64,000 nt of DNA from a virus: IMG/VR virus record IMGVR_UViG_3300042465_007464, positions 1 to 64,000 of that record; one strand, 5' to 3'. Shown one piece after another: positions 1-64,000 of the stretch. The notes under the pieces were generated by a model that saw nothing but the letters and a program-made list of their open reading frames with translations, searched no databases and was not told where the DNA came from. Every line of letters starts with the position of its first letter. Positions within the stretch are counted from its first letter, which is position 1. The position numbers and the translations under genes were made by a program.

Positions 1-203
1 TTAGATGATCTTGGAAAGATTAAACCTACATAGCCTTCGGGAATTTCAATTGCTAAACCAGTACCATATGTTATGTTACCATTTGCATCTTTTTCACGAG
101 ATATTGCCGTAAGATCCATCCCAGCATCCCCAGCTTTTGCATAACTAGGGATAACTGCATCTGGATGTAATCTTTTTATGTTTACATTGCGATATACTAA
201 CAT
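1..203 (-). CDS. dut: dUTP diphosphatase (dUTPase), N-terminal fragment cut by window edge
   Basis: A 67-residue N-terminal fragment begins with ATG at 203 and runs open through base 1, so the gene continues outside the window. It contains AVIPSYAKAGDAGMDLTA near residues 16-33 and ends in GYVGLIFPRSS. These are the first two conserved motifs of trimeric dUTPases, the PRSS serine motif being part of the active site. The family hydrolyses dUTP to dUMP and keeps uracil out of DNA. It sits 13 bases downstream of the sliding clamp gene and is probably co-transcribed with the replication genes. The remaining motifs cannot be seen. Confidence 0.9.
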   Translation of the reverse strand, partial: MLVYRNVNIKRLHPDAVIPSYAKAGDAGMDLTAISREKDANGNITYGTGLAIEIPEGYVGLIFPRSS

Positions 204-216
204 CGTTTCGATTTTC

Positions 217-924
217 TTAGTTTTGTAATTGAACTAACCAATAAGTTGAATCAAAATCCGAACCAGTAAAATCAATACGAGCCAATCCTTCTGTTGATAC
301 TTGTAAATGTCCAGCATCCCCACGATTTGCTACCAATATTTCTTTCAATTTGTCTGCTGAAAAACAAGTTGGCTCGATATCAACATTACCACCATCCATT
401 TCAAATGAAATATTATCTGCATTTACTGTGGTATAATTGATAATAAATTTAATTTTACCTCCTTGAACTTGAATTGCAAAGTTTTTAGCATCAGGCAACG
501 CATTTTTTGCTTTGATGAACTTGCTAATGAATTCTTCATTGATTGGAATTGTTACTCCATAATCTGGTTCTGCGTTAATGCTTGGTACTGCAGGAATAAC
601 CGTTGTGTCAGCTAACATGAATGTTGCTTGCGTGTTATTTTCTGAAATTTTCATTGCATAATTCTTACCAGCCGCGTCTTTTACTTCGATGTTGATATTT
701 TCACCCAACGCTCCAAGCATTTTTGTCAATGCTCCGGTATGATTAATTCCCAATGAACCTTTCATGAACGGAGTTGTTTTCCATTGAATCTTTCCTACTA
801 CGGTTTGATCCATATCGATTAATTCACAACCGATACCTGTTTCATTTTCCTTAAGGATAACAGCCTCGCAATTACCTGCTAAATAGTATCGGCTGATGAA
901 TGATGTTAGTTTTGATTTTTCCAT
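217..924 (-). CDS. Sliding clamp (T4 gp45-like)
   Basis: This 235-residue protein is close to the 228 residues of T4 gp45. It shows the repeated beta-rich pattern of a PCNA-like clamp: an N-terminal domain with alternating short strands, a central linker around PDYGVTIPINEEFISKF, and a second domain ending in DSTYWLVQLQN. The clamp encircles DNA and tethers the family B polymerase encoded at 4167-6671. It lies directly upstream of dUTPase. No clamp-loader genes are visible in the window. The call rests on length, overall pattern and gene company, because clamps have few sharp motifs. Confidence 0.75.
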   Translation of the reverse strand: MEKSKLTSFISRYYLAGNCEAVILKENETGIGCELIDMDQTVVGKIQWKTTPFMKGSLGINHTGALTKMLGALGENINIEVKDAAGKNYAMKISENNTQATFMLADTTVIPAVPSINAEPDYGVTIPINEEFISKFIKAKNALPDAKNFAIQVQGGKIKFIINYTTVNADNISFEMDGGNVDIEPTCFSADKLKEILVANRGDAGHLQVSTEGLARIDFTGSDFDSTYWLVQLQN

Positions 925-937
925 GTTTATTTATCTA

Positions 938-2200
938 TTAAAATTTAAAGAATTTATTGAAGTTTTCTGCATCTGTGGTTGAAATACTGCTACCACCGAA
1001 TTTTTTATACGTATTGATGTATTTTTCGTAGGTTTGGAATGCTGCATCTGGATCTGCAAACATTTCATGCAAAGAAAGAATTACATCATACAAATCTTTT
1101 GGCACTACTGTTTCTAACAACTCTACGTGACTATCAACTAGTTGATTGATGTCTTTTGCTGCTTCAACATATAGATGCGTATTATGAACTACCATTCTTG
1201 GCATAGCTTCTTGACTGTAACGATCCAATCCTTTTGGTGTTTTACCACCAAGCAAATCATATGTAAAGTCTTTACAAGCCGGACAATTGATGCTACAAGC
1301 AACATGTTGATTCAAATCAACTTCGCTTTGAACTGTCTTACCTTGTTTGATATGATTCTTTCTGCGATACTCAGCATTCTTTGGAAAATACAATTCCGAG
1401 AATGTTTGCGTTTTGAAATTGGTAGAATGTAAATATGTTCCAAATACTGGATATTGTCCTGGAGACGATGAATCCGTAGTTACATAAATACGATTTCCAT
1501 AATTCTTATTGATTAGTTTTTGCAACGTAGACAATATGAAGAAATCTGATATTTTGCTAATTCCTAACAAGTGAATAAATTCATTGCGTGGATTTTCAAA
1601 TTCGCGAGAGTTAAGAAGCAATGCAACCGCATACATAAAGTCTACTAATCGTTGCGGACCTCCAATCGCCCAACCATTAAAGTTAAAGTGTTTGAATTTG
1701 TTATACCACCAGGAATACTCAGCCGAGTTGGATCCTTGCAACATGTTCAAGAATTTTGTCTTACCACTTTGATGCTTTTCAAACCAAGCAAAGTTATCAA
1801 AACTAATATCCGCACATTCTGCGAATTTATTGCGATACTTGGTTTTAGGCGGAATATCTAAATTTGCTGCGACATCACTATTCGCTTCCAACCAATGAAA
1901 AATCTTTTCACGCAATTCATTGCTATAAGGCAATGCTCCTGTTGCTATCTGATAACCACCAGAGTCGCCAAATACTAGCACATCTTTTTCTAGTCCCAAT
2001 TGTTCGCGGAAATCCATTTTCTTGTAATGATGTCCTGCGGTAATTAGGAAATACGGATGTCGCCATTCTTCCGGATATCGTGAATCATAAAATTTGACAG
2101 GCGTACCATCTTCAAACTTTTGATCCTTTTTGAATGCCGAAACCATACTTCCTGCCGATAAAGAAGGAAAGTATATAAATCTTTTTTGTTCTTCGTTCAT
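938..2200 (-). CDS. DpdA-like DNA-guanine transglycosylase (tRNA-guanine transglycosylase family)
   Basis: A 420-residue TGT-superfamily protein. It carries DSGGYQIATG near residues 79-88, the counterpart of the DSGGFQ segment of tRNA-guanine transglycosylases that holds the nucleophilic or base-binding Asp. It also has a LDIPP segment, a GGPQRLVDF segment and a Cys cluster, CSINCPAC, near residue 305 that could bind zinc. In phages this family (DpdA) swaps guanine in DNA for a 7-deazaguanine base. FolE, QueD and QueE in the same window supply the precursor pathway, which supports a DNA substrate over tRNA. It overlaps the glycosyltransferase stop codon by one base, so the two are translationally close. 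Confidence 0.8.
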   Translation of the reverse strand: MNEEQKRFIYFPSLSAGSMVSAFKKDQKFEDGTPVKFYDSRYPEEWRHPYFLITAGHHYKKMDFREQLGLEKDVLVFGDSGGYQIATGALPYSNELREKIFHWLEANSDVAANLDIPPKTKYRNKFAECADISFDNFAWFEKHQSGKTKFLNMLQGSNSAEYSWWYNKFKHFNFNGWAIGGPQRLVDFMYAVALLLNSREFENPRNEFIHLLGISKISDFFILSTLQKLINKNYGNRIYVTTDSSSPGQYPVFGTYLHSTNFKTQTFSELYFPKNAEYRRKNHIKQGKTVQSEVDLNQHVACSINCPACKDFTYDLLGGKTPKGLDRYSQEAMPRMVVHNTHLYVEAAKDINQLVDSHVELLETVVPKDLYDVILSLHEMFADPDAAFQTYEKYINTYKKFGGSSISTTDAENFNKFFKF

Positions 2201-3207
2201 TATTTATATTCCTTAAGTTTATTAATTAAGTTCCTTGCTGAAAAGAAATTGTGATGCAATGTTGCAACTAATTCTGCAATTTCTTGAGTTAAATCTCGTT
2301 GTTCATATTCTAAAATAGCTTGAATGGCTTCATCTACTGAATTGGCACGTTTCCACATATCACCATACATTTCTTTGTATGATAAACGATTTGGAACTAT
2401 CGGTGCCGTACCGGCACAAGCCGCTTCATACATAGAAATTCCTAATGTCTCTTGTTCTGCAAAAGATACAGCAAATCTGGAACGACGAAGCAATTCGTGA
2501 TATTCTGTTTTAGATACGCCCATGTTCATTGGCACTACAAAAGTATAATCACTCAATTCAGGCCTTTGCGATAATTCTTCAAATAAATCTAAACGTTTCT
2601 CCGGAGCAATGCGATGCGGGAAGATTATCATGTTATCTTTGGAAGTAAACTTCGTGGGATGAATTAAATCTTTTGTATACTCCATTGGCCAACCCGTTTG
2701 ATAATATAAACCAGGATGCGTTTGTGTGATTAATTCATAATGTGCGTCAGATGCCAACCAATTGAAATCCAATGCGGATACAAACGACTTCTCAGCATGG
2801 CGTATCCAGGTTTTATCTTGCACGAGACGCCCCAAAAAGTCATTTGGATCATATGAACCCGCGTGCCATAGTCCGTGCATTACAACGGGAATATTTAGAA
2901 GTACACTCATATATTTTACATTGATGATACCTGGATGCCAAGCGTCTGTAAAAATTATATGGTCTCCTGCTTTAATTTCGCCTTGGGTAAACATGTACGA
3001 CAAAGAATGAACTTGTTTTGCCTTGTACATATTAGTACCACCGAAATTCAAAAATGCACCGGGAGTTGTTGCTGATGGGATATCTAAATCTCCTTCTACT
3101 ACAACTACATCAAATCCGTTTTCTCGTAACAATTTCGGGATGTGCGTTTTCCACTCACAAGTATAACGAGTTGGAACTGATTCTAAATCTACTAAAAATA
3201 TTCTCAT
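2200..3207 (-). CDS. GT-B glycosyltransferase (GT4-like)
   Basis: A 335-residue protein with a C-terminal GT-B signature: SFAEQETLGISMYEAACAG near residues 250-268, which gives the EX7E motif that binds the nucleotide-sugar donor. IIFPHRIAPEKRLDLFEEL near residue 194 is typical of the linker into the C-terminal donor domain. The N-terminal half contains FTDAWHPG and VMHGLWHAGS, consistent with an acceptor domain. The acceptor is unknown. Its start overlaps the stop of the upstream gene and its end overlaps the DpdA-like gene, so a link to DNA-base decoration is possible. Glycosylation of virion proteins is the alternative. Confidence 0.8.
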   Translation of the reverse strand: MRIFLVDLESVPTRYTCEWKTHIPKLLRENGFDVVVVEGDLDIPSATTPGAFLNFGGTNMYKAKQVHSLSYMFTQGEIKAGDHIIFTDAWHPGIINVKYMSVLLNIPVVMHGLWHAGSYDPNDFLGRLVQDKTWIRHAEKSFVSALDFNWLASDAHYELITQTHPGLYYQTGWPMEYTKDLIHPTKFTSKDNMIIFPHRIAPEKRLDLFEELSQRPELSDYTFVVPMNMGVSKTEYHELLRRSRFAVSFAEQETLGISMYEAACAGTAPIVPNRLSYKEMYGDMWKRANSVDEAIQAILEYEQRDLTQEIAELVATLHHNFFSARNLINKLKEYK

Positions 3208-3554
3208 CGTTCTATTATTGCACCGTTTTCAAAATCTTCAAATACTTCTACTTTGTATAAACTAGGAAAACTTTCCAATAACCATTCTCCAATCATCTCG
3301 CAAGACATGGATCCAAATTCCAATACATTTGTTTCAGAACCAGTAAATCCAATTCGAAGCCCCTTTTGTATTTTGCGATTCAACAAAATAAATTCTTCGT
3401 CACGATCCGTATGGGTTACCGTTGCATAACAACGAAATCCAAACATGTGTCTATGTCTATCTGATAAGAATGCTACTTCAGGAAAAATGTCTTTAGCATC
3501 AGGCCAATTATGAAAGCCTTCAATACTAAATGTAACTACTACACTATATTTCAT
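3204..3554 (-). CDS. Conserved phage protein with HRH motif, unknown function
   Basis: A 116-residue protein that I cannot assign with confidence. It contains EGFHNWPDA near residue 12, the HRHMFGF segment near residue 33, VTHTDRDEEFILL near residue 46 and GSMSCEMIGEWL near residue 82. The clustered His, Asp and Cys residues suggest metal or pterin binding. I recall small proteins with this pattern in other large phages without a settled role. It opens an operon with the glycosyltransferase and the DpdA-like gene. Its own promoter lies at 3560-3588, and the ATG falls where transcription should begin. Confidence 0.7.
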   Translation of the reverse strand: MKYSVVVTFSIEGFHNWPDAKDIFPEVAFLSDRHRHMFGFRCYATVTHTDRDEEFILLNRKIQKGLRIGFTGSETNVLEFGSMSCEMIGEWLLESFPSLYKVEVFEDFENGAIIER

Positions 3555-3559
3555 AACTT

Positions 3560-3588
3560 ATTATAATGAATTTATCTATTTATTCCAA
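3560..3588 (-). promoter_or_regulatory. Promoter, TTGGA-18-TATAAT class, likely leaderless
   Basis: On the minus strand TTGGA (3588-3584) is followed by 18 bases and TATAAT (3565-3560). The ATG of the next gene is only five bases beyond the -10 box, so the transcript should start at or inside the start codon. A terminator lies just upstream. Confidence 0.75.
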
Positions 3589-3601
3589 CCGTTGTAACAG
3601 T

Positions 3602-3633
3602 AAAAAAGTGCTAATATTTCTACTAGCACCTTT
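3602..3633 (-). terminator. Intrinsic terminator with GAAA-capped hairpin
   Basis: On the minus strand the stem GTGCTA/TAGCAC closes the loop GTAGAAATAT, which can fold further to a GAAA tetraloop. A run of T follows. It ends the transcript of the 3650-4084 gene before the promoter at 3560-3588. Confidence 0.85.
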
Positions 3634-3649
3634 AAATTTTTTATCGAAA

Positions 3650-4084
3650 TTAAATTAAATCGTCAGAATCTGGTTGATATTCCGTAACATATTCATCTTC
3701 ATCTTCATCGCAATATGCATCTACGATTCCACCCAAATGTGAACGCATTTCTTGCCATGCATTTTTACTTCTAGCTTGCATTTTATCTAATAATGCCGGC
3801 GCTTCTTGTACTAATGCATATACTGAATATGGTGCTGGTTTTTTTCTATCAGTCCATCGTTTCATTTGTTGAATAGCATGTTGTACAATTCGAAGATCTT
3901 CCATTTTTGGACGAATTAATTCGTCCGCTAAATCTTCAGCTGCACTCATTATATCGTCCGAGTTATTATATGATGCCTTTTTAGCAAATTGTAAATAACT
4001 TGGATCTGGTGATTCATTTAGATTTTTAGTTCCAAATCTGCGCATATTTTCTTTTAATAATTTTTTCAATTTAATATTTGTCAT
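3650..4084 (-). CDS. Small acidic protein with possible capsid-targeting N-terminus
   Basis: 144 residues from the ATG at 4084, which has AAGGA about eight bases upstream. A longer reading from 4198 would translate a duplicated regulatory repeat, so I reject it. The N-terminus contains ENMRRFGTKNLNE, nearly the same as ENMLRFGTKNLSE in the 20229-20594 protein, although the rest differs. Both end in L-x-E, which fits the cleavage preference of T4 gp21-type prohead proteases. The C-terminus is acidic (DEDEDEYVTE). Two late-type promoter motifs precede it. An internal head protein is an inference and no function is established. Confidence 0.65.
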   Translation of the reverse strand: MTNIKLKKLLKENMRRFGTKNLNESPDPSYLQFAKKASYNNSDDIMSAAEDLADELIRPKMEDLRIVQHAIQQMKRWTDRKKPAPYSVYALVQEAPALLDKMQARSKNAWQEMRSHLGGIVDAYCDEDEDEYVTEYQPDSDDLI

Positions 4085-4088
4085 TTTA

Positions 4089-4168
4089 GTATCCTTTTTT
4101 GTATAAATATCAAGCAAAAAAAAAATCGTATCCTTTTTTGTATAAATATCAAGCAAAAAAAAAAAATC
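4089..4168 (-). repeat. 39-bp tandem duplication of promoter-like motif and ribosome binding site
   Basis: Two head-to-tail copies (4089-4127 and 4128-4168) each hold the late-type motif GATATTTATAC followed by an AAAAAAGGATAC ribosome binding site. They differ only in a homopolymer tract of 10 versus 12 bases. The outer copy reaches the polymerase stop codon. Confidence 0.9.
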
Positions 4169-6671
4169 ATTTTCCAAATGAAAAGAATCGTGCCGCATTA
4201 TTATTTTCTGGAAACTTACCCCAATTCAATGCAGCATAAAAGTCATCCAATTTGTTTTGCAATTCTCGTTGAAATATTTTGTTTCTGTCAATGAATTGTT
4301 CTACAAATTCTTGAGTTGGTTGTGGGTCTTGATATCCACGAAGCGCCATTGTATCGAATCCATATGGATTATCTGATAGGTATGCCCATTTAACTTTTTC
4401 ACCGTCTTGTATTGGATCGATATCAGTTACTTTGTTAGCAACTAACAAATCGTTGTAATTCATTGCGGCTTTAACATGTGCTGGAGTTCCTGATTTATAT
4501 CCACCGAACGGTTTACGTCCTTTAACATACTTGGATATTTCTTTTACTCCGGAATTTTTCATTACGTTCAATACCGGTGAATTTTTCAATCCAGATTTGA
4601 ATTTATGAATCATATCCGATGTAGATGTTTTATCTCGTTGTTTCAATATGTACCACAATGTTTCTTTCATGATAGTTTTGAAATCTTCTGGGAAACTAGA
4701 TCTTACAACGTCCAATCCTTTAATGTCTAACTTATCCGTAGGTTTACCTTCTTTGAAAATTACCCATTGTGCATATCGTTTTTTGGCAATCCATAAACCA
4801 GATTTTGCAACATATTCCTGTTTAATTTTGAATCGATGCGTTTCTGTATTGTGGAATTTCAATGAATATGGAGTATACATTTTGTTTACTAATGCTTGTA
4901 CCTCAGATGCAATTGCATTGGTTTGGTCAATCATAAATTGTTCATCCGTTTCATCGTAATCTGGATATCGTTTCGCAATCAATGGCAAACTAGAAACAAA
5001 CGTGGAATCTGTATCTGTATAAAATGCAAATTCTGCAGTTCCACCCGTTGCATTGATAAAATGTTCTTTGCCAATTTCTTGTGTGTAATGATTGTTAATC
5101 ACTTTTGCTGAAAACTTAATTACTGCTTGACCCGTTGACGTAATTGCACCTGCATTATCCAAGTCATGGAATCGGAACGTTTTAAGACCTAATACTCCAT
5201 AAAATGAATTAAGCAATACTTTTTGTGTTAACTGCAACGCATCATAAAATTTATAATCTTCGGATCCTACTTCATATTCATCGCGTTTATCTTTGTATTC
5301 GACACGTTCATCAAACCATTTTTCCAGGATAGTTGGTAAGAATCCACGAACATCGGTTCTATATACTGCTCCGTTACTTGCAACTGTATAAGCATTGTCT
5401 TGCAACCAAGTTTTAACATCTTGTGCAAATGTTCCATCAATGAATTGAACTTGCTGTGGTTCCGTTTTCAATAATAAGTCTTGATTCCAATTGTTTATTA
5501 CCGTAACTTTGGTTTCCGGCGAAATGTTCAATGTCATGATGATGCTTGGATATAGTGACGTTAAATCTAAGTCATATATCCATTTGTATAATCCTGGAAC
5601 TGGTGCCATTACATATGCACCTGCTAAATCATCAATTGATTCTTCTTCTACAAATCTAAATTGTTTGTTAGGTGCTACTAATCCGTTGCGTTTCAAATCC
5701 ACAACTGCCGCTCCATCCAAGTATTTAGATGCGTAATAAACATCTTCATATGGAACGTGTCCTTTATGACATATTGTACGTGCAAGATTCAACAATTGAA
5801 GTTTTTCATCTAAATCATAAACCAAATCAACGTCAGTCATGTTGTATTCGACAAACTTGTCAATATCCGTTGCAAATAGATGATTCAAATCTCCTTCATA
5901 TTCAACTTTACCACGATTCAATTCTTTTTTAGCAACCGTGTCTAATCGGTAATTTGCAAGTTCTGTATATGTAAATTTCTTATACAATGTCAAATAGTCT
6001 AAACTAGATACTCCAAATATTTTGTAGCGTCCTCTATGTTTATTCCATTCAACAATTCCTGCAGGAGATAATTTCTTTATGGCTTGTGCGCCTAATACAT
6101 TTTTAATGCGATTAATCAAGTATGGAATATCGTAATTGTCTGTATTCCATCCGGAAATAACGGTAGGTTGTACTTCTGCGAATATATTAATGAATCGCAT
6201 CAACATGTTAGCTTCTGTATCAAATACTTCTACATTTTCTACGGATACTTTTTGTGTTAATCGTTTTTCCGCATCTAATAGCAATACACCTTTTCTTTTA
6301 CCTGCTTTGTCGTGGTATGCTATTGATGTAATTCGTATACGTGCTTCTTCTGGTGTTGAATAGCCGTTTTCATCTCGTTCTGATTCAATATCAAAAAAGA
6401 AATCTCTATGTCCGCGAGATGGGGCATCTGATTCGTAATATAAATCAATAAGCGTTCTAACTTCTTCATTTAAGTCAGATTCGTATGCTTTTGGGTTGTC
6501 CTTGTGATTGCCAGCAACTTTGCTTAATATTGCCCCATCCAATGAACGGCAATCTCCGTTTGCATCAGGCAAATATGCGTATGGTTTGAACAAGAACTTT
6601 TGATGTCCTACTTCATCATCCCACACGTGCATCGTGCTAGTTTTTTTATCGTATGCTATATTTTGATACAT
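4167..6671 (-). CDS. Family B DNA polymerase (T4 gp43-like)
   Basis: The 834-residue replicative polymerase is slightly shorter than T4 gp43 (898). The 3'-5' exonuclease shows Exo I at FFFDIESE (residues 91-98), Exo II around SGWNTDNYDIP (173-183) and Exo III at YNMTDVDLV (about 276). Polymerase motif A is DLTSLYPSII (369-378), motif B is KVLLNSFYGVLG (484-495) and motif C is YTDTDS (551-556). All the catalytic carboxylates are present, so it should be active with proofreading. It works with the clamp (217-924), the SSB and the helicase encoded nearby. It lies nine bases after the phosphoribosyltransferase gene and is probably co-transcribed with it. Confidence 0.97.
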   Translation of the reverse strand: MYQNIAYDKKTSTMHVWDDEVGHQKFLFKPYAYLPDANGDCRSLDGAILSKVAGNHKDNPKAYESDLNEEVRTLIDLYYESDAPSRGHRDFFFDIESERDENGYSTPEEARIRITSIAYHDKAGKRKGVLLLDAEKRLTQKVSVENVEVFDTEANMLMRFINIFAEVQPTVISGWNTDNYDIPYLINRIKNVLGAQAIKKLSPAGIVEWNKHRGRYKIFGVSSLDYLTLYKKFTYTELANYRLDTVAKKELNRGKVEYEGDLNHLFATDIDKFVEYNMTDVDLVYDLDEKLQLLNLARTICHKGHVPYEDVYYASKYLDGAAVVDLKRNGLVAPNKQFRFVEEESIDDLAGAYVMAPVPGLYKWIYDLDLTSLYPSIIMTLNISPETKVTVINNWNQDLLLKTEPQQVQFIDGTFAQDVKTWLQDNAYTVASNGAVYRTDVRGFLPTILEKWFDERVEYKDKRDEYEVGSEDYKFYDALQLTQKVLLNSFYGVLGLKTFRFHDLDNAGAITSTGQAVIKFSAKVINNHYTQEIGKEHFINATGGTAEFAFYTDTDSTFVSSLPLIAKRYPDYDETDEQFMIDQTNAIASEVQALVNKMYTPYSLKFHNTETHRFKIKQEYVAKSGLWIAKKRYAQWVIFKEGKPTDKLDIKGLDVVRSSFPEDFKTIMKETLWYILKQRDKTSTSDMIHKFKSGLKNSPVLNVMKNSGVKEISKYVKGRKPFGGYKSGTPAHVKAAMNYNDLLVANKVTDIDPIQDGEKVKWAYLSDNPYGFDTMALRGYQDPQPTQEFVEQFIDRNKIFQRELQNKLDDFYAALNWGKFPENNNAARFFSFGK

Positions 6672-6680
6672 TTATTTTTT

Positions 6681-7178
6681 CTAGTTAATTTTGTAAATAT
6701 CCATCAAGTTACGCTTCAATTTGTTGTCATCTAATCCGTAACCAACAACCCACTCATCTCCAATTTCAAATGCGTAATAATCTGGTTGCATGGCAGATCC
6801 ATAACGTTTCAACAACGTAACTACTTTTACTGACTTTGGCATTCTGCTATTTACCATGTGCAATGCTTCTATTATAGTAGCACCAGTATCTAAAATATCA
6901 TCCACAATGTATACGCATTTACCTTTTAAATCAGCTTCTAATCCCTTAAGAATTTGTACACCGCCTGAATTGTCTTGTCCTTCATATGATTTTAATCGAA
7001 TAAAATCCATTTCGCAATCAATTGACATCATGCTGGTTAAATCAGCAAAGAATTGATACGCTCCGTTAAGAACGCATATCATTACCGGCGGTAACTCCGA
7101 ATCGTGGTCCGTTGAAATTTGTTGTGCTACATGTGCTACCCGTGCAACAATGTCTTTTTTATCGATGAGTTTTTCCAT
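6681..7178 (-). CDS. Hypoxanthine/purine phosphoribosyltransferase
   Basis: A 165-residue type I phosphoribosyltransferase. The PRPP-binding loop VYIVDDILDTGATI lies near residues 89-102, and MICVLNGAYQFFADL near residue 33 matches the substrate-loop region of HPRT-type enzymes. The family joins PRPP to hypoxanthine or guanine and salvages purines. Here it could feed purine nucleotides to phage DNA synthesis. In a phage that makes deazaguanine, a non-standard base substrate is conceivable, though the sequence does not show it. Its start overlaps the preceding membrane-protein gene by 43 bases. Confidence 0.9.
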   Translation of the reverse strand: MEKLIDKKDIVARVAHVAQQISTDHDSELPPVMICVLNGAYQFFADLTSMMSIDCEMDFIRLKSYEGQDNSGGVQILKGLEADLKGKCVYIVDDILDTGATIIEALHMVNSRMPKSVKVVTLLKRYGSAMQPDYYAFEIGDEWVVGYGLDDNKLKRNLMDIYKIN

Positions 7179-7384
7179 AACCTGTATATTCCGTATAAGT
7201 TTATAACAATTATTACGCCACTCAATGCCAAGTGACTGTAATTCTGAATGTATACGTCATACGTAATCCATCCAATATCTCCGACAATCCATGTTAGCAT
7301 TGCCCACTTTGTGTAGCCTTTAGCGTTGGTAATGTAACCTGCCAATACCAACGCCGTGCTTATCCATCCAATAGCTTGAATCAT
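7136..7384 (-). CDS. Small three-helix membrane protein
   Basis: An 82-residue hydrophobic protein with three likely membrane segments: about 5-20, 27-45 (WAMLTWIVGDIGWITYDVYI) and 52-68. The pattern of Trp, Gly and Tyr within the helices, and the spacing, recall small PnuC-like or YgjV-like membrane proteins. I cannot call a transporter from this. The N-terminus overlaps the end of the GroES-like gene by four bases and the C-terminus overlaps the phosphoribosyltransferase, so the three are tightly coupled. Confidence 0.75.
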   Translation of the reverse strand: MIQAIGWISTALVLAGYITNAKGYTKWAMLTWIVGDIGWITYDVYIQNYSHLALSGVIIVINLYGIYRLWKNSSIKKTLLHG

Positions 7385-7680
7385 TCTGCTAAATTTATCA
7401 ATCCAACTTCAGATTCGCGAAGAAGAACGTATTCCATATCTTCCAATTTAATTCTTTTTTGGTCACCTAAATGTGCCGAATAAATCATTACTGTCATACC
7501 TGGTTTGGTTGTCATTGGTATACGATCGCCAGTTTGAGTAAACAATCCATCACCCGTTGCAACTACTTCACAAGTTACATATTCATCCATTCTGGACATT
7601 ACGATGATTCCACTTTTTGTTTTTGTTTCTTTTTTAATCTCTTTTACGAGAATTTGATCGCCCATTGGTTTCCAATTCAT
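7381..7680 (-). CDS. GroES/gp31-like co-chaperonin
   Basis: A 99-residue protein with the GroES pattern throughout: an N-terminal PMGDQILVKEI strand, an EKTKSGIIV-like mobile-loop region (KTKSGIIV near 22-29), GEVVATGDG-like (CEVVATGDG), a KPGMTVMIYSAHLG turn and the C-terminal EDMEYVLLRESEV. T4 gp31 replaces host GroES so that GroEL can fold the capsid protein. The same role is likely here, with the host GroEL as partner, since no chaperonin gene is visible. The start ATG lies in the recurrent context AATAAGTTATG, with AAGG a few bases upstream. Confidence 0.9.
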   Translation of the reverse strand: MNWKPMGDQILVKEIKKETKTKSGIIVMSRMDEYVTCEVVATGDGLFTQTGDRIPMTTKPGMTVMIYSAHLGDQKRIKLEDMEYVLLRESEVGLINLAE

Positions 7681-7692
7681 AACTTATTCCTT

Positions 7693-7938
7693 TTATATGT
7701 TTAACATTTGTTTTACTGAACTAACGGTAATCATAGATCCAGTTTTTCTATCTATAATTTCGCCATTTCCTACTAATACTACAGTAGGCACGTTGCGAAT
7801 CATGTAATGTTTTGCCATGTCTGGGCTTTGATCTACATCAACATAACGTATAGGCAATCCTGCTGCTTGTAATTGTGGTTTAATTGTTTTACACGGACCG
7901 CACCACTCCGCTCCGAAATATATTAATTCTTTCACCAT
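7693..7938 (-). CDS. Thioredoxin/glutaredoxin-like protein
   Basis: An 81-residue minimal thioredoxin fold. The redox motif WCGPC sits at residues 12-16 and the cis-Pro loop VPTVVLV at about 50-56, with YVDVDQSPDMAKHYMIRNVPT linking them. Such small phage thioredoxins reduce the active-site disulfide of ribonucleotide reductase after each turnover. The class II reductase at 13736-15592 ends in a Cys-containing tail (CSGGACEVK), so it is the obvious partner. The gene lies between the co-chaperonin and QueE. Confidence 0.92.
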   Translation of the reverse strand: MVKELIYFGAEWCGPCKTIKPQLQAAGLPIRYVDVDQSPDMAKHYMIRNVPTVVLVGNGEIIDRKTGSMITVSSVKQMLNI

Positions 7939-7990
7939 GTTATTATGTATTTAATTTGATAATCTCCAAATGTAGTTGTCGTCGTCCACA

Positions 7991-8761
7991 TCATACTCCC
8001 CTTTTTGTGTCCCAGGCCACGATATGGTCTCTACCTGTCATGTTGTATCCATGTTCGGCACACATTTCAAATACCAACGGATACATTTTAATCAATTCTT
8101 CTCGCGTATCGCCAGCTGGCATAATGTATGTCTTATCTCGTGGAATTTCTAAGAATAAGCGTGCCTCTTCAATTTCTTGTAAATTTTCTTCTGTACCATC
8201 CCATACCGGTTTATAATGGTAGTCTGTATGATATTCAATCATAGCACTCATTGCTGAGTAGTTCAAGCGATGTTTGTTATGTTGCGTAACCATCTTTTCA
8301 TCCGTAATTGTCCCTTGCGGCGTAGCAACACCCACCCTGGGAACGCTATTACTAAACTTAGGGCTAAGGGAAATAAGCCCAATAGGATAATCAGTCGCAA
8401 TAAAATGCGACCCTTCAGTCTCAATAGTGATAAGAATATCTCTTTCATGTGCAAAGTGTGTTAATTCGTTTACTAATGTCGGGTGCATCGTTGGACTACC
8501 ACCCGTTAACATCATTTCTTTAATATGTGGATTCTTATCATAAATATTGATGATATCATTAAATGTAAACGTACCTTTCTCCGGATGAATACTTGTGTAC
8601 CAACTATCACACCAACCTCCTTCGCCAAACCAACAACGATGTGTACATCCTGTAGTTCTAACTGCTATGGTAGGTCTGCCGAATCTTGAGCCTTCGCTTT
8701 GCACACATCGATACAATTCTACGATAGGCAATGTTTTATTGTAATCTTCTATTCTTTTCAT
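7991..8761 (-). CDS. queE: QueE-like 7-carboxy-7-deazaguanine synthase (radical SAM)
   Basis: 256 residues from the ATG at 8761, two bases after the preceding stop. An alternative ATG at 8782 lies inside that gene. The segment TTGCTHRCWFGEGGWCDSW carries three Cys in the spacing CX3CX7C, which is wider than the usual radical-SAM CX3CX2C. QueE subfamilies are known to vary here. MMLTGGSPTMHP matches the GG(E/S)P SAM-binding motif. QueE converts 6-carboxytetrahydropterin to 7-carboxy-7-deazaguanine using an Fe-S cluster and SAM. FolE and QueD for the earlier steps are upstream in the same cluster. QueC is not seen in the window. Confidence 0.87.
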   Translation of the reverse strand: MKRIEDYNKTLPIVELYRCVQSEGSRFGRPTIAVRTTGCTHRCWFGEGGWCDSWYTSIHPEKGTFTFNDIINIYDKNPHIKEMMLTGGSPTMHPTLVNELTHFAHERDILITIETEGSHFIATDYPIGLISLSPKFSNSVPRVGVATPQGTITDEKMVTQHNKHRLNYSAMSAMIEYHTDYHYKPVWDGTEENLQEIEEARLFLEIPRDKTYIMPAGDTREELIKMYPLVFEMCAEHGYNMTGRDHIVAWDTKRGV

Positions 8762-8762
8762 A

Positions 8763-9125
8763 TCAAAATGGTAAATCGTCATCTTCCTCTACTGTCTGTG
8801 GAGTTTCTGAAGTTTCTGTTTTATTAAAATATTCATCTAAGAATCCGCGTTCATACAACATGATTTTTCCTTTGTATGAAGTTGTATCAACTTCAGCTAC
8901 ATCTGTTTTAGCTCCAACTGATTTTGCGTAATCATATATTTTAGCACCTACACCTGTTGCGGGAGTCCGTTTACCTAAATATTCAAATACAGAAATCATT
9001 TCCGTTGAACGGTCGTATGTTGTAACGTTTGCGATATCCGTTACGATTTCGCCATCAATCGGTGTTGCTGTCAATGTATACAACATTCCATTTTCTTGCC
9101 AACTGGCTACTGTTCTATTCTTCAT
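8763..9125 (-). CDS. Unknown protein with SSB-like acidic C-terminal tip
   Basis: 120 residues from the ATG at 9125; an upstream TTG at 9152 is less likely. The start overlaps the end of queD. The body has short beta strands and a helix (GAKIYDYAKSVGAK), and I do not recognise its family. The last residues, VEEDDDLPF, closely match the DDDIPF tip by which bacterial SSB recruits RecO, PriA, exonuclease I and other repair proteins. The gene lies between queD and queE. It may be a small ssDNA-binding protein or a decoy for SSB partners. Both are inferences. Confidence 0.7.
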   Translation of the reverse strand: MKNRTVASWQENGMLYTLTATPIDGEIVTDIANVTTYDRSTEMISVFEYLGKRTPATGVGAKIYDYAKSVGAKTDVAEVDTTSYKGKIMLYERGFLDEYFNKTETSETPQTVEEDDDLPF

Positions 9126-9591
9126 ATATACTTGAATTGTTATCGTTTTCAAAACATTCTACTTTGATGCATTTGCAACGTCCGGCATCCGTTTTCTCTA
9201 AAACTTCATTGAATTTATCATAAACCAATTTAGCACAAGATTCTGCACCCATTTTATCCATTACACGTAATGAACATAAACCTTCCATTGCCGCAGATTC
9301 AAAGAAATCTAAATATGGGTCATCTTTCTCAATTAACAAGGTATGATCCCACATATAATCCATCCAATCTTTCAAACCATTGCCTTTTGGTGGTGTTTTG
9401 AAACCACCATAATCAACTATCCAATTCATATCATCTAGTTGATTTTCTTCTAATGGTTCGTTCGATGCAAACCATACTTTAAATTTTAATGCGTATCCAT
9501 GTAAAAGCTCACAGTGTGAGTGAGATGCTCTCCATTGTCTTAAAGCAACGGAATAGTTTTCAAATAGTTTTGTTGAAATGTATCTTGCCAT
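9115..9591 (-). CDS. queD: QueD-like 6-carboxytetrahydropterin synthase
   Basis: A 158-residue member of the 6-pyruvoyl/6-carboxytetrahydropterin synthase family. SHSHCELLHGYALKFKVWF (residues 23-41) contains the likely catalytic Cys27 and a zinc-ligand His31. WIVDYGGFK and WDHTLLIEKDDP are the usual downstream motifs. The classical LHGH reads LHGY here, so one canonical zinc ligand is replaced and His24 or His26 may substitute. The enzyme turns dihydroneopterin triphosphate, made by FolE (12162-12869), into the substrate of QueE. It belongs to the 7-deazaguanine pathway. Confidence 0.87.
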   Translation of the reverse strand: MARYISTKLFENYSVALRQWRASHSHCELLHGYALKFKVWFASNEPLEENQLDDMNWIVDYGGFKTPPKGNGLKDWMDYMWDHTLLIEKDDPYLDFFESAAMEGLCSLRVMDKMGAESCAKLVYDKFNEVLEKTDAGRCKCIKVECFENDNNSSIYEE

Positions 9592-9594
9592 TTT

Positions 9595-9855
9595 TTAATT
9601 TATTTTATCGTAAGTTAATTCAAAGATGTCAGGTTTGCATGGATAGAATTCTCCTTTAATACCTTTTATAACGTAATCGTTCCAAGAGATTTCCATATCT
9701 CCTTCTAGAGTTTTTATGTAGTGGTATAATCCTTCTCCATCCTCTGTAGGAACAACCAATAAGTTATCCCCCAACATATCATACACCTCTTGAATGTTTT
9801 GAGATATAAACTGTACTGCTTCGATCTCTACTGGTTTTTTTCTATATCTTCCCAT
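9595..9855 (-). CDS. Small conserved phage protein, PGDYG-like
   Basis: An 86-residue protein beginning MGRYRKKPVEIEAVQF and ending in a block around IKGIKGEFYPCKPDIFELTY. This arrangement, with YRKKPVxIEA at the start and EFYPCKPDIF near the end, is frequent in small phage proteins of the PGDYG type, whose biochemical role I do not know. It lies four bases upstream of queD and four bases after the preceding gene, inside a tightly packed operon. No catalytic residues can be named. Confidence 0.75.
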   Translation of the reverse strand: MGRYRKKPVEIEAVQFISQNIQEVYDMLGDNLLVVPTEDGEGLYHYIKTLEGDMEISWNDYVIKGIKGEFYPCKPDIFELTYDKIN

Positions 9856-9859
9856 AATT

Positions 9860-10279
9860 TTATTTCGATGTTATTGTGTCGTGTTGATAATCTTCTGGTT
9901 TGGACGTTTGCATAGAACATTTAACTACATTGTAAGTAGTAAATGGACGTGTAACTATTTTTACGATGTCATGTTTTTTCAACATTTCTAATTCCGGACA
10001 ATCCAATGATAACATAATGCGACAACGATTAAATATTGTAGGTGGAATCGTTTTCATTAATTCTGGAGTAGTTTCAAGCGTAACAATTTGTTTATTTTCT
10101 AAACACAATTCAATCACAGTCCACATTGTACTTGTTACCTTTTCTAAATAACTTATACAAAAATAAACGTGTGGATAAAACTCAGCTTCATCGGGGACTG
10201 TGGTCCGAACAAAACAAGTTTCTACATCTGCTAATGGTCCTTCAGTTTCTTTACCGAAAAAGTATGGCTTTCCAAACAT
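9860..10279 (-). CDS. Hypothetical protein
   Basis: 139 residues from the ATG at 10279. A longer reading from 10327 would pass through the promoter at 10292-10320, so the later start is preferred. It is a mixed alpha/beta protein with several Cys (FCISYLEK, IELCLENK, NRCRIMLSLDC) and no recognisable domain. Its position upstream of the PGDYG-like protein and QueD, with its own promoter, makes it the first gene of the QueD-QueE-thioredoxin-chaperonin unit. Function unknown. Confidence 0.65.
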   Translation of the reverse strand: MFGKPYFFGKETEGPLADVETCFVRTTVPDEAEFYPHVYFCISYLEKVTSTMWTVIELCLENKQIVTLETTPELMKTIPPTIFNRCRIMLSLDCPELEMLKKHDIVKIVTRPFTTYNVVKCSMQTSKPEDYQHDTITSK

Positions 10280-10291
10280 ATTTTTTATTTT

Positions 10292-10320
10292 AATATAATG
10301 AATTTTCTTTGATATTCCAA
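10292..10320 (-). promoter_or_regulatory. Promoter, TTGGA-18-TATATT class
   Basis: On the minus strand TTGGA (10320-10316), an 18-base gap, then TATATT (10297-10292). The ATG is 12 bases downstream, leaving a leader of only about five bases with no ribosome binding site. It reads the gene ending at 9860 and those behind it. Confidence 0.75.
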
Positions 10321-11232
10321 TCACCATCTCAGATAACTTCGAACAAATGGTTCGTCTCCTGTTCGTTCAACACTTTCTGCAAAAGCACGTTCAAAGTCTG
10401 AAGCGTGATATTCATGCGTCCATACCCAATCTAAATCAAATATCGAATTAGATAACGATGCCGCACGTTCCATGCACATTTTAAAGTTTGTAGTTCTCGG
10501 AGACGGAAATATGAACATGTAATTGTTCCATAATTCTTTGAAGAAATTAGTTTGAATGTCAGCATCGAATGATGCAGCTAAACATATAACGGCACCGGTA
10601 TCAGCAATTTGCATTATGTCATCATACACAGATGCCTTGCCGGTTAATTCTACAATGTTTTTAAACTTGATGCCTAATTCTTTTATTTGATGCATTGTTA
10701 CTTGTTTAGCACCTAATGCGTTCCATTGCGTTGCGTTATGCGTACCAATTACATAAATTTCAAGCATCGGATTCATCAATCGCATATATTGTGCTGCAAT
10801 GTTAGAAACAAAGCCAGATCCTATAAACAATATGCGATTACCATGTGCATGTTCATACATTTGATGTCCGATGTTAACAGAACAAGCAACTGGTTCAATA
10901 ATATTTTTTGGAGTCACTGAATCTACATGAACTGTATTGATTTCCGTTGCATAAAACCATTGTGAATATGCTGGGTCGCAACGCGATGCTACTAAATCAC
11001 CTACTACGAAATCACGTATCTTATCACCAACACGTGCAACTCGACCCAATGATTCATGTCCAAAATGTCCAAACGGTATTCCAATTTTACCTAAATACTG
11101 GTCTATATCGCTACGACAAATTCCTGTATAAATGGATTCAATCAACATTTCATTTGGTTGCATTTCGCCCAAATCATATTCATATTCGCGAATTTCACGA
11201 TTTCCGTAGCTGTGTAGTATTTTAGTTTTCAT
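10321..11232 (-). CDS. Zinc-type medium-chain dehydrogenase/reductase
   Basis: A 303-residue MDR protein. It has the catalytic-domain start GICRSDIDQYLG (about 37-48), the zinc-site segment FGHESLGRVARVGD (about 57-70) with the GHE motif, and a Rossmann segment ILFIGSGFVSNIAAQYM near residue 133. This family oxidises polyol or sugar alcohols with NAD(P). It overlaps the Gfo/Idh-type oxidoreductase by 11 bases, so the two probably act in sequence on a sugar. The product might feed the glycosyltransferase at 2200-3207, but the sequence does not prove a pathway. It is somewhat shorter than typical MDR enzymes (about 340). Confidence 0.85.
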   Translation of the reverse strand: MKTKILHSYGNREIREYEYDLGEMQPNEMLIESIYTGICRSDIDQYLGKIGIPFGHFGHESLGRVARVGDKIRDFVVGDLVASRCDPAYSQWFYATEINTVHVDSVTPKNIIEPVACSVNIGHQMYEHAHGNRILFIGSGFVSNIAAQYMRLMNPMLEIYVIGTHNATQWNALGAKQVTMHQIKELGIKFKNIVELTGKASVYDDIMQIADTGAVICLAASFDADIQTNFFKELWNNYMFIFPSPRTTNFKMCMERAASLSNSIFDLDWVWTHEYHASDFERAFAESVERTGDEPFVRSYLRW

Positions 11233-12175
11233 TGATTAACGTTTTTATTAAAGTTGTGCAATCTTCCGTTTTCATGCTTCGTATTGTATCTTGTATCATT
11301 TCATCACAATACACGTTGTATTCATATGAAGCCGAATCCATTTCCATGTTCATGTATTCTACTAACATGTATTCATATGCCGATTCCGGACATAATCCAG
11401 TTTCAAATTTAATGCGAGAACCATCATTGAATTTCAAATTCCACGAAATGTAATCTTTTGGAACATCCATCTTCCAAGTTGCTGCACAACGTATTTGACA
11501 ATTTCCATGACGCGTTTCATAATAACATTGATCTTCAACATCATAAGTTCCGTTAGGATCGTAATTGCCCCATGTAGTTGCTGCTAAATCTGACAATTCA
11601 TAATGCTGATAACGATATGCCTTTTCATCAGCCGTTGTGCTAATGTAAGAAGTATTTAAAATACCACAAACCACACTTAACAAATGTGGTAACAAATCTA
11701 AATGAACTCCACCCATTGCTTTGGAACGTGTGGTAAACCAACTACCAGGTCCTGGTACTCTGTCTCGATTCACCCACAATAAATCTATTCCAACAAGTTT
11801 ATGTCTAAATGATTGAAATGACATCGTCTCATCGCGGAACATGTTGTTCTTTACCATGAAGATTGCATGTTTCGGATAATTGGTTCGAAACTGTCTCCAA
11901 TCCATTAAACTAGCAAATCCGGGTTTTTCTACAACAATTCTTTTAGTATGTATCGTTAACGCTTTAGCAATGGATTCATGCGTATAATTAGGTGTGCAAA
12001 TAATTGCCATATCATACCTAATTGCTAACGGTATATCCGTTACATCAGCATAATCTGCGTTACATGAAGGATTTGGATCGACTGTCGTAACGTGCCAACC
12101 CAAATCTTCGCAAACGCCTTGATATAGGCGACCCATACCTAAACCTACAACAAGAACTTGTTTAGACTTTGCCAT
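11222..12175 (-). CDS. Gfo/Idh/MocA-family oxidoreductase
   Basis: A 317-residue protein with the N-terminal NAD(P)-binding Rossmann fold (VLVVGLGMGRLYQGV, residues 8-22), the IICTPNYTHESIA segment and VVEKPGFAS near residue 80. The EKP motif is characteristic of this family. GGVHLDLLPHLLSVVCG near 155 is the catalytic-domain helix with conserved Asp and His. Members oxidise or epimerise sugars. The gene overlaps folE by 14 bases and the MDR dehydrogenase by 11, so it is translationally linked to both. Substrate unknown. Confidence 0.87.
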   Translation of the reverse strand: MAKSKQVLVVGLGMGRLYQGVCEDLGWHVTTVDPNPSCNADYADVTDIPLAIRYDMAIICTPNYTHESIAKALTIHTKRIVVEKPGFASLMDWRQFRTNYPKHAIFMVKNNMFRDETMSFQSFRHKLVGIDLLWVNRDRVPGPGSWFTTRSKAMGGVHLDLLPHLLSVVCGILNTSYISTTADEKAYRYQHYELSDLAATTWGNYDPNGTYDVEDQCYYETRHGNCQIRCAATWKMDVPKDYISWNLKFNDGSRIKFETGLCPESAYEYMLVEYMNMEMDSASYEYNVYCDEMIQDTIRSMKTEDCTTLIKTLINEN

Positions 12176-12869
12176 ATCCTTTTATAAATTCATAAAATTC
12201 AAATCGAGTACTAGATTCATCCATAAATGCTCCGGACAATTTCGCAGTTTTCATTGAAGCACCACCATGCTTAACTCCACGACATTGTACACAGTTATGC
12301 GTAGCTTCAATCATTACAGCAACACCTTTGTTATCTTCAATCAACTCACTGATTGCGTGATGAATTGCTACTGTTAATTGTTCTTGAATTGCACCACGTC
12401 TGCCAAATGTTTCTACAACACGATTCAATTTACTCAATCCAATCACATTGCCATTTTCTGCTGGAATATACGCAACATGGACGAGTCCTAAAATGGTCTG
12501 ATGATGATGACTACACATGGAAGTTAATGGAATACCTCCTTCAAATACAATACCATCATATCCATCACTTGGAAATGCCGTTATTCCTGACATCGGGTTG
12601 TATCTACCAGCCCATAAATCATTTACATATGCTTTTGCAACTCTACGTGGAGTATCTGCTGAGTTAGGATCTTGTTCCCAAGCTACACCTAATGCACGTA
12701 AAAATTCACCATAATGGTGTGCTGCATTATCAATAATTTCTTGCTTTTCTTCTTGCGTTAATTCGGCATCTGGTCCGAATATTGTTTGTTTAACTGCTAA
12801 TTGCGTTGAAATACCATTAGCAAAACCAGATTGAACTAGTTCTAAGTTTTTTCTTTGTTTATCTGTCAT
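12162..12869 (-). CDS. folE: GTP cyclohydrolase I
   Basis: A 235-residue FolE. The zinc and catalytic segment TSMCSHHHQTILGLVHVAYIP lies around residues 116-136, GLSKLNRVVETFGRR around 148-162 and the second Cys segment HNCVQCRGVKH near 190. All the metal ligands and the catalytic His are present. The enzyme converts GTP to dihydroneopterin triphosphate, the entry step to both folates and 7-deazaguanines. With QueD and QueE here, deazaguanine DNA is the likely purpose. It has its own promoter at 12888-12916 and a start context of AATAAGTTATG. Confidence 0.95.
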   Translation of the reverse strand: MTDKQRKNLELVQSGFANGISTQLAVKQTIFGPDAELTQEEKQEIIDNAAHHYGEFLRALGVAWEQDPNSADTPRRVAKAYVNDLWAGRYNPMSGITAFPSDGYDGIVFEGGIPLTSMCSHHHQTILGLVHVAYIPAENGNVIGLSKLNRVVETFGRRGAIQEQLTVAIHHAISELIEDNKGVAVMIEATHNCVQCRGVKHGGASMKTAKLSGAFMDESSTRFEFYEFIKGYGKV

Positions 12870-12887
12870 AACTTATTTATTACTTTA

Positions 12888-13679
<792 letters not shown>

Positions 13680-13688
13680 ATTTGCCTT

Positions 13689-13702
13689 TTAATATAAATA
13701 TG
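13689..13702 (-). promoter_or_regulatory. Late-type promoter motif
   Basis: Minus strand ATATTTATATTAA, followed by AAAAGG and the HNH gene start ten bases later. It matches the motif seen before capsid and tail genes. Confidence 0.6.
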
Positions 13703-13735
13703 GGGCTTAAGACATTTTTCACCGCCATACGGAAA

Positions 13736-15592
13736 CTATTTTACTTCGCATGCACCTCCGCTGCATGCTAACTCCCCAGATAAATCGGTATTGTCATCTA
13801 ATTCGATAACCTGCGATAAATCTATATTCGATAAACTCTTAAATAATCGTTCGTACTCTTCTTTAGTACAATCTTCGAATGGGCTTTGCATATACGTATG
13901 ATCCGAATATGGTAAAACCGATAAACCGTTGTAATGTTTACGATTTTCCCACATCCATTCTCCTGCCAAGTCCCATTCATCTGCTTTAAGTGAAACTGTT
14001 GCCGATACATTGTGAGTGTTATTACCTGAACGATGTCCTGGTTTAACCCATTCTAAATGTACCTTTTTGATACGATCCAATAATTGGAATGGAGATTCTG
14101 TTCTCATGATTGCACCGTCCGGAGCTTTTTGTGGAATAGAAATTACTGCAGTATCATGTGGACGGAAATATTCATCTTCAATTAGTTCTGGGTGATTAAT
14201 TGACAAGTATGAATAAATTGCTTCATTCTTACCTACACGGATTCTACGAATATAGAAATCATTGTGCCATGCGTGAATACCTGATGATGTTCCTAATGCC
14301 AATGATGTTGTACCTGCCGGTTTAACTGTGGTAGTACGTGCTGATTTGTTGATGCCAATCAATTCTGCAACTCTTGCATTTTCCTCTTTTACTACCGTTG
14401 CAGCTGCTTTCATGTCATAACCCAAAACCGTACCAGATCCAATACCTGTCATCGATACTCCAATCAACGCATCTTTCTCAGTTGTACGTTGCCAAATTGG
14501 ACGAAGGTAATGGAAATTAGTATATCCTGCTTGAAGCGTACCAATAAATGCCGCTGCACGTACTCGTGCTTCTAAATCTTCTTGCGATTCAATATCCGAA
14601 GCATTAACTTCGCATAAATTACAGAATTGGAATGGACGTAGTGCAATTTCACAACACGGATTAGTTCCCCAATCTTTATCATTAGTCAAATAAATTCCCG
14701 GTTCTCCTGCTCCCGACAATTCAACTCGTTTCCACAAATCCATGAAAAAGTCTTTTGTCAATTTGTGACGCATCAATGTTGCTGAGTTATTAGCACGTCC
14801 TCGTTGTGGGTTGTTTTCCCACCAATTCCCTGATTTACATGCAATCATTTCTTCATCATCTGCCGAAAACAATGAAATAAGTGCTGCTCTACGGATACCA
14901 CCTGCCAATACTGCATCTGCAACGTGACAAACCATGTCATGAACTTCAATTGGAGATAGTTTATCGCCATCTTCTTTAGCATCTAAAATACCTTGAAGCT
15001 TAATCAAACATTCTTTAAGTGGTTGCGGGCCTGGTGCTTTACCACCTGATGTAACTAATCTTGCACCTTTTTGGCGAATGTCTGAAAAATCAAATGCAAA
15101 TGATGAACCTGCAGTAAAATAAGATTTAACAAGTACTTTAACCGCATCGGCCCATCCTTCAATTGAATCTGCAATTAAATAACGACGCGTTCTTTTTGCG
15201 TTTGGTTTACGAATTTCTGGTAATTTTTCTACATGATGTTTTTGTACTGAATATCCAACGCCAGTACCACCTAACAACAAGAACATTGCTTCACCAAATG
15301 CACGATAGTCGTCAATTGGCAAATATGCACAGTTATAAATTCGGTTTGGGGAGATTTCAATTGGTTTACCACCAAATTGTAAACTACGCATTGAAGGTAA
15401 TATTTTTTTATCATAAACAAAACGATATGCCGATTCTATTTCTCCTGCTAATGCTGGATACTTCTTCAAGTGCATTTCCTTGTTTCTTGTAACTAATTCC
15501 TCCCAAGTCTCGCGTCGATTGAGCTCAGGGATGTACTTGGCATATTTCATATACACCGTAATTTCCGATAAGATTTGATTTGAAATCTCCAT
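13736..15592 (-). CDS. nrdJ: Class II (adenosylcobalamin-dependent) ribonucleotide reductase
   Basis: The 618-residue protein is a monomeric class II-type reductase. It has MRSLQFGG and IYNCAYLP near residues 64-92 (first active-site Cys), LGGTGVGYSVQ near 107, ANNSATLMR near 267, NPCCEIALRPFQFCNLCEVN near 312 (radical and proton-donor Cys region) and KPAGTTSLALGTSSGIH near 426. The C-terminal CSGGACEVK is the redox-shuttle Cys pair for thioredoxin. It makes deoxynucleotides without oxygen or a second subunit but needs B12. It is shorter than the about 740-residue Lactobacillus enzyme. A terminator and late-type motif separate it from the helicase. Confidence 0.92.
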   Translation of the reverse strand: MEISNQILSEITVYMKYAKYIPELNRRETWEELVTRNKEMHLKKYPALAGEIESAYRFVYDKKILPSMRSLQFGGKPIEISPNRIYNCAYLPIDDYRAFGEAMFLLLGGTGVGYSVQKHHVEKLPEIRKPNAKRTRRYLIADSIEGWADAVKVLVKSYFTAGSSFAFDFSDIRQKGARLVTSGGKAPGPQPLKECLIKLQGILDAKEDGDKLSPIEVHDMVCHVADAVLAGGIRRAALISLFSADDEEMIACKSGNWWENNPQRGRANNSATLMRHKLTKDFFMDLWKRVELSGAGEPGIYLTNDKDWGTNPCCEIALRPFQFCNLCEVNASDIESQEDLEARVRAAAFIGTLQAGYTNFHYLRPIWQRTTEKDALIGVSMTGIGSGTVLGYDMKAAATVVKEENARVAELIGINKSARTTTVKPAGTTSLALGTSSGIHAWHNDFYIRRIRVGKNEAIYSYLSINHPELIEDEYFRPHDTAVISIPQKAPDGAIMRTESPFQLLDRIKKVHLEWVKPGHRSGNNTHNVSATVSLKADEWDLAGEWMWENRKHYNGLSVLPYSDHTYMQSPFEDCTKEEYERLFKSLSNIDLSQVIELDDNTDLSGELACSGGACEVK

Positions 15593-15610
15593 TTTCTGTA
15601 ATCCTTGTTG

Positions 15611-15625
15611 TTAATAATATAAATG
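15611..15625 (-). promoter_or_regulatory. Late-type promoter motif before nrdJ
   Basis: Minus strand CATTTATATTATTAA, about 20 bases before the nrdJ start and right after the terminator at 15635-15664. An ACAAGG ribosome binding site follows. Confidence 0.5.
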
Positions 15626-15634
15626 TTTTTAGAT

Positions 15635-15664
15635 AAAAAAAGGTCGGATATTTCTACCCGAACC
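15635..15664 (-). terminator. Intrinsic terminator
   Basis: Minus strand hairpin GG-T-TCGG / CCGA-CC, with one bulged T, around the loop GTAGAAATAT, then seven T. The loop is identical to that of the terminator at 3602-3633. It ends the helicase transcript. Confidence 0.85.
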
Positions 15665-15667
15665 TAT

Positions 15668-15681
15668 TTAATATAAATATA
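15668..15681 (-). promoter_or_regulatory. Late-type motif downstream of helicase gene
   Basis: Minus strand TATATTTATATTAA directly after the helicase stop and before the terminator, so it does not obviously serve a gene. It may be a relic, or the upstream half of a terminator-promoter unit. Confidence 0.35.
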
Positions 15682-15683
15682 GT

Positions 15684-17051
15684 TTAGCCCAAAGTACTGC
15701 CCATATCTTTGAACTTTTGTGCCAGATTTTTCTTCAAAATGTTCTCGCCAGTTTTCATAGTTTGCGTAGTTTGTTTACCTTGCGTTGTTTGTGGTTCGAA
15801 GAATTGAAATTGACCGTTATTAGTATTGATTTTACTTGGCAAAGTAATACCATCCGGACCAAATCTATTTTTAATTACGTGTCCACGTCCTGTTCCTGAC
15901 ATCTTATCTTCTACTTTTCTGGAAAGCGACATTAAGAAATCAGCAACCATTACTTTTCCGTATGACGACGCAATTTTGTCAGCTTCGATAACATCTTCTT
16001 CCAATGCTGACCTACCTGCTTGCGAAGCTGTCCAAACGGGAATATCATACTCTCCTGCCATACCCCGTAATTCTTCATATAGTTCTTCAAGAGCTTCATG
16101 TTTGTCTTTTTTAGCGTTAATTTTTAACAAGTCACCGTAATCTACAATTACTAGATGTGGCTTTTGTCCTAACATGATGGTTTTTTCTAAATGTGCTTTG
16201 AGTCCCATTACCCCAACTGATTTAGTTGGAAAATATTTCACAATCAAATCACCCATCAATGTTTTCATGCGTTCTTCTACGGTATCCTGATGATGTTTTA
16301 ATGTCTGTGCATTAATACCAGTTAACACGGAGTCATAACGTTGTCCTACATAGTTCTCATTGAGTTCTAATGTATAATGCACTACCGTTTTGCCTGCCTT
16401 AACTGCATTTGCACCAATATTAATAAGCATCCAAGACTTACCAATACCTGCAGGCGCCATCACTACACCCAATTCTCCTGGGGCTAAGCCGCCATCCATC
16501 AAATCATCTATAACGTCCCATCCCGTTGTAATCGTGTGGCGAGACGCTTCCGCATAGCGTGCTTGAATATTAGTTTTATATTCTAATCCAATGTTAGTAT
16601 CAGCACCAGCTTTCATAGCCGAATCAATTTTGCTTTTAATTTCATCGTAGTTACCCATTTTCAAAAGGCTAACCGAATCCATAATTGCATGTTTTATTTC
16701 TTGATTCTTGCAAAACTTAAGAATCTCATCTTTAACAAATGATAAATCATCCGATTCCATGTAGCGGAACACTTCTTTAAGCTGTTCCAAAATTGCTGCC
16801 TTCAATATTGACTCCGGACCATCGTCGCTTAATTCAGTCAATTTAACTTTTAATACGTCTTTAGATGGTGGCGTCTTGTATTCGCCGAAATGTTGTAATA
16901 TAACCTCCATTAACCAACTATTCGCTTCTGATTCGAAATAATCAGCACGAATAATATCTGCAATTTGTTGTAAAAATATTCTATCCGTAAACATTGCGGC
17001 AACAACTTTAACTTGAAAGCCCCAACCATACTCACTTAATTTATCTGTCAT
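15684..17051 (-). CDS. Replicative DNA helicase (DnaB/gp41-like)
   Basis: A 455-residue RecA-fold helicase. Walker A is MAPAGIGKSWM (198-208), Walker B is LVIVDYGDLL (300-309), and a WTASQAGRSA segment near 343 matches the sensor or arginine-finger region of DnaB-family motors. The N-terminal third is helical, as in DnaB and gp41. It unwinds the fork ahead of the polymerase. No primase is visible in the window. The gene starts six bases after a TATAAT box, so its message is expected to be leaderless. It follows the 5'-nuclease gene. Confidence 0.93.
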   Translation of the reverse strand: MTDKLSEYGWGFQVKVVAAMFTDRIFLQQIADIIRADYFESEANSWLMEVILQHFGEYKTPPSKDVLKVKLTELSDDGPESILKAAILEQLKEVFRYMESDDLSFVKDEILKFCKNQEIKHAIMDSVSLLKMGNYDEIKSKIDSAMKAGADTNIGLEYKTNIQARYAEASRHTITTGWDVIDDLMDGGLAPGELGVVMAPAGIGKSWMLINIGANAVKAGKTVVHYTLELNENYVGQRYDSVLTGINAQTLKHHQDTVEERMKTLMGDLIVKYFPTKSVGVMGLKAHLEKTIMLGQKPHLVIVDYGDLLKINAKKDKHEALEELYEELRGMAGEYDIPVWTASQAGRSALEEDVIEADKIASSYGKVMVADFLMSLSRKVEDKMSGTGRGHVIKNRFGPDGITLPSKINTNNGQFQFFEPQTTQGKQTTQTMKTGENILKKNLAQKFKDMGSTLG

Positions 17052-17057
17052 GTAACG

Positions 17058-17086
17058 ATTATATTAAAAATAACTTGTATTTCCAA
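17058..17086 (-). promoter_or_regulatory. Promoter, TTGGA-18-TATAAT class, leaderless
   Basis: On the minus strand TTGGA (17086-17082), an 18-base gap and TATAAT (17063-17058). Only six bases separate the -10 box from the helicase ATG. It begins right after the 5'-nuclease stop codon. Confidence 0.78.
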
Positions 17087-18151
17087 TTATTTTTTGTGCG
17101 TTTGCATTGCGAATGCGTTTAGAGATAACCATGTATTGCTTAACCACTCTGGCAAATTCCTCATAGTAGACCACATCTTATCTTCCATGAAGATTCGTTG
17201 AAACTCCATTTTGTTTAGAGTTGGTATTGGTTCATTTAAAATACCTCGTATTACCGTTGAACATTGTGCTGGAATATCTAACAATTTGATGTTCATTAAC
17301 CGATAATTCTTATCAATGGTATCGAAATTAGCCAATATCTTATCGTAATTGCGAGTTTCATTCAATAGAATCTTGCTTTTACATTTATCTTGCATCATTT
17401 CCAAAGTAAATTCTTCAGCTGATGCTAATTCTGGCAATGCTTTAAGAATTGTTTTTGGACCAAATCCATCAATGCCGGGAATGTTGTCTGACTTATCACC
17501 AGTAAATGTTCGGTATACTACATAATTTGCAGGATGAACTCCAAATTCTTCCAATATGGTTTCCGTGGAATACATTTTCTTCTTAATAGGAGACCATACT
17601 TGTATAGTGTCATCAATAAGTTGATAAAAGTCACGATCCGTAGAAACAATGGTTATTTTTTTGCTAATATCCTGATACATTTGTGCAATATAAGCAATCG
17701 TATCATCTGCTTCTATACCATCAATTGAAATGAATGTTACTGGCAAATTATCTAAATAAGAAACAAGCCGAGAAAATTGCCATCGCATTGCTTCTTGTTC
17801 ATCTTCAATTGTTGCAAATTGTTGATGATCGTGCCTACGAAGTCTGGTTTTATTGGCACGGTTGCCTTTGTAATCGCCGTAAATCTTTTTGCGACGTGCA
17901 GATCCTCCTCTGCCATCAAATACAATCACACAACGACTAGGTTTGAAATCCCTTACTGCTTTTCCTATAGAATATAGGAATCCAGTTATCCCACCAATGT
18001 GCTCCCCATCTTCGTTGGTTGATGGGGTGGCACCAAAGGCACGGATAAAGGTATTTAATCCGTCAAACACCATAATATGATCATTGACATCTGACGGACT
18101 ATTTTCCTTTTCTTGTTGTAACTGTTTGAAGAGATGTTGATACTTGTTCAT
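17087..18151 (-). CDS. 5'-3' exonuclease / RNase H (T4 Rnh, FEN-like)
   Basis: A 354-residue member of the PIN/FEN nuclease family. The acidic motifs appear in order: MVFDGLNTFIRAF (28-40), VIVFDGRGGSARRKKIYGDY (97-116), GIEADDTIAYIA (about 163), IVSTDRDFYQLID (about 186) and the helix-hairpin-helix TGDKSDNIPGIDGFGPK (about 231-247). This set matches T4 RNase H and the 5' nuclease of bacterial Pol I. It removes RNA primers and flaps on the lagging strand. It overlaps the UvsX-like stop codon as TAATG and is co-expressed with the recombinase. Confidence 0.93.
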   Translation of the reverse strand: MNKYQHLFKQLQQEKENSPSDVNDHIMVFDGLNTFIRAFGATPSTNEDGEHIGGITGFLYSIGKAVRDFKPSRCVIVFDGRGGSARRKKIYGDYKGNRANKTRLRRHDHQQFATIEDEQEAMRWQFSRLVSYLDNLPVTFISIDGIEADDTIAYIAQMYQDISKKITIVSTDRDFYQLIDDTIQVWSPIKKKMYSTETILEEFGVHPANYVVYRTFTGDKSDNIPGIDGFGPKTILKALPELASAEEFTLEMMQDKCKSKILLNETRNYDKILANFDTIDKNYRLMNIKLLDIPAQCSTVIRGILNEPIPTLNKMEFQRIFMEDKMWSTMRNLPEWLSNTWLSLNAFAMQTHKK

Positions 18152-19314
18152 TACGCTTCTTCGTCTATAACTGATTCATCGATAATTACATCGTCAATAC
18201 CACCGTCAATTCCTGCTTGGTATTTGAATATGTAAGCATCGCAAAGTCTTCGATACAATCGTTCTTTAATTTCCGGATCGCTGATTACCTTTTCCACGAA
18301 ATTTTTGCTTTGGAATTTAACTTCACCAAACACTTCTCCGGTTTCATAATCTATGTCTTGCAACGTGTAATGTGCACCCGATTGCGAAACTAAATCAAAT
18401 TTCTTCATGATTTCCAACCAACCACCGTAATTGTCAATACCACTATCATAGTAGATATCATAATTCACTTTGCGGTGGGGCGGGCCCATACGATTTTTCA
18501 CAACCTGAACTTCGGTTTTACTTCCTACCACTTGTTCAACGCCTTCAATTTTAGCTTTGATCATTCCGGTATTTTTCAAACGAAGACGTACTGATGCGTG
18601 AAATGGAATTGCTTTACCACCTGAGGTAGTCCATGCATCTCCAAATGATACACCCATTTTAGTACGAAGCTGGTTTGTGAAAATCAAGCAAATTCTTTCA
18701 CGTGCGATCCAATTGGTAACTTTACGCATTGCTTTTGATAAGATGATTGATTTGCTTGTCGCATAACCATCTTTGTCATATTCTGCAGCCATTTCAATTT
18801 TAGTAGATGCACCCATTATCGAATCCACAATAATTGTAACTAAACGATCTTTGTCTGATTTGCGTACTTGTTCAACTATGGTTTCGATAGTTTCGAAAAT
18901 TTCTTCTACCGTCTCTAATGGGACATACAACATGGATTTCAAATCAATACCAATTGCCGACATAAATTCAGCACTCGATGCTGCTTCTGTATCAATATAT
19001 ACTGCCAACCCACCTTTCTTTTGTGTTTCAGCCGCTACATGTGATACTAACAATGATTTACCAGATGCTTCAAGACCCGTTACTTCAGTAATCCGACCCA
19101 CAGGAAAGCCTCCATGGGGTCGGTTTGAAACTGCTAAGTCGAGCATATCGCAACCAGTTGATATCCATTCAGATACGTTGCTTGGAGAATCAGCATCGCC
19201 TTCTAAAAAGAAAGCGGTTTTCAACGCTTGCCCTTTGAATTGCTTGTTAATGCTATCCGCAAGGGTGTTCGCTAAACTGTCTGCCAGTTCTAGTTTACTT
19301 TTGCTCTTTGCCAT
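18151..19314 (-). CDS. uvsX: UvsX-like RecA-family recombinase
   Basis: A 387-residue strand-exchange protein, about the size of T4 UvsX (391). Walker A is GLEASGKS (80-87) and VTIIVDSIMG near 160 is the Walker B strand. LIFTNQLRTKMGVSFGDAWTTSGGKAIPFHAS (two consecutive segments near 211-242) matches the RecA L1/L2 DNA-binding region. The C-terminus is acidic (DDVIIDESVIDEEA). It drives recombination-dependent replication and repair together with the SSB directly upstream. It has a strong ribosome binding site, AAGGAG, six bases before the ATG. Confidence 0.95.
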   Translation of the reverse strand: MAKSKSKLELADSLANTLADSINKQFKGQALKTAFFLEGDADSPSNVSEWISTGCDMLDLAVSNRPHGGFPVGRITEVTGLEASGKSLLVSHVAAETQKKGGLAVYIDTEAASSAEFMSAIGIDLKSMLYVPLETVEEIFETIETIVEQVRKSDKDRLVTIIVDSIMGASTKIEMAAEYDKDGYATSKSIILSKAMRKVTNWIARERICLIFTNQLRTKMGVSFGDAWTTSGGKAIPFHASVRLRLKNTGMIKAKIEGVEQVVGSKTEVQVVKNRMGPPHRKVNYDIYYDSGIDNYGGWLEIMKKFDLVSQSGAHYTLQDIDYETGEVFGEVKFQSKNFVEKVISDPEIKERLYRRLCDAYIFKYQAGIDGGIDDVIIDESVIDEEA

Positions 19315-19324
19315 GATTTACTCC

Positions 19325-20125
19325 TTAATTGAATAAATCATTAAATGCTGATGCAACGTCGTCTACTTTAGGAGCAGGTGCTGATTTTTTTGCTGGAGCT
19401 GGACTTTGTGCTTCATCTTCATCTTCATCATCCGATGTTGATGCGGCGTTTGCTGGAGCTGCTACGTCTGCATCTGCAGTTTCTGGATTCATCCATTCTT
19501 GCAATGCTTGTTCCAACTCATCATATGAAGGCTCAGGAAACAAATCAGTAATTTCTGGTTGATTCATGATTTTTTCAGCAATTGCTTTATCGTCAGTTGC
19601 TGGTTGTGTGTTAGGTTTAACACGAATTGATGTTTTTGGATAATTCGCTCCTTCTGCTGGAGTAAATTCTACATCAATATCACGTCCATTCATTAGGTCC
19701 GTAATGTCACCATAATCTGGATCTGAAATGATTGAAAGCAATTCAGTGTAAATTTGCTTTCCGAATCCCCAAAACTTAACTCCTTCAGCTTCTTTACCAC
19801 GAATGATAACAGGAACATAAGTTCTCATTTTAGGTTCGATTTTACGACCCATCAACCATTCATCTTTGTCGCCGGTTTTCTTAAGTTTGTCTGCGAATTC
19901 TACGATTGGATCTGCGTTGCCAAAAGTAATTGGAGATAACATTGATCTTTTACCAATGTCGTAATGAAAATACAATTCCAAGAACGGATTGTCTTTTCTG
20001 TGTACGTAAGGTACAATTCTAATACGTGTCTTACCTGCTTCAGGTTTCCACAAATTTTGTTTTTTGTCATCAGCCTTGTTCAACTGATTCAGTTTCGCTT
20101 TAATAGCGTCCAAGTTAAGTGCCAT
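19325..20125 (-). CDS. Single-stranded DNA-binding protein (T4 gp32-like)
   Basis: 266 residues. The N-terminal basic stretch (IKAKLNQLNKADDKK) precedes an OB-fold core with KTRIRIVPYVHRKDNPFLEL (32-51) and EPKMRTYVPVIIRGKEAEGVKFWGFGK, split across about 97-123. These resemble the gp32 and cyanophage SSB pattern. The C-terminal 50 residues are acidic and Ala/Pro-rich and end in DVASAFNDLFN, the usual protein-interaction tail. No zinc Cys cluster is seen, unlike T4 gp32. Its leader is the longest among these promoters, has AAAGGAAG, and starts inside an inverted repeat. It is the first gene of the SSB-UvsX-nuclease unit. Confidence 0.88.
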   Translation of the reverse strand: MALNLDAIKAKLNQLNKADDKKQNLWKPEAGKTRIRIVPYVHRKDNPFLELYFHYDIGKRSMLSPITFGNADPIVEFADKLKKTGDKDEWLMGRKIEPKMRTYVPVIIRGKEAEGVKFWGFGKQIYTELLSIISDPDYGDITDLMNGRDIDVEFTPAEGANYPKTSIRVKPNTQPATDDKAIAEKIMNQPEITDLFPEPSYDELEQALQEWMNPETADADVAAPANAASTSDDEDEDEAQSPAPAKKSAPAPKVDDVASAFNDLFN

Positions 20126-20165
20126 AAGTACTTCCTTTGTTAATTAGTTAATAAAAATATAAAAT

Positions 20166-20190
20166 ATTAATTACATTATAAGTAATTAAT
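20166..20190 (-). promoter_or_regulatory. Inverted repeat around the -10 box of the SSB promoter (operator candidate)
   Basis: The perfect 9-base arms ATTAATTAC and GTAATTAAT flank a 7-base centre that holds the TATAAT box. Since transcription should start inside one arm, this looks like a protein-binding site on DNA more than an RNA hairpin. Confidence 0.6.
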
Positions 20191-20203
20191 TCGTTAAGTC
20201 CAA
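20175..20203 (-). promoter_or_regulatory. Promoter, TTGGA-18-TATAAT class, for SSB-UvsX operon
   Basis: On the minus strand TTGGA (20203-20199), an 18-base gap and TATAAT (20180-20175). The ATG is about 50 bases downstream, with AAAGGAAG before it. Confidence 0.78.
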
Positions 20204-20228
20204 ATTATTTGTTAATTATGTTGATTTT

Positions 20229-20594
20229 TTATTTCAAATTAATGTTGTAGTATCGTGCCATGATAGATTTAATGTAGCTTGGATTAACTTTAGAATCCGT
20301 ATCCATTTGTATCATGTATGCAATTCCTGCAGCAGTAACTGATTGTTTTGTATCTTCAAGATAGTTTTTATAAATGTAATCTGCAAATCTTTTATCCGAT
20401 CCAACATCTTCGGTACTATCTGTATATCCATCGTTATTTATATCACTATCTGGATTGATTAAATTACCATTTCTAGGGTCGCGATTAGCTCCTGAATCAA
20501 ATCCTAATTTGTTTTCCAAATCTTCTAAGTTTTGTTCTGACAGATTCTTTGTTCCAAAACGAAGCATATTTTCTGCTAAAATGTTTTTCTTCAT
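20229..20594 (-). CDS. Small protein with possible capsid-targeting N-terminus and EF-hand-like loop
   Basis: 121 residues from the ATG at 20594; an upstream start at 20684 would read through the promoter. The N-terminal ENMLRFGTKNLSE is shared, with two changes, with the otherwise different protein at 3650-4084, and ends in an L-x-E that fits prohead protease cleavage. NPDSDINNDGYTDSTEDVG (about 42-60) looks like a calcium-binding dockerin or EF-hand loop. The C-terminal half is helical. It could be an internal head protein, or simply two proteins sharing a module. No function is known. Confidence 0.65.
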   Translation of the reverse strand: MKKNILAENMLRFGTKNLSEQNLEDLENKLGFDSGANRDPRNGNLINPDSDINNDGYTDSTEDVGSDKRFADYIYKNYLEDTKQSVTAAGIAYMIQMDTDSKVNPSYIKSIMARYYNINLK

Positions 20595-20606
20595 AGTCTC
20601 ATTTCT

Positions 20607-20635
20607 ATTATATAATATATATATGTTAATTCCAA
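20607..20635 (-). promoter_or_regulatory. Promoter, TTGGA-18-TATAAT class
   Basis: On the minus strand TTGGA (20635-20631), an 18-base gap and TATAAT (20612-20607). The ATG is 12 bases after the -10 box. It overlaps the end of the upstream gene. Confidence 0.75.
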
Positions 20636-21012
20636 GAAATCTTCTTGAAGAATAACAAGTCAATAACCCGGAATCCAGCATCATCTGTTAAGATGAATGA
20701 ATTCTGATACTGCGTCCAATCTAGTTGGTATGTTTTATCCAATACACCATTGTTAACGGCACGTATCACTTCGTTAAGTGCATTAACTGTATACAAGGTA
20801 TTTGTTTCTTTCTTGCGGTGTATGCTTATTGTGTTTTGTCCTCTACGTGTGGTTTCGTTGGCATTGTATGTGCAATACAAATTATCAGCAACATCTGCGT
20901 TGCTAAATACAAATATTCTACGTTCTGGTATCATGTAGTTTGTTTGTATGTATTCCGTTACTATGTTTATGTCCGATCTATGTGCAAATGTGCAAAGTAG
21001 TTGTGTTCTCAA
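20626..21012 (-). CDS. Conserved T4-like phage protein, unknown function
   Basis: A 128-residue protein beginning MRTQLLCTFAH and containing the segment ISIHRKKETNTLYTVNALNE near residues 63-82. I recall a similar HRKKxTNTLYTxNALNE block in T4-like cyanophage proteins with no assigned role. The fold seems alpha/beta, and a late segment TDDAGFRVIDLLFFKK is the other distinctive block. It begins four bases after the gene at 21017-22084, so they are coupled. Its neighbours are unknown proteins and the family A polymerase-like gene, which gives no functional hint. Confidence 0.75.
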   Translation of the reverse strand: MRTQLLCTFAHRSDINIVTEYIQTNYMIPERRIFVFSNADVADNLYCTYNANETTRRGQNTISIHRKKETNTLYTVNALNEVIRAVNNGVLDKTYQLDWTQYQNSFILTDDAGFRVIDLLFFKKISWN

Positions 21013-21016
21013 TTCA

Positions 21017-22084
21017 TTAGTCCTGTGATTTTTTTGTTACATTAGTACTTAATTGACTTCCTAATACAAATAGTTTATTTTGATGAAAATTTGCAATTGC
21101 TGGAGATAATCTTCCGTTCTTGCAACGCGTTGCATTATATACGTCTTGAGCTGATTCTAAAAACAATGTTTGATTGCCTTTAACAATCATACCCCACCAA
21201 TTGACTGACATAACCTTTTCAAACAACATTTCATCAATAATATGACAAAACGCCGCAATCATATTGTCTAAATTATCATTCAACGAATAAAACTTACGTA
21301 ATCGTTCTCCAACATTACGTATTAATGTGATATCCGTTTCTTCTGACATTTTAATCAATTGTCGTATTTGTGATTCTGTGCTTTCGTTATCTAAAAAATT
21401 CAATACGTTATTAACTTGGTCACGTCCTTTTGATTTAAAAATTTCTTGTCCTGTTAATAGTTTAGCTATTTCCAAGAACTCATTCAATAACTGCGTTCCT
21501 TTTACGGGCAATGATCCAAAATCAAACGTAATTGCTGCATAATTTTTCAATGAAACTGTATCGCCACCTATTTGAATATCTGCTTCAATTCCCGTTTCGC
21601 CAGCTACTGCACCTTTTACTAATCCTTTAAATGAAATTGCAAACCAAAGTTCCGATTCATCGCCATTTGGTATTTTTATAGTACCTTTTATGATGTTATA
21701 TAAATCTTCGTAAACTCCTGTAATTGGAAATCTACCAGTTTTCAATTCTAATTTAGTATCGGATGTTATTAATTGTATCAATTCGGCAGAATTTGAATGT
21801 CGCATTATGGAATCATACATAGAAGGCAATCCAATAATTTGTTGTCCTTCTACGGCAAACGTTGACATAATGTATGATTGAAATTCTTGTGCATTACCGA
21901 AGAATTCGTTAGGTTCTGGTTGCGATACATTTCCACGTGCTTGTTGTGCAATGCGGTCTGCTGCATCGGGATCCATTCCTTTTTCAACGAGTATTTCAGT
22001 TAAAACTTTGTAGTCACTTGGTTCTGTAGGATATCCTTTTGGGAGTCGGTATTGCCATTCAGTAAGTATTGCGTTGATATTCAT
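21017..22084 (-). CDS. Conserved phage protein of unknown function
   Basis: A 355-residue protein beginning with EWQYRLPKGYPTEPSDYKVL (9-28). I recall the RLPKGY start from other T4-like phage proteins without a known activity. A middle beta-rich region (LELKTGRFPITGVYEDLY, then LWFAISFKGLVKGAVAGETG) is followed by a helical C-terminal half. No catalytic motif stands out. It overlaps the family A polymerase-like gene by four bases, so both are made from one message that starts at 23411-23439. A role as a polymerase partner is possible but unsupported. Confidence 0.75.
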   Translation of the reverse strand: MNINAILTEWQYRLPKGYPTEPSDYKVLTEILVEKGMDPDAADRIAQQARGNVSQPEPNEFFGNAQEFQSYIMSTFAVEGQQIIGLPSMYDSIMRHSNSAELIQLITSDTKLELKTGRFPITGVYEDLYNIIKGTIKIPNGDESELWFAISFKGLVKGAVAGETGIEADIQIGGDTVSLKNYAAITFDFGSLPVKGTQLLNEFLEIAKLLTGQEIFKSKGRDQVNNVLNFLDNESTESQIRQLIKMSEETDITLIRNVGERLRKFYSLNDNLDNMIAAFCHIIDEMLFEKVMSVNWWGMIVKGNQTLFLESAQDVYNATRCKNGRLSPAIANFHQNKLFVLGSQLSTNVTKKSQD

Positions 22085-23403
22085 AACGAAATAGAGTCCA
22101 TTTTACTATAAATATCGCCAACTGACGTTTTTACCGGAAAATTACCAGCTTCTAACACTGATTTAATTTGCGGTAATAGAGTTTTAGCTTCTGTCAATGG
22201 GACATCAAATAAAATAGAATCGTACGTATAGAGTATCATGCACGTTTCATGGGTGGATAACAACTCTGCTACCCGTTGAAGTTTTTGAACCGACACTTCT
22301 GTTTCCGTAGCTTGCAAATAGTAATTGAACAATTTATTTGCTGTCATGTTCTTAATGGAATCGGCGGCAATGCGTCGTTGCAATATGGGAGTTTTCACTG
22401 CACCTTTTGCTTTCCAGGTTCTCCATAAATCGTATATGAAATCATTTACTTGCTGGAAAAATGGAATCGACAAAAATTCTCGATCAATACCTCCGTACAA
22501 TAATCGGAAAGTGATTTGCTTGCTTTGTTCATATTGTTTTGTGCTAAGTTCTTCTACCCCAAAATAGAATCGACCAAAATATGTATGCACAGAGCCTGCA
22601 GGCAATTCATACCCTACCAATCGGGCAATCAATCTCACGTGGTATGCATCAAAGTCCATTTCAACTAATGCACCACGTTCAAATCGTGTAACAAATGCAT
22701 CACGTGTACCATCTTCCTTGTTCATTGCAGCAAAGTTGAATCCTCGATATGCATTACTAGGACGTCCTGTGGTTGTATGATAATGATATTGTGAATAAAC
22801 TCGGCCATCTCGTATCAGTTCCGGTATTCGAAACGTTTCATTGACTGCTAATCCGTTGCTTTCGATGTCTGCAAATACTTTGGGATACGTTTCATTGAAT
22901 TGCAAATACGATGCGTTTAGTTTTGCGTTCACGCACATGGGCCAAGCATACTTCCGGATCTTCTGGCACATAGCCAAATGTTGCATTAACGGAATAACTG
23001 CATTTACATTGGGCAGTGCCGTATGTCTTCGCCAATAAAATTGATGTGCAGCCGTAAAATAATGTGATTCGTCATATGATTCTCCGTACGTATACCACCA
23101 TAAAGTCTTAACATCCCATACGGCGGCATTTCCTCCCAATTGAAGCCACTGCTTCTTATCATATACAAAGATGTCAGCAAGTTCGAGAAAGCGTTGTACA
23201 TGTTGTGAAAAGCTGCGTATTTGTTCGGTATGGTTGATAGGGACGATGCGTTCTACTTCATCTTCAGTATACACGTATATACATGTTATGCGATTAACCG
23301 CAACATGAAGTTGCGCATCTGCTAATACGGGTACTAACAGAGTTTTACGACCTTCAATGTATTGGAACAACGCATCTAAATCAGATTCGGTATCCACTAT
23401 CAT
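22081..23403 (-). CDS. Family A DNA-polymerase-like protein (second polymerase)
   Basis: The C-terminal 240 of 440 residues carry the ordered family A motifs: TTTGRPSNAYRGFNFAAM (210-227, like TGRLSSxxPNLQN), motif A MDFDAYHVRLIARLVG (249-264, catalytic Asp250), motif B QSKQITFRLLYGG (293-305, Lys296) and motif C LYTYDSILFDVP (391-402, Asp395). Both catalytic Asp residues are kept. The motif A Glu is His, and the usual HDE of motif C is YDS. The N-terminal 180 residues may be a decayed exonuclease domain. It is encoded beside baseplate genes, on a leaderless promoter, in a phage that also has a family B polymerase. Confidence 0.82.
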   Translation of the reverse strand: MIVDTESDLDALFQYIEGRKTLLVPVLADAQLHVAVNRITCIYVYTEDEVERIVPINHTEQIRSFSQHVQRFLELADIFVYDKKQWLQLGGNAAVWDVKTLWWYTYGESYDESHYFTAAHQFYWRRHTALPNVNAVIPLMQHLAMCQKIRKYAWPMCVNAKLNASYLQFNETYPKVFADIESNGLAVNETFRIPELIRDGRVYSQYHYHTTTGRPSNAYRGFNFAAMNKEDGTRDAFVTRFERGALVEMDFDAYHVRLIARLVGYELPAGSVHTYFGRFYFGVEELSTKQYEQSKQITFRLLYGGIDREFLSIPFFQQVNDFIYDLWRTWKAKGAVKTPILQRRIAADSIKNMTANKLFNYYLQATETEVSVQKLQRVAELLSTHETCMILYTYDSILFDVPLTEAKTLLPQIKSVLEAGNFPVKTSVGDIYSKMDSISL

Positions 23404-23410
23404 ATAACAT

Positions 23411-23439
23411 ATAATAATGAAAATTCTTTACGAATCCAA
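23411..23439 (-). promoter_or_regulatory. Promoter, TTGGA-18-TATTAT class, leaderless
   Basis: On the minus strand TTGGA (23439-23435), an 18-base gap and TATTAT (23416-23411). Seven bases separate the -10 box from the ATG of the polymerase-like gene. Confidence 0.72.
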
Positions 23440-23440
23440 A

Positions 23441-24049
23441 TTATGCGTTGATGTCTCGAGGAACTGTTATGTCAGTGTCAGAATAATACTGTAATAGATT
23501 GGTTAATTTTGAAGAAATTCCTGGAACGATTTGATTTGCACGGGAAATATTTTCTAAATTAACTTCTACAACTCCAGGAAGTTGCACGCCACGTACCAAT
23601 TCAGTATTTCGATTACCAGCAATTTTCCAAAAAACTTCTACGGCTACATACAAGTTATTGTCAATTTTTTTAGAAACCCACGCATCATACTGAGTTTTAT
23701 CAATTTCTGATATGCTACTTTCATTTATTTTTTTAATGAAATACCGCGTTACATATCCATCTTCAAGATTTTGTTGAGTGATCGTTACTGCACTGGGTTT
23801 TATAGAATCAAATTTAACTTCAATGTTTGTTAATTTCTTATATGCAAGTGCATCTGGCTGAACAAATTCATATGGTATTAATTTAACTGAAGTCCCAGGA
23901 GTCCACGTTCCTGCAGTATACGTTTCACCCGTTGCGTATGTATGATACAATCCTTTATATTCCATACTGTCTTCAATCATCCATTCTTCGCCAGTAGTAT
24001 ACAGATTTGTAATTATTTCATCTTTAGTATAGAATGCTTTTTGTCTCAT
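23441..24049 (-). CDS. Probable baseplate-associated structural protein
   Basis: A 202-residue, mostly beta protein with no motif that I recognise. It contains PGTSVKLIPYEFVQPDALAY near 49-68 and a C-terminal segment ending VPRDINA. It overlaps the baseplate hub gene by four bases and is the last gene of the tail cluster before the family A polymerase-like gene. The position suggests a baseplate component, comparable in place to small hub or wedge proteins of T4-like phages. Assignment is by context only. Confidence 0.6.
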   Translation of the reverse strand: MRQKAFYTKDEIITNLYTTGEEWMIEDSMEYKGLYHTYATGETYTAGTWTPGTSVKLIPYEFVQPDALAYKKLTNIEVKFDSIKPSAVTITQQNLEDGYVTRYFIKKINESSISEIDKTQYDAWVSKKIDNNLYVAVEVFWKIAGNRNTELVRGVQLPGVVEVNLENISRANQIVPGISSKLTNLLQYYSDTDITVPRDINA

Positions 24050-26409
24050 TGTACGTCAATATTTGGTCTCATTATACATCTAATAGTACTAGTCCATTGT
24101 CCGTCAGTACCAACGGTATGCGAAATACTAACTATGCTAAATACTGCATTGCGTTTATATCTCGTTGGTAATGCATCAAATGTCAAAACATCTCCATATC
24201 GAAATCCATTTATACCATCAATTGTAAATTCCACATCAAACGGAATAACTGGTGCTGTTAATTGATTAGTCTCAATGATAGTAGGAGTTGGATATTGAAT
24301 GTGTTTTTGTAATGCTTGTGACAATGCCGCTCTACGTTCCATGTTTGTAGGAGATTCTCCAAATGCTTTTTTAGTTTCATCTAGTTGTTTGAGGAACGTT
24401 TCATATGTAGTTTTATACTTAGTTTTTATATCGGCTAATTCTTTTGGAGTAATAAGATTTCCAACCGTTTCATGTGGTCCGGAACGTTCCACAGTACTTG
24501 CAGCGTACATGTATGCAACATATGGTGCAATATCAGATTCTGCAATTTGCGATGCGTCTTGTCCGACAACGTATGCTAAATTCGCAGCATCACTAGGAAG
24601 TTTTCCGGAAAATTTAAAGTCTCGAATAACAGTACCGTTAGGATGATTAGAAAACATCGGTATTGAATATGGTTTTACTTTTTTGTCATCGCTTTGCGGA
24701 CGATTCATAGTACTAGATGCATCATAAAATAACAAATATTCCGGATGTTCCGGATGTGCTATTAATTGCATATCAATTGCTCCACCGGTTGCAACTGCTA
24801 TCTCTCGAGATATTTGATTCAATAAATTAGATACTGTGAACGTTTCGTCTTTTTCTAAACTAGATACAATTTCTTGAATCACTTCCATGTTTATAAAAAT
24901 ACGAGTAGGATATGAAACAATTTGATTTACCGTTTGTATTACATCTCCTCGATCTTTACTTTTTTGAGAAGCATTTTCTGGTTTTATTGCTTCTGAGAAT
25001 GGAATGTTTTTTCGAACTGAGTCATTATTATACCAAATTAAATTGCCATATGTATCATGTTTTCCACCAGCCATGAAAATTCTAAATGGATCTGCGGATA
25101 CTAAATTTTCATAATAATTACTAGTACACACATCTTTAATATCAGTACAAACAATTTGTGCAGATGGTATATTACCTTTAATTTTTTTCAATATAACACT
25201 ATTAATATATCCAATCAAATATCCTAATGTGATGTATCGTTCATATGAAGTTTTTCCTTTTTCTACAGGATCTCCCCATATCAACCAAGTCAATCCTTGA
25301 CGTACAAAATCAGTAGTATTTACATCGACATAACCAAATGCTTGCCCTTCTTTTTTATCCGACCCTCGTGTTGAATTTATTCTATCAATTTCAAATTGAA
25401 CTTCTTTATTTAGATTGGAATAAAATGAACCCAATGCTTTTGCAATAGTAATATTAGCATTTGCTGGTATTGGCGTTGATGGAATTGATGGTGGTGGTAC
25501 TGATGTATTCCATACTAACTGCGATCCTCCTCCAATATTTATTCCAGCTGGGAGAATTAATTCAGGTGAAGCTGGTTTATTAATAACTGCAGCTGCTGCG
25601 GAATTTTCATATAAATCTTCATTTTTAGTAGTACGTTGTTCCGTACTATCAATAATTAATGAAATATCAGTGTATACTTGACTATTACCAGTTAATTGAA
25701 CTGTTGCATTTACGCTCATATCAGGTTGATAATCCATAGTAAACGATGTTACCAATCCTTCAAATACTACGGAGTTCATTTTTTGAAATTCTCGTTTATC
25801 TGTGCTTGTAAGATTAGGATACAATTCTAATAACTTTTCAGCCGTTGGCATCGTTTCATCGGTTAGCAAATTGGTAGAAGAACGTATTGCCGAATCTGGA
25901 TGTGCAATTTGTACACGTACGTCTCGTCCAGGACGAAAATATACTGATTCAATGTATTCTAAATCTCGTTCTGGATTTGGAATCGTTATGTTGATAGTTG
26001 CGGTATTTAATAAACCGTTACTGTTATCTCCTACGGATACGTCACATGATGTTATGAATGGTGCAATTCTACGAGATGTATTAACTCTATCTTCTGCAGT
26101 TTTTTTCTTTACTTCGCCGCCTTGAATACCTTGTTCAGTTACGGTGTATTTTCTATCAGTTAAATATCCATTTGGTCCAGCTGGTAGATATTCTCCACTA
26201 CGTACCGTAGTACCTCCTAAAATAGCTTCTGTAATTTCAATACGATTATCGCCATCTTTTTTATATGGAGTTACTTGTACATTGGCAATTTTTTCCAACA
26301 TGAATTGCATGTCTCGTGTATCTCGACCGTATCGTCCAGACTGTCCTCGTGCATTTAATTCTAATTGCAAATTCGAATCTACTTGTGAATAAAAAATATC
26401 GCCTGGCAT
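24046..26409 (-). CDS. Baseplate hub protein (gp27/gpD-like)
   Basis: A 787-residue protein. The first third reads like a hub domain, with ITSCDVSVGDNSNGLLNTATI near 110, YFRPGRDVRVQIAHPDSA near 150 and VVFEGLVTSFTMDYQPDMS near 213. In gp27 and gpD proteins such segments form a tube-like domain that caps the tail tube. The C-terminus (VEFTIDGINGFRYGDVLTF, then YKRNAVFSIVSISHTV) resembles the closing domain of hub proteins. It is much larger than T4 gp27 (391), so it may carry extra domains. It lies next to the LysM-like and tube-initiator genes. Confidence 0.75.
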   Translation of the reverse strand: MPGDIFYSQVDSNLQLELNARGQSGRYGRDTRDMQFMLEKIANVQVTPYKKDGDNRIEITEAILGGTTVRSGEYLPAGPNGYLTDRKYTVTEQGIQGGEVKKKTAEDRVNTSRRIAPFITSCDVSVGDNSNGLLNTATINITIPNPERDLEYIESVYFRPGRDVRVQIAHPDSAIRSSTNLLTDETMPTAEKLLELYPNLTSTDKREFQKMNSVVFEGLVTSFTMDYQPDMSVNATVQLTGNSQVYTDISLIIDSTEQRTTKNEDLYENSAAAAVINKPASPELILPAGINIGGGSQLVWNTSVPPPSIPSTPIPANANITIAKALGSFYSNLNKEVQFEIDRINSTRGSDKKEGQAFGYVDVNTTDFVRQGLTWLIWGDPVEKGKTSYERYITLGYLIGYINSVILKKIKGNIPSAQIVCTDIKDVCTSNYYENLVSADPFRIFMAGGKHDTYGNLIWYNNDSVRKNIPFSEAIKPENASQKSKDRGDVIQTVNQIVSYPTRIFINMEVIQEIVSSLEKDETFTVSNLLNQISREIAVATGGAIDMQLIAHPEHPEYLLFYDASSTMNRPQSDDKKVKPYSIPMFSNHPNGTVIRDFKFSGKLPSDAANLAYVVGQDASQIAESDIAPYVAYMYAASTVERSGPHETVGNLITPKELADIKTKYKTTYETFLKQLDETKKAFGESPTNMERRAALSQALQKHIQYPTPTIIETNQLTAPVIPFDVEFTIDGINGFRYGDVLTFDALPTRYKRNAVFSIVSISHTVGTDGQWTSTIRCIMRPNIDVQ

Positions 26410-26411
26410 AA

Positions 26412-26711
26412 TTATCTTGTTCTATTTGCATCTATAAGAATATCTTGTGCATTGTCCTTGCTTGGAATACGTAATCTTGTATTTTCCGGAACGATTAATG
26501 TTCCTTTTCCTACACCGTTAGCAGCTGCAATGATCCACCACATCGATACATCGTCATAAAATTCTTGTGCTAATTTATCTAAACGTTCAATGCTAGTAGT
26601 TACGATATAAGTATCGCCTGTTGTTTTTGGGAGTACTGGTAATATAGTACTACTACGACGTCGTTTACCGTTAGCATCATTTGTTATTGCGGTTGAATTA
26701 TATCTGCTCAT
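26412..26711 (-). CDS. LysM-like baseplate protein (gp53-type)
   Basis: A 99-residue protein whose core TTGDTYIVTTSIERLDKLAQ (31-50) and the following DVSMWWIIAAANGVGKGTLIV and NTRLRIPS match a LysM-type fold in which a helix pair carries the WWIIAxANG motif. Small baseplate proteins of this sort occur in many contractile tails. T4 gp53 contains a LysM-like region and joins wedge to hub. It lies between hub and tube-initiator genes, separated by two and three bases. Confidence 0.8.
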   Translation of the reverse strand: MSRYNSTAITNDANGKRRRSSTILPVLPKTTGDTYIVTTSIERLDKLAQEFYDDVSMWWIIAAANGVGKGTLIVPENTRLRIPSKDNAQDILIDANRTR

Positions 26712-26714
26712 GTT

Positions 26715-28070
26715 CTATGGTTTCTTTAATTTATTCAATGCATCAAAAACTTTTGTTCGTGTATCTATTTCATTACTAGTTAATGGATTTGTTAATGAAT
26801 CGCTTAACCAATTTCGATTTCCTTGTTTTGGATCGGTAGTTGTTAATACTTTTTCGTCTGCCAATGTATAGAAACGTCCGTTTTTCTGTGGTAAATAATC
26901 CATGATTGGCGTTAATCCTAATGATACGGAAACTTTATGTGGCACTTGCATCATCTCTGGATCTTGTTCTATGTTAATTTCCCAAGTCGTATCCGAATCT
27001 AGCAATGTATATGATAAACTAGTTATGATAGCTGGTTGATGCACAAACAAATCTCCAATTGTTATACGCATCCATGGTGCTTTCATTGCAATGGTTTGTG
27101 TATCATATTCTGGTGCAGTATATCCGGCAAGTGCATTTAATTTACGAAATATTGGTTTTAATTCATCTCGATCTGATGCGTATACTACAAAATCTAATTG
27201 AACGTCTCGTCCATAACCCGTATAATGATAATTTGGATCAGCACGACCAATCATTGTTACTGGCGACCAATTTGGCGAAAATGTATCGGAAAGTGAATTA
27301 ATAATTGCGCGAAATACTATTACATCATCTTTTGTAGTTTCTGGAGCTGCATTTGCTAATTTAGGTCCGGTAAAATAAAATTTAATGAAATCTTGCGTAA
27401 TGCCAAACTTGTCAAATAAATTCATACCCAACGCTTCCGGTTTCCAACGATAAATATTCTTACGAGTTCTTTGTCCGAAATCGATTACATTGACTTTATC
27501 TCCGCGGAATGGCGTAGCAAGTGCTAATGGATTTCTAGTTTGTTTCCATTTACCATCGCGCCATTGTGTGGACACATGACTCATTGCCGTAAAGTCTCGA
27601 CGCAACGCATACGGATTATCATGATCTCCTAATCCGAATCCGGTTTTACCAACACCATCTAAATTAAATACACTATATGGTCCGGTTGGTGCGGCTGATG
27701 CAGCTGCATATATTCCTGCAATCACACTCCCTCGAGTTACTGCACTTGCACCATCCAAACGTATTAGTTCTAAACCTTTACGTGCACGAAAATCTGGATA
27801 TTTTATGCCATTGATATCGTTGTACGAACCCAATGCAGATACTGCGTATTGTGTCTTTGGAGAATCGTTACCTAGTTCTTTTGAACTATTTGCAACTTGT
27901 GCTATCTGCGGAATTCCGGCAAATGATGAAATTGAATTAGCAAGTACTTGTTGTGCGACACCACCTCCACCAATTTGTATGTTAGTAGTGTCTGCAACTT
28001 TTGATTGCCAACCCCACCATTCTGCAGGCGAGAAACTATACGGTTTATCTTTATCATAAAGTGTTGGCAT
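26715..28070 (-). CDS. Baseplate tube initiator / tube cap protein (gp48/gp54-like)
   Basis: A 451-residue protein. The C-terminal half contains VFRAIINSLSDTFSPNWSPV, GRADPNYHYTGYGRDVQLDF and PWMRITIGDLFVHQPAIITS (about 243-350), a sequence of strands like the tail-tube fold used by tube-initiator proteins. T4 gp48 and gp54 sit on the hub and nucleate tube growth. The Gly/Ala-rich N-terminal part (about 30-140) is unlike T4. A strong ribosome binding site, AAGGAG, lies six bases before the start, and the start overlaps the tape-measure stop. Confidence 0.75.
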   Translation of the reverse strand: MPTLYDKDKPYSFSPAEWWGWQSKVADTTNIQIGGGGVAQQVLANSISSFAGIPQIAQVANSSKELGNDSPKTQYAVSALGSYNDINGIKYPDFRARKGLELIRLDGASAVTRGSVIAGIYAAASAAPTGPYSVFNLDGVGKTGFGLGDHDNPYALRRDFTAMSHVSTQWRDGKWKQTRNPLALATPFRGDKVNVIDFGQRTRKNIYRWKPEALGMNLFDKFGITQDFIKFYFTGPKLANAAPETTKDDVIVFRAIINSLSDTFSPNWSPVTMIGRADPNYHYTGYGRDVQLDFVVYASDRDELKPIFRKLNALAGYTAPEYDTQTIAMKAPWMRITIGDLFVHQPAIITSLSYTLLDSDTTWEINIEQDPEMMQVPHKVSVSLGLTPIMDYLPQKNGRFYTLADEKVLTTTDPKQGNRNWLSDSLTNPLTSNEIDTRTKVFDALNKLKKP

Positions 28071-29893
28071 CAGAATCTCCTTCTATCATTCATTTTAGTT
28101 GCCGCAAACAACATATCTTGCGTTACTTTTGCTTCTACTTTTACGTTTTGCAATGCCATAGCAATTGCTTGAGCCATTTTTCCGTAATCGATGCTACCAC
28201 CTCCGTTAATTGCACGTGCCAATTGACGATTTCCATTTACATTGGTGCCGGCAATCATAGTAGAATCATTTACTCGCATAAATTTATCATCCTGATGAAA
28301 ACGTATAACACCGTCATTCATGATAATTGCATCATCTTTTTTGGTATCTGCTTTGGTTGCTTGTACCGTTGGTGTTTCTGGTAACAATGCTTTTATATCA
28401 TTGATCCAACCAGTTATTTTGTCACCTAATAATGGTATCATGCTTGTTATCGTCGTTAAGCCATCAGCAACCGTTCTGGTTGTTTCAGAAAATGTAGATA
28501 AACTACCTACACTTTTCATAAATCCTTTGTTTCCATCAAATTGTTTTAAGAAACTCTCAAATTGTTCTCCAGCTTTTAATGTAGCTGTTCTAGTATCGGC
28601 TAAATTTATTTCAGCCATTTTAGCCGTATTTGATGCGATTTGTCTGGTTAAATCAGTTCGAATTTCTTCTGTTGTTCTCGTATCCGATGCTTGAATCAAT
28701 TCGTTTATTTTTTCATCAGATACTCCTTTTTCTCTTAATGATTTGGCAACTTCATTAAGATTACCTTCTTTCAATTCCATTAAACGCTCAGCACCCAATT
28801 CTGAAATTATTTTTTGTTTTTGTATGCTTCGTGCTAATGTCGCTTCGTCAGTACCCATTAATTCTGCAGCTTTTTTACGTGCGTATAAATTTTTCTCTAA
28901 TACAGGTCCTTGAGTTTTAATCAAATGATTCATCAATTCAGCTTGTTTGTTAGCATCACCTTGTATAGTAGCCATACGATACGCATTGGTTAAACTTTTT
29001 CCATCTTGCGTCAATAATCGTTTACCACTTAACAACTGATATTCCATTTCTTGACCAATAGATGATTCTATGTTTAATAAATTTTCACCTGCATTATTCA
29101 AGGTTTCCATGTTCATTCCAAGCATTTTAGATTTAAGAACTGCCAATTCTAATGAACCTGGAATACGACTATATTGTAATTGAAGATTTGCCGTTAAACC
29201 TCCAATGTCTTCTGTTAATTGTTTTTGTACTTGTAAACCATCTAATCCCGTTGCCTTTCCAATTGCGTCAGCCATTTCATTTTGTATAGCTAATGCTTCT
29301 ATACCAGACTTTGCAACGGACGTTGCGTAATATTCATAACCTTGTGCAGCTTCTTCCGTTATCTTAAGATTATTCTGCATATATTGTTGGCCTCGTAGTA
29401 ATTTCTTACCAAATTTATCAAAAGATTTATCATTTGCTAAAAATCCGCTAGATAAATCTTTTAATTGCAAAGCATACGCATTCATCGTTTCTTCGCCAAC
29501 TTTGGAATCTATTGCTACTTGTCGTAATTTTTTTGAAAATGCATCTGCTTTTTGAATCGATAATCCATAACCTTGCGTAACGTCTTTGAATCGATTTTCA
29601 AGAAGCGTAAGATTTTGTGTTAATTTTATAACCCCTTGAGCAAATTTATCTTGAATTGCTAATACGTTGTTAAGCCCCATTGCTAACGCAGTATGTTCAT
29701 TTACAACGCCTTCGATGGTCGAAGAATATGCAGTCCATAAAGATTTCAATTTAGGAACGGCATCTGCAGCTGTTTTTAATTCATTTTGCAAATTAATTTT
29801 TTTACCTTCCATATCATTGGCCGGGTTTTGTTGCCGACCATGGCGAGGCTGTTGTTTCAAACGTTGAATCAATGTGTCTGTTTGTTTTTGCAC
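28070..29893 (-). CDS. Tape measure protein (gp29-like)
   Basis: 607 residues, close to T4 gp29 (590). Almost wholly helical with long amphipathic stretches from about 60 to 430, and a region near 495-530 with FMKSVGSLSTFSETTRTVAD and TTITSMIPLLGDKITGWI that could insert in a membrane. It sits in the usual place between the chaperone-like pair and the tube initiator. It sets tail length and is ejected with DNA. The start is GTG at 29893, with AAAAGG eight bases before it and the late-type motif at 29909-29923. Confidence 0.87.
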   Translation of the reverse strand: MQKQTDTLIQRLKQQPRHGRQQNPANDMEGKKINLQNELKTAADAVPKLKSLWTAYSSTIEGVVNEHTALAMGLNNVLAIQDKFAQGVIKLTQNLTLLENRFKDVTQGYGLSIQKADAFSKKLRQVAIDSKVGEETMNAYALQLKDLSSGFLANDKSFDKFGKKLLRGQQYMQNNLKITEEAAQGYEYYATSVAKSGIEALAIQNEMADAIGKATGLDGLQVQKQLTEDIGGLTANLQLQYSRIPGSLELAVLKSKMLGMNMETLNNAGENLLNIESSIGQEMEYQLLSGKRLLTQDGKSLTNAYRMATIQGDANKQAELMNHLIKTQGPVLEKNLYARKKAAELMGTDEATLARSIQKQKIISELGAERLMELKEGNLNEVAKSLREKGVSDEKINELIQASDTRTTEEIRTDLTRQIASNTAKMAEINLADTRTATLKAGEQFESFLKQFDGNKGFMKSVGSLSTFSETTRTVADGLTTITSMIPLLGDKITGWINDIKALLPETPTVQATKADTKKDDAIIMNDGVIRFHQDDKFMRVNDSTMIAGTNVNGNRQLARAINGGGSIDYGKMAQAIAMALQNVKVEAKVTQDMLFAATKMNDRRRF

Positions 29894-29908
29894 GTAGTGA
29901 ACCTTTTA

Positions 29909-29923
29909 TTTATTATAAATATT
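29909..29923 (-). promoter_or_regulatory. Late-type promoter motif before tape measure gene
   Basis: Minus strand AATATTTATAATAA, about 16 bases before the GTG start. It overlaps the stop of the upstream small gene. Confidence 0.6.
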
Positions 29924-30216
29924 CAACGTGTAGGTTTTGGTCTAGGTACTGTTTTTGTGGATTTGCGTGCTGCAAGTTTCTGCATTTGTTCTTCTGCTTG
30001 TGCATTTTGTGCATCTCGCATTTTATTGATTTTAGTAACCCAATAACGTCGTATATGCAATGGTAAATTGTATATGGTATCCCAGTCCCAACGACCGTCA
30101 CCTGCCCATATTAATTCATAAATCGTATCGTGTAATTGTACTTGGTCTTCTGGTTTAAAACCAAAAAAGGTCTGATCCAAGTTGAAACACAGAAGTGAAG
30201 GTGCTCCCATCTTCAC
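29923..30216 (-). CDS. Tail assembly protein, second ORF of overlapping pair
   Basis: A 97-residue ORF overlapping the end of the 30155-30934 gene by 62 bases in another frame. The core YELIWAGDGRWDWDTIYNLP (33-52) and LHIRRYWVTKINKM follow the pattern of small proteins encoded just before tape measure genes. The C-terminus is basic and Pro-rich. It may start at its own ATG (30216) or be reached by frameshifting at a run of six T near the end of the first gene. Tail assembly chaperone is an inference from position. Confidence 0.7.
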   Translation of the reverse strand: MKMGAPSLLCFNLDQTFFGFKPEDQVQLHDTIYELIWAGDGRWDWDTIYNLPLHIRRYWVTKINKMRDAQNAQAEEQMQKLAARKSTKTVPRPKPTR

Positions 30217-30934
30217 CTTCGAATTCTACATTGTAATTGAAGCCCGGTAAATTGTTAACGAGATATTCACGAAACTCTCTGCTTGGTCCTGCAACAAATT
30301 CATACTTGATAAAATCGGATATGAAATTTTTGTCACGATTTCCATCAACTTCCATGATGCAAAGTTCCATTAATTGCGAAACTGCGCGATTTGGATCTAT
30401 TTGTTTGCTTTCACGTGCGGATATGTATTTGAATTTTATTTTGTTTTTAGTTTCCATTATCTCATAATCAAATTCACCGTTATCATCCGGTGTTAATGTG
30501 AATGGACGAAATGTTAAGGTACTTAAATCAACTGTACGAGTCAATTCCGTTTTAGTTTTAGGATCAGTAACTGATACTGGATATTTTTTTCCATAACCAA
30601 ATATACGAGCCGATACGATAAGGCCATCTCTATCTGCTGGAATGATATCAGACACATCGACTCCCGGGGTTACTACCAATGACTCCAATAATTTATCAAA
30701 TACTAAGTTGTTAGCAATATAAGTTGAATTAGTTAGTATGTCTTCTTCATATGCTGTCATGTGACGCATTTCGACCGTTCCAGCACTCAATGGAGATGAT
30801 TTTGGATATACAGCCCCGCCGCTTGGTAATTTTACAACTACAGGTGGTATACGAGTACGTTGTTTTTGTTCGTATTGTTGTCTTGCTAAATTGATAAGAT
30901 GTTGATCTTGTAAACGATCCGTCATTTGTGTCAT
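30155..30934 (-). CDS. Baseplate hub assembly protein (gp26-like)
   Basis: A 259-residue protein. VKLPSGGAVYPKSSPLSAGT (34-53) followed by EMRHMTAYEEDILTNSTYI and LVFDKLLESLVVTPGVDV resembles the T4 gp26-type hub family, whose members begin with a P-S-x-G-xxYP turn and then an acidic EEDxLTN helix. The gene lies between tube and tape measure genes. An alternative, tail assembly chaperone, would suit the overlap with the next ORF. It has AAAGG before the ATG, a late-type motif at 30955-30968 and a terminator just upstream. Confidence 0.7.
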   Translation of the reverse strand: MTQMTDRLQDQHLINLARQQYEQKQRTRIPPVVVKLPSGGAVYPKSSPLSAGTVEMRHMTAYEEDILTNSTYIANNLVFDKLLESLVVTPGVDVSDIIPADRDGLIVSARIFGYGKKYPVSVTDPKTKTELTRTVDLSTLTFRPFTLTPDDNGEFDYEIMETKNKIKFKYISARESKQIDPNRAVSQLMELCIMEVDGNRDKNFISDFIKYEFVAGPSREFREYLVNNLPGFNYNVEFEGEDGSTFTSVFQLGSDLFWF

Positions 30935-30954
30935 GTTGTTCCTTTATAACTTCT

Positions 30955-30968
30955 TTAATATAAATATC
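30955..30968 (-). promoter_or_regulatory. Late-type promoter motif
   Basis: Minus strand GATATTTATATTAA, eight bases after the T-run of the terminator at 30976-31005 and about 20 bases before the ATG at 30934. Confidence 0.65.
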
Positions 30969-30975
30969 AAGAACA

Positions 30976-31005
30976 CAAAAAATGGGAGATGTTTCCACCT
31001 CCCAT
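30976..31005 (-). terminator. Intrinsic terminator after tail tube gene
   Basis: Minus strand stem AATGGGAG/CTCCCATT, capped by GTGGAAACAT, which can pair inward to leave a GAAA tetraloop. Six T follow. Confidence 0.9.
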
Positions 31006-31027
31006 TCTAGAAACTAGCGTCTTTTGA

Positions 31028-31567
31028 TTAGAAGTTCAATAACGCCCAATCATATCTTAATGTCATTTCAATCATTACAACATCTTCCGATGACCAATCC
31101 AATGAACCGAAATTTGTTTCTGTAATGAACGCATTTTTCAATGTCCATTTTTCAACTACTTCACCTAATGGAGAAAGTTGATTCAATGTAACTTCTTTTT
31201 GATACATTGATTTATATCCATCACGTCCCGTTGCCGACTCATGATGCAAACGAACCCATTCCATTACTGCTTGTGCTGAACTTGGAACAATTGCATCATA
31301 AAGTGTAAGTCCTATCGTGTTCCAAACTGACTTACCTTTTACATAACGTTGTACGTTAACATGATCTAATGCAATTTCACCATTTGTCATAGATGGTTTA
31401 GCAGTAGCTTTAACTAAGTATGCTGGAATATTGTTAATTTCCATGATGAATTGATGTTGACGTTTTGGTTCCCAAGAATATGCCTTATCCCAGAAATTCA
31501 ATTCCGTTCCATAATCAGCATAATTAGTTCCCGGGTTTGCGGTATTTAATAAATCTTGTAATGCCAT
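31028..31567 (-). CDS. Tail tube protein (gp19-like)
   Basis: A 179-residue protein, near T4 gp19 (163). YSWEPKRQHQFIMEINNIPAY (31-51), VKATAKPSMTNGEIALDHVNV (53-73) and the closing SSEDVVMIEMTLRYDWALLNF form the beta-sandwich pattern of contractile-tail tube proteins. It polymerises inside the sheath around the tape measure. It stands alone between two terminators with a late-type motif in front, so its message is probably monocistronic and abundant. The ATG is preceded by AAAGGACAATG. Confidence 0.9.
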   Translation of the reverse strand: MALQDLLNTANPGTNYADYGTELNFWDKAYSWEPKRQHQFIMEINNIPAYLVKATAKPSMTNGEIALDHVNVQRYVKGKSVWNTIGLTLYDAIVPSSAQAVMEWVRLHHESATGRDGYKSMYQKEVTLNQLSPLGEVVEKWTLKNAFITETNFGSLDWSSEDVVMIEMTLRYDWALLNF

Positions 31568-31585
31568 GTTACATTGTCCTTTATT

Positions 31586-31600
31586 TTAATTATAAATATC
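31586..31600 (-). promoter_or_regulatory. Late-type promoter motif before tail tube gene
   Basis: Minus strand GATATTTATAATTAA, directly after the terminator at 31609-31636 and about 20 bases before the ATG. Confidence 0.65.
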
Positions 31601-31608
31601 AGCAAAGT

Positions 31609-31636
31609 AAAAAAGGCAGAACCGAAATTCTGCCTT
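31609..31636 (-). terminator. Intrinsic terminator after tail sheath gene
   Basis: Minus strand perfect stem AAGGCAGAA/TTCTGCCTT around a TTTCGG loop, merging into six T. It separates the sheath from the tube gene. Confidence 0.92.
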
Positions 31637-31662
31637 GTTTGTGTTTTTATTTGTTTTGAATC

Positions 31663-34128
31663 TTATTGTGGGAATTCGGCACCTGTCGGTTGAATGTTGA
31701 AATCCAAAATAATGAATTCAGCCGTACGAGTCGGTTGCAAGAATAATTGTCCGTACAAGATATTTTGATCTATCAAATCCGGAGTATTATTTGATTCATC
31801 CATTACTACTCGGAACGCATAAAGACCTTGATTAGATTTTACTTGATCCAAATATGGATTAACTATGCTAACGAATCTTTGACGAGTTGCTGATACATTT
31901 TGTTCAAATACCAAATAACGTGTCGCACTTGCAATGTATTTTTTAACCGTAATTAACAATCGACGTACATTTACTCGATCCAATGCAGATTTATTGCCTT
32001 GAAGCGTTTTTTGACCCCAAACAACTACACCCTCATTAGGGAATGATGCAATTGGATTAATACGTGCTTCATACAATGTATCACGCATTGCTTGTGATAA
32101 GTTTATGTATGTTTGAGTTACGTTTGTTAAACCTCCACGAGTCAAACCTGCAGGTGCATACCATGGAGCAGCAACACTATCATTGTATGCCAATACTCCT
32201 GGTACTACTACGCTTGGTGGAACCCATACTGGTAAATTGTTTGATGGATTCACAATTCTTACCCAAGGATAATAAGTTGCTGTGTAATTGCTATCCAACG
32301 TTGATACTTGATTAACTGCAGTTGCAATTGAATCTGTTTGTGCGTTGCTATCCATTACATAGAATGTATCTTGACGTCCTTCTGATAAATTACGTGCTGC
32401 TTCTGTTACTGACGGATGTAAGCTATCAATAATACCTGGCGTCAACAACATGTTCATATCATAATAATCTGTATTAGCTAACAAGTTGAATGCAGTTTGA
32501 TATGCCGTTGTACCTGCAGCATCGATATCTGTACAGTCAAATCCGAATGTATTAGCAGCAGTTATGTATTGTCCTGAAAATTTAGGAGTGTTTGGAGCTG
32601 AACCATCAAATCCTCCTTGGAATGGAACAATGAATTTACGAGTATCTAATGCAACATTTGCAGTGAATGAACCGGAATCTAACGCTCCACCAAGAGAACC
32701 TGTATATGGTGCTGTTGTTGAAGGATAACCAGCTTGTTTATTTTGACTACGATCACCTAAATAAAATGCGCTACCGCGGGTTGTTGAACCTGAATCTGGA
32801 ATTGGAGATAAATATGCTAAGTTATATCTTGCACTCGTATTATCAAATGCAAATCCAAAATAGTTATTAGGACTATATGTATTGCTACGTACTTGACTCG
32901 TATAATATGAAGGTGCAGTCCATCCAGCAGATATAGATCCAGATGCAGTTACATTTGGAATTGGTGCATATAATGCAGCGTGCCCAAACGGAATCAATGT
33001 TTTATCATTAGTGCGATTTGTAACTGCTTTAGTTACTTCAACACGAATAAAATTAGATAGATTTTCATAATCGCCGTTAACTACAACATCACCCGCAGAT
33101 GTAATTGTTCTATAACGATCACCAATTTTTTTCACTATGTAGTTTGATGATAATGGATTCAAATTACAATTTGTAAACGTTTCAACTACTTCAGGTTGTT
33201 TATCAGTATCAGCCGATTTATATGGAGAATTTGGAATATTTGTAGTATTAACTCTACGTACAACTACCGTAAAATCTCCATATCCTTGTGGATCTCCCGT
33301 TTCTGTGCTAGTACGAATATCACGTATTCCTACTTTTACTTCATGACTAACTGATGTACCATGTGATAATGTATGAAAACGGAACAAATCTTTAGTTACG
33401 GTACCAATCTGTTGTGACGTAATCCAAGGAGTTGTTGCATATTGATATGTAGTAGAAAAATCATATGTTGGTATGATTGCTAATGACATTGTCATTTGGC
33501 TGTAATTTGCAAATGAAAGATTTGCATCATACTGTGCATATACTGGGAAATCAATTGATTTCGGTGATGATCCAAATAACTTGGATACATATTGATTACT
33601 CGATGGATTAATTGAACATGTAAAGCCTTTACCTTCACCAATCGTCCAAGAACCGTCCCACCCTAATGCATCTGTTGCACCTAATGCAGTAAATGAACCA
33701 GATAATGTTAATGTAAATGATCCACTACCTAAATTTTGTAAACTAGAAGATTCAAATCCAGTTCCAGATACAACTTGCGTTGGATGTAATACGTGTGTTA
33801 CATATGAAGTAGAACCAGTTTTAGCAACTACGGCTAATACTCCATTTGTTAAAGAATATCCTGTTGAATTCAAAATACGCGTAACTGTCATTGCAGTTCC
33901 ACCATTTTTAAAATAATCAGCTACAACAAATGGAACGTACGATTCATCCGTATAAGATCCATATATTCTTGTAAATTCTTCATAAGACCTAACTGTTGTA
34001 GGTATAAATGCAGGACCTTTTACGGTCGGTCCTACGATTGCTGCACCAATTGATTGAATTGCTGCGGGTAATTGCGATTGGTCAATCTCACGTGTAAATA
34101 CGCCAGGTGACACTATTCTTTCTGCCAT
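31663..34128 (-). CDS. Tail sheath protein (gp18-like)
   Basis: The 821-residue sheath is larger than T4 gp18 (659). The N-terminus SPGVFTREIDQSQLPAAIQS (7-26) is the classic sheath start. The C-terminal domain has EGVVVWGQKTLQGNKSALDRVNVRRLL (in two blocks near 695-725), YIASATRYLVFEQN and YAFRVVMDESNN, which make up the inner sheath fold that embraces the tube. The long Ser/Thr/Gly-rich insertion (about 110-500) probably faces outward. It contracts to drive the tube. A strong AAGGAG lies seven bases before the ATG, with a late-type motif upstream. Confidence 0.95.
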   Translation of the reverse strand: MAERIVSPGVFTREIDQSQLPAAIQSIGAAIVGPTVKGPAFIPTTVRSYEEFTRIYGSYTDESYVPFVVADYFKNGGTAMTVTRILNSTGYSLTNGVLAVVAKTGSTSYVTHVLHPTQVVSGTGFESSSLQNLGSGSFTLTLSGSFTALGATDALGWDGSWTIGEGKGFTCSINPSSNQYVSKLFGSSPKSIDFPVYAQYDANLSFANYSQMTMSLAIIPTYDFSTTYQYATTPWITSQQIGTVTKDLFRFHTLSHGTSVSHEVKVGIRDIRTSTETGDPQGYGDFTVVVRRVNTTNIPNSPYKSADTDKQPEVVETFTNCNLNPLSSNYIVKKIGDRYRTITSAGDVVVNGDYENLSNFIRVEVTKAVTNRTNDKTLIPFGHAALYAPIPNVTASGSISAGWTAPSYYTSQVRSNTYSPNNYFGFAFDNTSARYNLAYLSPIPDSGSTTRGSAFYLGDRSQNKQAGYPSTTAPYTGSLGGALDSGSFTANVALDTRKFIVPFQGGFDGSAPNTPKFSGQYITAANTFGFDCTDIDAAGTTAYQTAFNLLANTDYYDMNMLLTPGIIDSLHPSVTEAARNLSEGRQDTFYVMDSNAQTDSIATAVNQVSTLDSNYTATYYPWVRIVNPSNNLPVWVPPSVVVPGVLAYNDSVAAPWYAPAGLTRGGLTNVTQTYINLSQAMRDTLYEARINPIASFPNEGVVVWGQKTLQGNKSALDRVNVRRLLITVKKYIASATRYLVFEQNVSATRQRFVSIVNPYLDQVKSNQGLYAFRVVMDESNNTPDLIDQNILYGQLFLQPTRTAEFIILDFNIQPTGAEFPQ

Positions 34129-34150
34129 TAATATACTCCTTGTTTCTTTT

Positions 34151-34164
34151 TATTAATAAATATG
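34151..34164 (-). promoter_or_regulatory. Late-type promoter motif before sheath gene
   Basis: Minus strand CATATTTATTAATA, about 22 bases before the sheath ATG. Confidence 0.6.
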
Positions 34165-34181
34165 GATCATGTACACCAAAC

Positions 34182-34451
34182 TTATTCTGCAGGAGTGAAT
34201 GTGCCGGCAGTTACGTCTATTTGACCTTCGCCGTAATGTTCTTTGAGTTGTGCAATCAATGCAGTTTCTTGATCTCGCAATGCGTCAAATTGTTGCAAAA
34301 CGTTGACTTGCATTTGTTGTATCGATTTCAATTGCGTTTCTGCATAGTGTAAATCTATTGCAATGCGTCCTAATTGTGTGGAATTTTCTGCGTATTGTGC
34401 TTGCAATTTTTGTATTGCATCTACATGGTCCGCATCTAATTTGCGTGTCAT
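34182..34451 (-). CDS. Small coiled-coil protein
   Basis: An 89-residue, almost entirely helical protein with heptads from about 10 to 65 (DAIQKLQAQYAENSTQLGRI, then QLKSIQQMQVNVLQQFDALR). It ends in TAGTFTPAE. No catalytic motif. It lies between the fibre and sheath genes and has a promoter at 34472-34500 and a GAAAGGAC ribosome binding site. A fibre chaperone or tail assembly factor is possible by position only. Confidence 0.7.
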   Translation of the reverse strand: MTRKLDADHVDAIQKLQAQYAENSTQLGRIAIDLHYAETQLKSIQQMQVNVLQQFDALRDQETALIAQLKEHYGEGQIDVTAGTFTPAE

Positions 34452-34471
34452 AACTGTTGTCCTTTCTAGTT

Positions 34472-34500
34472 ATTATAATGAATTTTTTTATTAAGTCCAA
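34472..34500 (-). promoter_or_regulatory. Promoter, TTGGA-18-TATAAT class
   Basis: On the minus strand TTGGA (34500-34496), an 18-base gap and TATAAT (34477-34472). The -35 part lies in the last codons of the fibre gene. It reads the coiled-coil gene and possibly the sheath. Confidence 0.75.
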
Positions 34501-37500
34501 TCGTTAGATGGTCTAAATTTGAAGATCCATATTGCGCCGGATTCAGTAGATTGATAATAACAATGTCCTAAACGACGGATATAGTTGCCACCAGGTATGT
34601 TAGTATCCATTTCACCCGAAGTGGTTCCATTTTTAATGTATACAACTAAACCGTGATCGACATTTGAAATTATAGGTCCATTTGTTCCGTTATCATCTTG
34701 TAATATATTACCTTCTAGTAATACTAAATTACTGTCTAAATAAATTCCTAACATGCGAGTTGCTAATTGTGTCGTTTGGTCTACAGCATACCACGTACCG
34801 TCATTTTCTAATGCTACTAAATTAAACTGAGCAACACTGCCATTTACACTAGCAACTTCAATTACTTCACCATCCCAGTTTGGTTTATTTATTGTGAACG
34901 ATTCTTGTGTAGTTAATGCAATAGTTTTTCTAAAAAAGTAAGGTGTTTTTATACTATAATTTAAAGATGGTGCTTCCCATTCAAATGATGCAACAGCTGT
35001 GCTATCTATTAATTGTCTATTTGTAGTGTCTAACGCGCCAGTTACGATTAAAGATCCCGTTATAATTACGCTTCCAGAGGTAGTCAATGATCCTGTTATA
35101 ATTACGCTTCCAGACCCATTTGTATTAAAGTTTGAATCGCCTCTAAAAACGCCAGCATCATTGTATTGTATATTATTAGTACTACCACCAGGAGTACCTC
35201 CACCACCTCCACCATTTAATGCATATGATGCAGTTAGTGCATATGATGCGGAAGTTACGGTTCCTACTACTCGAGATGCCGTAATAAATGAAGCTGTACT
35301 AGCAAATGAAGCTGATGTTGCAAATGATGATGTTACGGCACGAGATGATGATATGGCAAAGGATGCCGTCAATACACTACTTGTACCGGATGGTCCGAAT
35401 ACATTGGATGCTGTTATGAATGATGCAGTTAATGCAAATGATGATGTTACGGCACGAGATGCAGATACCGCATTTAAAACATACGATGCTGAAGTTGCTG
35501 TTCCAGTTAGATTACCTACAACGGTTGCTACTGTTAGAGTGTTGAATTTTGGATTATATGAAAGTGCATCACTTCCGCTATCCATATACTCTAGAGTTGT
35601 TACTGAATCAAGTGTGGAGGCAGTTGCAAATAATACGTAATACGTTGCATCAGCATCTGTATTTTTACCAATAGTCACTGCACTTGCCGTTGCTGCTACT
35701 AATGCATTATTTGCCCAACTTGCAGTTCCGTATAAACTACCTGTTATATTAGGTGCATTTAAAGAACCAGTTACGTTTTGGCTACCTGAAACGATTACCG
35801 TTCCAATTAAAGTTTGCGTATCGTTAACAGCATCGCCGAATTGATTCGAACCGGAAGAGTATATTACAGATGCAGTTTCATATGTCGTATTAAGATATGT
35901 AAATGAAGCCGTACCATTAAGGGTTAGATTACCATTAAATGTTAAATTCTGATTCAACGTATTCAAGTATGATGCTGTTAACGTAGTTATCGCAGTTTGT
36001 GCAATGTCAGCAAATGAAGCGGTACCAAACAACGATCCCGTAATACCACTTCCACTAACTAGCAATGATCCTGTAATTACCGCATCGCCAACGTATGGAA
36101 ATCCTGCTCCGCTGCCACCGCCATTCATGGCATATGATGCCGTTAAAGCGTATGAAGATGATATTGCATTTGATACATAAGATGCCGTTGTTGCGAAAGA
36201 TGCCGTACCTGATAAACTACCCGTAATTGATGATGCTAATAAAGAGCCTGTTACAGTTAAACCGTTTGTATAATTACCTGAACCTGATACATCTAACCCA
36301 TATGTTGGATCGGGTTGATTGATTCCAACAAGTGCATTTACAGAACCGCTAATAGTTTCTAATAACGTGTTTCCTGAAATTCCTAAATATAAATTTCTTG
36401 CAAAGATCACACTACCTATATTCATGCTACGCGTGGATCCACTTGGTAATGTTATGTTATTACCGATTATAATGTTACCTTGTCCTAATAAAAATCCTGA
36501 AGATAATATATCGGCATTTCTTCCTGCATTTGGTCCTATAAACGTAGATAAACTAGCAGATGGTTGTCCGTAGCCGGCACTTGAACCGATAAAGGTTGAA
36601 TTGTTTGCTAGTTTAGCATTCTGTCCGGCAGCATTCCCTATAAATGTTGAGCCTCGTAAGTTTATTGCATTGTATCCGGCATTGTAACCTATAAACGTAC
36701 CATTAGTTGTGTCAGAGTTCGGATCTAAATTACCGTTATAACCAGCTTCATAACCTATACTTACTGATAAACTTGAAGTTTTTACAAATCCACCTGCAGC
36801 ATACCCTATGTTAACAGACTGATCCGAATTCACAGACGTATATCCCGAACTATTTCCAATATATATTGAGTCACTACCTGATGTTGCGCCGCCACCAGCA
36901 TCTTGACCAATAAAAATAGATTTGGCTGCAAATTTTGCTGATACGCCGGCATTTTGTCCAATAGCTACAATAGATTCAGTTGATACATTACTAGACACTG
37001 ACAGTTCATAATATCCCGGGATAAAGCTGAACAATGAACTACCAGTAGATGCTAGTCTAGCATTTTCTACAAACGATGCGGTAGCTGCATATTGTACGTA
37101 ACTGGCAGTTTCAACAAATGATGCTGAAATTATTCGTGATGCGGTATCGACAAAACTTGCTGATACTACTCGAGATGCAGTTACTACAAAATCTGCATAC
37201 GTTACAAAACTTGAAGTAATTACGCGCGATGCAGTTTCAACAAAACTTGCTGATATTACTCGCGATGCGGTTGCAACAAAACTTGCTGATATTACTCGCG
37301 ATGCGGTTGCAACTGTGTTATTTTCTGATAAGAAGTTTACATATGATGCGGTTGCAACAAAACTTGCCGATTCTACAAAACTTGCTGTTACTACACGCGA
37401 TGCCGTTGCAACGAAACTTGCTGATACTACTCGAGATGCAGTTACTACAAAATCTGCATACGTTACAAAACTTGAAGTAATTACGCGCGATGCAGTTTCA

Positions 37501-39422
37501 ACAAAACTTGCTGAAATAGATCTGGATACGAAACTTGCAGTTAAAACTAAACTAGCAGTTCTTGCCAAATTTGCCGTTTCTACATAACTTGCTGTAGTTA
37601 TATTGCTTAAAGTTCCTATGTATGATGCCGTACCAAAAAACGAACCGGAAAACGAACCGGAAAACGAACCTGTTCCTGCTAAGTTAGTACCATCGAAAAT
37701 TAATTTATCAACCCCACCGAATGTGTTGTTGTTATTATATTGTATTTGTGTGTTACTTCCACCTGGCGTACCTGCTCCACCACCTCCTCCACCGTTTAAA
37801 GCATATGAGGCTGTAATAGCATATGATGAGCTTATAACGCTGTTAGAACCAAATGGTCCAAATACATTTGATGCTGTTACAAAAGATGATGTTAAAGCGT
37901 TAGTTGTCCAACTTGATGTACCAATTAATGTTCCTGTAAATGAGCCACTAAATGAACCTGTATTACTTAAAAATTGATCTACTCTGTTAGCTGTTAATAT
38001 TACAGATGGGATACCTGGGTGTGTACCTGAGATTGATTCTGCAAGTAATCTTAGATCAGTATCAGCAGATAGCCATATAATTTGGTAATAATCTCCAGCG
38101 GCTGATGTTACAAACCAGTTCCAAGCTGCTACTTGTTTATCATTATTACCACTTAGTGTTAAGGTAGTTGCTGTATCAGTTAAATCAATTCCATTTTTAC
38201 GTAACCATATTACTATTTCATCTGCTCCACTATCTGTTTTATCTATTTGTGCTGAGAATTGTATGTTATATACCCCGGCATTAGTTGTTTTAATATATGT
38301 GTTGAAAGGACTTGTTGATCCTGATATTGATACTCCGTTTGTAATGTCTGTTGAATTAAAAGACATTGAACGAGGTATATTAGCTACTGGGTTTGTTTGG
38401 ATTGTAGTGTCATAAAAACTACCATATGAACCAGTTGCCGTATTAAATCCACCTCCTCCGGTCGAACTAATTGTTACTTGACCTAAACCATTTATTGGTG
38501 ATAGTGTTATATTTGATCCTGCTAATAGTTGAGTTACTCCCCCTCCAGATCCTGTATTCACAGTTATTGGGAATGTATTTCCATCACCTTTTGTAAATGT
38601 AATTGTATTTGAAGATATAGAAGCAGTTACTAATGCATTTGGTGCATATGACGTGGTTAAGGCATTTTCTGCCCAAGATGCAGTACCATATAAACTTCCG
38701 GTTATATTAGGTGCATTTAATGAACCTGTAACTTCTAAACTTCCGCTTACGATTGTTCGACCAATCAACGTTTGCGTATCGTTAACGGCATCGCCGAATT
38801 GATTCGAACCGGAAGAGTATATTACAGATGCAGTTTCGTACGTTACGGTTAAATATGAAATTGATGCAGTTCCATTTAGAGTTAAATTACCATTAATAAT
38901 TTGATTTCCATTAAATGTATTTGAACCAGTCGTTGCTAAACTTGACGACTGCGCCGTAAATATTGGATCTGTTTCTTGATAATATGATGCCGTTGCTGCA
39001 TGCGATGCGGATATGGAAAAACTAGAACTTATAGCATTTAAGACATATGATGCTGTTTGTGCATAAGATGAAGTTGTAGAACGCGAAGCTGATGTTGCAA
39101 ATGAAGCCGATGTTGCATTTAAAACATATGATGATGTAACGGAATTCGTTGCCCAACTCGATGTACCAAATACGCTACCCGTAAATGAACCTGTAAATGA
39201 ACCTGTTGCTCGTAATGTAGTTCCGTCATATGTTAATTTATCAACTCCACTAAACGTATTGTTGTTATTGTATTGTATCTGCGTATTGCTTCCACCCGGT
39301 GTAGTAGTTCCACCACCACCGCCTCCGCCATTCATAGCATACGATGCTGTTACGGCATAACTTGCCGAAATATTATATAAAGATCCTGTTTGTAATTGTC
39401 CTGGTTTGAACTGTCTTGCCAT
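34491..39422 (-). CDS. Repeat-rich tail fibre / adhesin
   Basis: About 1643 residues from the ATG at 39422, two bases after the previous stop and behind GGAAGG; a GTG at 39434 is less likely. It is dominated by short TASxVxxASFV repeats. Three copies of a Gly-run plus PGGSNTQIQYNN block and two copies of YETASVIYSSGSNQFGDAVN also occur. A middle stretch of IGxxAG units (about 840-1000) recalls trimeric adhesin heads. The C-terminal 130 residues are non-repetitive (SFTINKPNWDGEVIEVAS) and may bind the host or end the trimer. Role in adsorption is inferred from composition. Confidence 0.85.
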   Translation of the reverse strand: MARQFKPGQLQTGSLYNISASYAVTASYAMNGGGGGGGTTTPGGSNTQIQYNNNNTFSGVDKLTYDGTTLRATGSFTGSFTGSVFGTSSWATNSVTSSYVLNATSASFATSASRSTTSSYAQTASYVLNAISSSFSISASHAATASYYQETDPIFTAQSSSLATTGSNTFNGNQIINGNLTLNGTASISYLTVTYETASVIYSSGSNQFGDAVNDTQTLIGRTIVSGSLEVTGSLNAPNITGSLYGTASWAENALTTSYAPNALVTASISSNTITFTKGDGNTFPITVNTGSGGGVTQLLAGSNITLSPINGLGQVTISSTGGGGFNTATGSYGSFYDTTIQTNPVANIPRSMSFNSTDITNGVSISGSTSPFNTYIKTTNAGVYNIQFSAQIDKTDSGADEIVIWLRKNGIDLTDTATTLTLSGNNDKQVAAWNWFVTSAAGDYYQIIWLSADTDLRLLAESISGTHPGIPSVILTANRVDQFLSNTGSFSGSFTGTLIGTSSWTTNALTSSFVTASNVFGPFGSNSVISSSYAITASYALNGGGGGGAGTPGGSNTQIQYNNNNTFGGVDKLIFDGTNLAGTGSFSGSFSGSFFGTASYIGTLSNITTASYVETANLARTASLVLTASFVSRSISASFVETASRVITSSFVTYADFVVTASRVVSASFVATASRVVTASFVESASFVATASYVNFLSENNTVATASRVISASFVATASRVISASFVETASRVITSSFVTYADFVVTASRVVSASFVDTASRIISASFVETASYVQYAATASFVENARLASTGSSLFSFIPGYYELSVSSNVSTESIVAIGQNAGVSAKFAAKSIFIGQDAGGGATSGSDSIYIGNSSGYTSVNSDQSVNIGYAAGGFVKTSSLSVSIGYEAGYNGNLDPNSDTTNGTFIGYNAGYNAINLRGSTFIGNAAGQNAKLANNSTFIGSSAGYGQPSASLSTFIGPNAGRNADILSSGFLLGQGNIIIGNNITLPSGSTRSMNIGSVIFARNLYLGISGNTLLETISGSVNALVGINQPDPTYGLDVSGSGNYTNGLTVTGSLLASSITGSLSGTASFATTASYVSNAISSSYALTASYAMNGGGSGAGFPYVGDAVITGSLLVSGSGITGSLFGTASFADIAQTAITTLTASYLNTLNQNLTFNGNLTLNGTASFTYLNTTYETASVIYSSGSNQFGDAVNDTQTLIGTVIVSGSQNVTGSLNAPNITGSLYGTASWANNALVAATASAVTIGKNTDADATYYVLFATASTLDSVTTLEYMDSGSDALSYNPKFNTLTVATVVGNLTGTATSASYVLNAVSASRAVTSSFALTASFITASNVFGPSGTSSVLTASFAISSSRAVTSSFATSASFASTASFITASRVVGTVTSASYALTASYALNGGGGGGTPGGSTNNIQYNDAGVFRGDSNFNTNGSGSVIITGSLTTSGSVIITGSLIVTGALDTTNRQLIDSTAVASFEWEAPSLNYSIKTPYFFRKTIALTTQESFTINKPNWDGEVIEVASVNGSVAQFNLVALENDGTWYAVDQTTQLATRMLGIYLDSNLVLLEGNILQDDNGTNGPIISNVDHGLVVYIKNGTTSGEMDTNIPGGNYIRRLGHCYYQSTESGAIWIFKFRPSNDWT
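37153..37253 (-). repeat. 101-bp exact direct repeat, copy 1
   Basis: Identical to 37414-37514, with the copies 261 bases (87 codons) apart in the same frame of the fibre gene. Both encode the TASxVxxASFV-type repeat. Confidence 0.95.
37414..37514 (-). repeat. 101-bp exact direct repeat, copy 2
   Basis: Identical to 37153-37253. Recombination between the copies would delete or duplicate 87 codons without a frameshift. Confidence 0.95.
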
Positions 39423-39424
39423 TA

Positions 39425-40633
39425 TTATGCCCACCTTCCATTAATAATTATCGTATCGGTGGAATCTATGGTGTAACCTAATGTTGAAGTATCAAACACG
39501 ATGCTTTGTGTCGTTGTGGTTGGAGTCCATGTGTAAACTGCTTTATCTATGTATTGTCCGTTAATGTATACGTTGAATTCGTTTTTAGTTGCAGCTGCTC
39601 CAGTAACTGGATTTGTTGCTGCAGCTGTGGAAACAGTAACAGTTGTTGATGTTGACCACGTTGCAATTTGATCCGACAATTCGGTTAAATATGATAAAGT
39701 TGCCGCATCTAATGTTCCTGTCGTTGCGCCAGTAACCCGTATCGTCTGTGCAGTACTTGCAATTCGCAATATTGGTGCAGGTACCGTGGTCGTGCTAAAT
39801 AAGTCTACATCTACATCTACAACTGAATCAAATGTTAATTTTTTAACTGAATACATTTTTTTAAGAGTTGATATGCGACTTTCTTGTGCGGATAATAAAG
39901 TACCTTGCACCGTTAATGGTACTGTAGCACGAACCAAACGATCTTCTCCAACCGTGTTTACGGTTTCAAATGAAAATTGTCCTATCGCCGTTGGAAATTT
40001 ATTTCCTTCATTACCCCAAGAAAAACGTCCATATGGTAATATTTGATCTACTAATGCGTTCATTTGTGTGGAAAAATCACACCATAACATCATTTCATAT
40101 TCAACAGTTACATATTTAGGAATATCAATTACGTATATTTTTTCCGATGATTGTGGTTGATTTGTTGGTATTGGAAACAATTCATCTTCATATTGATTGC
40201 GTTTGTTGTAACGTGCTTTATGTGTAAGATAGTTTCCCGTTTGTGGACGATTAACATCCAACGTACGTTGCGTATCTCGTTCCATTACACTGCCTCGTTT
40301 CAACATGATAACGGGAGATTGCAACATTCCTTTTTCATCTCGCAAATAACCTAAACGTCGTACGTTATCCCATTTTTCTCCGTTTGCAAAAATAACAGGT
40401 ACTGGTATGATTTCTTTGTTTGATTCGATTTGCGGACGTATTTCATTGTCTACGTACCATTTAATAGCATAATCAATATCATAAACCGTACGTTGTTTGG
40501 TACGAATCACATCGTCATCTCGTCGAGTTTGCATCGATCGATTCAACAATTGATCTGGAGTCAATCCTTCCGTTGTAGTAGGATTGGGTTTGTTAGTTTT
40601 ACGATCGATATTTTCTCTATTAAACTTTGGCAT
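39425..40633 (-). CDS. Tail completion / sheath-terminator-like protein (gp15-like)
   Basis: A 402-residue protein. The central part has YVIDIPKYVTVEYEMMLWCD (178-197), PYGRFSWGNEGNKFPTAIGQF and ETVNTVGEDRLVRATVPLTV (about 235-254), a pattern like the tail terminator gp15 of T4-like phages. The C-terminal 110 residues are a Thr-rich beta domain ending in TIDSTDTIIINGRWA, which may be an added Ig-like fold. It follows the two neck genes in the expected order. The gp15 role is likely but not certain. Confidence 0.65.
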   Translation of the reverse strand: MPKFNRENIDRKTNKPNPTTTEGLTPDQLLNRSMQTRRDDDVIRTKQRTVYDIDYAIKWYVDNEIRPQIESNKEIIPVPVIFANGEKWDNVRRLGYLRDEKGMLQSPVIMLKRGSVMERDTQRTLDVNRPQTGNYLTHKARYNKRNQYEDELFPIPTNQPQSSEKIYVIDIPKYVTVEYEMMLWCDFSTQMNALVDQILPYGRFSWGNEGNKFPTAIGQFSFETVNTVGEDRLVRATVPLTVQGTLLSAQESRISTLKKMYSVKKLTFDSVVDVDVDLFSTTTVPAPILRIASTAQTIRVTGATTGTLDAATLSYLTELSDQIATWSTSTTVTVSTAAATNPVTGAAATKNEFNVYINGQYIDKAVYTWTPTTTTQSIVFDTSTLGYTIDSTDTIIINGRWA

Positions 40634-41154
40634 TAATGTCCTTTATATGCAGGCGAATTATTATTACCACCGCGTCGAATATTTGTTATACCTTGTGGAG
40701 TTTGTCGTGTTGCATGTGCGTCACATACTACAGAAACACTGTAACCATGTTGCGAACCATTTGGCCACGTTTCTGGATTTTTTCCAGCAAAGTATTGATT
40801 CGCATCAACATTGTCTAATTCGTAGTATTCATTATCCCAAAATACAATGTCCCCAACTTCTGGAAAGAAATCTGCAGTTTCTAATGTATCGCGTGACAAC
40901 GCAAATTGTGCTGTACGCGTATATGAATGACCGTAATCATCCATTGTTGCAGTTTTAGTTTCTTTGGTAATCAAACAAGGTATTATGATTGAATCATAAT
41001 ATGATTTAGTTTCGGATTCTCCGTAAATGTTTGAGTTACTAGATTCTACAATTAATTTAAAAAATTCAATTTCAGTATCTACAACCGCATTCATCAATTC
41101 CGAATTGATTGCGGCTAAAAAGCGTGCATCTCTAATCCCTCCAAAAAGTGCCAT
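40633..41154 (-). CDS. Neck protein (gp14-like)
   Basis: A 173-residue protein. FFPEVGDIVFWDNEYYELDN (103-122) followed by DANQYFAGKNPETWP matches the pattern in T4-like neck gp14 proteins, where a GDxVxxxxxxxYEI strand occurs. It is shorter than T4 gp14 (256). With the upstream protein it probably forms the collar that seals the filled head and joins it to the tail. A strong AAAGGAG lies seven bases before the ATG. The end shares a base with the next gene. Confidence 0.72.
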   Translation of the reverse strand: MALFGGIRDARFLAAINSELMNAVVDTEIEFFKLIVESSNSNIYGESETKSYYDSIIIPCLITKETKTATMDDYGHSYTRTAQFALSRDTLETADFFPEVGDIVFWDNEYYELDNVDANQYFAGKNPETWPNGSQHGYSVSVVCDAHATRQTPQGITNIRRGGNNNSPAYKGH

Positions 41155-41166
41155 ATCTGTTCTCCT

Positions 41167-42390
41167 TTATCCAACATAAATTTTTAATGGAACCTTTGCA
41201 AGAATTTCATTCATCTGAGTTGCTTCTGCATTTTGTCTCGTTAACATTTGTTCTTTTGTGAGTTTATCTAAAAATTCACGAAGTTGTGCAATTAAAGTTT
41301 CTTTTTCACTTTGTCCTTGCGATACTAATTCTGAACCGTTAAGTGTTACTTCTGCTCCTGGTATAGGAACTGATGAATATTTGTTGCGGACAAAGCCTAA
41401 CATTTCTTTTGCAATTGCCGCGCCATATTTAATAATCCACGCACGCCCCATATCATTAATTGTACTGTATGTTTGATACGTGTATGGTATATTTGATGCG
41501 TCACTAACAACATTGTTTACAAGTGCCGTATTACCAAATAACAAGGCATCATTATTTTTTTCATCTTCTAATATGTATTCAACCCAAACTTGTCCGTAGA
41601 ATATACTAGATGCAGAAGAACCTGTACCTGCAGTTGGTATTGGCCAAAATTTAATATCATCACCGTGCAATTCAAATGTGTAATGTGACTTACGTATTTG
41701 ATCGTTAAATTCAATTGCTTGTAGTCTAAACAAATCTGCATGTATTGGCATCATCATGAAACTAATTGATGGCGAAAATCCACCAAAGTTAAATGAATCT
41801 AACAATTGTTGCGAACCTAAACCAGTACCAACAAATGGATCAAAATAACGAACGATTGCTGGAGGTGGATTATGAAGTACTCGTTTAACTTCAATTGCAC
41901 TCCCTGATACGTTTACTCCTGATGCAGATACTGCAGTTTTCAAACTATATGTTTGTTGACCCGGTACCATATCGATTTTGACTTTACGCCATGCAACAGT
42001 ACCACCCGAATCAGCTTCAGTACCATATGCCTTTGAAAGGCGCGTAATATATCCGAATGAATTTCCAACTACATGATCCGTAAAACTAGAACCAGATAAT
42101 GCACCCGTATTAGTTTTTATTCCTAACGTATTCATCAAGTTGTTAACAATATTAACTTGATTAATTTGATTGGAATATTCCATTACCGCAGCTTCAAATG
42201 CTGTATAGAAATTTATAGCCTGGAGTTCAACATCCATTATAGGATAACCTACATGTTGTGCAGCATATTTTGCAAATGAATCTGCATGACGTTGAAACAA
42301 TGGATCACTATCAAAATGACCAAACGGCGTAGATCCTGTTGTAAATGAAGAAGAACCTGACCAAATCGGCTTGTTTTGTGAATAATCCAT
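41167..42390 (-). CDS. Neck protein (gp13-like)
   Basis: A 407-residue protein with a helical N-terminal region (FAKYAAQHVGYPIMDVELQA, 39-58, then FYTAFEAAVMEYSNQINQVN) and a central beta region near YTFELHGDDIKFWPIPTAGT. The C-terminal helical part is Gln/Glu-rich. Position just before the gp14-like gene and size near T4 gp13 (309) favour a head-completion role. Residue-level evidence is weak. A late-type motif at 42403-42417 and AAAGGA precede the ATG. Confidence 0.65.
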   Translation of the reverse strand: MDYSQNKPIWSGSSSFTTGSTPFGHFDSDPLFQRHADSFAKYAAQHVGYPIMDVELQAINFYTAFEAAVMEYSNQINQVNIVNNLMNTLGIKTNTGALSGSSFTDHVVGNSFGYITRLSKAYGTEADSGGTVAWRKVKIDMVPGQQTYSLKTAVSASGVNVSGSAIEVKRVLHNPPPAIVRYFDPFVGTGLGSQQLLDSFNFGGFSPSISFMMMPIHADLFRLQAIEFNDQIRKSHYTFELHGDDIKFWPIPTAGTGSSASSIFYGQVWVEYILEDEKNNDALLFGNTALVNNVVSDASNIPYTYQTYSTINDMGRAWIIKYGAAIAKEMLGFVRNKYSSVPIPGAEVTLNGSELVSQGQSEKETLIAQLREFLDKLTKEQMLTRQNAEATQMNEILAKVPLKIYVG

Positions 42391-42402
42391 ACGTGTTTCC
42401 TT

Positions 42403-42417
42403 TTATATATAAATATC
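42403..42417 (-). promoter_or_regulatory. Late-type promoter motif before neck genes
   Basis: Minus strand GATATTTATATATAA, 13 bases before the ATG at 42390. It starts just after the PhoH stop codon. Confidence 0.65.
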
Positions 42418-42418
42418 G

Positions 42419-43078
42419 TTATTCATTAAGAAGTCGTAAAATTTCATCCAATGAAGCGTGACGATGATTATCTGTTAAAATAATTTCATTCACATACTTT
42501 GAATTTTTTATTTTTGGAACTTCGTGAGTTGCCGAATCATTTTTAAATTTTAAATCTATTTGATGTTTATCGCCACATAAAATCATGATGCTATCTTTAC
42601 CTAAACGAGACAATACCATTTGTAATTGTTGTTTAGTTAAGTTTTGAAATTCGTCTACAATGCAAACTGCATTATCAAAAGTACGTCCTCGAAAGTGTGC
42701 CAATGAAACTAGTTCAATGTTTTCTTCCTTTTCCATTTTATCAAGCAGCTCCGGTTTATTGTAAACTTTACGCATATTGCTTCGAATTGGAACTAACCAT
42801 GGATCCATTTTTTCTTGATATGAACCTGGTAAGAATCCATCATCTTGTGTAGATACTGTAGGCCGCGTTATGATAATTTTGTTTATTCTGCGTTTGAAAA
42901 ACATGTCTAATGCAATTTGTACTGCTAACAATGTTTTTCCCGAACCGGCTTTACCTAATATAAAGTTAAATGGCGTTTCTATTATTTTTGCTTTTGCTTG
43001 TTTTTGTTCTTCTGATAACGTAATTGAATATTTAATTTCAGTTTTTGGTGGAGTTTTCTCCTTGTTTGACGTAGCCAT
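42419..43078 (-). CDS. PhoH-like P-loop ATPase
   Basis: A 219-residue PhoH-family protein. Walker A is ILGKAGSGKTLLA (about 39-51), followed by IIITRPTVSTQDDGFLPGSY (72-91), a hallmark of PhoH. Walker B is CIVDEFQNLTKQQLQMVL (about 138-155), then ILCGDKHQIDL. The family is RNA/DNA-dependent ATPase-like, and its phage role is unknown. It lies between the small protein at 43094-43369 and the neck genes, so it is expressed with virion genes. Confidence 0.93.
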   Translation of the reverse strand: MATSNKEKTPPKTEIKYSITLSEEQKQAKAKIIETPFNFILGKAGSGKTLLAVQIALDMFFKRRINKIIITRPTVSTQDDGFLPGSYQEKMDPWLVPIRSNMRKVYNKPELLDKMEKEENIELVSLAHFRGRTFDNAVCIVDEFQNLTKQQLQMVLSRLGKDSIMILCGDKHQIDLKFKNDSATHEVPKIKNSKYVNEIILTDNHRHASLDEILRLLNE

Positions 43079-43093
43079 AGTAACCTTTTTTAA

Positions 43094-43369
43094 TTAAACT
43101 AATTTTGTAAGCGTTGTTTCTTGAAGTGTCATATCCTTAACTGTTTCAATTTTACCCATCGATAATCGACGAATTGCTTGAAATGTTTCTCGTGCCGGAT
43201 ATGGTGTCATTACTTTGATAGTAATTAATTCTTTGTCTGGTCCTAAATCTTGTTCGATATGAACCATAAGTACTAAACGTATAGCCCGTATACGATCTAA
43301 TACATCAACCAATCGTCCGTCATAGCGAATGATGGCTTGCATTGAATACTTATTTCTTGGAACTGCCAT
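43094..43369 (-). CDS. Small conserved hypothetical protein
   Basis: 91 residues from the ATG at 43369; a longer reading from 43435 would translate a terminator and promoter motif. VDVLDRIRAIRLVLMVHIEQ (18-37) and ITIKVMTPYPARETFQAIRR form an alpha-beta-alpha pattern that resembles a small ACT- or ferredoxin-like fold. No function can be assigned. It follows the capsid gene terminator, has its own late-type motif, and lies 15 bases before phoH. Confidence 0.7.
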   Translation of the reverse strand: MAVPRNKYSMQAIIRYDGRLVDVLDRIRAIRLVLMVHIEQDLGPDKELITIKVMTPYPARETFQAIRRLSMGKIETVKDMTLQETTLTKLV

Positions 43370-43379
43370 ATTATTTCTT

Positions 43380-43394
43380 TTATAATAAATATTC
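43380..43394 (-). promoter_or_regulatory. Late-type promoter motif
   Basis: Minus strand GAATATTTATTATAA, ten bases before the ATG at 43369 and right after the terminator at 43402-43430. Confidence 0.62.
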
Positions 43395-43401
43395 GGACAG
43401 T

Positions 43402-43430
43402 AAAAAAGGGATGACCGGAGCCACCCCTTT
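43402..43430 (-). terminator. Intrinsic terminator after major capsid gene
   Basis: Minus strand stem GGGGTGGC/GTCATCCC, with two wobble pairs, extended by AAA/TTT around the loop TCCG, then six T. It ends the scaffold-capsid transcript. Confidence 0.9.
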
Positions 43431-43479
43431 CTCATTCCTTAATTCCGTAATTGGTTAAGTGATGTTAATCAACTAACTA

Positions 43480-45174
43480 TTAAAGAACGTTAAGACCGTG
43501 TACGTATACTTTTCCGTAGAATTCTGAACGAACAACTTTCTTCGCGTAACGTGTCATAACACCTTTACGTGGAGTGAAGTTAACTGGATCATATACTAAT
43601 GGTGTCATAATCAATGGAATGTATGGACTAAATACAGCACCCGTTTCTAGGAACTGTGCTCCACGGAATCCCATTAAGATTACGTTTTCTAACATGTATG
43701 GGTTTTTGTATACTGTGTAACGGTTATTGATTGAACCAATTTTTTGTACACCTGCCGCAAATTCCATTTTAGTTCCATCTGTGTCAGCAGCAAATCCTGG
43801 GATAGACTCAAGAATAGTTGCAACTGCTGGAGAAGTTACTAGGAAGTTAGCACCACCACGCAATGTTTTTTGGTGGATTTTGTTTGATACTTTTTGTAAT
43901 TTAGTGCCAAGTGTTTGGAACCAACCACCTTGAGTGTTGTAGTATCCATCACCTGAAGTACTAACACCACCACCTGCAGTAGCTTGAGTAAATCCTGAAC
44001 CATTCCAGAAGTTATTGTTCAATGCTGACCAATATTCAACTGTTGGTGCTGCAGCAATCAACATATCTAAGATTTCCAAATCAATTTCCATGGAAACATA
44101 CTCAGAAAGCATTGAAGTTAATTCAGCTTCAGCATCAATTGAATGGTAAGCATTTAAGTCTTGTGCGAACTCTGGAGTCCATACTGCTTTCAACTTACGT
44201 GTTTTAGCAACGATTGGTTCAGATTGCATTTCCAAGTTAATTTCTGGAATGTCAATATCAACACCGGTATTGATACCCGAATTCGCAGATGACCCTCGGA
44301 ATGGGTTAGCATCTTCAAAATCACCACGAGTGATATCAGTTGGTTGTTTGCTATAATTCAATTTGAAGTTTGTTCCTGCACTAATTGCCGTTTGAATAGC
44401 CGTTGCTTGTGCCGTTGTTACAATGAATGATGCAGTGTAATTGCTTGTAATTGTTGAGAATGCCTGAACTGGAATGATTTCGTCACCTGCAGAACCTGAA
44501 GCAAATGTCCAAGAACGAACTGCATATAAATCAGCATCAGTTGGTACATTGATAGTTACTTTTTTATAGCTTGATAATGATGCTGAATATACGCTATCAT
44601 AATTAACAAGGCCAGCATCTGTCAATGTACCAGCACCAGAACCTGTGTTAGCAGATGTGGATGTTAATGCTGCGGATGATGTGTTGTTGATTGAATAACC
44701 GAAACGACCTGCACCGTAAAGACCACCTGCTGCATCTGAACCAGTTGTAGTAACACCAAACATTGAGTCAGTTGCGTTAGGATTACCAAACGGATCACCA
44801 GTTCTGCTGTTGTTATCTGCATCAAATCCTGGTTGAGCCGTACCGTATTTAAAGTCTAAGTAAAAAATTAGACCCGATGGCAAATTCATTGGTTGAACTG
44901 ATACGAATTCTTTTGCTGCAAATTCAGCAAAGATACGACGTACCAATGGAAGAGCTACACCATTCCATTCTTCAGATCCAGCTGTTGTACCTGTTGAAGT
45001 TGCTTCTTTTACTAATTGACGTGCTTGGTTTTCAAGCAATTGCGCCATACCTGCTTTTTCAGTCTCTGTACGAAGACCTTCTAACAAACCTGTTTTCTCC
45101 CATTTATTAACGATAGCTTTTGCTGCGTTTCTTTGGTTGAAATCGTTTGTACTTAATAAATTTGAAATATCCAT
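43480..45174 (-). CDS. Major capsid protein (gp23-like)
   Basis: 564 residues, near T4 gp23 (521). LPLVRRIFAEFAAKEFVSVQ (76-95) and MNLPSGLIFYLDFKYG mark the start of the HK97 fold. KLKAVWTPEFAQDLNAYHSI (about 327-346) and EAELTSMLSEYVSMEIDLEI are the long-helix and spine region, and RKGVMTRYAKKVV near the end is the usual closing strand. The N-terminal 70 residues are probably removed by the prohead protease, as in T4. The gene directly follows the scaffold and shares its transcript. AAAAAAGGA precedes the ATG. Confidence 0.95.
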   Translation of the reverse strand: MDISNLLSTNDFNQRNAAKAIVNKWEKTGLLEGLRTETEKAGMAQLLENQARQLVKEATSTGTTAGSEEWNGVALPLVRRIFAEFAAKEFVSVQPMNLPSGLIFYLDFKYGTAQPGFDADNNSRTGDPFGNPNATDSMFGVTTTGSDAAGGLYGAGRFGYSINNTSSAALTSTSANTGSGAGTLTDAGLVNYDSVYSASLSSYKKVTINVPTDADLYAVRSWTFASGSAGDEIIPVQAFSTITSNYTASFIVTTAQATAIQTAISAGTNFKLNYSKQPTDITRGDFEDANPFRGSSANSGINTGVDIDIPEINLEMQSEPIVAKTRKLKAVWTPEFAQDLNAYHSIDAEAELTSMLSEYVSMEIDLEILDMLIAAAPTVEYWSALNNNFWNGSGFTQATAGGGVSTSGDGYYNTQGGWFQTLGTKLQKVSNKIHQKTLRGGANFLVTSPAVATILESIPGFAADTDGTKMEFAAGVQKIGSINNRYTVYKNPYMLENVILMGFRGAQFLETGAVFSPYIPLIMTPLVYDPVNFTPRKGVMTRYAKKVVRSEFYGKVYVHGLNVL

Positions 45175-45196
45175 TTCTTTTTTCCTTTTTTAATTG

Positions 45197-46204
45197 TTAT
45201 AGCAATCCTGCTAATTTTTTCCAACGATTAGCTAATTCAAATCCTTCTGACAATACTTGAGTAGTTTCTTTCTTAGGAGCCGTTGATGCAGCTGGTTTAG
45301 ATGCATATGATTCTTTAACTACGCGTTTTTTAGTTGGACGGTTGAATGATTCAGCCAATGTACTAAATACTAATTTTACTTCTCTTGTGTTACCAGCACG
45401 ATCAAATCCTTCAATCACTTTCATTTTTTGACCTTCTGATAAATCAAAATTGCGGAACAATTTGTTTGTGTAAAGAAGTTTTGCGTTTAGAAGATTTACT
45501 TCGTTGATGATGCTTTTCAATTCTCGAACTGTTTTGTAAGCTTCTTCAAGTTGCTCGTTTGCCATCTTAAGTTCGTCACCATGAGTTCCTTCATGACCAG
45601 CATCTTGCATTTCTTCTAATTCTTCTTCCTCTTCTTCTTCACGTAGAATTGATTCAATGATTTCGTCGATGTTGAAGTCTTCAGCTAATTCGTCATCCTT
45701 AGGCATATCATAACCTTCAGTTGCCATGTCTTCTTCCATGTCTTCTTCTTCATTAAGATCGCCTTCTAATTCACGAATAATCGCTTCAAGATTCAAATCT
45801 TCATTGTACTCGTCAGCCATTTCTTCATCTGATACAGGTGCTTCTTCTTCACCTTCCATTCCAGCTTCAGCTCCTGGCTCTTCTTGAGAAAATATGTCGA
45901 ATTCATCAAATTCTCCGTCATTGTTAACGTCAATTGATAAATCACCAACATCTTCTCCAGCACCCATGTCGCCTTCCATTCCTGCATCCATACCTGCTTC
46001 AGCACCCATGTCCATGTCATCCATAGCTGGTTCTTCTGCTGGCATTTCTTCGTCTTCTACTTCATTTGTTAACTGAGTTGCTAACATTCTTTCAAGACGA
46101 GGAGCGAAAGCTTCTTGTAGTGCAATTTTTGCGTTTGCTAATGCTGTTTCTTTAACGGCACGTGCATCGGCGATTGCTTCTTTTAGCAAATCTGATTTTG
46201 CCAT
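45197..46204 (-). CDS. Prohead core scaffold protein (gp22-like)
   Basis: A 335-residue, strongly acidic protein with repeated Glu/Asp/Met blocks from about 45 to 215 (EEDMEEDMATEGYDM and EDFNIDEIIESILREEEEEE) and a helical basic C-terminal part ending FELANRWKKLAGLL. Position between the protease region and the capsid gene, and composition, match the T4 gp22 core. This protein fills the prohead, guides shell assembly and is then degraded. DINVNNDGEFDEFDIF-like wording (actual: IDVNNDGEFDEFDIF near 91-105) resembles a calcium-binding loop. AAGGAG lies seven bases before the ATG. Confidence 0.88.
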   Translation of the reverse strand: MAKSDLLKEAIADARAVKETALANAKIALQEAFAPRLERMLATQLTNEVEDEEMPAEEPAMDDMDMGAEAGMDAGMEGDMGAGEDVGDLSIDVNNDGEFDEFDIFSQEEPGAEAGMEGEEEAPVSDEEMADEYNEDLNLEAIIRELEGDLNEEEDMEEDMATEGYDMPKDDELAEDFNIDEIIESILREEEEEEELEEMQDAGHEGTHGDELKMANEQLEEAYKTVRELKSIINEVNLLNAKLLYTNKLFRNFDLSEGQKMKVIEGFDRAGNTREVKLVFSTLAESFNRPTKKRVVKESYASKPAASTAPKKETTQVLSEGFELANRWKKLAGLL

Positions 46205-46279
46205 AAGTTTTCTCCTTAAATTTGTTTTTTGGAAATAAGATTATTTGAAATCTTAATAGAATATTTTTATTTTATAGTG

Positions 46280-46306
46280 ACGCTATAATAAGAGTGGAAA
46301 TAGCGT
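46280..46306 (-). other. Inverted repeat in scaffold-capsid leader
   Basis: The 7-base arms ACGCTAT and ATAGCGT are separated by 13 bases. They lie in the 140-base leader of the scaffold gene and downstream of its late-type motif, so the RNA could form a hairpin. Confidence 0.5.
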
Positions 46307-46311
46307 ATTCT

Positions 46312-46325
46312 ACAATAAATATAAG
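46312..46325 (-). promoter_or_regulatory. Late-type promoter motif before scaffold-capsid operon
   Basis: Minus strand TTATATTTATTGTA about 110 bases before the scaffold ATG, much farther than usual, and about 20 bases after the T-run of the terminator at 46344-46376. Confidence 0.55.
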
Positions 46326-46343
46326 CACGTTTAGAAAAACAGT

Positions 46344-46376
46344 AAAAAAGTCCTAACTTTTTTTAGCTAGGACTTA
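46344..46376 (-). terminator. Intrinsic terminator after bS21 gene
   Basis: Minus strand stem AAGTCCTA/TAGGACTT around an A-rich loop, then six T. It ends the protease-to-bS21 transcript. Confidence 0.9.
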
Positions 46377-46394
46377 AAATCGGTGTAAGTTGTT

Positions 46395-46640
46395 TTATTT
46401 TGAGTGTTGATCTCGAACCATTTGCATGAATGCAGCTTTAATATTTTGCTGTCTGCGTTGCACACTAGGCTTAATGAATTCTCTGCGATCTTTTGTCGCT
46501 TCAAGCACTCCGGCAGATTTTACTTTGCGTTTCCATGCTTTAAGTGCATGTGCTAAATCTTCTCGTTCTGTTCCTACAACTTGTACTGCTAATGCATTAC
46601 CCGGAACAATTTGTTGATGTTGTTTTTGTTTTTTATTCAT
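46395..46640 (-). CDS. rpsU: Phage-encoded ribosomal protein bS21
   Basis: An 81-residue basic protein. ALKAWKRKVKSAGVLEATKD (31-50) followed by RREFIKPSVQRRQQNIKA (51-68) matches the bS21 signature AL(R/K)xxKRKVxxxGxL, REFxxPSxxR, in both order and spacing. bS21 sits by the 3' end of 16S rRNA, where the anti-SD lies. Phage S21 genes are known in other large and marine phages. Here it is the last gene of a head-protein transcript, right before a terminator. Its own start (ACAAGTTATATG) lacks a ribosome binding site. Confidence 0.87.
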   Translation of the reverse strand: MNKKQKQHQQIVPGNALAVQVVGTEREDLAHALKAWKRKVKSAGVLEATKDRREFIKPSVQRRQQNIKAAFMQMVRDQHSK

Positions 46641-46658
46641 ATAACTTGTTTAATAGTA

Positions 46659-47162
46659 TCAAATAGCTTCTGGTGCCGGTGCTTCTGGTTGTGGACGTTG
46701 TCCTCTTACATTGAAACGAAAATGTTTAATTTCTGGCACTTGTGCAACGTATCCTTGAATCTTTTGTGATTCGCGTCCTGGATCTTCTCCTAAACGAAAA
46801 TAGAAATATCCTACTTTACCTGATTTAGATATGTTTTGTTTAACTATAGTAAATCCTTTTCGTTCTGACCAATCTCGTATATCATTTGCAACGTTTTGTG
46901 CCATTGACGGATCTCGCAATACATATTCAACTCCTCCGCGATAATCTGCAATATGATTAACAAGTTGTGCTTCGTCTATTTCAGATTCATTAGCTGTTAT
47001 TCTAACATTACCACCGGCTTTCTTTGCAGCCACTTGTGCTGCAGTTAATGCATTTTTATCTTTTGCAACAGATGCCGCTATTTCAATATCGTTTGGATTT
47101 TGTTTAGTAGTTTGTTCTGTTATTCCGAAAAATTCTTTATATAATTTTTTTAGTGCATTCAT
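46659..47162 (-). CDS. Small head-region protein, unknown function
   Basis: 167 residues from the ATG at 47162; a start at 47195 would precede the promoter's transcription start. It begins ALKKLYKEFFGITEQTTKQ, a helical start ending I-T-E that fits cleavage by gp21-type protease. A beta-alpha region (DYRGGVEYVLRDPSMAQNVA, about 61-80) and FYFRLGEDPGRES follow. The C-terminus is Pro-rich (RPQPEAPAPEA). It lies between the protease group and bS21. Internal head protein is an inference. Confidence 0.65.
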   Translation of the reverse strand: MNALKKLYKEFFGITEQTTKQNPNDIEIAASVAKDKNALTAAQVAAKKAGGNVRITANESEIDEAQLVNHIADYRGGVEYVLRDPSMAQNVANDIRDWSERKGFTIVKQNISKSGKVGYFYFRLGEDPGRESQKIQGYVAQVPEIKHFRFNVRGQRPQPEAPAPEAI

Positions 47163-47174
47163 TTTATTACCTTT

Positions 47175-47203
47175 AATATAAATAAAAAGATTCAAACATC
47201 CAA
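47175..47203 (-). promoter_or_regulatory. Composite promoter: TTGGA-18-TATATT within late-type motif
   Basis: On the minus strand TTGGA (47203-47199), an 18-base gap and TATATT (47180-47175), the box being part of TTTATTTATATTAAA. It is the one site that satisfies both motif classes. The ATG is 12 bases on, with AAAGG. Confidence 0.7.
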
Positions 47204-47204
47204 A

Positions 47205-47594
47205 TTAATTAACATCGAAGTATTTGTTTAATCCTTGTGCGATATCTTCATATGCTGCACTTAAACGTTGTTGCAACATAGCCATTTCTTTTGCAGTTGC
47301 TTCAAATACTTTGTATGAATCGTTTAGATTTTTCATGTGACGTTTAACTGTTACACTATCAAACCAATCGCCTTTTTCCGTTGCAATTTGTTCTGCTTTG
47401 TTAATGATGTCACGTACATGATCGGTTAATTGATCTAAATCACCTTTTCCATATACCGAATCACTCATTTCAGAAAAACGTTTAACGCGTTCAACGAATG
47501 CAGCTTTTTCTTCTTTAGACAATGGTTTTGGTTGTTCGTCTAACAACGTTTCTAGTATGTATTTTAAATTTCTCATCTTTAAATTATTCTGCAT
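47205..47594 (-). CDS. Small helical head-region protein, unknown function
   Basis: 129 residues, or 123 if it starts at the ATG at 47576, just past the protease stop. It begins MRNLKYILETLLDEQPKPL, with L-D-E followed by Q as a possible protease site, and the rest is helical (HMKNLNDSYKVFEATAKEMA, about 84-103). No known domain. It lies directly behind the prohead protease and before the gene at 46659-47162. The position fits a minor head or core protein. Confidence 0.65.
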   Translation of the reverse strand: MQNNLKMRNLKYILETLLDEQPKPLSKEEKAAFVERVKRFSEMSDSVYGKGDLDQLTDHVRDIINKAEQIATEKGDWFDSVTVKRHMKNLNDSYKVFEATAKEMAMLQQRLSAAYEDIAQGLNKYFDVN

Positions 47595-48211
47595 TTACCG
47601 TCTTCGCATAAAATTGAAGTAATAAGTTCATTTACACGTGCGTATTTGTTTGTTTTAACTGTTTTATCTACTGACTCGTGCATGTGCGTAGGCCGCATAA
47701 AAGCCCCATGCGTTGAAGGATTTGATACAAAGTCCCAACATATCAATTCAAAGTCTTCTTGAACTTCAACCGTACCCTCACTGCGTAATTCTTTTACGGA
47801 ACCTAATCCACGGGATGAAATGCCTAATGTGATACCAGCTTTAAAAAGTTCTTTAAGAATTTTTCCTGACGGAGTTTCTAGTATTTGTACTGCTCCTTTT
47901 AAATCATCACCATCCCACCATATTTTTAGTACATTATGAGATACGTTGTTCAAGTTTACTACGGAAGATTCTGGATGATCCAATTCTCCTAGTGCACGAT
48001 GCTGTTGTATGAATTCTTGTTCATATCGTCTACATTCGCGTTCTAGTATGTTTCTTGGATAGATTCTACCATTTTGATTTTTTGCTCCCGCACGTTGTAA
48101 AACTCCTTGAACTACAAAACCACCAGGTATCCCATATGCAGCCCCACTCGATTCAGTAAGTGAACCAATCGGACGAAATGGCATATATTCTACTATTAGT
48201 TGTTTTGACAT
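47579..48211 (-). CDS. Prohead maturation protease (gp21-like)
   Basis: A 210-residue serine protease of the T4 gp21/herpesvirus assemblin type. NGRIYPRNILERECRRYEQE (45-64) is a family signature, the catalytic His is in GELDHPESS (73-81) and the catalytic Ser in GISSRGLGSV (about 131-140). It cleaves scaffold and capsid proteins after acidic L/I-x-E sites before packaging. Gene order portal, two unknowns, protease, scaffold, capsid follows the T4 plan, with extra genes inserted, including bS21. Confidence 0.95.
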   Translation of the reverse strand: MSKQLIVEYMPFRPIGSLTESSGAAYGIPGGFVVQGVLQRAGAKNQNGRIYPRNILERECRRYEQEFIQQHRALGELDHPESSVVNLNNVSHNVLKIWWDGDDLKGAVQILETPSGKILKELFKAGITLGISSRGLGSVKELRSEGTVEVQEDFELICWDFVSNPSTHGAFMRPTHMHESVDKTVKTNKYARVNELITSILCEDGKCRII

Positions 48212-48212
48212 A

Positions 48213-48950
48213 TTATTCTCCTAATGCTCTTACGCGTTCCGATATTTTGACTAATCGTTCTGATATTGTTGATAATGCTTTTTTAGTTCGTGCTCCATAT
48301 GAAGATGCAGCTACACCAGATTCTGTTTTTAATCTTGCGTTATGTTTTACTAGTTCATCAATTTCTTGAAGTTTTTTAGCAATTTCTTGAATGGTGCGAT
48401 TCACTTTTTTATCCGGCGATACGTCTTTATCTGCCGTTGCAAATGACCGATAACCTTCAATCAATTCCTCATATTTACGTTCCATAACATCTTCTACTTT
48501 CAAAGCAGATATTTGTTTGCGAACTCCATGTTGTGGTAAATTTCCTATGCGAGTTGTGTTGTCTTCAATATTGTTCGTACCTTCACCATCCGGATAATAT
48601 TTTACCGGAAACTCTTGATCCGATTGCCACCAATATGATGCATCTGGCGAAAAGGGAAACTTATCATTGAAAATTTCTTCATCTGACTCAGGCGCTTGAT
48701 GTCCCGTTGTTTTCCAATCAAATGTCGGTTTAACATTTATAGATTCGTAACGTGCTTCTTTACCTCGCCATTTTCCTGGTTTAGCAAATGCAGCCGGCGT
48801 ATTGAATCCAGCAATGGCACCCGTTACATTTTGTTCGTCAATTTCTTCTTCATCGCAAACACACTTATCCATAGGACGATCACATGCATCGCAATATGAA
48901 TCTTCTATTTCATGGAATCGTTCTTTCATTTCACGTAATATTGACTTCAT
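48213..48950 (-). CDS. Portal-adjacent protein with zinc-ribbon-like Cys cluster
   Basis: A 245-residue protein. CDACDRPMDKCVCDEEE near residues 19-35 has four Cys that could bind zinc. A middle region (PFSPDASYWWQSDQEFPVKY) and a helical C-terminal half (VNRTIQEIAKKLQEIDELVK) follow. It overlaps the previous gene by one base. In T4, small core proteins gp67 and gp68 occupy this interval between portal and protease. No similarity can be shown by eye, so the role is unknown. Confidence 0.65.
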   Translation of the reverse strand: MKSILREMKERFHEIEDSYCDACDRPMDKCVCDEEEIDEQNVTGAIAGFNTPAAFAKPGKWRGKEARYESINVKPTFDWKTTGHQAPESDEEIFNDKFPFSPDASYWWQSDQEFPVKYYPDGEGTNNIEDNTTRIGNLPQHGVRKQISALKVEDVMERKYEELIEGYRSFATADKDVSPDKKVNRTIQEIAKKLQEIDELVKHNARLKTESGVAASSYGARTKKALSTISERLVKISERVRALGE

Positions 48951-49798
48951 TACTTCAACTCTTTCAATTCGCGAACTAAATCAAAGTAACGTAGTAAATT
49001 TAATACGTGCGATTCTTTGATAGTTTTCATAGATTCTACATTGCATAACATTTCCGACAATTTAGTTACTTTGATTTGTGTAGCAGGATCAGTTATAGTT
49101 TTTGCTTGTGTGGCTAAATCTTTTTTGATTTGTGGTATTATAGTTTCAATGTATTCACGCAATGCAGTTGTATCATTAACGTGAGTAATGTATTTATTTA
49201 ATAGACGTTTTTGTGATTCATCTAATACTGAATATTTTTCATTGAATTTATCAACAATAATTTTATATGTTAATAAACGTATTTCTTTGGGTTGTGATTC
49301 AAATGATTCTAATACCGGGTCTTTTTTCGGTGTAGCACGCTCCGTTACAATGCCATGGTCTATAATTACATTTTTACATTCCATTAATTGTTTTGGATTT
49401 GCTGATTCAGCATATTCAAACAACATGTTGATTGATGCTAATACTTTGTAATTAGTAATATGCATCTTTGCCATATCTGTAAAAACGAATTTTTCAGAAA
49501 TCTCTTTTACTAGATTGTATCTTTGACGTTTCAGTACGCTTTGATTTAATTTATCATACGCAGATTTAACCGTACGTATGTAATCTAATGCTTGTGCTTC
49601 GCTTCGGAATTGTTCTTTAACTAATGCGTTATAGAGTTGCAATTCTTTTGATAACTCTGTATTTCGTCCAAAATATTTTTTGATTATATCTATTGTAACA
49701 GATTTGTTTGACGACAACGTTTCTGAAGTTAATTTGCGTACCAACATTTCAAATAGAATGCCGGTATTTTTATACTTCGAGTGTTTCAATTTCTTCAT
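48950..49798 (-). CDS. Helical head-region protein, unknown function
   Basis: A 282-residue, nearly all-helical basic protein beginning KKLKHSKYKNTGILFEMLVR (2-21), with long helices such as FLLTYKIIVDKFNEKY-like blocks (actual: RLLTYKIIVDKFNEKY near 174). I recall the SKYKNTGILFEML start in other T4-like phage proteins next to the portal, with no known function. It follows the portal gene and a late-type motif, with ACAAGG before the ATG. A core or head-assembly role is an inference from position. Confidence 0.7.
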   Translation of the reverse strand: MKKLKHSKYKNTGILFEMLVRKLTSETLSSNKSVTIDIIKKYFGRNTELSKELQLYNALVKEQFRSEAQALDYIRTVKSAYDKLNQSVLKRQRYNLVKEISEKFVFTDMAKMHITNYKVLASINMLFEYAESANPKQLMECKNVIIDHGIVTERATPKKDPVLESFESQPKEIRLLTYKIIVDKFNEKYSVLDESQKRLLNKYITHVNDTTALREYIETIIPQIKKDLATQAKTITDPATQIKVTKLSEMLCNVESMKTIKESHVLNLLRYFDLVRELKELK

Positions 49799-49819
49799 GT
49801 TCTGTACAGTGCCTTGTCT

Positions 49820-49834
49820 TTAATAATAAATATG
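49820..49834 (-). promoter_or_regulatory. Late-type promoter motif
   Basis: Minus strand CATATTTATTATTAA, about 22 bases before the ATG at 49798, just after the portal stop. Confidence 0.6.
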
Positions 49835-49840
49835 TTTTAA

Positions 49841-51682
49841 TTACAAAATATTGTTTTCATCTAAAATAGTACCAGCGTCTTTATCAGATTCCGTTGGTAT
49901 TGCTGTTTTTAAAGATTCTGTTATTATGGATGCACCTTTATTTTTTATTTTTAAATGTTTCAATATGTTGTTATGTTCTACGGCAACTGTTGCGTTGTTT
50001 TTAAACTTCGGATCTGGCTGAAATGCTGTTTTTTGATTTTCTGGATTAAATGTTTGCTTAATAGTTTTAATACCCGTTGGATCCCATCCAAATTCATTTT
50101 GATGTTGTCCTGATTTAATTCCTTCTGGTGGACGGCCTCCTAAATCTTTTTCTTCAACGTCATCGCTGGACATGTGCATTGATGCTAAATCATGAGGTGT
50201 TCCAAATGAAACTCCCGTTATAGCAGGATCATTTCCTTCTTGTTCAATCTGATTTTGACGGAAACGAAGTTTAAGATCTTCAATAACATCAACACGTTCT
50301 TGAAGCCATTGTTCTTCGGACATATTGAATATAAACTCATAAATGTAACGATCTGAAACAAGTTTTAAATCTTTCATTGTATTTGCTAATTGAACTTTTT
50401 CATTCATTAAAGCAACTTTTTGTTGATCGTATATAATTGATGGTGCTGTTAATTCTAGTTCAAATCCAATTAAATCTTCGCCTTCAAATCCTTGTGAATA
50501 TAAATGCACTATTCCAATTTTAATAAGTTCCGATGTTACGATTTTTTGAATACGTTCGATAGTTCTGGCAAAACGAATATCCATGGATGCTAACGTAGTT
50601 TTACCTTCAACTGACTCGCTATATCCTAAAAATGGTTTAGGAATTTTAAGTGCAGCCATCATTTTATCTTTTACATATTCAATATCATCCATTCCGGTAA
50701 ATGTCATACCTGGTAATGTATCAATTGTAGTAGAAGACTGACCCCCGCGTACTGGCAAATAATAATCTTCTAACATGTTGTTAAGATTGAATCTCATGTT
50801 GTAATTTCCAGTTTGCGGATCGATGTGTGGAATTTTTTTCATTTTATTGATAATCTGTTCCATGAAATTATCAACTTCATTTGGTGGAATATTACCAATA
50901 TCAATTTTAAAGATTCGTTTTTCTGGTGCACGCATTATACGATGAATAAGCATTGCATCTTCTAACATCATTAATTTTTGAAATTCTTTACGTGCTCCTT
51001 CTAACATAGATCTACCGTACGGTAAAAAGTTTGAATCCGACAACATACGGAAATGTGCTATTTCAAACACATCATATGTCATTTGTTCTGACGCAATATT
51101 TTTAAATTTAATATCATATTCACCCGTCGCTTCATTATATTCTTCCCAACGTTCCATTTCATAACTAGAAAATGGACGTGCATTAACTACTCCGTAAGTG
51201 TCTGCGATATCTAATTTCAAAAAGAAATCACCGTATTTGGTCATGTTGCGTATCCACGTCCACAAATTGAATTCAATGTTCAATACATCATAAAACAAGT
51301 TATAAAGTATTTTTTGAATTTGCGTGTTATTAGTTTTGATTGTAAGTATATCTCCGAATTGATCTGCTAATGTAGATTCATCTGAATAAATATCTAAGGC
51401 AGAAGATATGATTGGATCTTTATCCATCATTTCGTAGTCAGCATATAACTGCATACGATTTTGGTGCATATAATAATTAGAATCATATCCACCCATACCA
51501 CCGACACGGTGTTTGTTTGCACCATGCAGTCGAGTATATCGATCTGCAATTTTACTTTGTGCTAAATTACCAGAACCTTGTAGACGATTTGTATCTACTA
51601 CACGTACCTGATCTTTCCCATATGCCCGAACAATTACGTTGGTGCTAAATAGGTTCTGTAAACGTTTTCTTAATGACGCCAT
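49841..51682 (-). CDS. Portal protein (gp20-like)
   Basis: A 613-residue protein. SNYYMHQNRMQLYADYEMMD (68-87), KDPIISSALDIYSDESTLAD (88-107) and WTWIRNMTKYGDFFLKLDI mark the gp20 family. RIMRAPEKRIFKIDIGNIPP (about 251-270) and the long helix region after LGYSESVEGKTTLASMDIRF are typical. It is larger than T4 gp20 (524) through an extended C-terminus. Twelve copies form the DNA channel at one head vertex and dock the terminase encoded directly upstream. A late-type motif lies ten bases before the ATG. Confidence 0.95.
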   Translation of the reverse strand: MASLRKRLQNLFSTNVIVRAYGKDQVRVVDTNRLQGSGNLAQSKIADRYTRLHGANKHRVGGMGGYDSNYYMHQNRMQLYADYEMMDKDPIISSALDIYSDESTLADQFGDILTIKTNNTQIQKILYNLFYDVLNIEFNLWTWIRNMTKYGDFFLKLDIADTYGVVNARPFSSYEMERWEEYNEATGEYDIKFKNIASEQMTYDVFEIAHFRMLSDSNFLPYGRSMLEGARKEFQKLMMLEDAMLIHRIMRAPEKRIFKIDIGNIPPNEVDNFMEQIINKMKKIPHIDPQTGNYNMRFNLNNMLEDYYLPVRGGQSSTTIDTLPGMTFTGMDDIEYVKDKMMAALKIPKPFLGYSESVEGKTTLASMDIRFARTIERIQKIVTSELIKIGIVHLYSQGFEGEDLIGFELELTAPSIIYDQQKVALMNEKVQLANTMKDLKLVSDRYIYEFIFNMSEEQWLQERVDVIEDLKLRFRQNQIEQEGNDPAITGVSFGTPHDLASMHMSSDDVEEKDLGGRPPEGIKSGQHQNEFGWDPTGIKTIKQTFNPENQKTAFQPDPKFKNNATVAVEHNNILKHLKIKNKGASIITESLKTAIPTESDKDAGTILDENNIL

Positions 51683-51691
51683 ATTTCTTTT

Positions 51692-51705
51692 TTAATATAA
51701 ATATA
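51692..51705 (-). promoter_or_regulatory. Late-type promoter motif before portal gene
   Basis: Minus strand TATATTTATATTAA, nine bases before the portal ATG, so any transcript leader would be very short. Confidence 0.62.
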
Positions 51706-51724
51706 ACTATGTTAAGATCAGTGG

Positions 51725-53305
51725 TTATTTTATCAACCAAGTTAATGATTCATCGCCTGACCCAGGATTCCAATTCCATCCATTGTCGCTGTTATTACGA
51801 TTGCCAGTATAAATAACTGGACTCGTTTTTTGAAAAGAAGATAGTGCACGTTTATTCAAATCAATACCTTGTTGACGTAATTTTAGTGCAGTATCGCGTA
51901 ACCATAATCCGATACAAAATGACATTACTAAGTCATCGTTATATCCTTGTTGTGCTTGTGCTTTACCATTAAGCCAAACAAACACTAGTAATTCTTGTAT
52001 TAAACGTCGGCTACGAATAAACGGAGTACGATCTCGCATATACATTTCAAGTGCCGATATCATTAATGGACGTGTACGTGTTGTGGTTGATACTCCCGGA
52101 ACCATTTGGCTCTTATCTTTCATATCATAACCTTTTTTCAATTGTACATCGGCATCTGTATATCCGTCATCTTTATATGTATAATGTAAGTTTTGATAGT
52201 TTCTATCAAGTGCCGGCTGAATTGCGGCCCAACCAATGTTTGCATTTTCAATAGCTAATAACGCATTGTTCCATTCCGTTGCAACCGTTACTAACATGTT
52301 TCCAAATTCATTGGGTGGAATCTTTCCTTTAAATTCTGCTACTTGTCGTACCGTTTCAACTTCTAAAACATGAAATGCAGACCAGTCACCACCATCACCC
52401 CGTGCGACGTCAGCTACTACCATGTAATCACGTGCATAGTCCGGATATTCCCAAATCCAATACGCTCCATCAAATCCACGCTTTTCAATTGGTTCTTCAC
52501 ATTTACCTTCATATTCTAAAAGCAAAGGACCATCTACTACAGTATGTCCCGATGATACGAAGTCACAGTCACATTCTTGTGCCGCACCGCGTTCGCCTAA
52601 TAACGATGTTTGTTCATTACGCCACGTTTGGTCGCGTTCTGGGTGCACATCCCAACGCAAACGAATTGTATGGAAACCGTTAATGTCCGCTTCCGCGTCT
52701 GCCCAAGTTTGGTGAAACCAGTTACCAACACCGTTCGGCGTAGATAATACAATAGCACCACCACCCGTTGATAGGGTTGCTTGCGACGCTATCCATATTT
52801 CTTCAATGTTTCGAATAAATGCAGCCTCATCAATGATTAGCAGAGACAACGCTTCTGAACGTGCTCCTGTGGTTGCTGATGAAACGGCTTTGATTTGCGA
52901 ACCATTTTTAAATTTAAGTGATAATTTGTTATCAGCTTCAACCGTACCTTTCAACCAACTTGGCAAGTTATCGTGCATCACCCGTACTTTCGTTACTAGG
53001 TTTTTTGCTACTTCTTGTGTGGTTGCAATAACTAACACGTTGAAATCTTCTTTGAACAACATGCACCAAAGTGCAAAGCCGGCAGATAGAGTTGATATAC
53101 CTAACTGCCGAGACTTTAATATTACATTGTATCGATTATCGCGAAGCTGTGTTAATGAATCTTCTTGGAATGGAAACAAATTAAATTTGATCTTACCACG
53201 TTTAGGATGTTGTATGTAACAATAATTACGCATAAAAAATACAGGATCTTTAGCACATTGCATGTACTGTTGTTGTATTATCTGCTTAATATTTTGTTGT
53301 GCCAT
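51725..53305 (-). CDS. Terminase large subunit (gp17-like)
   Basis: A 526-residue packaging motor. The Walker A-like segment is LKSRQLGIST (63-72), Walker B is LLIIDEAAFI (155-164), and the coupling motif is VLSTPNGVGNW (186-196). The nuclease domain begins at MVVADVARGDGGDWSAF (about 295) and has IENANIG and YNDDLVMS with further acidic residues. ATPase and headful nuclease should both be functional. It cuts and pumps DNA through the portal. The small terminase subunit is not identified in this window. Confidence 0.96.
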   Translation of the reverse strand: MAQQNIKQIIQQQYMQCAKDPVFFMRNYCYIQHPKRGKIKFNLFPFQEDSLTQLRDNRYNVILKSRQLGISTLSAGFALWCMLFKEDFNVLVIATTQEVAKNLVTKVRVMHDNLPSWLKGTVEADNKLSLKFKNGSQIKAVSSATTGARSEALSLLIIDEAAFIRNIEEIWIASQATLSTGGGAIVLSTPNGVGNWFHQTWADAEADINGFHTIRLRWDVHPERDQTWRNEQTSLLGERGAAQECDCDFVSSGHTVVDGPLLLEYEGKCEEPIEKRGFDGAYWIWEYPDYARDYMVVADVARGDGGDWSAFHVLEVETVRQVAEFKGKIPPNEFGNMLVTVATEWNNALLAIENANIGWAAIQPALDRNYQNLHYTYKDDGYTDADVQLKKGYDMKDKSQMVPGVSTTTRTRPLMISALEMYMRDRTPFIRSRRLIQELLVFVWLNGKAQAQQGYNDDLVMSFCIGLWLRDTALKLRQQGIDLNKRALSSFQKTSPVIYTGNRNNSDNGWNWNPGSGDESLTWLIK

Positions 53306-53307
53306 AC

Positions 53308-53682
53308 TTACTTTACAATTGTTGCAACAAATTTACCTGTTACTACTGCAGTAATGATACCTCCAGTAAACCAAATCATTTTATTGTCATACCAACGTGG
53401 TTTAAGATATTTTTCACGTTCGATGTACAATTCAACGTTTTCTTTTAACAGTTCAATTTGTTTTGATTTATATGCTAACTGCACTGAATCAATTTGTATT
53501 AGTTGTTTTTGAGATTCAATAACTCGTTCATGTTGATATATAATTTCATTGTTCAAAGAATCTAACGCGTATAACGAATCTAAGGTAAATGAAATATCAA
53601 CAATTTCTTCTTGAGTAAAACAAGTGTCAACTTGTCCGTAACTAAAAAATGGAAATAACAATATGATAAATAAACGTTTCAT
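53308..53682 (-). CDS. Secreted coiled-coil protein with C-terminal membrane helix (spanin-like candidate)
   Basis: 124 residues. An N-terminal signal peptide, RLFIILLFPFFSYGQ (3-17), has a flavobacterial look. It is followed by a long coiled coil (about 45-85), a WYDNKMIWFTGGIITAVVTG membrane segment (96-115) and a short basic tail. Signal plus coiled coil plus membrane anchor would suit a protein that spans the periplasm at lysis. No lysin or holin is recognised next to it, so this is a candidate only. It ends two bases before the terminase start. Confidence 0.6.
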   Translation of the reverse strand: MKRLFIILLFPFFSYGQVDTCFTQEEIVDISFTLDSLYALDSLNNEIIYQHERVIESQKQLIQIDSVQLAYKSKQIELLKENVELYIEREKYLKPRWYDNKMIWFTGGIITAVVTGKFVATIVK

Positions 53683-53684
53683 GA

Positions 53685-54041
53685 TTATTTTTTAGTTTTA
53701 GTATTTTTGTTATTTGGTTTACGACCTTTTTTAGTTTTGTTCAAAATATTTGCTTTCGCATCTACAACATCACGAACTTCAACTACTAAATTGTCTTTTG
53801 CTTCTTTAAGATCTTGTACTGCAGTTACTGCATCCGTAATTTGATCGTTAATTGCTTCTCGTTTTTGTTCCATAACTTCAACAGCTTCTTCAATTTTATC
53901 AATTGTGTCGTTGTTGTTTTTGATTTTATCGTTTAATTCTGATTGTTTTTTACTTTTGTTAGAATTAACTAGGTATAAAACTCCAGCAATTGCCGCAAAT
54001 ATACCTACTACTGCTGCTACGATTTTCTTAATTATTTTCAT
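53685..54041 (-). CDS. Membrane-anchored coiled-coil protein
   Basis: 118 residues. An N-terminal hydrophobic helix, IVAAVVGIFAAIAGVLYLV (7-25), is followed by a Lys/Asn-rich linker, a coiled coil with regular heptads (about 35-90) and a very basic tail rich in Lys, Asn and Thr. It may be a phage membrane protein that pairs with the secreted coiled-coil protein encoded just downstream, as two-part spanins do. That pairing is speculative. Its start overlaps the end of the 54028-54675 gene by 14 bases. Confidence 0.62.
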   Translation of the reverse strand: MKIIKKIVAAVVGIFAAIAGVLYLVNSNKSKKQSELNDKIKNNNDTIDKIEEAVEVMEQKREAINDQITDAVTAVQDLKEAKDNLVVEVRDVVDAKANILNKTKKGRKPNNKNTKTKK

Positions 54042-54675
54042 CTGTTTCCTTGTCTAAATTGTTTAAAAAATCTTGTTTAAATTTATCAAATTGTTTTTGT
54101 ATTGTTTCATCAAATTCTTCAGCAGTCATTCGAGCCGTCCATGCTTCTTGTTGACCTTCTGAATTAGTTACGAAATTTGATGCTTCGGTATATACTTGTT
54201 TTAACATTGCTACATCGCGTTCTGCAGCTGCTAACCAAGCAAGTTTATTTTCACGAATCTTAGATTGTTCGTATTCTTCAAATTTACCTTCTTTTTTCAA
54301 TTCATGTTCCATTTCAATTGTGCAATCAAAACACATTCCATGAATCTTACGCATTTTTTGGTCCAACTGATGCGTTCCAATGCAAGTGCATGTTTCTTTG
54401 CGACAATTTGGAAATGCGCGAATTTCTTCTCGTATAGATTGAAGTGCGTCGCTGGCTTTGGTTTTCTTAACTCGAAATCCATCACGTTGTTCATAAATGT
54501 AAGTGATGCCGGTACTAGAATCCGTCTCTTCCCATGTGTCACCTACTTCATGCCGTTCGTTGCGTTTTGCAACTTGTTCTGCATCAGAGAACCCAACTGT
54601 TTTTTTAGTTTGGAACTTGTGTGTGCCATCCAACATTTGTTGAATCGCTTTGGTGTTTTGTAACTTTTTTGACAT
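54028..54675 (-). CDS. Zinc-finger-like protein, unknown function
   Basis: A 215-residue, highly charged protein. It has CRKETCTCIGTHQLDQKM (96-113) and IHGMCFDCTIEMEH (116-129), which together offer C-x4-C-x-C and C-x2-C clusters for a metal site. A helical C-terminal region follows (EEFDETIQKQFDKFKQDFLN). No family can be named. It precedes the two coiled-coil genes and the terminase in one run of genes. The start context is AATAAGTTATATG without a ribosome binding site. Confidence 0.65.
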   Translation of the reverse strand: MSKKLQNTKAIQQMLDGTHKFQTKKTVGFSDAEQVAKRNERHEVGDTWEETDSSTGITYIYEQRDGFRVKKTKASDALQSIREEIRAFPNCRKETCTCIGTHQLDQKMRKIHGMCFDCTIEMEHELKKEGKFEEYEQSKIRENKLAWLAAAERDVAMLKQVYTEASNFVTNSEGQQEAWTARMTAEEFDETIQKQFDKFKQDFLNNLDKETDENN

Positions 54676-54691
54676 ATAACTTATTTATTAA

Positions 54692-55462
54692 TTATTCAAC
54701 TTCATTGCTTACATTTGCTAATGCAGCCAAGTTTTGAATTATTTTTTTACGTAATAATACATAAAACGTTTTCGCATCTTTTGGATCTACTTCTTTAGTT
54801 AATTTATCAGCTACATTCATTAATGCAGTAACTTGTTTAACCGTTCCGTCAGATTTTAAACTATCAATGAATTTTTGAGTATTGATTGCTTCTTGTTCTG
54901 CAGGTTCTATTTCAGGTGCTGGAGCTGGAGCAGCTGGTGCTTCTGGTGCAGGTGCGGCAGTTGCATCTGGAGCAGGAGCTGCCATTGGATCCGCAGGAAC
55001 TTCTTCTGCCGACGGTTCTTCAATTGGCTCTTCTGCAGGTACGGCTTGTTCTGCTAACACACGTGCAATTTTTCTACGTACATATTCACGTATCACTCGT
55101 TCTTTTTGTTCACGAGTTAGATTTTCAATTTTATCTTTCAATACGTCTTCAACGCTTTTTTCTTCATCGTCTTGACGTTTCTTAAGACGTTTTGCTGCAG
55201 TTTTAGGATCGTAATCTGCATCTTCTAAATCTTTGTATAAACGATCGTCTGCTTCATATTTCGGAATCATTTTTCCGTCATCTTGCATCTCTTTGTCAGT
55301 TTTACGAAGAACGTTAAGTTGTTTGTCTTTTGTAGAATTCGGATTCATTCCTCCATCTTTATCATCTGTAGTATAATCTTTAATGTCTTTGCGAGGTTTT
55401 GGTTTTTGTGATTTTTCCAAATCCTTTGGTGCTTTGTATTTGCTTTTGTGTTTGTCAGCCAT
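54692..55462 (-). CDS. Low-complexity Ala/Pro/Glu-rich protein, unknown function
   Basis: A 256-residue protein in three parts. The first is a very charged N-terminus (DKHKSKYKAPKDLEKSQKPK and further Lys/Asp repeats). The second is a helix with EQKERVIREYVRRKIARVLAEQ (in two pieces, about 117-138), then a repetitive Ala/Pro/Glu linker from about 140 to 190. The third is a C-terminal helical domain (DSLKSDGTVKQVTALMNVAD). It looks like a flexible structural or scaffolding-type protein. It has a late-type motif at 55478-55492, so it is probably made late. Confidence 0.65.
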   Translation of the reverse strand: MADKHKSKYKAPKDLEKSQKPKPRKDIKDYTTDDKDGGMNPNSTKDKQLNVLRKTDKEMQDDGKMIPKYEADDRLYKDLEDADYDPKTAAKRLKKRQDDEEKSVEDVLKDKIENLTREQKERVIREYVRRKIARVLAEQAVPAEEPIEEPSAEEVPADPMAAPAPDATAAPAPEAPAAPAPAPEIEPAEQEAINTQKFIDSLKSDGTVKQVTALMNVADKLTKEVDPKDAKTFYVLLRKKIIQNLAALANVSNEVE

Positions 55463-55477
55463 TGATAAAATCCTATA

Positions 55478-55492
55478 TTTTATATAAATATC
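55478..55492 (-). promoter_or_regulatory. Late-type promoter motif
   Basis: Minus strand GATATTTATATAAAA, about 16 bases before the ATG at 55462, immediately after the HNH gene stop. Confidence 0.6.
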
Positions 55493-55494
55493 AG

Positions 55495-56076
55495 TTAAAC
55501 AGATTTAACCGATTTTTTATTTAATAACGCTTTTGAAATATTTTCAGAATGTTTTGCAGTTCGCGGTGGTTTCTTTTTATTTTTAAGTGACTTACTAATA
55601 TTAAGTTTATGTTCATCACTCATTGGCCCACGACTTAAACCAGATTTACCTTTATTCCATGGAATGCGCCCCTTTCCAGCTTTAGAAATTTTTTCTCGAG
55701 TTTCTATAGAATATTTAACGGTTTTTCCTTTATTTTGTTTACCTAATTGTTGTACAATCATTTGTTGCAGTTGTTTACAACGACTATATTCTTTCGAACT
55801 AATGATATAATTTCGTTCATGTTTTGAACTTTGATGATTCATCATTCTCCATAGTGCATAATGCAATTTTGTTTCGTTAAGATAAATTTCACAAAGAAGT
55901 TTATGTGCTATGAAATGTTCTCGAGCTGTAAGTAATACTAAATTAGTTTTATTATTTCGTCCATTTAAACATTTAGGAACGATATGATGTCGTTCGAAAT
56001 ATATGCCGCGACCTTTTTTACGATTCTCAGATTGACATCGCGCTATTAATTGTTCGTATATTTTTTTATAATTCAT
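55495..56076 (-). CDS. HNH homing endonuclease with NUMOD3 repeats
   Basis: 193 residues. The N-terminal half is an HNH domain: FERHHIVPKCLNGRNNKTNL (28-47), then VLLTAREHFIAHKLL with the His-Asn-His positions in order. The C-terminal half holds NUMOD3-type DNA-binding motifs, MSDEHKLNISKSLKNK near 151 and TAKHSENISKALLNK near 173. It is a free-standing homing endonuclease of the sort found scattered in T4-like genomes. It lies seven bases downstream of the gene that itself carries an endonuclease-like insert, so both may have invaded one locus. Confidence 0.88.
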   Translation of the reverse strand: MNYKKIYEQLIARCQSENRKKGRGIYFERHHIVPKCLNGRNNKTNLVLLTAREHFIAHKLLCEIYLNETKLHYALWRMMNHQSSKHERNYIISSKEYSRCKQLQQMIVQQLGKQNKGKTVKYSIETREKISKAGKGRIPWNKGKSGLSRGPMSDEHKLNISKSLKNKKKPPRTAKHSENISKALLNKKSVKSV

Positions 56077-56083
56077 TACTAAA

Positions 56084-59000
56084 TCATCGTGCGTACTTTA
56101 ATACTCCTAGTAACTGATTTACTGGCGCAAAAGCACCTGTCATTTTATATGTATGCCCCTTGTACACAAATACTATGCCTTCTGCTGGTATTATGGCATC
56201 AAATCCTCCAAGCCGTTGTATACGGCGTAATTCCAATTCCAATTTAGATATTGTAGCAGGATTACCTGTTGCTTGTAAATCTTTGATAAGTTCTGCCAAT
56301 TCCGTTTTAATTTGCTGAACTGTTTTATCTGGATTTGCGGCAAGGAAGTTTTCTGCATTTTTCATTACAACTACACCTAATCTTAAAAATATAGATTCAA
56401 ACGGTTCTAAGTTTTGTTTGCGATACGCTTTGAAATCTTTTTTATCGAATTCAGTTACCCATGCGGCAAATTCCGGACTTGCAATTTGTTTTTTAAGCAT
56501 GGCAATATTAGTTGATTTATCATCAAATGACCAACGCAATACGAGTGCATTTAAAACATCTTCTGGAATTTGATATCCCAATTCTTGTGCTTTACTTGCA
56601 ATAACATCGCGCCACCATGCTTTATGATATTCGCGAATCATGTCCTGATCTTTTAATCCGTAACGTTTTTCTAGTTGTTCTATTTCTGCAAAAAATGCTG
56701 CTTGTTGATCTTCGAAATCCACAGCACGTCCCATTTTGATGCGTTGCGGTGGAATAAATGAAAATGTATTTTGCATATGTGCATTTGCATCTTGTATGAT
56801 TCGTTGCATCATTGCGCCCCCACCTAAATCCGTTTCTACAGTATTACCGGCTTCATCATATTCTACTAAATTGTGAAATTGAAGATGTGCTTTGTCATAT
56901 GATATTACGTTTCGAGTTGCTGGATATATTATTTCCATGTTAGCAAATACTCTACCATTTTTGAATATTTGTGCTAATCGTTCTGCAGGTATTTGACGCA
57001 TTGCTTCCGTTAAATCTTCTGCACACGCACGATATGCATCTACGACACGTTGATAATTTGCTCCAGCATCTGCACCATTCTTTTGTGTAGTCTCTTGTTG
57101 TTTGCGTTCAAAATCTGCAATCAATTGATCTGGAGTCATTGGATTAATGATAGTGCCTTTGTTTCTGGCAAATCCTGGCTGTCCATCTTTCCAAGTAACT
57201 TGAATGTTTTGTCCATCAGTTTTTTCAGAAACGGCTTCTTCCATGTCTAATCGACCCGACAATGCACGTGCTACGATTTCTTTCATATCACCAAATGTCA
57301 GTCCGTGATCATCCCATGGATGTGCCATATGCCCTGCTGCGCCTCCGCAAACTAATAATTGTTTAGTTTCGTGTTCAAAAATCATTTCTTGCAATTCGAT
57401 AAAAGAAATAGATGATTTTATATTTTTTGTTTCATTGATTATACTAGGCAATATTTCTAAATTACAGAAATGTGCAATAATATTTGGATCAACATTATTA
57501 ACAAATCCATCGAATATTGAATATTTATGATCTAAATGAAATTTTTTACTTCGTTTCTCTATATCTTTTATTTGATCTTTATATTGTTTTATAGTACGTT
57601 CTGATAGTTTTCTTACTTCATCGCGATATCTAATATATTCTGGTTTTTTATTTGGATCTAAATATCTACCAGATGCATATGCTCGAGTTCGAATTTCTTC
57701 TAATTGTTTTTTCGCGCGTACGATGTTGTGTGGTAATGCTGCAGCATTTGTTACGTTATATTTTTCAAGTAATGTTTTACGTTGTTTTTCAATATTATTG
57801 AAATTCGAATCTCCATACTTATTAAGTTTTGTTTGTTTTATTTTATCTACTAATTGTATATCATTCATTGGATTATTTTCAGATAAGCTTATTCGTAATG
57901 AATCTGAAATAGTTTTTGAATCCGGGAATTGTTTTTTATATTCATTAATTGTAGTTTGATGTTTGAACTTTAAATGATTAGGGGTAATTTGTTTCATAGA
58001 AATGCCACATAATTCACATTTTACGCCTCCTTCTGTTAAAAGTTGTCCTTTGCCCATTGCCGATTCGATACGACTGATACGATAAATAACATCATCTGGA
58101 TCGTTAGATTGCCAGTCTCGACTTTGTGATTTGATAGTACGTGGAATTAATTTAATTTTTCCTTGTTGTCTGTCAAATTCTAATTGGAATGGCATATGTA
58201 TCGGAACATCAAATTTATAATCAGATTCTACACCAGTTAGTTGTTTATTTATAAATTGATCTCTAATTTCTTCACCATATCTATCTGCTAAGTCTTGAAA
58301 TAATAGTTCTAAATCATCCAAACTAATCGGGTCTTCATTTCTAGGATTATTTAATTGATCAATAAAATGCGTAGTTTCGCCTTGAAAATCAACATCGATG
58401 CCATAATCATGAAAGAAACGATCTATGATGGGTTCAATTTCTCGAAGATCCTTGCGCGTAATGTAATCTTCTTTTTCATTGATAATACTTTCAACTAATT
58501 TAGCACCAACCACTGTCTTTGCAAATTTATCAAAATCATATACAAATGATTCGCCGCGATGTTTATCTAAAAATGCACGAAGATGTTTTATTTTTGCGGC
58601 GTGACGTGCCTTCTCTTTTGGAAACATCATGGATTCAACAACATCTTCAACATCTTCTTGCAATTGCGTTTTCCACCACGCTGTTGAAAAAAGTGCAGCT
58701 TCTTGAACTCCGGTTAATATCTGCCAAGCATTTTTTACCGTAGCTTCATCTTGTTCCGGATATGCGTAACGAAATTCGTCATAATTTCTAGTTTGCAATG
58801 CTTGACGAACGTTGGTTGCTGATATCGGTTCTCCCGTTTCATATGTTAATGGCTCAACATCAATCGGCAGTAATGTTGCATCAATACCCGACGGAATTTG
58901 TCGTCCTTTTTTATCTCCAATTGTAGCATATTTGTCTACATTAGGAACGAAATCCATTGCACGAACATAATCATCTCCTTTTTTAGATGCAGCCATTGCA

Positions 59001-59281
59001 TATCGTCCTGTTGCATCTTGCGGCAATGCAAATAAGTATTCATATGCGGCCATGATAGGCGAATTGAATTCGGTAGGTTGCATTTCAATTTTTGGATCTG
59101 AATTCATCAGGTTGAACATTTGCATACTCATTTCGCGAGTAATTCCGTCTCGTTCTTTTGGCCCAATCAACATGATAACACGTCCAACTTGTGGATCTTG
59201 TGCGTAGCGTTGTGCTAATGCTAAATGTGCTCCTGTTAATGGTTTGAATCCTCCCGGGAAAAGTACTGTTATTTTATCCAT
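56084..59281 (-). CDS. Nucleotidyltransferase/ligase-like fusion interrupted by an endonuclease-like insert
   Basis: 1065 residues. The N-terminal domain starts ITVLFPGGFKPLTGAHLALA (4-23), a cytidylyltransferase or NMN-adenylyltransferase-type fold with GGFxPxTGAH. A central region follows. Residues about 420-647 are a zinc-finger plus HNH-type insert. The remainder begins AAGHMAHPWDDHGLTFGDMK (648-667) and has VSEKTDGQNIQVTWKDG near 685, with KTDG as the likely nucleotidyl-accepting lysine of an RNA/DNA ligase-like fold, then ARNKG. The host gene resembles NAD-metabolism or end-repair enzymes of large phages. The exact reaction is unknown. Confidence 0.78.
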   Translation of the reverse strand: MDKITVLFPGGFKPLTGAHLALAQRYAQDPQVGRVIMLIGPKERDGITREMSMQMFNLMNSDPKIEMQPTEFNSPIMAAYEYLFALPQDATGRYAMAASKKGDDYVRAMDFVPNVDKYATIGDKKGRQIPSGIDATLLPIDVEPLTYETGEPISATNVRQALQTRNYDEFRYAYPEQDEATVKNAWQILTGVQEAALFSTAWWKTQLQEDVEDVVESMMFPKEKARHAAKIKHLRAFLDKHRGESFVYDFDKFAKTVVGAKLVESIINEKEDYITRKDLREIEPIIDRFFHDYGIDVDFQGETTHFIDQLNNPRNEDPISLDDLELLFQDLADRYGEEIRDQFINKQLTGVESDYKFDVPIHMPFQLEFDRQQGKIKLIPRTIKSQSRDWQSNDPDDVIYRISRIESAMGKGQLLTEGGVKCELCGISMKQITPNHLKFKHQTTINEYKKQFPDSKTISDSLRISLSENNPMNDIQLVDKIKQTKLNKYGDSNFNNIEKQRKTLLEKYNVTNAAALPHNIVRAKKQLEEIRTRAYASGRYLDPNKKPEYIRYRDEVRKLSERTIKQYKDQIKDIEKRSKKFHLDHKYSIFDGFVNNVDPNIIAHFCNLEILPSIINETKNIKSSISFIELQEMIFEHETKQLLVCGGAAGHMAHPWDDHGLTFGDMKEIVARALSGRLDMEEAVSEKTDGQNIQVTWKDGQPGFARNKGTIINPMTPDQLIADFERKQQETTQKNGADAGANYQRVVDAYRACAEDLTEAMRQIPAERLAQIFKNGRVFANMEIIYPATRNVISYDKAHLQFHNLVEYDEAGNTVETDLGGGAMMQRIIQDANAHMQNTFSFIPPQRIKMGRAVDFEDQQAAFFAEIEQLEKRYGLKDQDMIREYHKAWWRDVIASKAQELGYQIPEDVLNALVLRWSFDDKSTNIAMLKKQIASPEFAAWVTEFDKKDFKAYRKQNLEPFESIFLRLGVVVMKNAENFLAANPDKTVQQIKTELAELIKDLQATGNPATISKLELELRRIQRLGGFDAIIPAEGIVFVYKGHTYKMTGAFAPVNQLLGVLKYAR
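57341..58024 (-). mobile_element. In-frame homing-endonuclease-like insertion
   Basis: About 228 codons fall between a GG pair ending QLLTEGG and the conserved AAGHMAHPWDD. The insert opens with VKCELCGISMKQITPNHLKF (zinc-finger-like, Cys and His spaced for metal). It has KYGDSNFNNIEKQRKTLLEK and ends with the HNH segment FHLDHKYSIFDGFVNN and HFCNLEILPS. No intein splice motif is present. The insert ends in QLLVCGG, a degenerate copy of the QLLTEGG just before it. Confidence 0.72.
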
Positions 59282-59292
59282 TACATTTTCTT

Positions 59293-59306
59293 TTTATATA
59301 AATATA
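59293..59306 (-). promoter_or_regulatory. Late-type promoter motif
   Basis: Minus strand TATATTTATATAAA, about 12 bases before the ATG at 59281, between the fibre gene stop and the nucleotidyltransferase gene. Confidence 0.6.
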
Positions 59307-59317
59307 TTATTTTCATA

Positions 59318-62300
59318 TTATGCAATTTCGTAACTACCATTCCAAATAAAACGATCGGTGTTTGCCCAAGTAAATGGTTGAGTTGCATTTACATCTAATG
59401 CTGTGCTACCAGTTGATTGGTATTGTATTGCTGTTTTATAATTAAATCCAGCACGTGCACCATTTAATAGGGCATTATACCAAGCAGAACCATTATCTAA
59501 TAAATTTGCTGACATTAATATAGCATCTGCATGTGATGCAGTAAACGGCATCGATACATACCATTCTCCAGATCCAAACGTTGTAGTTGAACCCATTACT
59601 ATGTTGCCTCTAACAAAACATGTTTTACCGACTAATTTATACCACCCTTGTAATGATCCATTTCCAATTGCAGGATTTGAAGATGCGGCTGTCCATGACG
59701 GAGTATATGATGTCCACGCAGTTGTTATGTCTGATCCATTTATCGTTACAGATCCGGTAGATACTATAGATCCTGTTACTCGCAATGATCCAGTAACTAA
59801 AACGCTACCCGTTACATCTAAATTTGCAGATGGTGAAGTTTTACCAATACCAACATTACCTGCAGTATCTATGATAAACGGCGTCGTATCTGGATTTGTT
59901 GAATCTTCTACAAGGAATGATGCTGATGTAGATGTATTGTTGATATGTAATTTTGCCGTTGGTGGATATGCATCGTCACCCATTCCAACGTTACCGTTAG
60001 CCATAATTTGCACCATGGAACTAGTGTAGTTTTGGAACACAAATAAAGGTCTTGTTGATGAACTGGAGATTGCTGTATTATTTGCATATCGAGCTCCCAT
60101 TGATATAAGAGCCGATGTTCCAGTGTCATCTGTTGTTTGTATACGTGTTTGTATACCTAATGCAACTGTGTTTGACCCACTTTGAATTCCTCGTATAAAT
60201 GGAGAAAACACACCGTTAGCAGTAGTACCATTAACTATGTCTAAATATCCATCTGCATCTTGAACTTGTGCTTTGAAAACGTTTTCTGCATTTGCCGATC
60301 CAGATGCAGCTTCTATAGTTAATGGATACGATGATGATGTCGTACGAATACCTATATTACCATTACCTAGCAAAGTCATTGTAGGACGACGTATGCCGTT
60401 ACTACCTACATTTGCAAACATTATTCCACCATCAGGAGTGGTGCCATTGAAATCAGTTTTTTCTATGATTAACCCATCGCCTGAACCTACAGCACCGTTA
60501 TCTTCATATTTAAAACGTGCACCATCTGCCGCAGGAATTCCTGATGATGATTCTGCACCGAAATACAATGCTACATCCCCTACAATACCAGCACGTATTG
60601 AACCACTGACATCTAATAAAGTACTAGCCGGTGGAGTTGTAGTACCAATACCGATATTACCAGCAGCTGTCATCGTCATATAAGTTGTGCCGTTATTTCT
60701 CCATTGAAACAATGGACGGGTTGCGGCTGCGACGGATGAAGCATCAGTTCCAATTCGACTATCAAATACCGTTATTGGAGTTGTTCCAGAATCTACAGCA
60801 CCTCTACCTATTAAAAACGATGCAATTTGTGTTGTTGAATTTTGTCCTAGTATAGTTGGAGTGAAAATACCGTTAGTAGTCGTTCCATTTTGAATTCTTA
60901 AGTAACTGTCAGTATCGTCATCTACTTGGAATCTAGCAATATTTTCTTGTGTACTAGCAACGGCGCTAGTTTGTACATTAAATTGTACTCCGTCGGCTAA
61001 TGCACCAATACCAACTTCTCCAGAACCGGATATCGATAATCTTGGAAAATTATTTGTAATAAGTAATAAATTTCTATCTACAACATTTCCAAAAATAGTA
61101 TTTGTAAGTGAACTATAATCCAATGTTCCAATATGTGAAGATGAGCTCGATTCGATTTGAATTACTGGTCCGTCAGTTTCTAAATTCCGTATATACAATA
61201 TCCCATTTGGATTAGAAACTGATGACGTAAGATAAAAAAATTGAGGATATAATATCGGAATATTAGCATATCCGCCGGCTGGAGATACTTCTAATATTTC
61301 AGATACTTCTACTATGTGTGCAAATTGACGAAATGTTTGTAATGCATTTTCATAATGATTACTTAAATAACTAACAGTCCAAAATTCTGCACTTTGTAAC
61401 AACGTTGCTCGACAATTATAATCTAATGGCATAACCACGCCATCGTAATTTGTTCCCGCAACAGTTGCACGTCCTCTTTGAAATGCAATAGAATAGTTAT
61501 CGTAGCCATCATTGCCTTGAATGTACGAATCGGGCATATTTGGATGTGGTGCATTTTTAGCAAGGTATATCTTATTTGTTTGCGGATATTCCGATTCTAT
61601 AACAATAATTGACCCATATGAACGATATTGTCCAGACGACCCCCAAGAATCTGGATGTATTTTTATAGCACCTATAGGATACATTGTTTGTGATCCGGTA
61701 GAAAAGTTAGCTGGAAATTTTACGAACATTGCCGGCGAGGTACTTCCTGTGTAATTAGAATCGTGACTGCCAGTTAAATTTAAACACATATATGTACGAC
61801 CGCCATACGTATATGTTGACAAATGCGGATCCGAACTACTACTGATTTGTACTACTCGATATACATATAAATCTGCAGTATTAGTTCCTCGAAAATCGCC
61901 ATTACTAGCAGTAATATTTCCTGCACTATCTAAATGAAATCCACTTGATGAAATTTCAATATTACCATTTGCGCCTGATATAAACTGATTAGAACTACCT
62001 ACAAAGAATTTATCCGTACGGATATCTAATTCCGAATCTCGAGTTGAATAACGAAGATAACTTGCGGTATTCGCATACAATTCAATACCTACACCACTAT
62101 ACGCAGCGCCTTTACTTGTAGAACCCGATAATGCAGACCCAGACCATATTAAGAATCCCGGATTGCCTGCATCGAACCCTGTATACCCTAAGGATCTAAC
62201 ATATCCCGTGTTACGTTGTCCGGTAATTGCAATACCTGAACCTAATGCGTCAGCTACATACAATGAACCAGTTATCATAGAATAATCGCCATCTATGTAA

Positions 62301-63991
62301 CGATTTCCACCTTGCCATGATTTATCGTTAACATATGTTATTTGTTTGCTTCGATCTCCAGCTACATTGTAATATTCTATTTTAAATGAAAGTTGATTTC
62401 CTGATTTATGTGCTGTTGGAACTAAACTTCGTATACGAGTGTAATTTGGAGTATATCCTGAATCATTATCCGTTGTAGTTCGTACATCGGAAAATTGCCA
62501 AGTACCATTTTCCAAAACCAATAACAATGTAGCAGTTCCATCTTTATCTGCTTCGAAATTGAATACATAATCATCTAAACGTTGATTATCACTATCTAAT
62601 TCAATTTCTCCAATTCTGCGTCCTAATATAACAGGTAGTTGTTGATTGAATAAATCAGTGGAATCGAAATTGAATGCACTACCAGATAAATATACAGATA
62701 GTTTAGGTAGCAATTCATTATTGCTAGTTCCTATTGCATCAATTGTTATTTTGTATTCAGCTCCGCCAACAAATGTTGCAGCGTACGCAGATTTTATTTG
62801 TGCTACATGAACTGCATCAGATGCAGATACATCCGTACTACTAGAAACTAACATTGCATTGTTAAGTGATGAAGTAGTCCAAGTTAACGTAGGTGCCGTT
62901 GCTGTAGTTTTTCCTATATACGTACGTGCTTCCCAATACGTATCAATTATGCTTTGTGAAGTAAATGAACCGATACTTAAATATGGACTTAATGATGCGG
63001 TGCTACTTACAAACATTTCAGTTTCTACTAGTTCAACATCATTAATCAATTCCCACGTGCCAACAGTACCGTTATTGTTCATAAACGTTTTGATACGTGC
63101 AACATCGCCAGTTGCGGGTTGTAAACCTCGTATTTCTATTGCTGCATACGACTCGGAATTTTGAGTTGCAACATATGTAGGAGTTGCTTCATATGAAATT
63201 GAATATGAAGATGCATCAAAATTTTTGTAAGTATGAACGGTCATACTTGCACTATGTAATACTTGATATTCTGTATCTAATAGTGCTAACGAATCTGATA
63301 GTATTTTTTTTATTGTTGTAGTATACGCAGTTGTAGATAGCGTATAATCGGGAGTTGGAGTAGGATTTTGTGGCGTCGAAACTGTAATAGTTCCACCTAC
63401 CATATCTCTGGTAAATTTTCCGTTGTATAATTGTATAGCTGGTTGTTCTTGATATGATGTATATTGTACGGTGCCTGTTGAATACGTAGGAAATTGACCG
63501 TTCGTATACACGCGGTCTAAATGTACACCTACTTGTTCCGTAATATTTACTGTTGGTAATTCATCAAAAACAATTTCCGTTATATTCGGAGACATCGCAT
63601 TTACCGTAGATTCTCGAGTCCATTTAACGTTAGGAAGTCCTTGCCATTCATCGGGTACGTTAGCTGATTGGCCAATCATCGTAACCGTGCATGCACCAGA
63701 CGGAGTTTCTTCATAAACGTATATGGAAATGATTATGGAACCATCATCTGTTAAATAATCGACTACTTCATAATAAATCGGTTCGCCATTGAAATCAATT
63801 ATTTCAATATCTATAGGACTTCCATAAACAAATGCATCAGGATTACCTTTAAATCTAAATGAATTTTTACCAGCAGTAAATTGCGTAGGAAATTCAGTAA
63901 TTTGAAAATAATCCGGAGAATCTAGTGACGTATCTTCAACGTAAACTGGAGTATTTTGTAAATCTTTATAAATTATTTCTTTGCGTTTCAT
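59318..63991 (-). CDS. Large tail fibre / receptor-binding adhesin, possibly truncated by window edge
   Basis: 1557 residues from the ATG at 63991. The frame is open to the window edge, so the true start may lie outside. The first 600 residues are beta-rich (YFQITEFPTQFTAGKNSFRF near 27). Then come repeats such as NGNIGIRTTSSSYPLTIEAA and AAGNIGIGTTTPPAS, a stem type common in phage fibres of Bacteroidota and marine phages. The closing SLQGWYKLVGKTCFVRGNIV and beta-rich tip ending NGSYEIA probably bind the host surface. Repeated TGSLRVTGSIVSTGSV motifs match the fibre at 34491-39422. Confidence 0.82.
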   Translation of the reverse strand: MKRKEIIYKDLQNTPVYVEDTSLDSPDYFQITEFPTQFTAGKNSFRFKGNPDAFVYGSPIDIEIIDFNGEPIYYEVVDYLTDDGSIIISIYVYEETPSGACTVTMIGQSANVPDEWQGLPNVKWTRESTVNAMSPNITEIVFDELPTVNITEQVGVHLDRVYTNGQFPTYSTGTVQYTSYQEQPAIQLYNGKFTRDMVGGTITVSTPQNPTPTPDYTLSTTAYTTTIKKILSDSLALLDTEYQVLHSASMTVHTYKNFDASSYSISYEATPTYVATQNSESYAAIEIRGLQPATGDVARIKTFMNNNGTVGTWELINDVELVETEMFVSSTASLSPYLSIGSFTSQSIIDTYWEARTYIGKTTATAPTLTWTTSSLNNAMLVSSSTDVSASDAVHVAQIKSAYAATFVGGAEYKITIDAIGTSNNELLPKLSVYLSGSAFNFDSTDLFNQQLPVILGRRIGEIELDSDNQRLDDYVFNFEADKDGTATLLLVLENGTWQFSDVRTTTDNDSGYTPNYTRIRSLVPTAHKSGNQLSFKIEYYNVAGDRSKQITYVNDKSWQGGNRYIDGDYSMITGSLYVADALGSGIAITGQRNTGYVRSLGYTGFDAGNPGFLIWSGSALSGSTSKGAAYSGVGIELYANTASYLRYSTRDSELDIRTDKFFVGSSNQFISGANGNIEISSSGFHLDSAGNITASNGDFRGTNTADLYVYRVVQISSSSDPHLSTYTYGGRTYMCLNLTGSHDSNYTGSTSPAMFVKFPANFSTGSQTMYPIGAIKIHPDSWGSSGQYRSYGSIIVIESEYPQTNKIYLAKNAPHPNMPDSYIQGNDGYDNYSIAFQRGRATVAGTNYDGVVMPLDYNCRATLLQSAEFWTVSYLSNHYENALQTFRQFAHIVEVSEILEVSPAGGYANIPILYPQFFYLTSSVSNPNGILYIRNLETDGPVIQIESSSSSHIGTLDYSSLTNTIFGNVVDRNLLLITNNFPRLSISGSGEVGIGALADGVQFNVQTSAVASTQENIARFQVDDDTDSYLRIQNGTTTNGIFTPTILGQNSTTQIASFLIGRGAVDSGTTPITVFDSRIGTDASSVAAATRPLFQWRNNGTTYMTMTAAGNIGIGTTTPPASTLLDVSGSIRAGIVGDVALYFGAESSSGIPAADGARFKYEDNGAVGSGDGLIIEKTDFNGTTPDGGIMFANVGSNGIRRPTMTLLGNGNIGIRTTSSSYPLTIEAASGSANAENVFKAQVQDADGYLDIVNGTTANGVFSPFIRGIQSGSNTVALGIQTRIQTTDDTGTSALISMGARYANNTAISSSSTRPLFVFQNYTSSMVQIMANGNVGMGDDAYPPTAKLHINNTSTSASFLVEDSTNPDTTPFIIDTAGNVGIGKTSPSANLDVTGSVLVTGSLRVTGSIVSTGSVTINGSDITTAWTSYTPSWTAASSNPAIGNGSLQGWYKLVGKTCFVRGNIVMGSTTTFGSGEWYVSMPFTASHADAILMSANLLDNGSAWYNALLNGARAGFNYKTAIQYQSTGSTALDVNATQPFTWANTDRFIWNGSYEIA

Positions 63992-64000
63992 CCACAGATA

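Follow-up and report, generated by a model that had tools for sequence, protein, structure and literature searches.

Why should a phage carry a gene for the small ribosomal protein bS21, and what could it gain by altering the host ribosome? The question is raised by a gene in the window, by which we mean the whole stretch of 64,000 nucleotides analyzed here (positions 1 to 64,000 of the IMG/VR virus record IMGVR_UViG_3300042465_007464). In Flavobacterium johnsoniae, the anti-Shine-Dalgarno (anti-SD) sequence is held by bS21, bS18 and bS6, and Tyr54 of bS21 stacks on A1534 of the anti-SD (PMC9976891). An earlier note on this DNA had proposed that a phage bS21 that does not seal the anti-SD could favor SD-led late messages. 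Our comparisons suggest that the virus may indeed re-tune host ribosomes that normally ignore SDs. The reason why many aquatic phages carry bS21 may thus be readable at this locus, where SDs on virion genes track an extended form of the protein.

The open reading frame (46395-46640, minus strand) encodes an 81-residue bS21 (rpsU) that matches PF01165 (Ribosomal_S21) over residues 21-69 with 46.3 bits (cut-off 27, E 3.5e-12), and its best relative in the PDB is F. johnsoniae bS21 (7jil). The window gene is a variant of a kind already known. A match along nearly the whole length had been claimed; the Pfam assignment stands, although the wording is slightly generous because the first ~20 residues are a phage-specific extension outside the Pfam match. 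The window phage is T4-like and related to Flavobacterium phage immuto, and the location of bS21 within the head-gene block was confirmed. The genes for the terminase large subunit (terL, 51725-53305), the portal protein (49841-51682), the prohead protease (Peptidase_S77, 47579-48211) and the major capsid protein (MCP, 43480-45174; 56% identical to the immuto MCP) surround it, together with an SD-led gene (45197-46204) in the scaffold position, assigned by its place between bS21 and the MCP gene and without a family match. All of them lie on the minus strand, as bS21 does. The upstream neighbor (46659-47162, minus strand; 167 residues, N-terminus MNALKKLYKEFFGITEQ) has no Pfam match, and a longer open reading frame there weakly matches a PHROG of unknown function. 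A 129-residue protein (47205-47594, minus strand) resembles, in a by-eye sequence comparison, the product encoded just before rpsU in phage Mel-JY01. An intrinsic terminator with an 11-pair stem, a 6-nt loop and a T run lies 3' of bS21 (46348-46375, minus strand).

Several other features of these genomes were observed. After terL, a secreted protein (53308-53682, minus strand; ..Q..DTCFT..EI.DIS.TLDSL) and a small membrane protein (53685-54041) form a pair that is conserved across the bS21-bearing family and is perhaps a lysis pair. Comparison of orthologs shows that the signal peptide of the former ends in ..FSYG and is followed by QVDT, in line with the Bacteroidota Q-rule, by which Gln follows the signal peptide (PMC5837995). 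The window also carries genes for a 6-pyruvoyl tetrahydropterin synthase-like protein (9115-9591) and GTP cyclohydrolase I (12162-12869), the first steps of 7-deazaguanine synthesis and possibly a sign of DNA modification. Furthermore, unrelated proteins share a common N-terminus such as MIRLKxLLxE (L264: 3156-4100, 4776-5336 and 6091-6633; L265: 11163-12245, 15081-15599 and 15596-16084). In T4, internal proteins carry capsid-targeting peptides of similar appearance, and the proteins listed here may be packaged and ejected.

All of the SD sites that had been named from the sequence are present on the minus strand. The motif AAGGAG precedes the scaffold-position gene (46212-46217; duplex energy -8.2 kcal/mol), the tail sheath gene 31663-34128 (34136-34141; -7.8 kcal/mol), gene 26715-28070 (28077-28082; -9.7 kcal/mol) and uvsX, 18151-19314 (19321-19326; -7.7 kcal/mol), and AAAGGAG precedes gene 40633-41154 (41162-41168; -9.1 kcal/mol). 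Overall, 16 of the 55 window genes have AAGGA in their SD interval, whereas a mock interval contains it for 1 of 55. SD motifs precede 53% of the genes in the virion block of this phage (mock 6%), 21% in the replication and metabolism block (mock 5%) and 14% in the early block at 97-109.6 kb of the record (mock 12%). By the same method, T4, whose host uses SDs, showed them before 67% of early-block genes (20/30) and 65% of late-block genes. The early promoter form TTG-N20-TAnnTTTA is shared by the window phage with immuto and its bS21-free relatives (23 seen versus 0.8 expected). Over the family, SDs stand before 4 of 51 promoter-proximal early genes, versus 300 of 913 other genes (p 7e-5). 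Within the early block of the window phage (G000; L265 from 13500, and L266), near-identical promoters, TTGACACGCA-N10-TAnnTTTA, were seen ~50 nt before small genes, with a common leader (..AAAAAGAGAGAT-ATG) after them. The bS21 start region (46641-46665, minus strand; ..TACTATTAAACAAGTTAT-ATG) is itself SD-less, as had been noted, with a duplex energy of 0.0 kcal/mol. The start context (A)AGTTAT-ATG (GTTAT-ATG) recurs before very different bS21 genes of the clade.

SD use also differs between relatives with and without bS21. In nine bS21-bearing relatives, including the window phage, an SD motif precedes 29-48% of genes, versus 3-9% for the mock interval. The motifs are of the classic type, AAAGGA or AAGGAG placed 5-9 nt before the ATG, and moderate in strength (mean -4.5 kcal/mol; 3 of 1442 at or below -13). 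In immuto the SD is depleted (4% versus 17% mock), as it is in three other Flavobacteriia phages and in Flavobacteriia host genes (4% versus 8% mock), and crAss001 showed no SD enrichment over the mock interval. A genome-wide search found no PF01165 match in immuto or in 13 large bS21-free records. MCP scans and bS21-anchored loci together provided 274 MCP-bearing loci, near-copies included, of which 78 were too short to judge. The 148 loci with bS21 (2013 genes) use SDs before 59.7% of genes (mock 7.2%), versus 11.8% (mock 10.2%) for the 48 loci without it (701 genes). An SD frequency of at least 25% was reached by 124 of the 125 bS21-bearing loci with at least eight genes, versus 7 of 45 bS21-free loci.

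On the MCP tree, thinned to 116 rows, three changes account for the distribution of bS21, effectively a single gain plus losses in L511 and L528-L549. With roughly one gain and two to three losses behind the association, an independent-pairs test cannot reach significance. Some SDs persist in the head loci of the bS21-free subclade L528-L549, which probably switched to another host phylum. In this clade and in G028 (297 kb), which lack bS21 and are nested in the bS21-bearing clade, the signal peptides were observed to depart from the Q-rule. The comparison supports the view that, in this T4-like clade, SD use goes with the extended bS21 and is concentrated in virion genes.

The identity of the host matters for the reading of SDs, because some Bacteroidota lineages do use them. 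That the window phage infects this phylum, as it had appeared to, is supported by the identity of its MCP to that of immuto and by signal peptides with Gln at +1. This MCP is also 54% identical to that of Mel-JY01, a phage listed under Microcystis. Gln at +1 was found in 14 of 34 loosely picked candidates from the window family versus 40 of 79 in Flavobacteriia hosts, and nearly all signal peptides that look truly cleaved have it. A non-Bacteroidota host, considered from an excess of TTGACA/TATAAT, was rejected, since these motifs are the early promoters common to immuto. A cyanobacterial host, considered by way of Mel-JY01, was rejected as well, as the bS21 of that phage is Bacteroidota-like and one of its signal peptides has Gln at +1. 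The Microcystis label of Mel-JY01 (PP395634) may be wrong, perhaps owing to a xenic culture.

Within Bacteroidota, the host could belong to a lineage that already reads SDs, in which case bS21 would serve otherwise, for example by supplying a loosely held protein. In a sample of 40 genomes from across the phylum (in the GTDB sense), about 12 use SDs, and those with a readable bS21 mostly have the type with Arg at the F. johnsoniae 54 (Fj54) position. Gln at +1 occurs in their signal peptides too, so that the Q-rule does not exclude such hosts and was discarded as proof of an SD-blind one. Moreover, the Mel-JY01 bS21 is closest to this Arg54 host type (60%), and the Mel-JY01 subgroup may well infect SD-using Bacteroidota. 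However, the core of the window bS21 is nearer to the Tyr54 type of SD-blind Bacteroidia than to the Arg54 type (50.4 versus 40.8 bits), a preference also found in L003, L012, L024, L386, L424, L437 and L490. The early promoter is the one found in immuto and its bS21-free relatives, and the early genes and bS21 are SD-less, unlike the early genes of T4 on its SD-using host. We consider an SD-reading host unlikely, though a serious candidate; for the window phage, an SD-blind host would fit better with the type of its bS21, its early promoter and the lack of SDs before its early genes. Among the sampled hosts (G038, G053, G055, G068 and others), SD use seems to accompany Arg at Fj54, and SD avoidance Tyr. 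This split offers a natural experiment, among bacteria, on the seal by Tyr54.

If the host is SD-blind, which part of the phage protein would matter? The earlier note had looked to loss of the C-terminal seal, but such a loss is not obvious. Our alignments place Phe71 (codon 46428-46430, minus strand) at the position equivalent to F. johnsoniae Tyr54. This position is aromatic in all 77 complete distinct relatives (Phe in 55, Tyr in 22), so that the aromatic character of the known sealing residue is retained. As a general cause, seal loss was rejected: relatives use SDs equally often whether Fj54 is Tyr, Phe or Arg (61, 60 and 60%), and L502 (G033), which lies inside the clade, has Arg54 and a short N-terminus without SD use (12% versus mock 9%).

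What sets the phage protein apart is its N-terminal extension (codons 1-22, 46575-46640, minus strand; MNKKQKQHQQIVPGNALAVQVV), which is absent from host bS21 and adds about 17 residues before the ALK motif relative to F. johnsoniae bS21. Two scans of IMG/VR, with the full-length query and with the core only, provided 79 distinct relatives (77 complete), and all 79 carry the extension in the form M[NST]KK.[KQ]QH..(I/V).G. The core-only scan excludes that it is an artefact of the MNKKQKQH search pattern. M1, K3, K4, K6, Q7, H8, G14 and V21 are invariant in 37 aligned sequences. The AlphaFold2 model of the window bS21 (mean pLDDT 87) predicts helices at residues 3-10, 26-42, 45-52 and 58-80 and a strand at 15-19; a fold search of this model against the PDB gave no match at E 0.001. 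Host-like phage bS21s without the extension (G016-G023) accompany little or no SD use, which rules out that any bS21 brings SD use with it. Among them, G017 is an exception by motif (19% versus mock 5%), but not by energy. Over the few independent events, SD use appears to track the N-terminal extension better than loss of the aromatic residue.

Another possibility would be that the phage protein seals the anti-SD just as host bS21 does and tops up the ribosomes or resists host shut-off, a role that Chen et al. infer for jumbo-phage bS21 (PMC9723584), and that another phage factor reads the SDs. Phe71 keeps the aromatic stack, the C-terminal residues of the window bS21 are Bacteroidia-like, and the host-like phage bS21s show that the protein can be present without SD use. 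A sealing role nevertheless leaves three observations unexplained, namely that SD use tracks the extended bS21, that it is lost in lineages without the extended form, and that the extension is conserved; we hold it to be improbable. Very improbable in our judgment is neutral inheritance of the SDs from an ancestor that resembled T4 and infected an SD-using host, with bS21 linked by descent only: it fits a single large clade with few transitions and the SD use of T4, but not the SD frequency of about 60% kept across MCPs with long branches, the SD-free early genes and bS21 of the same genomes, or the avoidance of SDs by a sister clade on Bacteroidota.

The reading that we prefer is that the extended phage bS21 replaces host bS21, frees the 3' tail of the 16S rRNA and thereby favors SD-led late virion messages, a proposal that we hold with modest confidence. 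It retains the preference for SD-led late messages that the earlier note had put forward, as SD use tracks bS21 and is concentrated in virion genes, while abandoning the route through the C-terminal seal. Initially, the SD-less bS21 mRNA would be translated by unmodified, SD-blind host ribosomes. The extended protein would then probably take the place of host bS21 on the 30S platform, where the 16S 3' tail would be kept free to pair, or the SD duplex stabilized by the extension, and initiation would tilt to those virion messages that bear SDs and are made late in infection. What we infer, as opposed to the sequence features and the association themselves, is that the protein enters ribosomes and releases the anti-SD, that the extension is its active part, and when bS21 is expressed. 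The simple loss of bS21 would not suffice: F. johnsoniae ribosomes without bS21 or its C-terminus gain on strong-SD messages (McNutt 2023, PMC9976891), but in that species a truncated bS21 benefits only messages whose SDs are very strong (below -13 kcal/mol) and is harmful to those with weak ones (PMC9976891), and the phage SDs are moderate on average. The phage bS21 would therefore have to act positively.

The start of the bS21 gene itself bears on this scheme. Among 114 distinct bS21 genes, 4 are preceded by an SD, every one of them from the Mel-JY01 subgroup, with neighboring genes at 60%, and none of 116 phage bS21 genes lies at or below -9 kcal/mol. Host rpsU shows the opposite, with a mean of -17.9 kcal/mol and 74 of 80 genes at or below -13. 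Whether the extended bS21 builds a second, SD-reading class of ribosomes during infection, so that a single cell would change over time from one rule of start-site choice to another, is in our estimate an even question. If the preferred reading is true, the phage would possess a viral specialized ribosome with a defined cis signal, and start-site choice could be switched by the exchange of one small protein. The association with SD use makes the function of phage bS21 directly testable, and for a specialized ribosome of this kind the reporters already published for F. johnsoniae could serve.

That phages encode bS21, and the proposal that the protein favors phage mRNAs, have been described before (Mizuno 2019; Chen 2022). 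The protein is common in aquatic phages, and that of pelagiphage HTVC008M enters E. coli 70S ribosomes (Mizuno 2019, PMC6375957); like the window bS21 it is phage-encoded, but it is of alphaproteobacterial type and host. For Bacteroidetes jumbo phages, Chen 2022 described bS21 beside head genes with the aromatic residue at Fj Tyr54 kept, and proposed that late in infection the phage mRNAs are translated in preference to others (PMC9723584). These phages resemble the window phage in having bS21 beside terL, portal, protease and MCP genes and a Bacteroidota-type C-terminus with an aromatic residue at Fj54. They differ in that their bS21 is on the opposite strand and carries Tyr54 in 54 of 61 cases, whereas the window family has it on the same strand and mostly with Phe54. 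Their genomes measure 293-331 kb, compared with 109.6 kb for the window record, possibly a fragment, and 160-169 kb for its relatives. The window family has, in addition, the conserved N-terminal extension and SD-led virion genes, while SD use is not reported for the jumbo phages. None of the papers searched, preprints not included, describes SD use in phages with bS21, and the link described here, a strong genomic association, is apparently unreported. Microcystis phage Mel-JY01 rpsU (PP395634) shares with the window the locus order, an SD-rich genome and the N-terminal extension; unlike the window gene, it has an SD, lacks an aromatic residue at Fj54 and is closest to the bS21 of SD-using Bacteroidota. 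Finally, rpsU of Flavobacteriales hosts belongs to the same family as the window gene and has the same position stacking on the anti-SD, and there the state of host bS21 decides SD use. Host rpsU is autoregulated and typically stands alone in having a very strong SD (PMC9976891), whereas rpsU of the window family is SD-less among SD-led genes and carries the extension.
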